From positions 1 to 36,527 of IMG/VR virus record IMGVR_UViG_3300042197_001650: a stretch of DNA of 36,527 nt, one strand, 5' to 3'. The notes beneath the pieces were generated by a model. The model did no database searches, was not told the DNA's origin, and was given only the letters and a program-made list of their open reading frames with translations. How positions within the stretch are numbered: position 1 is the stretch's first letter; each line of letters begins with the position of its first letter. The stretch comes from a virus. The translations under genes were made by a program, and so were the position numbers. This document shows, piece by piece, positions 1 through 36,527 of this stretch.

Positions 1-1115
1 TTGACCATATTTGGATTTTGAATTAATTTCTTGAGGTATTTTGCCCAATCTGAGTGGTTTCTTGACCCATCAACAAGAAGGGCGTTTCCATCAACAAATT
101 CCCCATTTTTCAAACAATGTTTCAAATCAATGGTATATGGGCCAAAATCCGATGCAATTAATGCTTTTTTATAAAACCCCGCTTCAATAACTTTAAGTTG
201 TGATTTCACTTTATTAAAGATATGAGGTTTGATTGGTGCCAAAGAAATATCAAATTTTGAATAATTTCTAGCATAACTTGTTACAGGTTTTGTCCATACT
301 CTAAGATAGTTTTCTTTTTCCTCATTTTCAAATTTATCTTGAGTAAATTTTTCCAAATATTCTTTATATTCAGGAGTTACGATTGAATAGTTTGCTGTAA
401 ATATTTTTTCGTATTCATACCAAACCGTTTCGTGAGACTTAATTGGTCTTTGTTTTTGTTCCCCTGTTTGTTGATTAATTTCTGTCATTGTTCCCCTTGT
501 ATCAAAACCGCAAACAACATACTGAATTTTATTTTTAAATTCCATAAGTTTTTCGGTCATTCCATCAAGCAACATTAAATCATGCAAATGTGATGAACCC
601 CCAAGCCAACCAATTCTTAATCTATCACTTTCGGGAGTTTTTTCTTTGAATTGGGCTTCGTTTGGGTCAATTGCGTTTGGCAAAACAAATACATTTTTAT
701 TGTATTTTCTTATTTCGTCCGCATAAATTTCAGTTGTGGTTGTAACATATTCTGCGGCTTTAATGTTTGCAATAATTTTTTCATGAATTTTATTTTGAAC
801 AATAAGTTGATGAAGAGGGTGTTCAATTGTCGGCAACCAATAATCATCAATATCACATATTGTTTTTATTCCCAAAGATTTAAGAACAGGAATAAATTGA
901 ACTGACCTATCCATATCTTGTCCAATACTTCTATGGAAATGGACTATTTGGTATTGTTTCCAAAAGTTTAAATCGTTAAAATCCAAATCAAAAACAATAT
1001 CTACGTGAAAATCTTCATTATATAATTTTTGAAGAAATAAGTGGGGGTCGACAGAGCGAAATTTTCCAACGCCGGTTCTATCTGAGGGGGCGACTAAAAC
1101 ATTAATTTTTGACAT
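1..1115 (-). CDS. GT-B (GT4-like) glycosyltransferase, C-terminus beyond window
   Basis: An open frame runs on the minus strand from ATG at 1115 to the window edge, about 371 codons, with no stop seen. The N-terminus reads MSKINVLVAPSDRTGVGKFR, a typical first strand and loop of a GT-B glycosyltransferase. An HFHRS motif and an ICDIDDYW segment follow. A linker ending LPNAIDPNE leads to the second Rossmann half, which opens RIGWLGGSSH, the usual start of the nucleotide-sugar-binding domain. The acceptor and donor are unknown. The gene overlaps the 3' end of the upstream homing endonuclease by 14 bases. It may belong with the glycan island at 10062-17435, but it is on the other strand and separated from it. 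Fold call fairly sure; substrate unknown. Confidence 0.75.
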   Translation of the reverse strand, partial: MSKINVLVAPSDRTGVGKFRSVDPHLFLQKLYNEDFHVDIVFDLDFNDLNFWKQYQIVHFHRSIGQDMDRSVQFIPVLKSLGIKTICDIDDYWLPTIEHPLHQLIVQNKIHEKIIANIKAAEYVTTTTEIYADEIRKYNKNVFVLPNAIDPNEAQFKEKTPESDRLRIGWLGGSSHLHDLMLLDGMTEKLMEFKNKIQYVVCGFDTRGTMTEINQQTGEQKQRPIKSHETVWYEYEKIFTANYSIVTPEYKEYLEKFTQDKFENEEKENYLRVWTKPVTSYARNYSKFDISLAPIKPHIFNKVKSQLKVIEAGFYKKALIASDFGPYTIDLKHCLKNGEFVDGNALLVDGSRNHSDWAKYLKKLIQNPNMV

Positions 1116-1860
1116 ATTTTTTAATTATATTTTGTATTGTGACATAAGAATCAAAATCTGATTCCCATATTACCTCCAAAGTATAACCAAGTTTTTTCAA
1201 ATTATCAATTCTTATTTCATCTTGAGCCCAAATCTCTTTTGCCGTTTTTTTCTTGTGGGGGTGAAAAAAGTTTTCGTGATATTTTTTAGGATTACAATGC
1301 CAATAATCACCATTGTATTCTATTATTAAATTTAATTTTTCTACGAAAATATCGCATACATATTTGTCAATTCTAAAAGTTTTTTTCGCATCGTATTTTA
1401 AATTGGTTAAAATGTCTAAAATCTTTTTTTCAGGTTTTGAAGATGAACTAAATTTTGTAGGATTTTCAGTCAAAATTTTAGAAATCTTCACTAGTGTTTC
1501 TTTACTATGTTTTTTCCCGTAAAAAGGATTTCCCTCCCCAACCTGTAATGACAAAGAACAAGGTTTACAAAGAGCAGACCCTTTTAATTTTCTAAAATGA
1601 TTTCTACAAGCAATCGCCTTATCTTTAGCAAAAGTTTTTATATCTTTTCCACATTTAGGACATTTACGGACCACAGAATAACCATCCTTTTCCGACTTTA
1701 TATCCAAAGATTTGCATCGGTCTCTTTTTCTAATTAATCCGTGTTTATTTAAAATTTTAAGAATTGTTGTTTTTGATGACTTAACTATTTTTACAATTTC
1801 TAAACTACTTTTACCTTTTTTATATTCGGTAATAATTCTTTTTTCAGTTTTAATATCCAT
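1102..1860 (-). CDS. Free-standing homing endonuclease, EDxHD/Vsr-like with NUMOD3
   Basis: This 252-residue protein has three parts. Residues about 1-50 form a helix-turn-helix of resolvase type. Residues about 65-105 hold a zinc-binding segment with CPKCGK and CKPC pairs. A NUMOD3-type motif (GEGNPFYGKKHS, about 108-119) follows. The C-terminal half (about 140-252) resembles the Vsr-like PD-(D/E)XK fold of EDxHD homing endonucleases: a KPEKKILDIL helix, DKYVCDIF, LIIEYNGDYWHC, and a final GYTLEVIWESDF. Such enzymes cut intron- or gene-less alleles and spread by repair. It sits between a glycosyltransferase and a structural cluster and interrupts neither. ATG is preceded by TATTTATA seven bases upstream. 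Family call is strong; target site unknown. Confidence 0.82.
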   Translation of the reverse strand: MDIKTEKRIITEYKKGKSSLEIVKIVKSSKTTILKILNKHGLIRKRDRCKSLDIKSEKDGYSVVRKCPKCGKDIKTFAKDKAIACRNHFRKLKGSALCKPCSLSLQVGEGNPFYGKKHSKETLVKISKILTENPTKFSSSSKPEKKILDILTNLKYDAKKTFRIDKYVCDIFVEKLNLIIEYNGDYWHCNPKKYHENFFHPHKKKTAKEIWAQDEIRIDNLKKLGYTLEVIWESDFDSYVTIQNIIKKYVKN

Positions 1861-1866
1861 ATATAT

Positions 1867-1874
1867 TATAAATA
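1867..1874 (-). promoter_or_regulatory. TATTTATA promoter-like octamer
   Basis: Exact TATTTATA on the coding strand of the homing endonuclease, ending 6-7 bases before its ATG. The upstream gene is co-oriented, so the site cannot be assigned to a divergent gene. Confidence 0.5.
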
Positions 1875-1886
1875 TCCCGTTTTGTC

Positions 1887-1900
1887 AAAAGGACACTTTT
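1887..1900. promoter_or_regulatory. Palindrome AAAAG-N4-CTTTT upstream of homing endonuclease
   Basis: An inverted repeat AAAAG-GACA-CTTTT lies 12 bases upstream of the TATTTATA octamer of the 1102-1860 gene. It resembles the 15-bp palindromes ahead of both RHH-HNH cassettes and has nearly the same spacing to the octamer (12 against 14). It may be an operator or an upstream promoter element. Confidence 0.4.
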
Positions 1901-1905
1901 TTAAA

Positions 1906-1933
1906 CAAAAAAACCTCCCGAATTTGGGGAGGT
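1906..1933 (-). terminator. Rho-independent terminator
   Basis: Read on the minus strand, ACCTCCC pairs with GGGAGGT across a 7-base loop, followed by a run of T. It lies just past the stop of the 1941-2531 gene and should end the 1941-4520 minus-strand operon before the homing endonuclease. Confidence 0.85.
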
Positions 1934-1940
1934 AATATTA

Positions 1941-2531
1941 TTAAGACAATTTTTTAACTTTTGTTATTTTTCCCTCAAATATATGTTTCCCGACTTTAAA
2001 TTGAAATAACTCATCGCTCTTTTTTTCGGACTCGGAAATAATTCCATTTTCACTTAATATTTTTTGAAGTTCCTCTCTAACAATTTTTCGTAAATCATTC
2101 GATTGAGGTTGTTGTGATTTTGAAGTTTGCCCATTGGATGATTGGACTATCTTTTTGTTTTCCCCCATTAATCTTGCCGCTTTTTCAATAACATCATTTG
2201 ATAATGTTGGTGAATAAGAGTCAGGTTGTTTAATCGGGTGTTTAATCATTAATTGTTTAATTGCGTCAGGAAGTTTTGAATTTTTAATTCTATCTTCTGT
2301 TAACACTGGTTGTTTTGTTATGGCTGCAGGTTGTGGTTGAGCTCCCATAAATTCTTGTGGAATATTATAAGTTGCGCTTATTGGCTCTGGAGCATATAAA
2401 TCAGGAACATTAATTTTTGTTTCATTGAGTTCAATTGGCATTCCTGAACCAGCTTGTCCTCTTGGCATTTCTCTATGTTTATCCATTATTTGTTTGGATA
2501 TCATAAGTTTTTGTATAAATTCGTCTGTCAT
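1941..2531 (-). CDS. Hypothetical protein, likely virion-associated
   Basis: I do not recognise this 196-residue protein. The N-terminus is helical (FIQKLMISKQIMDKH). The middle is a disordered Pro/Gln/Ser-rich stretch. A helix around 145-165 (DLRKIVREELQKILSENG) has coiled-coil character. The end is a short basic beta segment (FKVGKHIFEGKITKVKKLS). This layout resembles phage assembly or scaffold-adjacent proteins, but that is only an impression. The start codon overlaps the stop of the upstream WYL-like gene as ATGA, which implies translational coupling. It is last in the minus-strand operon and is followed by a strong terminator. Confidence 0.7.
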   Translation of the reverse strand: MTDEFIQKLMISKQIMDKHREMPRGQAGSGMPIELNETKINVPDLYAPEPISATYNIPQEFMGAQPQPAAITKQPVLTEDRIKNSKLPDAIKQLMIKHPIKQPDSYSPTLSNDVIEKAARLMGENKKIVQSSNGQTSKSQQPQSNDLRKIVREELQKILSENGIISESEKKSDELFQFKVGKHIFEGKITKVKKLS

Positions 2532-2920
2532 ACTTCTTCTAAATCAAATTCTGCGCAAAGTTTTATTGAGGTCATTCCTTTGTCGTTTGGATTATATTCA
2601 GGTCTTGGTTCCGTAAAATTTTGTCTTGGGTCAAAATTATAACTACCAATTCTATCTACCCTAAATAATCTCCACCCTGGTAAAGGTTGTTCTCCTTTTT
2701 GCGCTGTGTAAGAAGCTCCTTCCCTTTCCCAAGCTCTAATAACCGCATTTCCGGCTTTGGAAACTCCGTAGCAAAAGGGTTCAATTACGCGAAGTCCTTT
2801 TCCTCCGTTGTCGTCTCCATCATAATAAATTGTTACCAAATTTTTATTTTTAATGGAGTTAACTATTTCTTCAGCCGACTTTTCTAAAATAAGTCGCTTA
2901 ACAATATTGTAAAGCTTCAT
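2528..2920 (-). CDS. WYL-like domain protein
   Basis: This 130-residue protein has a short N-terminal helix (about 1-25) and then a WYL-like beta barrel (about 26-95). The pattern includes KNLVTIYYDG, RVIEPFCYG, AGNAVIRAW and a closing WRLFRVDRIGSY, matching the family's usual strand order with the conserved arginines of the RxFRxxRI signature. WYL domains bind nucleic acids or nucleotides and regulate bacterial defence and DNA-damage genes. Here there is no attached HTH. The gene lies in a tight operon of probable structural genes: its start overlaps the preceding stop as TAATG and its stop overlaps the next start as ATGA. Domain call moderate; role unknown. Confidence 0.6.
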   Translation of the reverse strand: MKLYNIVKRLILEKSAEEIVNSIKNKNLVTIYYDGDDNGGKGLRVIEPFCYGVSKAGNAVIRAWEREGASYTAQKGEQPLPGWRLFRVDRIGSYNFDPRQNFTEPRPEYNPNDKGMTSIKLCAEFDLEEV

Positions 2921-3204
2921 TATGCTGGGTTCTGATATGGTTTGTCAAAACTGTATGGGTTAATTTTAATATTGTTAATTCTTTCTGAAATATCAACAGA
3001 ATTTCCGCCTTTTGACGTGTCAAGAAATACGCCAGTTCCTTTACCAAATGCATCTCCATCTGATATTGCGTCAGGATTTGTTGAGCCAAATTGATTATCT
3101 AAACTATAATCATTTCTAGCTAATTGTTGTTTTCTAATTTGTTCTGCAACCTCAGTTAATTTATTTTGAGGTTGAGTAAAATCTAATGATTCAAATTGTG
3201 CCAT
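2920..3204 (-). CDS. Hypothetical protein
   Basis: A 94-residue acidic, Asn/Gln-rich protein with no recognised domain. Residues 12-30 look helical (NKLTEVAEQIRKQQLARND). The rest is polar and likely disordered, ending YSFDKPYQNPA. The stop overlaps the next start by one base (TAATG), so it is an operon member. An overlapping frame at 2898-3089 is a shadow. Real gene by packing and length; function unknown. Confidence 0.65.
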   Translation of the reverse strand: MAQFESLDFTQPQNKLTEVAEQIRKQQLARNDYSLDNQFGSTNPDAISDGDAFGKGTGVFLDTSKGGNSVDISERINNIKINPYSFDKPYQNPA

Positions 3205-3205
3205 A

Positions 3206-3652
3206 TTACAATAGTTTTATTAAATTGTTTATTAGTTTTAATTCGTTAATAACTCTGGACTCCAATCTTAAAAAACTTGTTGAATTGTCATTCCAAGTAT
3301 CATATTTTTCTGAAGATTTTCTATGGGTTTCAGATGGACGAATTGCCTTTCTTTTTTCGTGTGGGCTTAAAAAAGCGTTTGACTCACCATTATTTTTTTT
3401 TATTTCTTTGCTTGTGTGAATATCTCTTCTTTTTCCACCCAAAGTTTGGTTAATCCAATTATGAAAATTTGAACCTCCCAAACTATCCATTTCACCATTT
3501 TCCATTCTATTTTTTAATCTTTTTAGATTGGAATATGAAATTTTTTTTGTATTTAAAATATTATCAATAGTTTTTTCACCCCTGAATTTTTCAAGCTCAT
3601 CAAGTTGTGATTTTTCAACTTCGTAATATTTTCCGTATAAATCTTTATTCAC
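3206..3652 (-). CDS. Hypothetical basic protein
   Basis: A 148-residue, strongly charged protein without a recognised domain. The N-terminal third is helical (YYEVEKSQLDELEKFRGEK). The middle is Lys/Arg/Ser-rich and contains LGGSNFHNWINQTLGGKRR. The C-terminus is a predicted amphipathic helix (SRVINELKLINNLIKLL) that could oligomerise. It overlaps the end of the upstream 3645-4520 gene by 8 bases, and one base separates it from the next gene. Probably a phage assembly or internal protein; this is inferred from context only. Confidence 0.65.
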   Translation of the reverse strand: MNKDLYGKYYEVEKSQLDELEKFRGEKTIDNILNTKKISYSNLKRLKNRMENGEMDSLGGSNFHNWINQTLGGKRRDIHTSKEIKKNNGESNAFLSPHEKRKAIRPSETHRKSSEKYDTWNDNSTSFLRLESRVINELKLINNLIKLL

Positions 3653-4520
3653 CTTGTTTTAAAATTTTAATTAAATCATTAACTGAAATTCCTTCTTTGT
3701 CAGCAATTTTTTTAATTGAACTTAAATTTTGTTTTAAGATTTTGCTAACAGCTTTGTTTGATGAAATTTCTTTATTTTTATTTTTATCTTTTAAAACTTT
3801 ATCTTCAAACATTTTAAGGGCTTTCTTTTTTCTTATTTCCTCAATTTGTTTTTTTTCCATTAATGTGAATGTGTCAATATAGTTTTTATCGTTTTTAATT
3901 TTTTTTGGAACTCTTTTTATCTTTTTTTCGTGTCTTTTTTCATCAAATTCTTTTCCTTGAGCTAAAGTTCTTTCAGCTGCTTCATCTGGTGATAAATCAA
4001 GGTCCTCAATAAAGGTTTCAAAAGTTTCAGGTCCGTCTAAATCTTTTGTTTCTTCATAGCCAAAAGCGTCAGAAAAATCAATTTCATTAATTACATTCCC
4101 GTCCTCATCTTCACTTTCACCCCAATAAACTCTATAACCTCTTGTTACAGGGTTATTTGTTTGTCTTGTTGCAACAACTTCTTGGTCTGTTGTTCCTTTT
4201 GGAGCAATTCTTGGGTCAAGAATTGGAACTTTTGAACTTAAAAATGTTCCGTCATCATCAACGAGTTCGTCAATTTCAGATTTTACTTTTTCTAATCTTT
4301 TTTTAACTGATTGAGTATCTTTTAATTTTTTTTCCTGAAATATTTTTGTTAATTCTTTTTCAATTGTTTTTTTATCTTTTTTATTAAAAGACATTTTTTC
4401 ATCTTTTTTTCTAGCTTCAGTTAAAGTATTTTGAACACTAAAATACAAATCAATTCCGTTTCTTCCTTCTTTTAGGAAAAAATAATACGGAGAACGAAAA
4501 TATTCTTTTTTGAATAGCAT
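3645..4520 (-). CDS. Hypothetical highly charged protein, first gene of minus operon
   Basis: A 291-residue protein, very rich in Lys, Glu and Asp. Residues about 40-90 form a long charged coiled coil. A folded-looking middle (about 95-150) holds YRVYWGESEDEDGN. Residues about 165-245 are again charged helix. The C-terminus (SSIKKIADKEGISVNDLIKILKQGE) looks like a small three-helix or peptide-binding unit. The composition resembles phage scaffold or prohead-core proteins, but no homology is claimed. ATG at 4520 follows TATTTATA by 12 bases, in a promoter region shared divergently with the 4565 gene. Confidence 0.65.
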   Translation of the reverse strand: MLFKKEYFRSPYYFFLKEGRNGIDLYFSVQNTLTEARKKDEKMSFNKKDKKTIEKELTKIFQEKKLKDTQSVKKRLEKVKSEIDELVDDDGTFLSSKVPILDPRIAPKGTTDQEVVATRQTNNPVTRGYRVYWGESEDEDGNVINEIDFSDAFGYEETKDLDGPETFETFIEDLDLSPDEAAERTLAQGKEFDEKRHEKKIKRVPKKIKNDKNYIDTFTLMEKKQIEEIRKKKALKMFEDKVLKDKNKNKEISSNKAVSKILKQNLSSIKKIADKEGISVNDLIKILKQGE

Positions 4521-4531
4521 AGAGTTTTATC

Positions 4532-4539
4532 TATAAATA
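4532..4539 (-). promoter_or_regulatory. TATTTATA promoter-like octamer
   Basis: Exact octamer on the minus strand, 12 bases ahead of ATG at 4520. In this divergent region the opposite strand reads TATAAATA, the T4 late -10, toward 4565, so orientation is ambiguous here. Confidence 0.45.
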
Positions 4540-4551
4540 CATTCAAACTTG

Positions 4552-4559
4552 TATTTATT
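4552..4559 (+). promoter_or_regulatory. TATTTATT promoter-like motif
   Basis: Seven of seven core bases, six bases before ATG at 4565, followed by AGGAA, which could act as a weak ribosome binding site. Confidence 0.45.
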
Positions 4560-4564
4560 AGGAA

Positions 4565-6484
4565 ATGTCACAACAGAATATCAGGGAATATAATTTTAGA
4601 AAATGGTTTTTAAAACCTTCTGGCCAAAATTTAGACATAAATTTGGCTTCAGATGAGCAAAACTATAATGAGGAAGTTGTATTTTCACCTTATCTAATTG
4701 CTGAAAATGATGGTAATAGATTACCAATTAGTTTTGATTTAAATAATTCAGGTTCATCCCAATTATATGTTTTAAATTATGGACTATATAATTCAGCAAA
4801 TACTCTTGTATCACTCAATTATTATAACCCAAATAATGACAATTTGGATATGTTTACCGCATCAACTCTATGTGATATTGGATTAACAGGAATTGATAAT
4901 GGTTTAGTAACAGAAATGACAGGTGAAACAATTTCTTTTACTATGGGATTGTTAGACGACTCAAACAAATTTGATAGATATTCTTTTGACAGAAGATTTA
5001 AAATGTTCCAAGTTACAGGATATACAAATCCTCCAAATCAAAGATTTAGTGGGAATACCGCATCAACAATTTATGAAATTGTTTCAAAAACAAATAGCAA
5101 AATTGGGGCATATAATCAATTATATGGTGGATTTTATCAAGGGTTTTTTAAACTTTTTGGATATGATTATGAAGTTTTTCCAACAAGAACCAATAAAGGT
5201 TGGTCTGTTGAAATGATTTTGAGACCAAGAAAAAACGATGAGTTTTTTCCTACCTCCTCTCAAACAACTTTAAATCTTACGTATTCTTCAAACAATAATA
5301 CATTTTTTTATTTTGGAGTAAGAGGTGAAAATAAATTTTACCACCACGCATCAGGTTCACCCGAAAGTGACTCTGGTTATACAAGAGTCACACAAAATCT
5401 AAATGAATGCCTTAAAACTTGTTCGTGTTCAGATACTGGTGTCACAAATTCAAGATGTATTGAAGTTTACAATCCATTAGAATATACAATTGAACATAAC
5501 ATAGATTGTGGATGTGGATGTTCAGAAAATTCTGTATTAAACCCCGACAAAAACCCGCTTTATGATTCAATGTCAAATGCTTTATCTGTTAGATTTTCCG
5601 GTGACCCATCAAACCCAAAAATATGTGTTAAGGTATTAAAATTAACAGGGGATTGTGTTATGACTGGAACAACGCCTATTACAGGGATTACATATCAAAC
5701 GGGTTATACAATAACAGAATATTGTTCTAATAAACAAATTTACGAATATTGTGCAATTAACGGACCAAATTATTTGGAATCAGACCATTGGTCTTTAATT
5801 AATTGTGTTTGGGAAAGAAATACATATTTTGACACTTGTGATTTATACTACAAAGGAGGTCTTGGATTAATAACAGATTTTAAATATGTTGATAGTTTAT
5901 CAAATAATACAGTAAACTTAATTGAGCCTCCCGTTACCCATACAGGTAGTCTGGCACCAGACCAAGTTGAAATTGTTAATCTTAACGAAAGATGGTTGAT
6001 TGAAAAATCAGATAGGCTTGGAACATTAAAAATATATGTTAACGGAAGATTATTTTATGTTATAAATGGATTTGAAGAAATTATTCCAAGAGGGTTAAAT
6101 ACGGAAAAAGAAAAACAGCTTGGGGTTTCTTTTAACATATCTTGGGGAGGAGGAACTCAAGGATTAAGGGAAAGTTTAACATTTACAGGTTGTCCTGAAA
6201 GTTTAACGGGTTTAATTTACCAACAAGACCCTGAAGTTATGCCAAATCAAACACTATCAGGAACAAGCTTATCTGCGCTCACAACAAACATATTAATTGA
6301 GCCTAATTTTGGTGGAAGTTTTGATGGGGCAATAAGTCAATTTAGAATGTATGTTAAACCATTAAACGCTTCTGAAATTTTACACAATTTTAATTTATTA
6401 AAAAATAAATTTTTAATTTTTGACCCCCAATGCCCAAATTGTGATAATAATATACTAAACGATATAGAATACGAATTTTTATAA
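4565..6484 (+). CDS. LamG/concanavalin A-like virion structural protein
   Basis: This 639-residue protein is beta-rich and has no signal peptide. Residues about 205-260 ([17 protein letters not shown], then [13 protein letters not shown]) match the opening strands of a laminin-G/ConA-like lectin fold. [16 protein letters not shown] (about 487-502) and [11 protein letters not shown] near the C-terminus match its closing strands. Between them is an insertion with two tight Cys clusters (residues 282-298 and 315-319), plausible for metal or disulfide use. A CPNC pair lies near the C-terminus. The stop overlaps the next start as TAATG, coupling it to the fibre gene at 6484. A tail-fibre, baseplate-wedge or capsid-decorating role is likely; which one is not clear. 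Confidence 0.72.
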
Positions 6485-9400
6485 TGGCAATTAGATTTAC
6501 TAGCATAAAATACAGCGGATTTAGCGTAAATTTATCAGTATTACCTGTAGGTGAAATATATAGAACTTATGTGGGAGCTTTTACATTTCCTTTTGATTAT
6601 TCTGGAAACACAGATAATGGAATTTTTTATTTTTATATTCCCGCAATAGACCAAGTTTTTGAAAAAGAGGTCATCCCTTTACCCCCGACTCCTACCCCAA
6701 CAAATACGCTAACTATTACGATAACACCAACAAATACACCTACACCAACAAATACGCTAACTATTACGATAACACCATCTGAAACGCCAACAAATACACC
6801 TACACCGACTGAATCGGAATTAATAACACCTACACCAACAAATACGCCAACAAATACACCTACACCAACTGAATCGGAATTAATAACACCTACACCAACA
6901 AATACGCCAACAAATACACCTTCAATGACCGAGACCCCGACTCCTACCCCAACAAATACAGTAACGCCAACACCAAGTATTACATCTAATTTTGTTTTTG
7001 AAAGTTTATGGAGTGCGTCCTCTCCAATTGAATTACCTTATTCTCCTACTGGAACTTATTCGGGTATAATTTATTGGGGCGATGGTAATATTTCAGCAAA
7101 TACTTATGATAATAGAATACACGATTATGCGTCTTCAGGAAATTATAACGTAACAATTATTGGCCAAATTCAAGGGTGGGATTTTTTAAATTATGCAACA
7201 AGTTATAGAAATAATCTTATTGAGATTTATAAGTGGGGCTCTTTAATTGGTGAAAATAACTCCAATGCAAATATGTTCTATGGGTGTTCAAATCTATCGT
7301 TATCTTTAGTATCGGATGTGTTAAATTTACAGGGAATTACAGCAACAACAAGTATGTTTGAGAATTGTTCATCATTAAATGAAATTTTTAATGTGGAGTT
7401 ATGGGATACATCAAGTGTAATTAATATGTCAAATATGTTTCGTGGAACTAGCCTAAACAATCTAAATCAGGACATTCAACTTTGGGATGTTTCAAATGTT
7501 ACTGACATGTCAGGAATGTTTAGTGGGTCAACAAACTTTAACATAGATTTAGGAGGGTGGGATATTGGGCAGGTAACAAATATGACTAATATGCTAGACA
7601 ATACGTCATTGAGTATTTTTAATTATTCAAATACTTTGATAAATTGGGCGGCGTTAATTCCTAACATACAAAATGGAGTTACTCTTGGTGCTTATGGTCT
7701 TTTATATTCTGTTCCAGATGGTGAAGACGCTAGAAATATTTTAACTGGCAGTCCTTATAATTGGACAATAGTTGGTGATTCATCAACCAATATAACACCT
7801 ACCCCAACACCAACTATGACAAATACTCCAACACCTACATCGTCACAAATAGGACCTGAAACCCCTACAAACACACCCACATTAACCTCAACCCCAACCC
7901 CAAGTCCATCTCAAGGATATAACCCTTTTGTAAGTATATGGTCTGGAGATTCGGTAACGTTACCATACGTTTCAGGGGGAACTTATTCAGGAACAATTGA
8001 CTGGGGCGATGGAAATGTTTCAGCGAATACTTTTGCGAATAGAACTCACTCATATGACTCATTAGGACTTTATACCATAACAATTGATGGTGATATTACA
8101 GGTTTTAAATTCGCTCCAATTTCTGACAGATTAAAAATAATTGAAATTACAAGCTGGGGAAAATTAAGAGGTTTAAATAATAGTAATTCAGATATGTTTA
8201 GTTTCTGCTCAAATTTAGTATTGACTGGAGTTTCTAATACCCCAAATTTATCGGGAATTACTAATGTTGCTTCTATGTTCTCATCTTGTGCGTCTATAAC
8301 AACAATAAACAATTCTAATTTTTGGAACACTCAGGATATAGTTACTATGACCGCAATGTTTGACAGTTGTACTCTGTTTAATAGTACTATTAGTGGGTGG
8401 AATGTTTCTAATGTGGTAAATATTAATAGTATGTTTAATTCGTGTGAATCATTTAATCAGAATATTAATAATTGGGATGTGTCAAATGTTACAGGAATGA
8501 CCTCAACATTTGCGTTTACAAACATTTACAATCAACCATTAAATAATTGGGTGGTAAGCGCGGTAACAACTATGTCTAATATGTTTAATCAGGCGGTTTT
8601 ATTTAACCAACCATTAAGTAGTTGGACAATTACAAATTTAACAAATGCAAGTGCTATGTTAAATTCTTCAGGATTAGATACAATGAATTATTCAAATATG
8701 TTAATTGGTTGGGCAAACCAATCCCCAAATATTCAATCTGGTGTTACACTTGGAGCGTCAGGAATTTATTATTCCGCAACTACCGCACAATCATCAAGAG
8801 ATATTTTAACTAACCCACCTTATAATTGGGTTATTACTGATAATGGCCCTATTGAGCCGAGCCCAACACCGACCTCTACACCCACAGTAACTCCTACTTT
8901 GACTGTGACCCCAACAAATACACAAACCCCAACAAATACTGTTACTCCAACTGAATCAGAAACACCAACCCCTACGCCAACTAATACTCAAACTCCAACA
9001 ATAACTCCAACAAATGAAGGTCCTGTTTGTCCATATATTGTCGGTTACTTTAATACCACTGACGAAGTAATGAGATTTAACATTAACACTAATTACGATG
9101 GAAGTGTTTACGTTGTCACAACTGGCGGGACTGAAGTTTATGATACGTCATACACTTATGTTCAAACAATCCCAAACTCATTTACCGCTAATACACCAAC
9201 ATATGCCAGTATTGTTTTTGCTAATGAATTTGTATATGTTGGGGGTGACCCGTCTAACAAAAAAATTGACCTATTTGATTTAAGTCAATTAACATCTACC
9301 ACAGTAACGGTTGGTTCAAGTATTACTGAAATGTCTGTTGATTTAACAAATTCTTACGTGGCCTACTTAATTCCTGATTCAGATTATCAACAAATTTTAA

Positions 9401-9945
9401 TTGCAACTCAATCTATAGACGCAACACTTGATGTTTCGGCAACTACAAACGGGGATATTTCTTTTTCAAATATAGATAATTTTTATTGGATTGTGTCAAC
9501 GGGAGATACTTTAGTTAGAGTAAACCCCTCAAGTAAATCTATAGACTCAACTGAAACTTTGGCGTCAGGTGGGTATTCTGGATATAGAAAAACTTTACTT
9601 GATGACCCAAATAACGGATATACATATATTTTGGTTGATGGTCAATCTTTTATGGTTTATCGTAGTTCAGGATTTTATCAAGAAATTGATTTGACATCAT
9701 ATAGTGGAACAAATACAAGTATGACAATTGATGAAGTTAACAATAAACTTTATGTTCTTAACGTAAATGGAAATGATTTCGGTTTAATCAAAATAGATAT
9801 TTCTACATTTAGTGACGAAGGTTTATTTGACTTAGGTAGTTATCCAGGATTTACAAATGGTAATATTATTTACGACTTAAATAGTACAGAAATATTAATA
9901 AATTTTGTTCCGTATACCAATAGAATTTATAGAATTTGTACATAA
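6484..9945 (+). CDS. Modular fibre/adhesin: T/P-rich linkers, two PKD+DUF285 modules, propeller-like tip
   Basis: A 1153-residue mosaic. Residues 1-65 form a small beta base. Mucin-like linkers rich in PTPTNT occupy 66-168, 436-478 and 791-846. Two homologous modules (169-435 and 479-790) each begin with a PKD-like strand set (YWGDGN or DWGDGN, then HDY/HSY and a VTI/ITI strand). Each continues as BspA/DUF285-type leucine-rich repeats with the [13 protein letters not shown] signature. Residues 847-1153 are beta repeats with [15 protein letters not shown] and NKLYVLN motifs, like a beta-propeller. DUF285 and PKD domains are surface-adhesion modules, so this is probably a receptor-binding fibre. 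It is coupled to the 4565 gene (TAATG). Many NxS/T and T/P sites could carry glycans made by the adjacent island. Confidence 0.8.
6679..6987 (+). repeat. T/P-rich linker 1 coding repeat
   Basis: Low-complexity DNA encoding about 103 residues of [11 protein letters not shown] type. It contains the exact 60-bp tandem repeat listed separately. Confidence 0.9.
6785..6904 (+). repeat. 60-bp tandem repeat, two copies
   Basis: 6785-6844 and 6845-6904 are identical except for one base (G to A), with a partial third copy to about 6921. Each unit encodes 20 residues, so copy change keeps frame. Near identity indicates recent duplication. Confidence 0.93.
7789..7917 (+). repeat. T/P-rich linker 2
   Basis: Encodes about 43 residues rich in Thr/Pro/Ser and joins the two PKD-DUF285 modules. 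Confidence 0.85.
8854..9021 (+). repeat. T/P-rich linker 3
   Basis: Encodes about 56 residues ([20 protein letters not shown] units) before the C-terminal propeller-like domain. Confidence 0.85.
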
Positions 9946-9951
9946 TTTTTA

Positions 9952-9999
9952 ATGTTTGACCCTCAGTGTCCAAGTTGTTTAACGGGAAATACAATGTAA
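9952..9999 (+). pseudogene. Relic of a fibre C-terminus (FDPQCPxC tag)
   Basis: Just past the fibre stop, a 15-codon frame reads MFDPQCPSCLTGNTM. The C-terminus of the 4565 protein contains FDPQCPNC, and the DNA matches too. The frame differs from the upstream gene. It is best read as a leftover 3' end from a replaced fibre gene, or a tiny gene. Confidence 0.5.
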
Positions 10000-10010
10000 T
10001 TTTTTTTTAC

Positions 10011-10018
10011 TATTTATA
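10011..10018 (+). promoter_or_regulatory. TATTTATA promoter-like octamer
   Basis: Exact octamer 43 bases before ATG at 10062. The upstream gene is co-oriented. It is the likely promoter of the glycan island. Confidence 0.5.
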
Positions 10019-10061
10019 ACTTACAAAAGTTATTTTATTTTTTGAGTAAATAACCTCAAAA

Positions 10062-11306
10062 ATGAAAATTTTCATTCAAATCGCGTCTTATAGGGACCCA
10101 GAGTTGGTTCCAACAATTAAATCGGCAATTGAAAATGCAAAAAGACCAAAAAATTTGGTTTTTGGCATTGCCCGTCAATTTCATCCTGATGATAAATTTG
10201 ATGATTTATCTGAATATGAAAATGACAATAGATTTAGAGTTTTAGATATTCCATATCTTGAATCAAAAGGAGCATGTTGGGCAAGACATCTTATACAACA
10301 ATTATATAAAGATGAAGAATATACCCTTCAGATTGATTCACATATGAGGTTTGAAAAGAATTGGGATGATGAAATGATAAAAATGATTAAACAACTTCAA
10401 AAGAAAGGACATAAAAAACCTCTTTTGACAGGATATGTTTCATCGTTTGACCCAGATAATGACCCAGCCGCAAGAGTTAATGAACCTTGGAGAATGGTAT
10501 TTGATAGATTTATTCCCGAAGGAGCGGTTTTCTTTTTACCTGAAACAATACCTGGTTGGCAAAATTTAAAAGAGCCGGTCACAGCAAGATTCTATTCAGC
10601 TCACTATTGTTTTACATTAGGTCAATTTTCAAAAGAAGTTCAACACGACCCTGATTATTATTTTCATGGTGAAGAAATTTCAATTGCGGCAAGAGCATAT
10701 ACTCATGGGTATGACCTTTTTCACCCACATAAAGTTCTTATTTGGCATGAATACACAAGAAAAGGACGAACAAAACAATGGGATGATGATAAGAATTGGG
10801 TTGAAAAAAATAATTTCTGTCATAAAAAGAATAGAGCATTATTTGGAATGGACGGAGAAGAACCGATGGAATTTGGAATTTTTGGATTTGGAGCCGAAAG
10901 AACTTTGAGGGATTATGAAAAATATTCTGGATTACTTTTTTCAAAAAGAGCAATTCAACAAGAAACAATTGATAAAAAATATCCGCCAAACACTTACAAT
11001 TATTCAACTGAAGAAGAATGGATGGAGTCATTTGCGTCAATATTTAAACATTGCATTGATATTGGTTATTCGCAAGTTCCAGAAGATGATTATGAGTTTT
11101 GGGCGGTTGCGTTCCACGATGAGAATGATAATACTTTATATAGAAAAGATGCTGACCCAAATGAAATTAGAGGCATGAAAAATGACCCTGATGGATATTG
11201 CAAAGTTTGGAGAGAATTTCAAACAACAGTAAAACCAAAATATTGGGTAGTTTGGCCATACTCCATAAGTAAGGGTTGGGGTGAGAGAATAACAGGAGAT
11301 TTGTAA
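10062..11306 (+). CDS. GlcNAc-type glycosyltransferase (PF11397-like, GT60 relatives)
   Basis: This 414-residue protein starts with the family hallmark MKIFIQIASYRDPEL. The pattern GACWARH (about 70-76) leads to YTLQIDSHMRF, with D92 and H94 as the DxH metal motif. A second block (about 190-230) reads FHGEEISIAARAYTHGYDLF, followed by HPHKVLIWHEY. These are the conserved blocks of GlcNAc transferases such as Dictyostelium Skp1 Gnt1, which modifies hydroxyproline. The length is usual for the family. It is first in a plus-strand island of transferases. Donor is probably UDP-GlcNAc by family; the acceptor is unknown and may be the T/P-rich fibres or host glycan. Confidence 0.88.
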   Translation: MKIFIQIASYRDPELVPTIKSAIENAKRPKNLVFGIARQFHPDDKFDDLSEYENDNRFRVLDIPYLESKGACWARHLIQQLYKDEEYTLQIDSHMRFEKNWDDEMIKMIKQLQKKGHKKPLLTGYVSSFDPDNDPAARVNEPWRMVFDRFIPEGAVFFLPETIPGWQNLKEPVTARFYSAHYCFTLGQFSKEVQHDPDYYFHGEEISIAARAYTHGYDLFHPHKVLIWHEYTRKGRTKQWDDDKNWVEKNNFCHKKNRALFGMDGEEPMEFGIFGFGAERTLRDYEKYSGLLFSKRAIQQETIDKKYPPNTYNYSTEEEWMESFASIFKHCIDIGYSQVPEDDYEFWAVAFHDENDNTLYRKDADPNEIRGMKNDPDGYCKVWREFQTTVKPKYWVVWPYSISKGWGERITGDL

Positions 11307-11312
11307 AAAAAT

Positions 11313-11870
11313 ATGGATTTTTTAAAAATAACAAACGAAGTTTTAGATAATATTGATTTGTCAGAATCCTCAAAAAAAATTAATTCTGCGGAATATCAAA
11401 ATTACTTTATAAGTAATTCAGGAAAAGAACATTATAGATTATTGTCATATATTTCTGAAAAAAATGATTTTATAAATTTTTTAGATATAGGTACTTTAAA
11501 GGGATGCTCCGCATTGGCATTTTCAACAAATCTAAATAATAAAGTTTATTCATTCAATCTTTCAGATGAGTTAGATTTATCAAACCCACCATCAAACATT
11601 AATTTTTTTATAGATAATGTAATAAACAGCAAATATAATGACTTAATTATAAAATCAAAATACATAATGTTAGACACATATCACGACGGTGTTTTTGAGG
11701 GGCAATTTTATGATTATTTAAAATCAATTAATTATAAAGGTGTTTTATTATTAGATGACATTTATTTAAATAATGAAATGACTAATTTTTGGGAAAAAAT
11801 AGAAAAAAATAAAAGTGATATTACTCATATTGGTCATATGACTGGTACTGGTGTTGTATTTTTTGATTAA
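11313..11870 (+). CDS. Class I SAM-dependent methyltransferase (Methyltransf_24-like)
   Basis: A 185-residue protein. Motif I is FLDIGTLKGCSALAF (about 52-66). YIMLDTYHDGVFEGQFYDYL (about 112-131) and GVLLLDDI (about 140-147) match the aspartate and acidic-loop motifs of Methyltransf_24 O-methyltransferases. Six bases separate it from the preceding glycosyltransferase. It probably caps or decorates sugars built by its neighbours. Family moderate; substrate unknown. Confidence 0.72.
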   Translation: MDFLKITNEVLDNIDLSESSKKINSAEYQNYFISNSGKEHYRLLSYISEKNDFINFLDIGTLKGCSALAFSTNLNNKVYSFNLSDELDLSNPPSNINFFIDNVINSKYNDLIIKSKYIMLDTYHDGVFEGQFYDYLKSINYKGVLLLDDIYLNNEMTNFWEKIEKNKSDITHIGHMTGTGVVFFD

Positions 11871-11879
11871 ATTAAATTT

Positions 11880-12014
11880 ATGATTAAAGATGGAAGTGAA
11901 ACAGAAATAAGTTTTACATGGGAAAATAAAATTGCATTTAAAATTTTTGTAAATGAGGAACCATTTAAATCTGATGGGGATTTAATAAATAATTTTTATA
12001 GTGCCTTGAAATGA
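11880..12014 (+). CDS. Small hypothetical protein (44 aa)
   Basis: An ATG-initiated frame of 44 codons, MIKDGSETEISFTWENKIAF at its start, ending SALK. The stop overlaps the next start as ATGA, the same coupling used elsewhere in the island, and it fills an otherwise empty 140-base gap. It looks like a small beta hairpin plus helix. Function unknown. Confidence 0.55.
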   Translation: MIKDGSETEISFTWENKIAFKIFVNEEPFKSDGDLINNFYSALK

Positions 12015-12712
12015 ATAATATTGCAATTATAACAATATTATTTGACTATCCAAGTAATTTTGTACCAACATTCGAAAAAAAACTTTTGGAAGTTTTTGAT
12101 GAAAAAAATTATTTTGTAGTAAGATATTTTAGTGAAAATGAAAATATAAAAAATGAAAGTTACTACTTTAAATTTACTCATTTCAGAATTAGGAATTTTA
12201 TTAAATTTGTGGAGGAAAACATTTTAAATAAATTTGATTATTTTGTATTATTAGATGCGACTGATGTTGCTTTCTTGGGTAATTTTGAATCAATTCCATC
12301 AATAATGAATGAATATAAATGTGATATTTTATTTGGAGCGGAAAGAAATTTGTGGCCCTCAACTGAATATAGTCATTTACATAATGATAAAAAAATTGAT
12401 TCAAATTATAGATTCTTGAATGCCGGAGCGTTTTGTGCAAAACCAGAATCATTCATTAAACACTCAAATAATATAATCAATAGGGGTTTATTTGGTTTAT
12501 GTGACCAAGGAAATTGGCAAATAGAATATCTTTTAAATGATAATATTGGAATTGACTTTAATAATAAATTAGTGTTGAACACATATTTGGCAAAGGATGA
12601 TTTAATCATAAAAAACAATATTGTTGAGTTTAAGACAAATGTACCAATTTTTATCCACGACAACGGAGGTTATAACGACGAAACAATCAAATTATTAGAA
12701 TTTTTCATATGA
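12011..12712 (+). CDS. PLOD-like GT-A glycosyltransferase
   Basis: A 233-residue GT-A enzyme. YFVLLDATDVAFLGN (about 77-91) carries the D-A-T-D metal motif (D82, D85). ILFGAERNLWPS (about 106-117) and YRFLNAGAFCAK (about 133-144) match the glycosyltransferase domain of procollagen lysyl hydroxylases and of mimivirus collagen glycosyltransferase. CDQGNWQ and a late FIHDNGG (His-containing) complete the pattern. PLOD-like enzymes add Glc or Gal to hydroxylysine or Gal-hydroxylysine; phage members may use other acceptors. Start and stop overlap both neighbours (ATGA), showing operon coupling. Confidence 0.8.
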   Translation: MNNIAIITILFDYPSNFVPTFEKKLLEVFDEKNYFVVRYFSENENIKNESYYFKFTHFRIRNFIKFVEENILNKFDYFVLLDATDVAFLGNFESIPSIMNEYKCDILFGAERNLWPSTEYSHLHNDKKIDSNYRFLNAGAFCAKPESFIKHSNNIINRGLFGLCDQGNWQIEYLLNDNIGIDFNNKLVLNTYLAKDDLIIKNNIVEFKTNVPIFIHDNGGYNDETIKLLEFFI

Positions 12713-13692
12713 AAACAATAAGAATAAGTAGACAGGGGTTCCCAAACCACGGGCAACACAGTTGGGTAAACTATTTTAAATTTGTTCTCTCAAAAAAATA
12801 TAATATTATAATTGACCCTATAAATCCTGATATTATAATACAATCCGATTTAAATTATAATGAAAACCAGATTGATACTTTTACAGGGATATTACCAACT
12901 AAATATACAAATTCGGATAATAATAAAAAATTTATATATGTATCAGGAGAAGTTGCTAACTTTGAAGATTGTTTGAATAACCATGAAAACCAATGGTCAA
13001 TTGGATATAACAAGTTTAGCCACCCAAGATATTTGAGGCAACCATCAGGAGTATTTGATGTGTGGACACTATTTGATGAATCTAGATTGGTTGATAGTCC
13101 CTTAAATTGGTTAACAGAAAAAAGAAATTTTGATTTAATTTCCAACAGAAATCAACGATTTTGCTCAATAACACAAGCATCACACAATGATTTTAGAGAA
13201 GTGGTTTTTAATAAATTATGCGAATATAAACAAGTGACCTCATCAGGTCCGTGGAAACAAAACATATCTCTTGACGAGGAATTAAATAAATATCAGTGGT
13301 TAAATCCTATTTATATTGGTAGAAATGATGGATTGACTTATAGAGAAAAAATAGGATTTTTTCAAAAATATAAATTTAATATTGCAATACATTATACTAA
13401 TACAGATTATATTTTACAAGAAAAAATATATCATGCTTTTTTTAGTGGGGCTATTCCTATATTTTTTGGTAACAAATACATTTTAGAAGAAGGATTTAAT
13501 CCTGAAAGTTTTATTAATTTACATGACTTTACTAATTTGGATGACTTTTTATCTTTAATCAAAGAAATTGATAATAACAAAAATTTATACAAAAAATATA
13601 TAGAATCACCAATTTTTACAAATAACACATTACCTGAATATTACGATTTTGAATATACTTTAAATTTTTTAGAAAAAATTGTAGAAGCCTAA
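12709..13692 (+). CDS. GT10 fucosyltransferase-like protein
   Basis: A 327-residue protein. The C-terminal half has the GT10 alpha-1,3/4-fucosyltransferase signature: a KYKFNIAIHYTN strand (about 220-231), DYILQEKIYHAFFSGAIPIFFG (233-254; E238 and K239 correspond to the GDP-fucose-contacting EK), and FNPESFINLHDF. The N-terminal domain is divergent (SRQGFPNHG at about 7-15). Typical GT10 proteins run from 300 to 400 residues, so this is complete. Donor is likely GDP-fucose, supplied by the host or a gene outside the window. It overlaps the PLOD-like gene (ATGA) and the next gene (TAATG). Confidence 0.87.
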   Translation: MKTIRISRQGFPNHGQHSWVNYFKFVLSKKYNIIIDPINPDIIIQSDLNYNENQIDTFTGILPTKYTNSDNNKKFIYVSGEVANFEDCLNNHENQWSIGYNKFSHPRYLRQPSGVFDVWTLFDESRLVDSPLNWLTEKRNFDLISNRNQRFCSITQASHNDFREVVFNKLCEYKQVTSSGPWKQNISLDEELNKYQWLNPIYIGRNDGLTYREKIGFFQKYKFNIAIHYTNTDYILQEKIYHAFFSGAIPIFFGNKYILEEGFNPESFINLHDFTNLDDFLSLIKEIDNNKNLYKKYIESPIFTNNTLPEYYDFEYTLNFLEKIVEA

Positions 13693-14405
13693 TGAAATAT
13701 ATTTTTACTACTTTAGCCGTCGGAGAACCATATTTAAGTAATGCGTCTGAATGCTATACTAAATATAGTGAAAGATGTTCCGCAGATTTCAATATAACTA
13801 CAAATGAGATAATAGACGTAGGTCCAAAAGTTAATTTGGATTTATTTAAATTGAATGAGTATGACGATGGAAATCCTGGATTTTCTTTTTATCTTAATTT
13901 AAAAGTATTGTCTCTTAAATATTGTTTAGATAAAGGTTATGATTATATAATATATAATGATGCCGATTGGCGAATGAGGGATAGTTTTAAAGAAGAAAAA
14001 TTATTCAATCTTTTTGAATATATGGAAAATAATAATTTGGATTTTCTTTTTGAAAGACCTTCCAAAATTGGAGACCATAAAAAAGACATGAGTAATTGTT
14101 TTTTTGATAGAAAGTTAGTTGATTATCATGTATTTGAACATAATAAATGGGATGACGCGCATGTTGTTAATGAACAATTCTTAGTTTTCAGAAACAATTG
14201 GAAATTTAGATATTTTGTCAGACGATGGGAAGAGTTTTTATGGTATTCAATACATAATAAAATAAGAAATTATCCTGACGGATTTGATATTGGTGTTTCA
14301 GCATTAGAGGCGGATATGAAATGGGATTGGGATAGTTTTAGAGGACATTTACCTGATTGTTTTGAATTTTACGATAAAACAGGAATTCTACACATAAGAT
14401 TTTAA
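13692..14405 (+). CDS. Putative GT-A glycosyltransferase
   Basis: A 237-residue protein with a GT-A layout. An N-terminal strand MKYIFTTLAVGEPYL is followed by a helix-strand-helix region and by YDYIIYNDADWRMRD (about 83-97), with D90 and D92 as the DxD metal site. NEQFLVFRN (about 158-166) and a C-terminal HIRF resemble the acceptor-side blocks of GT-A retaining enzymes. The exact family is not clear. Both junctions are tight (TAATG upstream, two bases downstream). Confidence 0.7.
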   Translation: MKYIFTTLAVGEPYLSNASECYTKYSERCSADFNITTNEIIDVGPKVNLDLFKLNEYDDGNPGFSFYLNLKVLSLKYCLDKGYDYIIYNDADWRMRDSFKEEKLFNLFEYMENNNLDFLFERPSKIGDHKKDMSNCFFDRKLVDYHVFEHNKWDDAHVVNEQFLVFRNNWKFRYFVRRWEEFLWYSIHNKIRNYPDGFDIGVSALEADMKWDWDSFRGHLPDCFEFYDKTGILHIRF

Positions 14406-14407
14406 AT

Positions 14408-15037
14408 ATGGATATACAAGAAAAAATAACAAAATTTACAAATTTGGAGGTTGACGATAGTCTTTCCGCATTTATGGGTCACAGCGCCCAACAAAGTCAC
14501 AACGCTTATGAAATATTTTATGACTTCATAAAAGAAATTAAACCATCAAGAATATTAGAAATAGGGACTGCAATGGGTGGGTTCACTGAGTTTTTGACTA
14601 TCATTATAAATGAATTAAATTTAGATACTAAAATTTTATCTTACGATATTACGGAAAGACCGTGGTATTATCAAATGATTGAAAAAGGTATAGATGTCAG
14701 AGTTGAAAACATATTTAGTGAAGATTGGTTGTCAATTAAAAAAGAGACCCAAGATTTTATTCAAAATGATGGAATTACTATAGTTTTATGTGACGGAGGA
14801 TGGAAAGTAGGAGAATTCAAAGTTTTATCAAAACTAATAAAAATAGGTGATTTTATATTGGCTCACGACTATTGTCACGATGTTGACACTTTTGAAAGGG
14901 AAATAAAAAATAAAATATGGAATTGGTTAGAAATTACATATAGTGATATTGAAACTTCTTGTGTTGAGAATAATTTAATTCCCTATAAACCTGAATTATT
15001 TTCTAAAGCGGTTTGGGTTTGTATGAAAAAAAAATAA
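14408..15037 (+). CDS. CmcI-like SAM methyltransferase
   Basis: A 209-residue class I methyltransferase. Motif I is ILEIGTAMGGFTEFL (about 45-59). LSYDIT (about 78-83) supplies the acidic ribose-binding residue. ITIVLCDGGWK (about 123-133) and FILAHDYCHD (about 147-156) match the metal-binding loops of CmcI/rhamnosyl O-methyltransferases and of Methyltransf_24. It lies inside the glycan island and probably O-methylates a sugar or aglycone. Substrate is inferred from context only. Confidence 0.75.
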   Translation: MDIQEKITKFTNLEVDDSLSAFMGHSAQQSHNAYEIFYDFIKEIKPSRILEIGTAMGGFTEFLTIIINELNLDTKILSYDITERPWYYQMIEKGIDVRVENIFSEDWLSIKKETQDFIQNDGITIVLCDGGWKVGEFKVLSKLIKIGDFILAHDYCHDVDTFEREIKNKIWNWLEITYSDIETSCVENNLIPYKPELFSKAVWVCMKKK

Positions 15038-15047
15038 TAATGATTTT

Positions 15048-17435
15048 ATGAGTTATAAAGACATTTTTACTAACATTTATAATAACTACGGTTTTGGTAG
15101 TTTAGAAAGTCGCTCGGGACCTGGCAGTACGATACAACAAACTGAAATTTTAAGAGAAAAAATAAAAACTTTAGTAAATGAAAAAAAGATAAAATCAGTT
15201 ATTGACATCCCCTGCGGAGATTTTAATTGGATGAAAGAAATTGTATTTTCTTTTGAGTCGTATGTGGGAGGAGACATAGTTGAAACGGCAATACAAGAAA
15301 ATAATGAAAAATATTCAAACTCAAGGATTAAATTTTTAAATTTTGATTTAATTAATGATAAAATCCCTAAATCAGATTTATTAATTGTTAGAGATATAAT
15401 TGGACACATGCCACTTAATGATGGTAAAAAAGTAATTGAAAACATAATAAACTCCGACTGTAAGTACCTTTTGAGTACAACATGGGCAAAAAAAGTAAAT
15501 GATGTGTGGTCAAGGTGTAACTTAAATGATGTTGATAGAGAAAACGAGGGGGTTGAATATGGTAGATTTTATCCAGTAAATTTGATGTCCGACCCGTTCA
15601 ATTTTCCTGAACCTGAGATTTATTTAGAGGAAGATGTTTATGTTGACAATTTTGAAAAGGGTAACAGAAAAGTTTTGGGGTTTTGGGAAATTGATAAAAT
15701 CAAAGATTATGTCAAAAATAATAATTTTGAAAATGTTAAACATAAAAATAATAATATTACTAAAATTAATAAGATTACCCTTGTCACTGGTCTTTGGAAT
15801 ATAGGGAGAGGGGATTTAAATGAAGGGTGGTCCCGTTCATTTGAACATTATTTAGAAAAATTTAAACAACTTTTAGATGTTGAAGAAAATTTAATAGTTT
15901 TTGGGGACGATGAATTAGAAAAATTTATATCAGAAAATTCAAAAAAACAAAACATTCAATTTATAAAAAGAAACTTAAACTGGTTCAGAAATAATGATTA
16001 TTATGAATTAATTCAAAATATAAGAAATAACCCAAATTGGTACAATCAGTCAGGATGGCTTCCTGAGTCAACTCAAGCAAGATTAGAGATGTACAATCCT
16101 CTTGTTATGTCCAAAATGTTTTTATTACACGATGCTAAAATTTTAGATAAATTTGATTCGTCTCACTTAATTTGGATTGATGGAGGAATTACAAATACTG
16201 TACATCCTGGCTATTTTACTCACGACAAAGTTTTAGATATTATAAAAGAAAAATTTAATAAATTTTCATTTATTGCATTTCCATATGACGGCAAAGTTGA
16301 AATTCATGGTTTTGAATATAATAAAATGTGCGAGTATTCTGAGTCAGTTGTTGATAAAGTTTGTAGAGGAGGTTTTTTTGGTGGTCCAAAAGAAAGTATT
16401 CCAGAAATTAATTCAATTTATTACACCACTTTAATAGATACTTTATCCAATGGATATATGGGGACTGAAGAATCCGTTTTTACAATAATGTCATATAAAC
16501 GTCCTGAATTAATTCAATATTTTGAAATTGAAAATAATGGATTAATTGGAAAATTTTTTGAGGATTGTAAAAATAATTCATTAACCGCAAAAACAGAAAA
16601 AAAACAAATGGAAAGTAATTTAGACATTTCCAAAACTGCTCTTTATGTTATTGGTTTTAATAGTCCTGCACAATTTGAAACATTAATAAAATCTATGTTA
16701 GAGTATGACTCAGATTTTATAACCAAAACTAAAAAGTTCTTGTTGGATAACTCAACCGATTTGACGACTACACCAAGGTATGTTGAGTTGTGTGAGGAAT
16801 ATGGTTTTGAACATATTAAAAAAGATAATATTGGAATCGTTGGTGGTAGAGTATTTGTTGCCGAACATTTTGATGAAACTGATTTAGATTTTTACTATTT
16901 TTTTGAAGACGATATGTCATTTTATCCTAAAAAAGGTGAAGTTTGTAGAAATGGATTTCCTCGTTATACTGATAATTTGTACCAAAAATCTTTAGAAATA
17001 ATTAAAATGGAAAATTTTGATTTTTTAAAATTAAATTTTAGTGAATTTTATGGTTCAAACGACGTTCAATTCTCATGGTATAATGTGCCTCAAGATTTTA
17101 GACAAAATCATTGGCCGAATAAACCTAAACTACCGACCCAAGGTTTAGACCCAAATTCTCCTAAAACAAAATTTGATGAAATACGCATTCATAAAAGTCT
17201 ACCATATGTATTGGGTGAAATCTATCTATGTAATTGGCCAATTGTATTAACAAAAGAGGGGAACTATAAATGTTATTTGGAGACCAAATGGGCCCATCCA
17301 TTTGAACAAACTCTCATGTCGTACGCTTTTCAAGAAACCGTAAAAGGTAAAATTAAACCTGGATTACTATTATTAACACCAACGGAACACCATAGATTTC
17401 ATCATTACGCTGCTGAATCAAGAAAAGAAAGTTAA
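15048..17435 (+). CDS. Three-domain fusion: methyltransferase, HtrL/YibB-like GT, GT2-like domain
   Basis: A 795-residue multidomain enzyme. Residues 1-225 are a class I methyltransferase (VIDIPCGDFNWM, motif I at 51-62; IVRDIIGHMPL; LLSTTWA). Residues about 243-495 match the HtrL/YibB family: ITLVTGLWNIGRGD, NPLVMSKMFLL, HLIWIDGGITNTV (metal-binding D378 region) and a late GGFFGGP. Residues about 530-795 look like a GT-A domain, with ALYVIGFNSPAQFETLI and FYYFFEDDMSFY (D621, D622 as DxD-type site). One chain thus holds one methyl and two glycosyl activities. It ends the island and converges on the HNH gene, overlapping it by 4 bases. Confidence 0.8.
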   Translation: MSYKDIFTNIYNNYGFGSLESRSGPGSTIQQTEILREKIKTLVNEKKIKSVIDIPCGDFNWMKEIVFSFESYVGGDIVETAIQENNEKYSNSRIKFLNFDLINDKIPKSDLLIVRDIIGHMPLNDGKKVIENIINSDCKYLLSTTWAKKVNDVWSRCNLNDVDRENEGVEYGRFYPVNLMSDPFNFPEPEIYLEEDVYVDNFEKGNRKVLGFWEIDKIKDYVKNNNFENVKHKNNNITKINKITLVTGLWNIGRGDLNEGWSRSFEHYLEKFKQLLDVEENLIVFGDDELEKFISENSKKQNIQFIKRNLNWFRNNDYYELIQNIRNNPNWYNQSGWLPESTQARLEMYNPLVMSKMFLLHDAKILDKFDSSHLIWIDGGITNTVHPGYFTHDKVLDIIKEKFNKFSFIAFPYDGKVEIHGFEYNKMCEYSESVVDKVCRGGFFGGPKESIPEINSIYYTTLIDTLSNGYMGTEESVFTIMSYKRPELIQYFEIENNGLIGKFFEDCKNNSLTAKTEKKQMESNLDISKTALYVIGFNSPAQFETLIKSMLEYDSDFITKTKKFLLDNSTDLTTTPRYVELCEEYGFEHIKKDNIGIVGGRVFVAEHFDETDLDFYYFFEDDMSFYPKKGEVCRNGFPRYTDNLYQKSLEIIKMENFDFLKLNFSEFYGSNDVQFSWYNVPQDFRQNHWPNKPKLPTQGLDPNSPKTKFDEIRIHKSLPYVLGEIYLCNWPIVLTKEGNYKCYLETKWAHPFEQTLMSYAFQETVKGKIKPGLLLLTPTEHHRFHHYAAESRKES

Positions 17436-18052
17436 AATAATATTTTATTACTTTTTTTTAAATTATCTTTAGCCCATAATGGTTGAAGATTTGTATAATG
17501 ACAGAGTTTATAAATTTCTTCTTCGGATTTTGCTGAAGATAACGGTATTACGTGGTCAATATGCCACCCGTATTGTCCATGATTATTCCAAGACATACCA
17601 TCAACAAACTGTTTTTCTAAATATTCTTTTAAAAATTCAGGAGAACATCCAAGAATCTTATTAAATAATTGTTTTTTTTCATAAGATTTAAATTTTAATA
17701 AATCCCTCATCCGGCAACTTAAAATATGCCTCATTTTGAATAGAGGGTCTTCATCATATTTTTTTTTACGAGCATTTCTTGTTGATTGATTATAATTTTT
17801 ATTTCGTTGTAAAATTTTTTCTTTATTTTTTTGATAATACTCGGCTCTCCATGTGTTTCTTTCTTTACGAGTTTGGTCATACCATATTTTATATTTTTCA
17901 GGATTTTTGTCCCGTTTAATTTTTTCATCTTCACTCTGACAAATTTTACACCGACTTTTGTAATATTGAATCCCTTTATTACTAACGGATTTTTTATTAA
18001 ACTCACAAACTTCTTTTTCAATTCCACATTTACTACAAATCTTTTTTTCCAT
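17432..18052 (-). CDS. HNH homing endonuclease with N-terminal zinc ribbon
   Basis: A 206-residue protein. Cys pairs CSKCG (about 5-9) and CKIC (about 35-38) form a zinc ribbon. A basic helical DNA-binding region (about 40-115) follows. The HNH core (about 155-202) reads YGWHIDHVIPLSS, then LCHYTNLQPLWAKDNLKKSN, the usual HNH order with the catalytic His in the DH pair. Its start overlaps the end of the RHH gene by about 20 bases, so the two are a cassette. A close, frameshifted paralogue sits at 26113-26807. It is a self-spreading element inserted between the glycan island and the fibre genes. Confidence 0.88.
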   Translation of the reverse strand: MEKKICSKCGIEKEVCEFNKKSVSNKGIQYYKSRCKICQSEDEKIKRDKNPEKYKIWYDQTRKERNTWRAEYYQKNKEKILQRNKNYNQSTRNARKKKYDEDPLFKMRHILSCRMRDLLKFKSYEKKQLFNKILGCSPEFLKEYLEKQFVDGMSWNNHGQYGWHIDHVIPLSSAKSEEEIYKLCHYTNLQPLWAKDNLKKSNKILF

Positions 18053-18188
18053 AATATTCTTTAACTAACCTGTTTATCAAGGTTGATTTTTTAATCCTAT
18101 CTTTAACCATTCTATCAAATAGTTCTCGGTCTAAACTTATACCGAATTTAATTTTACAATCATTTTTTTCTTTTTTATTTCTTCCCAT
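18033..18188 (-). CDS. Small ribbon-helix-helix protein (51 aa), HNH partner
   Basis: Translation from ATG at 18188 begins MGRNKKEKNDCKIKFGISLD and ends KEYYGKKDL. A basic N-terminal arm, one beta strand (KIKFGISLD) and two helices give the ribbon-helix-helix shape of Arc/CopG/MetJ repressors. A 51-residue paralogue, MGRPSKTIEEKKIKIGISLD at its start, precedes the second HNH gene. Both end inside the zinc-ribbon start of the HNH frame. A 15-bp palindrome 26 bases upstream is a candidate self-operator. Alternatively it could guide the endonuclease as a separate DNA-binding subunit. Confidence 0.72.
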   Translation of the reverse strand: MGRNKKEKNDCKIKFGISLDRELFDRMVKDRIKKSTLINRLVKEYYGKKDL

Positions 18189-18192
18189 ATTA

Positions 18193-18200
18193 TATAAATA
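18193..18200 (-). promoter_or_regulatory. TATTTATA promoter-like octamer
   Basis: Exact octamer, five bases before the RHH ATG at 18188 and 14 bases downstream of the palindrome. Confidence 0.48.
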
Positions 18201-18214
18201 TATATAAAACTAAT

Positions 18215-18229
18215 AAAAGTGAAACTTTT
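18215..18229. promoter_or_regulatory. 15-bp palindrome, candidate RHH operator
   Basis: AAAAGT-GAA-ACTTTT is a perfect inverted repeat with a 3-base centre. The same sequence with one centre base changed lies ahead of the second RHH gene (26969-26983), at 25 rather than 26 bases from the ATG. Confidence 0.6.
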
Positions 18230-18247
18230 TTTAAAACCTAACCTACA

Positions 18248-18255
18248 TATTTATA
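18248..18255 (+). promoter_or_regulatory. TATTTATA promoter-like octamer
   Basis: Exact octamer three to four bases before ATG at 18259. If transcription starts the usual distance after a -10 element, the mRNA would be leaderless or nearly so. Confidence 0.48.
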
Positions 18256-18258
18256 GGT

Positions 18259-18627
18259 ATGGAATTTTTTATAACACAAAATTCAACCTTGCCTTTATTA
18301 AAAATGGAATTTGACTTTGATGGAAAGTCTTCGCTAGAGGACTTTAATTCCATTTTGGAAACTTCATCCATTTTATTTTCCATGAAAGATGTTGAAAATG
18401 GAAATTTAAAAATCTCAAACAAAAGAGCAGGTTTCACAAATAAAATATTCACCGAACCAAACGCCAAAACTGAATATTATATTTATTATCAATTCAGCAC
18501 ATTTGATACGAAAAGAGTTGGAAGATACGAAGGTGAATTTACAATAATTTCAGACGACGGAACGGTAATACTTCCAATTAAAGACAAACTATTTATAAAC
18601 ATAACCGAAAACTATATAAGGACATAA
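18259..18627 (+). CDS. BppU-like fibre-base/baseplate domain protein
   Basis: A 122-residue beta-sandwich candidate. [18 protein letters not shown], a central KRAGFTN segment, [24 protein letters not shown] and [12 protein letters not shown] follow the strand order of the BppU/DUF2479 N-terminal domain, which anchors receptor-binding proteins to phage baseplates. It is paralogous to the first 118 residues of the next gene. The stop overlaps that gene's start (TAATG). It may fill one ring position at a fibre base while the longer paralogue carries the shaft. Domain call is moderate. Confidence 0.65.
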
Positions 18628-20978
18628 TGGAATTTTATATTAAGAAAAACTCCACTTTGCCCATATTAAAGATGGAGGTTATTAAAGACGGTCGGAGTGA
18701 TTTTAATCTAAATTCATTTTTAAGTGGAAATACAACTTTTTTAATTTCACTTTATGACAAATCAAACGACAGATTTTTATTCGCATCAAAACAATGTTAT
18801 ATAACATCCGAATTTTCTGAATTTGAGGGAAAGGATTTATATTATTTAAATTATCAATTTACAAACAAGGACACATTAAGGGTTGGAAGATATGAACTTC
18901 AAATTTCAATTCCATCAGAACAAGGTGTTATATTATTGCCCCTTCAAGATAAATTTTATGTTAATGTTGTTGATTCTTTTGCTGGTGAAAATATAAAATA
19001 CATAAATAACTATGATTCAGATTTAAGTTGTTGCTCAAATCAACCCCCATCTGAACTTGGAGTTATTACGCTTCAATCTTATTTTAATAGCGGGTCATTG
19101 GTAATTGATTATATTTTATCTTCAAACAAAACATATAATAATAATATATCTGTTGAATTTACTAACACAATTGAAGTTTTTGAAGGAAATCCTTTTTTAA
19201 TAACAACAGGTGTTACAATAAATTCTGGAAATTTATCAGGATTAACTCAAATTACAATATCAGATTTTAATTATAATAATTTAAGACAAATTCCTGTTTT
19301 TCAAAATGTTAAAATATTTGGAGCTCCGCAAGGTTCAATTTTATTTTTAAATACCGAATCGTTTTTTGAACCACCAATTTCCCCATCTCCAACCCCTACT
19401 CCAAGTATAACTCCAACAAATACTATTACCCCTACAATAACACCTACTGCGACAGAAGCTCCAAATATAACTCCAACTCCGACTCCAAGTATAAGTCCAA
19501 CAAATACAATTACACCTACAATAACACCTACCTCAACAGAAGCTCCAAATATAACTCCAACTCCAACTCCAACTATAACTCCGACTGAATCGGAAACACC
19601 TACAACCACACCAACCACAACACCTACAAATACGGTTACTTCAACTTTAACTCCGACTAATACTCCAACTAATACTGTAACTAAAACAAATACACCGACT
19701 AATAGTGTGACTCCAACTATAACTCCAACCAATTTATCTTTTTGTTTTGACTATACTTTATCTGGTATTCAATTTACAGACACTAAAATAACAGACGGAA
19801 ATTATAATGGTTATCCTTATTATAACCTTACAAATGGTGTTGTTTGGAATGGTGGTAGTGGTTTAACTTATTTTTGGTATTGGACAGATGTTCTTGGTGA
19901 TACTGGAACAACTTATGGTTCACTCTATAACGGATTTAAACCAACTCCTGATAGTCAATCTTACGTTTGGAACTCTGGTGTTACAAGTCAAATGAACTCA
20001 TCATTAGTTGGGGTATGCTCAACTCCAACTCCTACCCCAACAAATACAATTACCCCTACAATAACACCTACTGCTACAGAAACTCCAAATATAACTCCAA
20101 CTGAAACTGTAACACCAACACCTTCAATTACTGAGACTCCTACACAAACGCCTACCATAACACCTACTGAATCGGAAACCCCAACTCCTACTCCAACAGA
20201 GTCAGAGACACCTACCCCAACCCCTACAATTACTGAAACTCCAACAAATACTCCAACCTTTACCGTTACTCCTACACCAAGTTTGACCACTTCTTCAGGT
20301 GGTATAGTTACTGAAAATTTATTTATGAAGTTAGATGCTTCTAACTATACTTCAGGTACTTGGAATGATGAGACAGCGAACGGTAACAATGCGACAATAA
20401 ATGGGGCTACTTGGTCTTCAGATAATGGAGGCATATTTGATTTTGATGGTGTTAATGATACAATAAGTATTCCTCACGTTTCTTCACTAAGTTTAAGTAC
20501 AACGGTGCAAAAAACTATACAAGTTTGGGTTAAATTTGATACTCTACCAGCGGTTAGTACACAAGTTCCAGTATTTGGTAAATTATCATCCTCATTTGGA
20601 TTCGACGGATATTGGTCAGGGTTATTTTCAGATTCGGGAATTATTAGATGTGTTACAAATGGAACATCGACTCAAAAAACATCCGATTCAACTTCAGCAA
20701 TCACAATAAATAATTGGTATTTATTTACATTTATTTCACAAATCACGTCTACGGCAAATACAACTAAAATATATATAAATGAAACAGAATATATTTCTTC
20801 ATCTCATGGTTCTGACACATATAATGAATCTAATACACTGTATTTAGGATTTATAGGTTCGGGTATTGGTTCTTTATATTTAAATGGTAAAATAGGTGCT
20901 TGTTATTTCTATACTAGTGGTTTAACATCAAGCCAAGTATCACAAAATTATAATAACACTAAATCAAAATATTTATAA
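18627..20978 (+). CDS. Fibre: BppU-like base, T/P-rich linkers, LamG-like tip
   Basis: A 783-residue mosaic. Residues 1-118 repeat the BppU-like domain of the preceding gene ([41 protein letters not shown]). Residues about 140-245 are a second beta domain. Mucin-like linkers fill 252-369 and 466-555. Between them is a small domain (370-465; [20 protein letters not shown]). Residues about 560-783 are a LamG_3/ConA-like lectin: [29 protein letters not shown] and KIYINETEY. LamG tips bind carbohydrate. This is likely a receptor-binding fibre made with the 18259 protein. Confidence 0.8.
19380..19733 (+). repeat. T/P-rich linker A of the LamG fibre
   Basis: Encodes about 118 residues of [12 protein letters not shown] type. 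The PTESETPT units resemble those of the 6484 fibre at residue and DNA level. Confidence 0.88.
19401..19568 (+). repeat. 84-bp tandem repeat, two diverged copies
   Basis: 19401-19484 and 19485-19568 encode the same 28-residue unit ([16 protein letters not shown], then EAPNITPT) with a few changes. A partial third copy lies in linker B around 20035-20100. Confidence 0.85.
20022..20291 (+). repeat. T/P-rich linker B of the LamG fibre
   Basis: Encodes about 90 residues of [11 protein letters not shown] type and joins the middle domain to the LamG tip. Confidence 0.88.
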
Positions 20979-21021
20979 AATAGAATATTATTATCTTAAT
21001 TTGATTTTCTAACCCCACGTA

Positions 21022-21091
21022 ATTATACTTATCAAAAAAGGTCAATGTCGGTTTTGTTCGGCAGCTAATACACCAAAAATTTAAGTATAAT
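21022..21091 (+). promoter_or_regulatory. Candidate translational operator of DNA polymerase
   Basis: ATTATACTTA at 21022-21031 is the perfect reverse complement of TAAGTATAAT at 21082-21091, which includes the first two bases of the start codon. Inside the loop, TGTCGG (21046-21051) can pair with TCGGCA (21058-21063) across a 6-base loop. In RNA the fold would bury the start codon. T4 gp43 represses its own mRNA through a leader hairpin; an analogous role is inferred. The outer stem is AT-rich and may be weak. Confidence 0.45.
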
Positions 21092-23885
21092 GATATCAAA
21101 CGAAGAAATTGAACAATTCCTTCAGGGGAATGACGATGAAAAATATATCATCGGAGTTGAATACGATTACGTAAAGGATTGTATTTGGAAAATTATAGAA
21201 CACCCAATTCACGGAAAACAAATTAAAAAAGACACCTTTATTCCATTTGCTTGGGTTGGTGATTTACGTGGTCTAAACTTTTATCAATCATCAAAAGCGC
21301 TTCAAAAGGAAGCAATGACAAAACATAAAATTGTTATTGAAAAATTAAGAACAGATGGAAATGAAAGATTGGAAAAAGGATTAACTTATATGATTAAATC
21401 CCTTAATGGGTATAGGTCAATTATTCAGTTTTTTAGAGAAGGAGGAATTGAGCCATGGGGAGAAAAAACAAAAGGTTTGGTTTTAATTCTTCCGCCAGTT
21501 GAACAATATCTTGTTGTTAAAGAAAAACGAATGTTTAAAGGTTTTGATGAATATGACAGCATCACAAGATTTGTATTTGACTTGGAGACAACCGCTCTTG
21601 AGCCAAAAGATGGAAGAATATTTATGATTGGTATGAAAACCAATAAAGGTTTTAGTGAGGTTATTGAATGCGCAAATGAAGACCAAGAACGAAGGGGAAT
21701 TGTTAAATTCTTTAACACAATAGATGAAATTAAACCAAGCATTATTGCATCCTACAACGGATTTAACTTTGACTGGCATTGGTTATTTGAAAGAGCAAAG
21801 GCTCTTAATATTGACATAAAAAGAGTTGCAAAAACTCTAAATCCCGCGAACCCAATTAAACAATCTGAAAGTTTATTAAAACTTGCAAATGAAGTTGAAA
21901 AATTTAATCAAACTTCTATGTGGGGTTATAATGTTGTTGATACATTACATGCGGTTAGAAGAGCTCAAGCAATTAACTCCAATATTAAATCAGCAGGTTT
22001 GAAATATATAACCCAATATATATCTGCCGAAGCGGCAGACCGAGTTTATATTGAACATACCGACATCGGGTCAATGTATGCAAAAAAGGAAGAATATTGG
22101 CTTAATATTCAAAATGGAAAATACAAAAAAGTCGGAGTTGATGAAAAGATTGATGATGTGTGTTCAAAACATCCTGACATTTATATAAAAACAACTGGTG
22201 ACAATATTGTTGAACGATACCTTGATGATGACCTTGAGGAAACATTAAAAGTTGATGAAGAATTTAATCAGGGCTCGTTTCTTCTTGCTTCACTTGTTCC
22301 AACAACATATGAAAGAGTTTCCACTATGGGAACCGCGACATTATGGGAAATTCAAATGAGGGCGTGGTCTTATAAACATGGACTTGCAATTCCTGCCAAA
22401 AATGAAAAGACAGAATTTGTTGGAGGTTTATCTAGACTTTTAAAAGTTGGGTATTCAACTGATGTATTAAAACTTGACTTTTCATCTCTTTATCCTTCAA
22501 TCCAACTTGTGCATGACGTATTTCCTGATTGTGATATTACAGGAGCAATGAAGGGAATGTTGACCTATTTCCGAAATACTCGTATAAAATATAAAAATTT
22601 GGCAAAAGAATATTCTGATATTGATAAAAAGAAGTCATTGTCTTTTGATAGAAAACAGCTTCCAATTAAAATATTTATTAACTCACTTTTTGGTGCATTA
22701 TCTGCCCCACAAGTTTTTCACTGGGGCGATATGGATAAGGGACAAATGATTACTTGTACGGGTAGACAATATTTAAGACAAATGGTTATGTTCTTTACAA
22801 AAAGAGGATATACGGCAACAGTATTGGACACTGATGGTGTTAACTTCAGTTTACCAAAAGAAGGGGTTGACAATAGGTTTTATATAGGTAAAGGAATTAA
22901 TTGGGGAGTTAAACAAGGTAAAGAGTACAAGGGGTATGATGCAGATGTTGCAGAGTATAATGATACTTTTATGAAGGGTGCGATGTCTTTAGATTGTGAT
23001 GGGACTTGGAAATCCTGTATGAATATTGCTCGTAAGAATTATGCAACAATGGAACATAACGGAAAAATTAAACTTACAGGTAATTCTATTAAAAGTAAAA
23101 AACTCCCTCTGTATATTGAAGATTTTTTGGATAAGGGAATAAAATTATTACTTGAGGGTAATGGACAGGAATTTGTTGAGTGGTATTATGAATATTTGGA
23201 AAAAATATATAACAAACAAATTCCCCTTATGAAAGTTGCCCAAAGAGCCAAGGTTAAATTATCATTAGATGATTATAAAAAACGTTCAAAAGAAAAGACC
23301 AAGGCTGGAAATGAAATGTCACGTATGGGACATATGGAACTTGCAATAAGAGATGGTATTGCGGTTAGTTTGGGAGATGTTATTTTCTATGTTAATAATG
23401 GAATCAAAGCGTCCCACGGAGATGTTCAGAAAGTTAATAAACCAAAAACGGGATGGAAACAAGACCATATTGATACATACTTTAAAAACTATGGTAAAAC
23501 TTTAGATGTTACTATGGAATCATTCGTTCAACTCAATTGTTATAGATTGGACCCAACTGAAGTTGAAAATAATTCAAATATGATGGGCGAATATAATGTT
23601 TCAAGAGCAATTACCACATTTAATAAAAGAATTGAACCATTGTTGATTGTGTTTGGTGAAGAAGTTAGAAATAATCTTATTGTAGATAAACCTGAAGAAA
23701 GAGGTATTTTTACTAAAGAACAATGTAAATTGATTAATGGAGTTCCGTTTGAACCTGAAGACCAAGATAATTTTGATGATTTATTGACTATTACAGACCA
23801 AGAAATGAAATTTTGGGAGTCAGTTAATTTAAACCCAAAACACATATACAATTTTGCCGAAGAAGGATGGGAAGAGTTAATTTAA
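21090..23885 (+). CDS. Family B DNA polymerase, T4 gp43-like
   Basis: A 931-residue replicative polymerase with 3'-5' exonuclease. Exo I is FDLET (D164, E166). Exo II is SYNGFNFDWHW (N223, F227, D228). Polymerase motif A is LDFSSLYPS (D463), motif B is KIFINSLFG (K527, N531, G535), and motif C is LDTDGVNF (D580, D582). Motif C has Gly where DTDS is usual. A RKNYATME segment follows, as in the KKRY region. T4 gp43 has 898 residues, so length fits. No TATTTAT motif and no Shine-Dalgarno lie upstream; the leader instead holds an inverted repeat covering the start. It converges on the 23877 gene and overlaps it by 9 bases. Confidence 0.95.
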   Translation: MISNEEIEQFLQGNDDEKYIIGVEYDYVKDCIWKIIEHPIHGKQIKKDTFIPFAWVGDLRGLNFYQSSKALQKEAMTKHKIVIEKLRTDGNERLEKGLTYMIKSLNGYRSIIQFFREGGIEPWGEKTKGLVLILPPVEQYLVVKEKRMFKGFDEYDSITRFVFDLETTALEPKDGRIFMIGMKTNKGFSEVIECANEDQERRGIVKFFNTIDEIKPSIIASYNGFNFDWHWLFERAKALNIDIKRVAKTLNPANPIKQSESLLKLANEVEKFNQTSMWGYNVVDTLHAVRRAQAINSNIKSAGLKYITQYISAEAADRVYIEHTDIGSMYAKKEEYWLNIQNGKYKKVGVDEKIDDVCSKHPDIYIKTTGDNIVERYLDDDLEETLKVDEEFNQGSFLLASLVPTTYERVSTMGTATLWEIQMRAWSYKHGLAIPAKNEKTEFVGGLSRLLKVGYSTDVLKLDFSSLYPSIQLVHDVFPDCDITGAMKGMLTYFRNTRIKYKNLAKEYSDIDKKKSLSFDRKQLPIKIFINSLFGALSAPQVFHWGDMDKGQMITCTGRQYLRQMVMFFTKRGYTATVLDTDGVNFSLPKEGVDNRFYIGKGINWGVKQGKEYKGYDADVAEYNDTFMKGAMSLDCDGTWKSCMNIARKNYATMEHNGKIKLTGNSIKSKKLPLYIEDFLDKGIKLLLEGNGQEFVEWYYEYLEKIYNKQIPLMKVAQRAKVKLSLDDYKKRSKEKTKAGNEMSRMGHMELAIRDGIAVSLGDVIFYVNNGIKASHGDVQKVNKPKTGWKQDHIDTYFKNYGKTLDVTMESFVQLNCYRLDPTEVENNSNMMGEYNVSRAITTFNKRIEPLLIVFGEEVRNNLIVDKPEERGIFTKEQCKLINGVPFEPEDQDNFDDLLTITDQEMKFWESVNLNPKHIYNFAEEGWEELI

Positions 23886-23892
23886 CTCTTCC
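23870..23892. terminator. Perfect 23-base palindrome across two convergent stops
   Basis: GGAAGAGTTAA, one T, then TTAACTCTTCC. The 11-bp arms contain the stop codons of the polymerase and of the opposing 23877 gene. No T tract follows, so it is a hairpin-type 3' end or bidirectional stop rather than a classic terminator. Confidence 0.5.
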
Positions 23893-24221
23893 ATCTTCAT
23901 TCCATCTGAAGATACGATATACCAATTACCAAAAGAAAAATATAGTTCAACACAGGCACCTTTACCTATGTTTACTTCAAGATATTCTTCGTCAATTAAA
24001 CCCCAAATCGGTTTAATTTTTGTTTGAGTTAACGCTTTAACAATTACGTGGTCGGTTGTTGATGAGTCCAAAATTACCTCAACTAATTCGTTGTTTTTTG
24101 TAACAATCAAAGCTTCACCTTGTGTGGTGTAATTTGAATCGGTTACAAAACATATTTCCGAAGTTTCTATAATTTCTCCAGCAATAATTCTTTTTGATGG
24201 AATTGATTTTTGAATTGGCAT
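23877..24221 (-). CDS. Small probable virion protein
   Basis: A 114-residue beta-rich protein. MPIQKSIPSKRIIAGEIIE looks like an N-terminal beta arm. The end (GACVELYFSFGNWYIVSSDGMKM) matches the strand-turn-strand common in small phage capsid and fibre accessory proteins, where VELxFxxGNWYIVSSDG is a usual closing. It sits three bases after the gp13-like gene, so it is probably co-transcribed with it and virion-related. No exact family is claimed. Confidence 0.6.
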   Translation of the reverse strand: MPIQKSIPSKRIIAGEIIETSEICFVTDSNYTTQGEALIVTKNNELVEVILDSSTTDHVIVKALTQTKIKPIWGLIDEEYLEVNIGKGACVELYFSFGNWYIVSSDGMKMEELN

Positions 24222-24224
24222 AAA

Positions 24225-25346
24225 TTAAATAACATATAAGTTTCTTGGAAACGCTCTAAACTTCAATTGCTTGTTAAGATTTTCCGCAATTAAAGCTTCC
24301 CTTTCCATGACTTTTTCAGGTTTTAATCTTGTTAATTTACCTTCAGCTCCAATAAGTTCTTCAATTAGTTTTGTCTTTTCGTCTTTTCCTTCTGTTGCTA
24401 AAGATTGATAATCTAATGTTAATTCAGAATCTGGAGTTTTCAAGTTTCCCGAATATTTTCCTCTAACTTTTGATAAAGTTTCTTTGCAACTTGCAATAAA
24501 ATATCTTCTAACCCATTGTTGTGATGGATTATTTAAATCTGCCCAACTCATATTCCACATGGGAACATCAGACGGAAGTTTAATAATATCAGGATTTGAC
24601 CTCAAACAATCATCCCTATCTTCAGGAGTTGTTTCATAATACCAATACCACACTTGTCCGTTCATTAATGAAGAATTTCCAAAATCAAATCTTCCACCAG
24701 GTGTTTGCATTAAATGAATTGCTTTTTTTCCATCAGGAAGAGCTGTAATTCTATATGTTTTGTCACCAGCAATAATTCTTCTTTGAATGTTAATTTCTTG
24801 CATTCTTAACATCATATCAAATGCCGGCATCATAAAATATGAACCTGTATATCCCATTTGTGAATAACCTGCTGGTCCGCCAAGTCCATAACCGCCTAAC
24901 GCCCCAAAACTCCAAGGGTCAAAAAGAATATTTGTTAATTCAGATGGTGTAAACCATAAAAGTTCGTTTACTTCCCTGTTTGCGGGAATTTCATAAATTT
25001 GTTTGTTTGGTTCAAGTTGTATATAATCTTTTTTTAATACCCAAGGACCATTTGACTGCAATCCAACAATTTTTGAATATGAGTATTGGTACCTTTGTTC
25101 GTAATCAAAACTTCTTGTTAAAAACGCTTGAGCCAAAGATTGATTGTCAATGTTAAGATTATAAAGTGATGTCCATTGTGATTCAATTAACCAATCTTGT
25201 ATGTATTGCGAATAATCCCCAATAGAAAATTCTAAAATAGTGTCAAGTTGTTCATCCTCAAGTTCAATTGAGCGAAGCGGAGCTCCGAGTACGTGTCTAA
25301 CCTTTGTATAAAGTTGACTTCTTTGTGGTTCTGAAATGACTGCCAT
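24225..25346 (-). CDS. 13: Neck protein, T4 gp13-like
   Basis: A 373-residue protein. The N-terminal block VRHVLGAPLRSIELEDEQL followed by TILEFSIGDYSQYI closely tracks T4 gp13 (LGAPIINVELTPDQ, then a helix ending YGEYH). A Gly/Tyr/Met-rich middle (about 145-180) and a later NPSQQWVRRYFIASCKE (about 270-286) parallel gp13's NNRWVKAYATALAKE. T4 gp13 has 309 residues; this one is longer. It seals the filled head and joins it to the tail. Unlike in T4, it lies on the strand opposite the gp14/15/18/19-like genes. A TATTTATA lies 17-18 bases ahead of the ATG. Confidence 0.82.
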   Translation of the reverse strand: MAVISEPQRSQLYTKVRHVLGAPLRSIELEDEQLDTILEFSIGDYSQYIQDWLIESQWTSLYNLNIDNQSLAQAFLTRSFDYEQRYQYSYSKIVGLQSNGPWVLKKDYIQLEPNKQIYEIPANREVNELLWFTPSELTNILFDPWSFGALGGYGLGGPAGYSQMGYTGSYFMMPAFDMMLRMQEINIQRRIIAGDKTYRITALPDGKKAIHLMQTPGGRFDFGNSSLMNGQVWYWYYETTPEDRDDCLRSNPDIIKLPSDVPMWNMSWADLNNPSQQWVRRYFIASCKETLSKVRGKYSGNLKTPDSELTLDYQSLATEGKDEKTKLIEELIGAEGKLTRLKPEKVMEREALIAENLNKQLKFRAFPRNLYVI

Positions 25347-25363
25347 ATAGTTGGGTTTTAATA

Positions 25364-25371
25364 TATAAATA
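25364..25371 (-). promoter_or_regulatory. TATTTATA promoter-like octamer
   Basis: Exact octamer ahead of the gp13-like gene, with 17 bases to the ATG. The upstream gene (SOD) is co-oriented. Confidence 0.5.
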
Positions 25372-25394
25372 TTTGTTAACCCAAATAAATGTTT

Positions 25395-26099
25395 TTAATT
25401 TCTTTTTGTTTTTTTCAAATATAACTCATTCACAAATTTCCAATTAACGACTTCCCAAAAGTTTGAAATATATTCATCCCTTTTGTTTTGGTATTTCAGA
25501 TAATAAGCGTGTTCCCATAAATCAAGTCCGAGTATTGGAAATCCACCTTGTTCAAAAATATTCATAAGTGGGTTGTCTTGGTTTGGTGTTGACATAATTT
25601 TTAAACTTCCGTTTTCTTTAACAACAAGCCAAACCCAACCTGAACCAAATCGTTTTTTTGCTTCTGATTCAAATAATGTTCTAAATTTTCTATAGGTTCC
25701 AAATTGTGATTTTATTTTTTCAATAATTGGTCCATTTGGAGTTTGGTATTTTGGGGTGAGCATTTTCCAAAAAAGAGCGTGGTTAAATGCTCCGCCAGCG
25801 TTGTTCCTTATATTTGTATTGTATTTTGATATTTGTTTAACTATATTTTCAAGTTCAACATCCCCATAATCTTTTTTTCTTAAAGCCGAATTTAATTTTT
25901 TTACATACCCTTTGTAATGTCTTTGATAATGTATCTTCATTGTTTCGGGGTCAATAAATCTGCGAATTGCAGAATATGAATAAGGAAGTTTATCAATCCC
26001 AATTGTTTTTGCTTCATTTATAAAAAAAGCAACTTGGTTTGTTTCTGTCCCTAAAATTTGATTTGTTAAACTTTCGGCAATTAATTCTAAATTTCGCAT
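25395..26099 (-). CDS. Fe/Mn superoxide dismutase, Mn-type
   Basis: A 234-residue intact enzyme that converts superoxide to oxygen and peroxide. After an extension of about 36 residues, LPYSYSAIRRFIDPETMKIH begins the SOD fold. Metal ligands are H57 (KIHYQRHY), H107 (GGAFNHALFW), D193 and H197 (DLWEHAYY). GSGWVWLV and STPNQDNPLM are present; Q174 in the latter is the position used by Mn-type enzymes. ATG at 26099 is chosen over TTG at 26102, with TATTTATA five bases upstream. The gene lies between gp13 and a broken HNH cassette. It may protect the infected cell or be virion-associated; both are inference. Confidence 0.9.
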   Translation of the reverse strand: MRNLELIAESLTNQILGTETNQVAFFINEAKTIGIDKLPYSYSAIRRFIDPETMKIHYQRHYKGYVKKLNSALRKKDYGDVELENIVKQISKYNTNIRNNAGGAFNHALFWKMLTPKYQTPNGPIIEKIKSQFGTYRKFRTLFESEAKKRFGSGWVWLVVKENGSLKIMSTPNQDNPLMNIFEQGGFPILGLDLWEHAYYLKYQNKRDEYISNFWEVVNWKFVNELYLKKTKRN

Positions 26100-26103
26100 C
26101 AAT

Positions 26104-26111
26104 TATAAATA
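26104..26111 (-). promoter_or_regulatory. TATTTATA promoter-like octamer
   Basis: Exact octamer ending four to five bases before the SOD ATG. No plus-strand gene lies beyond it, so the coding-strand orientation is favoured. Confidence 0.52.
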
Positions 26112-26112
26112 C

Positions 26113-26807
26113 TTAACTATTACTGATTTTAGAACCTTTACTCAAATTGTCTTTAGCCCAAAGAGGTTGTAAATTTGTATAATGACACAATTTAATCAAT
26201 TCTTCTTCAGTTTTTGCGGAAGATAATGGGATTATATGGTCAATATGCCATCCATAAATTCCGTAATTGTCCCAAGACATACCTTCTTTAAATTGTTTTT
26301 CAAGATATTCTTTAAGTTCTGTTGAAAGGCACCCAACCATATCAAAAGTTTTACTACTTTTATTTAGCGATGAGTGCTTAATAAACTTGTTTACTCTATC
26401 CCTCATTAAGATTTTTAATTTATATAGATTACAAGATTTTTTCTTTTTTTTATTATATTCATTTTTATATAAATTTACTTTTTCTTTGTTTTTTTTATTA
26501 TACTTTAAAAGTTTTTCATAAATTAAACTAGAATTTTTTTTATAATATTTTTTTTATCTTCTAGTATTTTTATTTTATTATTTTTGTAATAATTTCTAGC
26601 GTATTCTGTAAGTTTTTCTTTATTTTTTTCTTTATACTTTTTAAATTTTTTTGCAATTTTATCTTTATTTAATTTATAATATTCTTGTTTGTCTATTTTT
26701 CTGCAGGATTTACAACGGCATTGTAATCCATCCTTAGTTTTTGGGTGTTTTGTAAACTCATCGGTAAATTTTTCAATCTTACATTTACTACAAATTTTTG
26801 TTTTCAC
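26113..26807 (-). pseudogene. HNH homing endonuclease, frameshifted
   Basis: A paralogue of the 17432-18052 endonuclease. From GTG at 26807, the N-terminal zinc ribbon (KICSKCKIEKF, CRCKSC) runs in one frame to a stop at 26523. The C-terminal HNH part (YGWHIDHIIPLSS, LCHYTNLQPLWAKDNLSKGS) is in the frame one base back and is open from about 26556. The switch lies at an A8 run (26548-26555 in plus coordinates) where the codons AAA-AAT preceded by A would allow -1 slippage. It is a decayed copy, an assembly homopolymer error, or a real frameshifting gene. A TTG at 26831 is a less likely start. Confidence 0.82.
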
Positions 26808-26943
26808 AATATTCTTTGATAATTTTTTCAATTATTTGGGAAGTTTTACCACCTTTTTTAGTTATTAAACTATATAATTTTCTATCCAAACTAATTCCAA
26901 TTTTAATTTTTTTTTCTTCAATTGTTTTGGATGGCCTTCCCAT
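26788..26943 (-). CDS. Small ribbon-helix-helix protein (51 aa), second copy
   Basis: From ATG at 26943: MGRPSKTIEEKKIKIGISLD, then RKLYSLITKKGG and a C-terminal helix ending ENKNL. It has the same length as the 18033-18188 protein and the same MGR start, basic arm, KIxxGISLDR strand and helix pair. It overlaps the HNH start by about 20 bases, as in the first cassette. It remains intact although its HNH partner is frameshifted. Probably an autorepressor, or a DNA-binding partner of the endonuclease. Confidence 0.7.
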   Translation of the reverse strand: MGRPSKTIEEKKIKIGISLDRKLYSLITKKGGKTSQIIEKIIKEYCENKNL

Positions 26944-26947
26944 AATT

Positions 26948-26954
26948 GTAAATA
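26948..26954 (-). promoter_or_regulatory. TATTTAC promoter-like variant
   Basis: Four bases before the RHH ATG and 14 bases from the palindrome, the same geometry as the first cassette. A further TATTTATC lies at 26959-26966. Confidence 0.4.
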
Positions 26955-26968
26955 TCTTGATAAATAGT

Positions 26969-26983
26969 AAAAGTCAAACTTTT
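26969..26983. promoter_or_regulatory. 15-bp palindrome, candidate RHH operator
   Basis: AAAAGT-CAA-ACTTTT, extendable by one base pair each side. It is 25 bases from the RHH ATG and overlaps the 3' end of the SNF2 gene. It matches the 18215-18229 palindrome in 14 of 15 bases. Confidence 0.6.
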
Positions 26984-29873
26984 ATTTTTTAATTCCGTAA
27001 GAATAAATTTCGTTTAAGATTTGTTCAACAACATCCGTTTCAAACTCGTTAATATCACCCATTACCGTTCCAATTATTTGTTTTTTTCGGGACAAAATAT
27101 CATAGATTGCCATTTCCAAAGTGTTTTCATATAATGGATAGTAAACAAGAACATTATTTTTTTGTCCGTATCTATAACTTCTATCTTCAGCTTGAGCGTG
27201 GTCTGAAGGTAAGAATGATAAATCATTCATAATAACCGCCTCTGCCGCTGTTAATGTAATACCAACACCTGCCGCCTTTATGTTCCCACAAAATAATTTT
27301 ATCTTATCGTTTTCTTGAAAGTCGTCAACCGCCTTTTGTCTTGCGGGTTTTGATGTTGACCCATCAAGATATACAGAAACTTTTTTAAAGTGTTCGTGAA
27401 TTTTTTGTAATGGCTCTGTAAAGTTTGAAAATATAATTACTTTTTTTCCTTGCTCAATAATATTTTCGGCAACTTCAATTGTTATTGCAGTTTTTTCTTC
27501 CGCAATTACTTGTCTTACTTTTGTTAATTTTGAAAACTGAATTGATAAAGATTTTGACTCTTCTTTTTTATTATGATACCAATCATAGTATTCCCCCATT
27601 AATTCTTCATAAAGTCTTGAGTGTAATCTTTGATAAATTGGTGTAATAATTTTTTCAGGTAAATCTAAAACTTCTGTTTTTAATCTTCTAATTACATTTC
27701 TTGATGTTCTGTCTCGTAATTCTTCAAGGTTTGTTGCACCATTTACATTCCATACTTTTCTTTTTCCAACTGTAAATTGATATCCGCCGCAGTATCTAAT
27801 TGCATAGGCCATCCAGTTTGCGGCAACAGGACTTTCAATAAGGTTAAGAAGATTATAATAATTCATCGGTCGGGATGTCATCGGAGTTCCAGTTAATAAC
27901 CACAACCTCTCAACATTTTTTACTAAATCATTTATAATTTTTGTCCTCTGTGCTTGGGGGTTTGATATATAATGAGCTTCGTCAATAACAACAAGGTCAA
28001 AATTTTCTTTGTTTAGAATTGAATCTTTTGATTTTACTTCATGGAAATTTTTCATTATATCATAATTTATAATATAATATTTGTGTCCCTCTTCCCATTT
28101 TTTTCCTTCAATTATATATATTGAATCTTTGGAGTATAGTTCAATTTCCCTTTTCCAATTTATTTTTAAACTGGCGGGACAAATAATTAAAATCTTTTTT
28201 GATTCACTTTCAATTGACGATATTACGGTACTAGTGGTATTATGGGTCACTATGAAATGTTCAGTGACATATAATTTATTTGGGGAATTTATAGATATAC
28301 AAACCGAATCTCCGAGCCTTTCAAATTGAATGTCTTTAATGTATCTTGCAACTTTATATTTTTTTGGTTCACGATATAAATCTTTTTTTCTTTTTAATCT
28401 AAAAGGGTTCATGTTCCCCTGTAATTTTATATTAATTCTATACGATTTTTTACCTTGTTTTTTTTCACCATTATAAGTGTATGTTGGAGTCCTACTTTTT
28501 TTTCTGGCAATCCCTCCCAAACTTTGGACAATTTCTACAACGTCGTCCGCTAATTTTTCAGATATTGTAGAAAATTCAGTTCCAGCAAATTCGTTATTTT
28601 TTCTTGATTTATAACAAGTACCATCAGTGTCCATTAATCCTTGTAGGACGGATAGTCTGGTTTCTACGGTATTATATTTGTAAATGTCAGGAATAAATTT
28701 ATTGTAAGAACGACAACCTTGCAGTTTTAACTTTTTTAAAATTTTAACTAAATAATTTGTTTTATCATTTTTTAATTTAGATAATCCATAGTCACAATTT
28801 TCTCCTTTTTTCTTATTAATTATAATTTTTTCTCCTACAATATTTTTTATTGAGTTAATTAATTCTTCATCTTTTGTTGAAAAAATAATGCTTTCATTTG
28901 TAATACCTCCATCACCTAATATTAAACCTAAAAGGTATGGGTCTAATGGTAATTCTTGGGTATTAAATTGAACTGGTTGGGTTATTGGGATTTGCCATTT
29001 AGAATTTCCTCTATTAATTTTATAGTAGGTTTTTTGTAGTTTTGAATGTAACCCTTCTCCTTTAATTGAAAAATTTTTGTCAATCAATTGTTTTGTTGTA
29101 AGATTTATATTTAAAATTTTTCTACGGTTATTGTTATACCCATTTGATGCGGTTGAAACATTCCATATATGTTCTTCGCAACATAGAACCGAATATCCGT
29201 CATTAAAGGTTACTCTATACAAATTTTTTACTCCTTGTGGAAAAACTCCTGTAACTTTATATGGTAATCCATCGTTACCAAAAATTTCATCTCCTATTTT
29301 AATGTCCCCAATTTTTTTAGGACCATATGGAGTATAGACAATGGTATTAATTTCCAAAGCTTTGCCAAGCCCCATGTCGTCAGCAACAATAAACCTGTCG
29401 TTTTCAAGGAGTTTAACTATACATTCTTTTTGGTGATTTAGTGGAGGACGATGAGAATATTTTTCCCAATCAACTTCAACATTTCTTGTTTTTGCTTTAT
29501 GGATTGCTGTTTTTGGTATCCAAAAATCATATAAATTATCCCCACTAAAAACTTTACCCCAAATATGATATGATTTATCTTTTTCAACCAAAAGTTTTTC
29601 AACATAAATTTTATCAGGTTCTTTTATAAATGGATTATCATCAACAAGTTTTTTTGCAAAATACGAATCAATTTCAACCCATTTTTTTGCGACCTTTGGT
29701 TCAATATTATAAAACCCATTTATATAATCACATTGAGCTCTTGTTGGAATAAATTTTGAATTAACTTCTTGTTGATGTTGTAATTTTAGGATATAGTTAT
29801 TTGACCCTTTATACTCTTTCAAGATTTCAAGGGTTTTGCGTTCAATGTTTTTTGTTTGAACTTGTTCTTGCAT
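26982..29873 (-). CDS. SNF2-family DNA helicase/translocase with intein
   Basis: A 963-residue precursor; the spliced product would have 589. Residues 1-171 hold the N-terminal region and start of the ATPase core (PPLNHQKECIVKLL, then ADDMGLGK). An intein follows at 172-545. The C-extein resumes with TTS, restoring Walker A GLGKT. Motif II is LVVIDEAHYI, motif III LLTGTPMTSR. The second RecA domain ends with GVGITLTAAEAVI and AEDRSYRYGQ, the SNF2 motif V/VI. The closest functional type is SMARCAL1/UvsW-like fork or branch remodelling, acting in phage replication or repair. No TATTTAT precedes it in the right orientation, in line with early expression. Confidence 0.92.
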   Translation of the reverse strand: MQEQVQTKNIERKTLEILKEYKGSNNYILKLQHQQEVNSKFIPTRAQCDYINGFYNIEPKVAKKWVEIDSYFAKKLVDDNPFIKEPDKIYVEKLLVEKDKSYHIWGKVFSGDNLYDFWIPKTAIHKAKTRNVEVDWEKYSHRPPLNHQKECIVKLLENDRFIVADDMGLGKALEINTIVYTPYGPKKIGDIKIGDEIFGNDGLPYKVTGVFPQGVKNLYRVTFNDGYSVLCCEEHIWNVSTASNGYNNNRRKILNINLTTKQLIDKNFSIKGEGLHSKLQKTYYKINRGNSKWQIPITQPVQFNTQELPLDPYLLGLILGDGGITNESIIFSTKDEELINSIKNIVGEKIIINKKKGENCDYGLSKLKNDKTNYLVKILKKLKLQGCRSYNKFIPDIYKYNTVETRLSVLQGLMDTDGTCYKSRKNNEFAGTEFSTISEKLADDVVEIVQSLGGIARKKSRTPTYTYNGEKKQGKKSYRINIKLQGNMNPFRLKRKKDLYREPKKYKVARYIKDIQFERLGDSVCISINSPNKLYVTEHFIVTHNTTSTVISSIESESKKILIICPASLKINWKREIELYSKDSIYIIEGKKWEEGHKYYIINYDIMKNFHEVKSKDSILNKENFDLVVIDEAHYISNPQAQRTKIINDLVKNVERLWLLTGTPMTSRPMNYYNLLNLIESPVAANWMAYAIRYCGGYQFTVGKRKVWNVNGATNLEELRDRTSRNVIRRLKTEVLDLPEKIITPIYQRLHSRLYEELMGEYYDWYHNKKEESKSLSIQFSKLTKVRQVIAEEKTAITIEVAENIIEQGKKVIIFSNFTEPLQKIHEHFKKVSVYLDGSTSKPARQKAVDDFQENDKIKLFCGNIKAAGVGITLTAAEAVIMNDLSFLPSDHAQAEDRSYRYGQKNNVLVYYPLYENTLEMAIYDILSRKKQIIGTVMGDINEFETDVVEQILNEIYSYGIKK
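28239..29360 (-). mobile_element. Class 3 intein with LAGLIDADG endonuclease, in Walker A
   Basis: A 374-residue intein. It begins ALEINTIVYTPYGPKKIGD, with Ala in place of the N-terminal nucleophile. The class 3 triad is present: W66 (CEEHIW), C354 (DSVCISI) and T372 (VTHN). The end is HN followed by +1 Thr. Two LAGLIDADG motifs, LLGLILGDG (about 143-151) and LQGLMDTDG (about 239-247), make it a homing element. It splits the helicase exactly between the Lys and Thr of GKT. Boundaries were checked at DNA level. Confidence 0.9.
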
Positions 29874-29899
29874 TATTATAATAATAAGGCATAATCAAA

Positions 29900-29907
29900 T
29901 ATTTATC
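29900..29907 (+). promoter_or_regulatory. TATTTATC promoter-like motif
   Basis: Seven of seven core bases, four bases before ATG at 29911. Confidence 0.45.
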
Positions 29908-29910
29908 AAT

Positions 29911-30426
29911 ATGTCACAAAGAATTGTTCCAATAACAAGGTTAAATAAATTTTTTGGAGCCGAAGATTTTTTTTTGGATGTCGGCATGGGAAAAGAATGG
30001 CTCCACCATGACATGAATTTTACTTTGGTTCTTTATAGGGTTGATAAAACAAAAACTGATAATGATGATGTTTATGGCGAAGCAACACAAGATTCAATTA
30101 AATTTCATCCTCCTGTTGAGTTTAAAGGACTTGTTCAAGTATTGGCACCTGAAAACAAATTTCTTGGTAATTCCAAACTTGACCAAATGGAACCTGGTAA
30201 TATTAGAATTTCTGTATATCAATCTCATCTTGATGAACTTGGTATTGAAATTGAATTTGGTGATTATGTTGGGTATTATGAAACTGAAAAAAGAGTTAGA
30301 TATTATTCGGTCGCAAACGATGGAAGGGTTGTTTCGGACAATAAACACACATATGCGGGTTATAAACCTTTTTACAGAACAATTATTGGTGTTCCTGTAA
30401 ATCAAAACGAATTTAGAGGATTATAA
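29911..30426 (+). CDS. Probable gp14-like neck protein
   Basis: A 171-residue protein. FFGAEDFFLDVGMGKEWLHH opens a beta-rich fold. FHPPVEFKGLVQVL and IEFGDYVGYYETEKRVRYY follow, and the end has YAGYKPFYRTI. The GDYVGYY and PFYR blocks resemble GDLIYFP and PFYQ in T4 gp14, though the protein is shorter (gp14 has 256). The stop overlaps the gp15-like start as TAATG, and sheath and tube lie downstream, matching the T4 order 14-15-18-19. Structural assignment likely, exact identity moderate. Confidence 0.55.
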   Translation: MSQRIVPITRLNKFFGAEDFFLDVGMGKEWLHHDMNFTLVLYRVDKTKTDNDDVYGEATQDSIKFHPPVEFKGLVQVLAPENKFLGNSKLDQMEPGNIRISVYQSHLDELGIEIEFGDYVGYYETEKRVRYYSVANDGRVVSDNKHTYAGYKPFYRTIIGVPVNQNEFRGL

Positions 30427-31484
30427 TGGGAATACAGAAAAAAATAAAAAAGAAGATAAATTTAATTCCTACTTTAGAAGGTCCATTCAGAAGACAAGAA
30501 CTTCTTGATAAGATAAATGAACACGGAACAAATTTACCAAAATCTATTTTACACGAAGATTTGGATAGAGGGTTTCTTGATTTTGTTAAAAATGATTTAC
30601 AACTTGTCGTTGACGGAAAAAAAGTCCCTGTTGTTGATATTTTAATAACAACTCAAAATTGGGCTCAATTTACCAAAACTTGGAATTTTAATGATTTGGA
30701 TAAAAATGTTACTCCTCCAATTATTACGATAGTTAGAACACCCGAAGTTAAATATGGTTCAACACCATCATTACAATATACAATTCCAAATAGAAGACAA
30801 TTTTATTATGCGATGGTTCCGAATTGGGAAAATGGAAGAAAAGGGATGGACGTTTATACAATACCACAGCCAGTTCCTGTTGATATAAAATTTAGTATTA
30901 AAATTATATGTAATAGAATGAGGGAACTTAATTCTTTTAATAGAATTGTTCTTGAAAAGTTTTCGTCTCGTCAAGCATACGCTCAAATTAAAGGTCATTA
31001 TATTCCAATTATTATGGATGATGTGTCCGATGAGTCAGTTATGGATATTGAAAAAAGAAAATTTTATATGCAAAGTTATAGTTTTACTATGATGGGATTT
31101 TTAATGGATGAAAATGAATTTGAGGTAAGGCCGGCAATTAGTAGAGCCCTAACTTTAATGGAGGTTAATCCAAAATCAATAAGAAATAAAAAACCAAAAC
31201 AATTTCCTGAAAATACAACTTTAATTGAATCCGTTTTTTATTTTCCGAATGGTGTCGTGTCTTATTCAAAAGTATTTGAATATACTTGTAACTTACAATT
31301 GGAAAATACTGAAAATGTTTTAAACTATTCTGTTTATATTAATAATTTATTTTTTGGAACAAACGTGTTTTCAAACCTTTCAGGAAAATTACAATTAAAT
31401 ACCAATGATGAGTTGACTATTGATGTTGAAAAAATAGACAACAACCAAGAGTCGTCAATTAGTTTTTCATCTTATTTGGTTTAA
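30426..31484 (+). CDS. Probable gp15-like tail sheath stabiliser/terminator
   Basis: A 352-residue protein. RRQELLDKI near the start, VVDGKKVPVVDILITTQNWA (about 60-79), a TPPIITIVRTPEV strand, RRQFYYAMVPNW, then PVPVDIKFSIKIICNRMREL and NRIVLEKFSSRQAY follow the strand-helix order of T4 gp15, including the pre-helix P-VPVDI segment. T4 gp15 has 272 residues; the extra C-terminal 90 form a beta domain (LIESVFYFPNG to ISFSSYLV). It lies just upstream of the sheath. It would cap the tail and connect to the neck. Confidence 0.65.
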   Translation: MGIQKKIKKKINLIPTLEGPFRRQELLDKINEHGTNLPKSILHEDLDRGFLDFVKNDLQLVVDGKKVPVVDILITTQNWAQFTKTWNFNDLDKNVTPPIITIVRTPEVKYGSTPSLQYTIPNRRQFYYAMVPNWENGRKGMDVYTIPQPVPVDIKFSIKIICNRMRELNSFNRIVLEKFSSRQAYAQIKGHYIPIIMDDVSDESVMDIEKRKFYMQSYSFTMMGFLMDENEFEVRPAISRALTLMEVNPKSIRNKKPKQFPENTTLIESVFYFPNGVVSYSKVFEYTCNLQLENTENVLNYSVYINNLFFGTNVFSNLSGKLQLNTNDELTIDVEKIDNNQESSISFSSYLV

Positions 31485-31630
31485 TTATCTCCGTACAGGT
31501 CTTTTTTTTCTGCACAATTTTCTAATATCAAGATTTCCAAAAACTTATGGATTTTTAATCCTTTTTTATTACAATGTTTTTTTAACATAGTATGGTATTC
31601 TTCTGATATTTTTAAGTTCTTAATTTTCAA
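31481..31630 (-). CDS. Possible small RHH-like protein (49 aa), TTG start
   Basis: A minus-strand frame reads (M)KIKNLKISEEYHTMLKKHCN, then KKGLKIHKFLEILILENC and a charged tail. Strand-helix-helix order and the basic arm suggest a ribbon-helix-helix fold. No ATG is available at the start; TTG at 31630 is proposed. A TATTTAT lies at about 31670 on the same strand. It fills the only sizeable gap in the tail operon. Uncertain gene. Confidence 0.4.
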   Translation of the reverse strand: MKIKNLKISEEYHTMLKKHCNKKGLKIHKFLEILILENCAEKKDLYGDN

Positions 31631-31708
31631 GGCAGAAAAAAGGTAGAATTTATTCTTACTTCCTAAAAAATAAATACTATAGTCAAAGTTTTTTCATAAA
31701 ATCGTCAG

Positions 31709-31716
31709 TATTTATT
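31709..31716 (+). promoter_or_regulatory. TATTTATT promoter-like motif
   Basis: Ahead of the sheath gene, about 41 bases from its ATG. The leader after it is A/T-rich with AAAAATTT repeats and no Shine-Dalgarno. Confidence 0.48.
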
Positions 31717-31756
31717 GAATAAATAAACAAATTAAAAATTTAAAAATTTAAAAAAA

Positions 31757-34700
31757 ATGGCAACAAAAGTATTCGTATCACCAGGTGTATATACTACTGA
31801 AAGCGAATTGTCATTTGTAGCACAAAGTGTTGGTGTAACAACTCTCGGAATTGCAGGGGAAACTCTAAAAGGACCGGCTTTTGAACCAATCTTTATTACA
31901 AATTACGATGAGTTCCAAACTTATTTCGGTACTACTTCACCTGAAAAATTTGTTAACACACAAATTCCAAAGTATGAGTTAGCATATATCGCTAAAGCAT
32001 ATTTACAACAATCAAATCAATTATTCGTAACAAGAGTTCTTGGACTATCAGGTTATGATGCGGGACCTTCTTGGTCTATTTTATCCGTTGCAAATGTTGA
32101 CAGTTCAACAATTGTAACTAATGGGGCTCCAACCATAAATCAATTTACGGCAACTTGGAGTGGTAATACAGGAGGCACCATCGTATTCACTCTTGGTGGT
32201 GATTTTTTTGACCCTTATTTTTATAATACTTACACTAAATTTAATGGAACAACTTCTTCATTTGCTAATGATTTATCAAACTTTGTGTTATCTTGTTTGT
32301 TAGATACATCATTATCCGGTAATTCGGCAATTCAATGGGGTTCAATGAGTGGTGTTGATACGACAACTTATACTAATATCACCAACGCTCAATCTGTAGA
32401 AAATCTTGAGTTATCCGCACTAACATATACTTCAAGATTAAATGATTCTTGGTATTATTCAAACTTTGGAATTGATACTGGTGATTCTTATACAGGATAT
32501 TCTTGGGTATCGGTTATTGATACTATTACTACCGACAATGGAGCTGGTAATATTTCAGGAACTTTATCAGGTGCTTCGCAATTGTTTGATGGAATTGCAT
32601 ATACCGGATATAACAATATTGTATTAGCAACTCTTCGTTCAAGAGGTATTACTGAATATAATTCAATGCAAGATGGTACAGAATATCAGGTAACGGGAAC
32701 GACCGCAACTCCTAATGTTGGTCTAAGTGTTTTAGGAACTTCTTATTCAGGAGCGTCATCAAATCCTTTTGGAACTTTTGTTGTTTCAGGTACACAATAT
32801 AATGGAAATGGATTTAGTTTTGAGTGTTCTCTTAACGATTCAGACACTAAATTTATTAGTAAAGTTTTTGGTACTGGAAACTTTGAAAAAAATAAAGCAG
32901 ATGTTCCTTTGTTTGTGGAGGAACGTTTCCCAACTATGTTATATTATGGTTTTAACCAAGGATATATTAGAGGTGTAAATTCATCTATCACCGCATTTCC
33001 TAGAGCTAAAGGAAATAACACTTCTTCTTTAGGTAACTATTTGGAAAGATACCAAACTGCATTTTCTCCTTGGGTAGTATCTGAACTTCGTGGTAATACT
33101 GTTTATGAATTGTTTAGATTCATAACAATTTCTGATGGTGACGCATCAAATAGAGTTGTTAAAGTAACTTTATCAAATATGTCGTTTGATGGTTTAGTTT
33201 TTGACGTATTAGTAAGGGATTATTATGACACGGACGCAAATCCAGTTGTAATTGAAAAATATACTAACTGTACGATGGACCCATCACAAAATAGTTTCGT
33301 GGGAGTTAAAATTGGTACTGCCGATGGTGAATATGAAATTAACTCCAAGTATATTATGTTGGAACTTAATCCTGACGCTCCGACCGACGCACTTCCTTGT
33401 GGTTTTGAAGGTTATTTAGTTAGAAGTTATGGTTCGGCTTCAGATAAGTTAGATTACTTCCCAATTTACAAGACAAAGTATTTTAACCCAGGTGAGGTAG
33501 TTTCTAACCCTCCGTTTGGTAATTCAGTTGGTAATGAGGATGCTGTATTAAGTAATGGTGAAAATGTTAGGAGAACTTATCTTGGTTTTTCTGATACTAT
33601 TGGCTGGGATGAAAGTTTCTTCAAATACAAAGGTAAACAAAATCCTTCGGGTTACACTTGCACAGAACAAGACTATAATAACTGGTATAAGCTAACAAGA
33701 GGATTCCACATGGACGTAGAAGCTTCGGCAGTTACAATTTCCTCTATTTATACCACAAGTGGTTTACCCGCATTTGATTGTGGGGTTGCAACGTTCCAAT
33801 CTGACCCCGAATCACAAACTAATCCATATTACAGAACTTTTTCACGTAAGTTTACTTTGTTGTGTGGTGGAGGTTTTGACGGATGGGACATTTATAGAGA
33901 ATACCGTACCAACTCTGACGCATATCAATTAGGTAAATCAGGTTATCTTTATGGTTCTTTAGAAGGTTGCCCTTCTTATCCTAACGCCACAGGTTGGGGA
34001 GCATTTAGACAAATTACAGTTGAGGACGACACGGCTAATTGGGGTAATACTGACTTTTACGCATATAAATTAGGTATCGCTTCTTTTTCAAACCCTGGTA
34101 TTATTAATATCAACGTGTTTGCCACACCCGGTGTTGACTACATAAACAACTACCGATTGGTTCAGGCGGCCATAGACATGGTTGAAATTGACAGAGCGGA
34201 TTCAGTTTATATAACTACAACACCTGATTTTGATTTGTTGCAACCTTCTACGTCAATGGATAATTTTATTTATCCTCAAGATGCTGTTGATAGTTTAGCG
34301 TCTACTGATATAGATTCTAACTACACTGCAACTTACTATCCTTGGGTGTTGACAAGAGATTCTGTAACAAATACACAAATTTACATTCCGCCTACGGCTG
34401 AAGTTTGTCGTAATTTAGCTTTAACAGATAACATTTCATTCCCTTGGTTCGCTACTGCGGGTTATACAAGAGGTATTGTAAATGCTGTAAGAGCAAGAAG
34501 AAGACTAACTCAACTTGATAGAGATACTCTTTATCAGGGTAGAATTAACCCAATCGCAACATTCAATGACGTTGGTACGGTAATTTGGGGTAATAAAACA
34601 CTTCAAGTTAGAGAAAGTCCGTTAGACAGACTTAATGTTAGAAGGTTGTTGTTACAAGCAAGAAAACTTATTTCAGCAGTTGCCATTAGATTGTTATTTG

Positions 34701-34936
34701 AACAGAATGATGCAGTTGTTAGACAACAGTTCCTTGATTCTGTTAATCCAATTCTTGACGCAATTAGAAGAGACAGAGGTATATTTGACTTCCGTGTTAC
34801 GGTTGACAGTAGTCCTGAAGCTCTTGATTCAAATCAAATGTCAGGAAAGATTTTCATCAAACCAACAAAAGCTCTTGAATTTATTGATATTGAGTTCATT
34901 GTTACACCTCAAGGTGCAAGTTTTGAGAATATCTAA
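31757..34936 (+). CDS. 18: Contractile tail sheath protein, gp18-like, extended
   Basis: A 1059-residue sheath; T4 gp18 has 659. Residues 1-110 (FVSPGVYTTESELSFVAQ, GIAGETLKGPAFEP, YIAKAYLQQSNQLFVTRVLG) match the conserved N-terminal sheath domain. Residues about 870-1059 (PWFATAGYTRG, RRRLTQLDRDTLY, a GINPIA-like RINPIA, NVRRLLLQARKLI, and a final beta hairpin) match the C-terminal domain that drives polymerisation. The middle of about 700 residues is enlarged and beta-rich, probably surface-exposed. Its leader is A-rich, and a strong terminator follows. Confidence 0.95.
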   Translation: MATKVFVSPGVYTTESELSFVAQSVGVTTLGIAGETLKGPAFEPIFITNYDEFQTYFGTTSPEKFVNTQIPKYELAYIAKAYLQQSNQLFVTRVLGLSGYDAGPSWSILSVANVDSSTIVTNGAPTINQFTATWSGNTGGTIVFTLGGDFFDPYFYNTYTKFNGTTSSFANDLSNFVLSCLLDTSLSGNSAIQWGSMSGVDTTTYTNITNAQSVENLELSALTYTSRLNDSWYYSNFGIDTGDSYTGYSWVSVIDTITTDNGAGNISGTLSGASQLFDGIAYTGYNNIVLATLRSRGITEYNSMQDGTEYQVTGTTATPNVGLSVLGTSYSGASSNPFGTFVVSGTQYNGNGFSFECSLNDSDTKFISKVFGTGNFEKNKADVPLFVEERFPTMLYYGFNQGYIRGVNSSITAFPRAKGNNTSSLGNYLERYQTAFSPWVVSELRGNTVYELFRFITISDGDASNRVVKVTLSNMSFDGLVFDVLVRDYYDTDANPVVIEKYTNCTMDPSQNSFVGVKIGTADGEYEINSKYIMLELNPDAPTDALPCGFEGYLVRSYGSASDKLDYFPIYKTKYFNPGEVVSNPPFGNSVGNEDAVLSNGENVRRTYLGFSDTIGWDESFFKYKGKQNPSGYTCTEQDYNNWYKLTRGFHMDVEASAVTISSIYTTSGLPAFDCGVATFQSDPESQTNPYYRTFSRKFTLLCGGGFDGWDIYREYRTNSDAYQLGKSGYLYGSLEGCPSYPNATGWGAFRQITVEDDTANWGNTDFYAYKLGIASFSNPGIININVFATPGVDYINNYRLVQAAIDMVEIDRADSVYITTTPDFDLLQPSTSMDNFIYPQDAVDSLASTDIDSNYTATYYPWVLTRDSVTNTQIYIPPTAEVCRNLALTDNISFPWFATAGYTRGIVNAVRARRRLTQLDRDTLYQGRINPIATFNDVGTVIWGNKTLQVRESPLDRLNVRRLLLQARKLISAVAIRLLFEQNDAVVRQQFLDSVNPILDAIRRDRGIFDFRVTVDSSPEALDSNQMSGKIFIKPTKALEFIDIEFIVTPQGASFENI

Positions 34937-34957
34937 TAAAATTAAAACTTATAAATT

Positions 34958-34988
34958 AAAACCCTCGGAAACGGGGGTTTTTTATTTT
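34958..34988 (+). terminator. Rho-independent terminator after sheath
   Basis: AAAACCCTCG pairs with CGGGGGTTTT around a GAAA tetraloop, followed by more T. It separates the sheath from the HAD-like gene. Confidence 0.9.
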
Positions 34989-34993
34989 TAATA

Positions 34994-35001
34994 TATTTAT
35001 A
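34994..35001 (+). promoter_or_regulatory. TATTTATA promoter-like octamer
   Basis: Exact octamer, four to five bases before ATG at 35006 and just after the sheath terminator. This is a clear co-oriented example. Confidence 0.52.
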
Positions 35002-35005
35002 TAAT

Positions 35006-35845
35006 ATGAAAATTAATTTAGTAGAAGGGTTTGAAGAAGAAATGACACCTGATATGAAGTATTATGCTTTTGATTGGGATGACAACTTACTTTATATGCC
35101 AACAAAGATTATTCTTAAAGACGAAAAAGGAAATGAAGTTGGAATGGGGACTGAAGATTTTGCGGAATACCGCTCAAAAATCGGAAAAGAAAATTTTGAA
35201 TATAATGGAAAAACAATTGTAGGGTTTGCTGAAAATCCATTTAGGTATTTTTCAACACAAGGAGATAAAAAATTCATGATTGATTCTTTGTTAGCAAAAA
35301 CAGGACCAGCATGGAATGATTTTGTTGAGTGTATAAACGGAGGTTCTATTTTTTCAATTATAACCGCAAGAGGACATAGCCCTGAAACAATTGCTAAATC
35401 TATAAAAAAACTTATTGACGGTAACATAAATGGATTATCAAAACAACAATTAGTAAAGAATCTAAAAAAATATAATGAACTCGCAAATAGGTTTGTGGAA
35501 AAAAATGAAGACTCTTCGGATGAAGACCTTGTTGATTTTTATGTATTTAAGTTAAACAAATATTATCCAGTGACACACGGAAGCGGCTCGGCACAAAATC
35601 CCGAACAATCAAAAGTTGAGGCAATGAGAGAATTTCAGGAATACGTAAAAAGAATTAGTAGAATGATTAATGTTGAACCAATGTTTAAAGATGATGTTTC
35701 AAATAGATTTGTACCTAAAATAGGTTTTTCAGATGATGATTTAAAGAATTTAAAAACTATGAAATCAGAATTAGAAAAAGACCCAGAAAATATAGTTCAA
35801 ATTTATTCAACACACGGAGGAGTTAAAAAAAAGTATAGTGAATAA
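35006..35845 (+). CDS. HAD-like hydrolase family protein
   Basis: A 279-residue protein. YYAFDWDDNLLYMPT (about 19-33) is HAD motif I, with D23 and D25. IFSIITARGHSPE (about 115-127) is motif II with the Thr. A helical insertion follows (about 130-180). IGFSDDDLKNL (about 244-254) is motif IV with paired Asp. A phosphatase or nucleotidase role is likely; the substrate is unknown. It lies between sheath and tube with its own octamer and preceding terminator, so it is an independent unit within the tail genes. Confidence 0.75.
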   Translation: MKINLVEGFEEEMTPDMKYYAFDWDDNLLYMPTKIILKDEKGNEVGMGTEDFAEYRSKIGKENFEYNGKTIVGFAENPFRYFSTQGDKKFMIDSLLAKTGPAWNDFVECINGGSIFSIITARGHSPETIAKSIKKLIDGNINGLSKQQLVKNLKKYNELANRFVEKNEDSSDEDLVDFYVFKLNKYYPVTHGSGSAQNPEQSKVEAMREFQEYVKRISRMINVEPMFKDDVSNRFVPKIGFSDDDLKNLKTMKSELEKDPENIVQIYSTHGGVKKKYSE

Positions 35846-35853
35846 TATTTATA
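35846..35853 (+). promoter_or_regulatory. TATTTATA octamer, distal to tube
   Basis: Exact octamer just past the HAD-like stop; a second one lies at 35917. Either could serve the tube gene. Confidence 0.42.
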
Positions 35854-35916
35854 AGTAATATATGTAAGTTTCATAAAAAAAAATTCAAAGTAAATAGAAA
35901 AAAAAATAAACATACA

Positions 35917-35924
35917 TATTTATA
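35917..35924 (+). promoter_or_regulatory. TATTTATA octamer, proximal to tube
   Basis: Exact octamer 31 bases ahead of the tube ATG. The leader is A-rich. Confidence 0.5.
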
Positions 35925-35955
35925 ATAAAATAAAAGAAATTAAAAACAAAAAAAG

Positions 35956-36444
35956 ATGGCTGATTTATTAATGAAAATGCCGATACCTTATGAACCCAAA
36001 AGAGTTAATAGGTTCATTTTAACATTCCCTAGCGAATTAGGTATCAACGAATGGTATGTAGAATCAACTTCAAGACCAGCAATTACAATCGCTTCAACAC
36101 CAATTCCATTCTTGAATACAGAAAGGTATGTTGCAGGAAGATACACTTGGGGTGAAATTCCGGTTACATTCCGTGACCCAATTGGTCCTTCAGCAGCCCA
36201 AGCACTTATGGAATGGGTTCGTTTGCACGCTGAATCAGTTACTGGTCGTATGGGATATGCTGCGGGTTACAAGAAAGATGTTACACTGCAAATGTTAGAC
36301 CCAACAGGAGTTGTTGTTGAAAAATGGATTTTAATCGGATGTTTCTTAACAAAAGCCGACTTCCAAGCTCTTAACTATGGTCAAGATGGACTTGCTACAA
36401 TTCAAGCGTCACTTCGTCCTGACTATTGTGTACTTGTTTACTAA
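35956..36444 (+). CDS. 19: Tail tube protein, gp19-like
   Basis: A 162-residue protein, nearly the T4 gp19 length of 163. PKRVNRFILTFPSELGI opens the fold, YVAGRYTWGEIPVTFRDPIG is the conserved beta-hairpin block, ALMEWVRLHAESVTGRMGYA is the helix, and DVTLQMLDPTGVVVEKWILIGCFLTKADF then closes the barrel. It forms the inner tube through which DNA passes. A strong terminator follows. Confidence 0.95.
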   Translation: MADLLMKMPIPYEPKRVNRFILTFPSELGINEWYVESTSRPAITIASTPIPFLNTERYVAGRYTWGEIPVTFRDPIGPSAAQALMEWVRLHAESVTGRMGYAAGYKKDVTLQMLDPTGVVVEKWILIGCFLTKADFQALNYGQDGLATIQASLRPDYCVLVY

Positions 36445-36470
36445 AAAAAAACTTTACATATTCTATTTAC

Positions 36471-36500
36471 AAATCCACACTTGTTGTGGATTTTTTATTT
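36471..36500 (+). terminator. Rho-independent terminator after tube
   Basis: AAATCCACA pairs with TGTGGATTT across CTTGT, followed by a T-rich tail. Confidence 0.88.
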
Positions 36501-36511
36501 AAAACAAAAAT

Positions 36512-36527
36512 ATGAACGAATATATTG
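36512..36527 (+). CDS. Start of next gene, cut by window
   Basis: ATG at 36512 begins MNEYI and runs off the window. In T4 the portal gene follows the tube, but five residues cannot show this. Confidence 0.35.

Follow-up and report, generated by a model that had tools for sequence, protein, structure and literature searches.

A probable homing endonuclease cassette of large aquatic phages, pairing an HNH nuclease with a small RHH protein predicted to be its autorepressor

Introduction

Homing endonucleases require enough expression to spread but not so much as to harm their host. In phage T4 they are restrained by the enzyme itself or by RNA hairpins. Minimal RHH repressors such as Arc, CopG and SvtR are about 50 aa long, consist of a strand and two helices, and have a palindromic operator at their own promoter; the RHH protein described here differs in that it sits in a mobile nuclease cassette and is exchangeable along with its operator. 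In controller-protein restriction-modification operons, a small DNA-binding protein times the expression of a selfish nuclease. The present cassette, in contrast, carries no methyltransferase, and its nuclease appears homing-mobile rather than part of a host-addiction module.

An association of a CcdA/HicB-like antitoxin with a PacI-like homing endonuclease has been reported in moraphages, where it is presented in one paragraph together with a hypothesis on its regulation (Arch Virol 2025; PMC12619734). Compared by description, this is probably the same association: a small RHH-type protein and an HNH-type putative homing nuclease, in several copies per genome, in large aquatic Bacteroidota phages. 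The pairing is thus already in print, but the published text covers neither an overlap nor an operator, and it contains no insertion ends, empty sites, target list or reassortment (PMC12619734); the operator, the insertion ends, the empty sites and the RHH/nuclease reassortment appear not to have been described previously.

Autorepression of T4 I-TevI, whose operator overlaps a phage promoter, provides a precedent (PMC2988022). I-TevI, I-TevII and I-TevIII resemble the cassette in that a DNA-binding protein acts at an operator to shut off the promoter of a homing endonuclease, as shown for I-TevI (PMC2988022). There, however, the endonuclease itself represses and its operator resembles the homing site, whereas here the predicted repressor is a separate RHH protein and the putative operator is unrelated to the target. 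Free-standing enzymes with an HNH/Endo VII motif (T4 mob genes, cyanophage F-CphI) are likewise intergenic beside conserved phage genes and of HNH (beta-beta-alpha-Me) type (PMC2988022, PMC6083498), but no RHH partner has been described for them, and the family here combines an N-terminal zinc ribbon with a C-terminal HNH (HIDHIIPLSS..NLQPLW).

Results

Two RHH-HNH gene pairs

The window, the whole 36,527-nt stretch of viral DNA analysed, had been described in a first-pass annotation as holding two 51-residue RHH genes, each placed before and overlapping an HNH gene, with an MGR start and a KIxxGISLDR motif. The coordinates bear this out (Table 1): both overlaps measure 20 nt, both proteins start with MGR, and the motif reads KIKFGISLDR in RHH1 and KIKIGISLDR in RHH2, the two being 45% identical. 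The annotation did not mention a frameshift in HNH2. It sits in an A-rich tract near 26540, leaving an N half open to 26523 and a C half at 26113-26406, and marks either a pseudogene or an assembly error; the window thus holds one intact nuclease and one broken. Another RHH-like ORF lies in the window at 31481-31630, without an HNH gene.

Table 1. Positions of cassette features in the window
Feature	Position	Strand	Description
Cassette 1	17432-18245	-	about 810 bp; HNH1, RHH1, promoter and putative operator
HNH1	17432-18052	-	206 aa; zinc ribbon (CxxC...CxxC) at the N terminus, HNH domain at the C terminus, variable helical region between them
RHH1	18033-18188	-	51 aa without additional tail; strand formed by KIKFGISLD, helices at about 21-29 and 34-47
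RHH1/HNH1 overlap	18033-18052	-	20 nt; HNH start codon within RHH 3′ end
Promoter	18193-18200	-	TATTTATA, phage-type (-10-like) motif, 4-5 nt before RHH1 ATG
Operator 1	18216-18228		class I palindrome AAAGTGAAACTTT, upstream of RHH1; putative, placed by sequence
Empty target site B	23877-23885		DNA polymerase stop overlapping convergent 23877-24221 gene
Cassette 2	26113-26981	-	between helicase stop (26982-26984) and SOD promoter (GTATTTATAATTG); nuclease broken
HNH2	26113-26807	-	GTG start at 26807, same 20-nt register as HNH1; frameshifted
RHH2	26788-26943	-	51 aa; KIKIGISLDR; intact ORF
Operator 2	26970-26982		putative; class I palindrome (AAAGTTTGACTTT on minus strand), one-base overlap with helicase stop codon

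Some members of the RHH family matched the Pfam models CcdA (1.6e-6), RHH_3 (7e-4) and BrnA; RHH1 itself had no Pfam profile match. Against the PDB, weak matches were obtained to SvtR (2kel) and NikR. The family shows the pattern K.K.G.S with hydrophobic alternation, and a low-confidence structure model of RHH1 places helices at 21-29 and 34-47; a structure search with this low-confidence monomer found nothing. The predicted strand-helix-helix order is that of the RHH (MetJ/Arc) class, a fold of about 45 aa in which alternate strand residues face the DNA; the assignment leans on weak profile matches. Family members are 48-54 aa long, the chain stopping about 4 residues past helix 2, and a dN/dS of 0.27 indicates that RHH is under purifying selection.

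HNH1 carries the C-terminal motif HIDHVIPLSS...HYTNLQPLW...N..K. Its match to the Pfam HNH model (E=0.006) is below the curated cut-off, and 17 of 20 nuclease family members matched that model, sub-threshold. PHROG 1035 was matched by HNH1 (E=5e-17) and by the C part of HNH2, the N part of which matched PHROG 2340. D166, H167 and N188 are invariant among the 20 nucleases and the CxxC pairs fully or almost fully conserved, so that the family appears to hold the catalytic residues and metal/zinc ligands of HNH (beta-beta-alpha-Me) nucleases. The PDB fold match, to Hpy99I, was weak (E=0.3, probability 1.00), and the HNH1 model is itself weak in the C-terminal domain. PADLOC models of anti-phage defence proteins gave no match.

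Insertion sites and empty alleles

Cassette 1 is flanked on one side by the 15048-17435 gene, at its stop codon, and on the other by the promoter (CATATTTATAGGTATGG) that serves the 18259 gene. In the closest relative, L188, this site is an empty allele in which the stop is followed by TTCCATATTTATAGGTATGG; 46 empty alleles were found, with gaps of 16-90 nt. Similarly, L330 is an empty allele of the cassette 2 site, with GTATTTATTATTGATG directly after the helicase stop, and the same site is occupied in L093/L349, L014/L344 and L347. Site B, empty in the window, is occupied in L097, L145, L149, L152-L157, L160, L166, L167, L180, L185 and L187. In at least three loci, then, cassettes adjoin the stop codon of a gene, with empty sites at three loci; scars of HNH 3′ ends are seen at cassette sites, and decayed cassette copies exist. 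The 3′ ends of occupied and empty targets, compared as a guide to the cut site, showed no systematic difference (nothing at p<0.001).

These natural empty sites confirm the earlier suggestion that the gene pair and its upstream DNA move as one unit, made up of operator, phage-type promoter, RHH and HNH and about 0.8 kb long. Such presence/absence polymorphism at a fixed conserved site is the pattern of a free-standing homing endonuclease gene, as which the unit may be classed from sequence. The operator is missing from all 46 empty target sites and the RHH gene is separate, which argues against a self-repressing enzyme of the I-TevI type.

Operator and promoter

The palindrome implied by the first reading is real: AAAGTnnnACTTT occurs exactly two times in the 36.5 kb (0.18 expected), each time just 5′ of an RHH gene, and a count of two was reached in 2 of 100 shuffles. 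Of the 31 genes in the window, 10 have TATTTAT no more than 30 nt upstream, where 0.36 would be expected (1/31 for the opposite orientation), and the promoter motif was found in 59 of 65 cassettes. The element ACTTT[TA] stood 5′ of this motif in 60/62 cassettes but in none of 49 neighbouring phage genes that share the motif; the operator was therefore rejected as a promoter element of general use in the phage. The combined operator and promoter pattern gave 14 matches in 20 records (about 1.9 Mb), all 14 directly before an RHH, and its reversed control gave 0.

The operator class tracked RHH residue 16, a predicted DNA-contact position that by eye lines up with Asn11 of Arc: G went with class I (43/43), A or T with class II (11/11) and S with class III (6/6). 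All 60 classified cassettes fit this rule, six further cassettes falling outside the three classes. On the RHH tree the three classes go back to just two changes, and this covariation is therefore not made up of many independent events.

Pairing and overlap

RHH genes found equally often without HNH would, in the first-pass annotation, have spoken against the cassette reading. No copy of this RHH family stood alone: an HNH gene or its wreck lay 3′ of the RHH in 80/80 viral loci inspected. In 68 whole records holding 47 RHH copies altogether, the HNH accompanied 44/44 copies in 30 records and 3/3 copies in 38 relatives whose site is empty or scarred, the RHH family being absent from 35 of these 38. 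The carriers form a group of large, uncultured water phages; no RHH relatives were found in named phages (INPHARED) or, by patterns matching 334 stretches, in GTDB bacterial genomes. HNH1 homologues without an RHH numbered 26. A ‘transcriptional regulator’ that precedes and overlaps the HNH gene in Rhizobium phage 16-3 looks helix-turn-helix, not RHH, and the TrcR paper with RHH and HNH (PMC10272220) concerns an RHH autorepressor of the host that controls a wide regulon, not a mobile pair.

The overlap was 20 nt in 75 of 94 cassettes and mostly 23, 11 or 8 nt in the remainder, its length being 2 mod 3 in all 94. HNH has a start codon of its own and lies in the +1 frame, which makes a programmed frameshift to an RHH-HNH fusion unnecessary; the overlap probably serves translational coupling of HNH to RHH.

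Reassortment of RHH and nuclease

Operator class changed 2 times on the RHH tree and 12 times on the HNH tree, at least 5-6 of the latter changes being forced by supported branches. This indicates that operator and RHH move as one module, with nucleases swapped beneath it. In the RHH/HNH swap of L105/L184, the breakpoint lies at the gene overlap. At a shared target, closely related nucleases were coupled to RHH of class I or of class II (L105/L184, L129/L177), and class I RHH was found at three different targets. Such co-movement supports RHH as a predicted dedicated autorepressor and speaks against a specificity subunit.

Discussion

We consider the RHH-HNH pair to be a stand-alone homing-endonuclease cassette with its own autorepressor, with a probability of roughly 0.8. 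The pairing, the fixed overlap, an operator matching the RHH type, the insertion ends along with the scars and empty sites, and the way in which RHH plus operator is exchanged against nuclease can all be read from the sequences. From them we infer DNA binding and repression by RHH, and cutting and homing by HNH. RNA polymerase would start at the cassette TATTTATA promoter, giving an RHH-HNH operon transcript on which HNH translation would depend on that of RHH, the HNH start lying inside the RHH gene. Some 20 bp upstream of the promoter element, RHH dimers would bind the palindrome and so switch transcription off. A short nuclease burst would arise when the cassette enters a repressor-free cell, or when replicating copies outnumber the repressor. 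HNH would then cut or nick cassette-free DNA at a conserved gene end (proposed targets: the 3′ end of the HtrL_YibB-domain gene, the DNA polymerase end and the helicase/SOD junction), and repair off the cassette-bearing genome would copy the cassette in.

The first reading of a mobile, homing-type RHH-HNH cassette is supported, as is its repressor option, through operator/RHH matching at the sequence level; its other option, a split homing enzyme with RHH as the DNA-specificity subunit guiding HNH to the target, is not supported. An obligate complex would likewise be consistent with the strict pairing, the fixed overlap and the co-mobility. However, the sequence that follows RHH type is a putative site inside the cassette, missing from all 46 empty targets; close nucleases at one target bear different RHH/operator classes while class I serves three targets, 26 HNH1 homologues do without RHH, and RHH has no interaction tail. 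We therefore judge a split enzyme highly improbable. A toxin-antitoxin module, in which a CcdA-like RHH antitoxin neutralises HNH by binding and represses the operon, would account for the CcdA and BrnA model matches. Antitoxins of CcdA type are autoregulated through palindromes and carry a neutralising tail. An antitoxin role has been considered for moraphages (PMC12619734). Yet a 48-54 aa RHH with about 4 residues after helix 2 leaves no room for such a tail, RHH and HNH lineages reassort freely, unlike cognate toxin-antitoxin pairs, and insertion at specific sites that also occur empty points to homing; as far as sequence can tell, the toxin-binding tail and cognate pairing of a type II system are lacking, and we regard this module as very unlikely.

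Least probable of all seems a general phage regulator or host-directed antitoxin hitch-hiking as cargo with the HNH cassette to the phage's benefit. The fitness-offset idea (PMC12619734) and the RHH-like ORF without HNH in the window would agree with it, but the operator and promoter pattern stood solely before RHH (14/14), the RHH family is missing in 35/38 related records in which the site is empty or scarred, and no family copy was seen without HNH.

With a self-repressing homing cassette, restraint would most likely fall to a repressor of 51 aa, distinct from the nuclease, which moves together with its operator and is swapped among nucleases like a cartridge. The long-standing question of how selfish nucleases are restrained thereby becomes testable with two small proteins and 60 bp of DNA.

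A further, rather unlikely proposal is that cassettes form repressor-immunity groups: the operator-RHH block would be a transferable control module, acquired by nucleases at the 20-nt overlap, and new classes would spread by escaping the resident repressor. If so, a cassette unrecognised by the resident repressor would express its nuclease and home, and one of the resident class would be silenced on entry, giving superinfection immunity between selfish genes, not between phages. A cross-exclusion test of cassette classes within one genome, of low power, gave no departure from chance (mean identity 0.46 in both cases; 2781 of 5000 shuffles reached a value this low).

The cassettes also offer matched repressor/operator pairs of several specificities, and an operator followed by TATTTATA and an RHH gene overlapping HNH is a simple sequence tag for finding such elements in phage genomes.

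Tight association of the RHH and HNH genes

Searching viral contigs with either of the two ribbon-helix-helix (RHH) proteins of the window alone, RHH1 or RHH2, gave 19 loci. In those long enough to judge, an HNH gene came next, its start lying inside the RHH 3′ end. A profile built from 18 RHH proteins retrieved 152 relatives, and in 80/80 of the best 80 an HNH gene followed, whole or recognisably wrecked. The wrecks carried an early stop (loci L124 and L147), a truncation (L142) or an internal deletion fusing the RHH tail to the HNH end (L178/L179). As a control for bias, every RHH copy was sought across 30 whole records: all 44 copies, at most 4 per record, were accompanied by an HNH gene or wreck. 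Among 38 related records with an empty or scarred target, the RHH family occurred in only 3, with HNH beside 3/3 copies. The first-pass annotation, in which each of two HNH genes of the window is preceded and overlapped by an RHH gene, holds for both pairs, and none of these three surveys returned an RHH gene without HNH or its wreck. The family was found neither in the GTDB genome collection nor among 50,697 named phage records. HNH homologues lacking an RHH gene do exist, and 26 were taken into the comparison.

Of 94 cassettes (operator, promoter, RHH and HNH), 75 have a 20-nt overlap between the two genes, and every overlap is 2 mod 3. Purifying selection acts on the RHH codons ahead of the overlap (median dN/dS 0.27, median dS 0.97, over 628 non-independent pairs). 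The register of the RHH2/HNH2 overlap is identical to that of RHH1/HNH1. Cassette 2 has an intact RHH2 and operator but a frameshifted HNH2: either the putative repressor has outlived the nuclease, or a poly-A tract was misassembled. In Rhizobium phage 16-3 (L102, p099/p100), a small gene annotated as a transcriptional regulator, apparently of helix-turn-helix type, runs into the start of an Endo VII-like HNH gene; a regulator-nuclease pairing may have arisen independently there.

Features of the window, the whole 36,527-base IMG/VR record
Feature	Position	Strand	Remarks
RHH1	18033-18188	-	51 aa
HNH1	17432-18052	-	206 aa; 20 nt common with RHH1
RHH2	26788-26943	-	intact
HNH2	26523-26831 and 26113-26406 (open frames)	-	GTG start at 26807; frameshifted
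Left neighbour, site A	15048-17435		methyltransferase and HtrL_YibB domains; ends ..TPTEHxRFxHYxxxLRKES
Right neighbour, site A	18259		starts MEFxIxxNSTLP
SNF2-type helicase	26982-29873	-	LAGLIDADG intein, about residues 170-545
Family-B DNA polymerase			
Contractile-tail sheath protein			
Fe/Mn superoxide dismutase (SOD)			
Further putative homing endonuclease	1102-1860	-	NUMOD3 motif and REase-like domain
RHH-like ORF	31481-31630	-	49 aa; TTG start; Arc-like PHROG 582, E=0.005
Large proteins	6484-9945 and 18627-20978	+	long T/P-rich repeats between folded domains

Insertion sites, empty alleles and scars

At site A the cassette sits between the stop codon of the 15048-17435 gene and the MEFxIxxNSTLP gene. 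This site is empty in 46 alleles, where the neighbours lie 16-90 nt apart and the operator is absent; the nearest, L188, reads stop-TTCCATATTTATAGGTATGG, and the window reads stop, cassette (17436-18245), CATATTTATAGGTATGG. Site B lies between the stop codon of the DNA polymerase gene and a gene convergent with it; 12 distinct cassettes occupy it, and in the window and L186 it is empty. Site C separates the stop codon of the helicase gene from SOD. It holds a cassette in the window, in L093, L014 and L347, but none in L330-L334, where GTATTTATWATTRATG directly follows the helicase stop. A further cassette lies 3′ of a RecA-like gene in L362. At sites A, B and C the unit adjoins stop codons and adjacent genes are left whole. 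Together with the operator-free site A alleles, these empty sites bear out the earlier proposal that the pair moves with its upstream DNA. Scars were also observed: in L253 and L262 the HNH tail alone remains (..CHYTNLQPLWAEDNLKKNNKIL), and in L233, L236 and L240 a decayed HNH tail scores higher than all 1000 shuffles. Gain, decay and loss of this kind match the behaviour of homing endonuclease genes.

A predicted cassette-specific operator

Two copies of the palindrome AAAGTnnnACTTT, and no more, are present in the window, one ahead of each RHH gene (expected 0.18). ACTTT[TA] was present at -15 to -45 in 63 of 65 cassettes (shuffled mean 3.4), and 59 have TATTTAT right ahead of the start codon (shuffled 2.6). 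In the window, TATTTAT occurs upstream of genes in a strand-specific manner (10/31 genes against 0.36 expected); in relatives it precedes 49/49 neighbouring MEF genes, all of them lacking the ACTTT element. Scanning 20 whole records with the combined operator and promoter pattern gave 14 matches, every one directly 5′ of an RHH gene, and none with the reversed pattern. Since the combined pattern was found only before RHH genes and ACTTT is absent from neighbouring promoters, the predicted operator is dedicated to the cassette.

TATTTATA lies just upstream of the transcription-unit starts of 10 window genes, e.g. at 18193-18200(-) and ahead of the 35006 and 1102-1860 genes. Its reverse complement is the T4 late-promoter consensus TATAAATA, found upstream of 1 of 31 window genes. 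As TATTTATA often ends 4-7 nt ahead of the ATG, transcripts from these starts may be leaderless.

Operator classes and module exchange

The main operator classes are I (AAAGTnnnACTTT), II (GTATrACTTTTCATACTTT) and III (AAAATACTACTTTT). Class follows RHH residue 16, which by-eye alignment matches with base-contacting Asn11 of Arc: G with I (43/43), A or T with II (11/11) and S with III (6/6); six cassettes fall outside. Upstream of a divergent RHH with a SISIALK strand (L320, record G003:C1:86208) stands a long perfect palindrome, AAAGTTGTTA-AAAA-TAACAACTTT, and L324 carries GTGAATATTCAC; the operator classes number more than the three counted.

Class I operators occur at sites A, B and C; class is thus independent of target. 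It changes 2 times on the RHH tree, the minimum, versus 12 on the nuclease tree, where 5-6 changes are forced by supported branches and class II fits no better than shuffled labels (10 versus 10.3). In L105 and L184 the nucleases are sisters (83-88% DNA identity), but the RHH genes are just 69% identical and the operators differ; the jump in similarity falls exactly at the 20-nt overlap. Given these change counts and this breakpoint, operator and RHH form one travelling block beneath which nucleases are exchanged.

Proposed mechanism and alternatives

We interpret the unit as most likely an autorepressed homing cassette, with binding, repression, cutting and homing all inferred. An RHH dimer would occupy the operator, some 20 bp 5′ of TATTTATA, and repress the RHH-HNH operon; the HNH start within RHH would couple translation of both genes; and HNH would cut at cassette-free gene ends, repair then copying the cassette in. 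Of all the evidence, block transfer argues most strongly for RHH acting on the operator of its class, and it favours the repressor among the two roles first considered. The other, RHH as specificity subunit cognate to one nuclease, is made less likely by the exchange of nucleases under a single operator-RHH block. An antitoxin role is less likely: RHH proteins of 48-54 aa stop just after helix 2, and RHH and HNH partners reassort. Comparison of target ends between occupied and empty alleles found no difference bearing on target recognition or self-immunity.

Self-repression is described for I-TevI of T4 (PMC2988022), and F-CphI (PMC6083498) and the T4 mob genes (PMC2988022) are free-standing nucleases of related type. 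The pairing seen here is very probably the one already described between an RHH-type protein and an HNH-type nuclease in moraphages (PMC12619734), where a regulatory role is suggested; to this we add strict linkage, ends and empty sites, an operator matching RHH type, and module exchange. No other description was found in the literature covered, which included few subscription journals.

Genomic setting

The window probably derives from a distant T4-like phage, given its polymerase, contractile-tail sheath, intein-bearing helicase and SOD genes; its polymerase shares only about 23% identity with the closest ones from named phages. The helicase intein is a second kind of selfish nuclease, adjoining cassette 2. 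The 1102-1860 putative homing endonuclease has a TATTTAT promoter and no RHH gene. The RHH-like ORF at 31481-31630 (C-terminus ..EKKDLYGDN) is without any HNH and terminates where the 30426-31484 gene has its stop codon. The two T/P-rich proteins are probably virion surface proteins.
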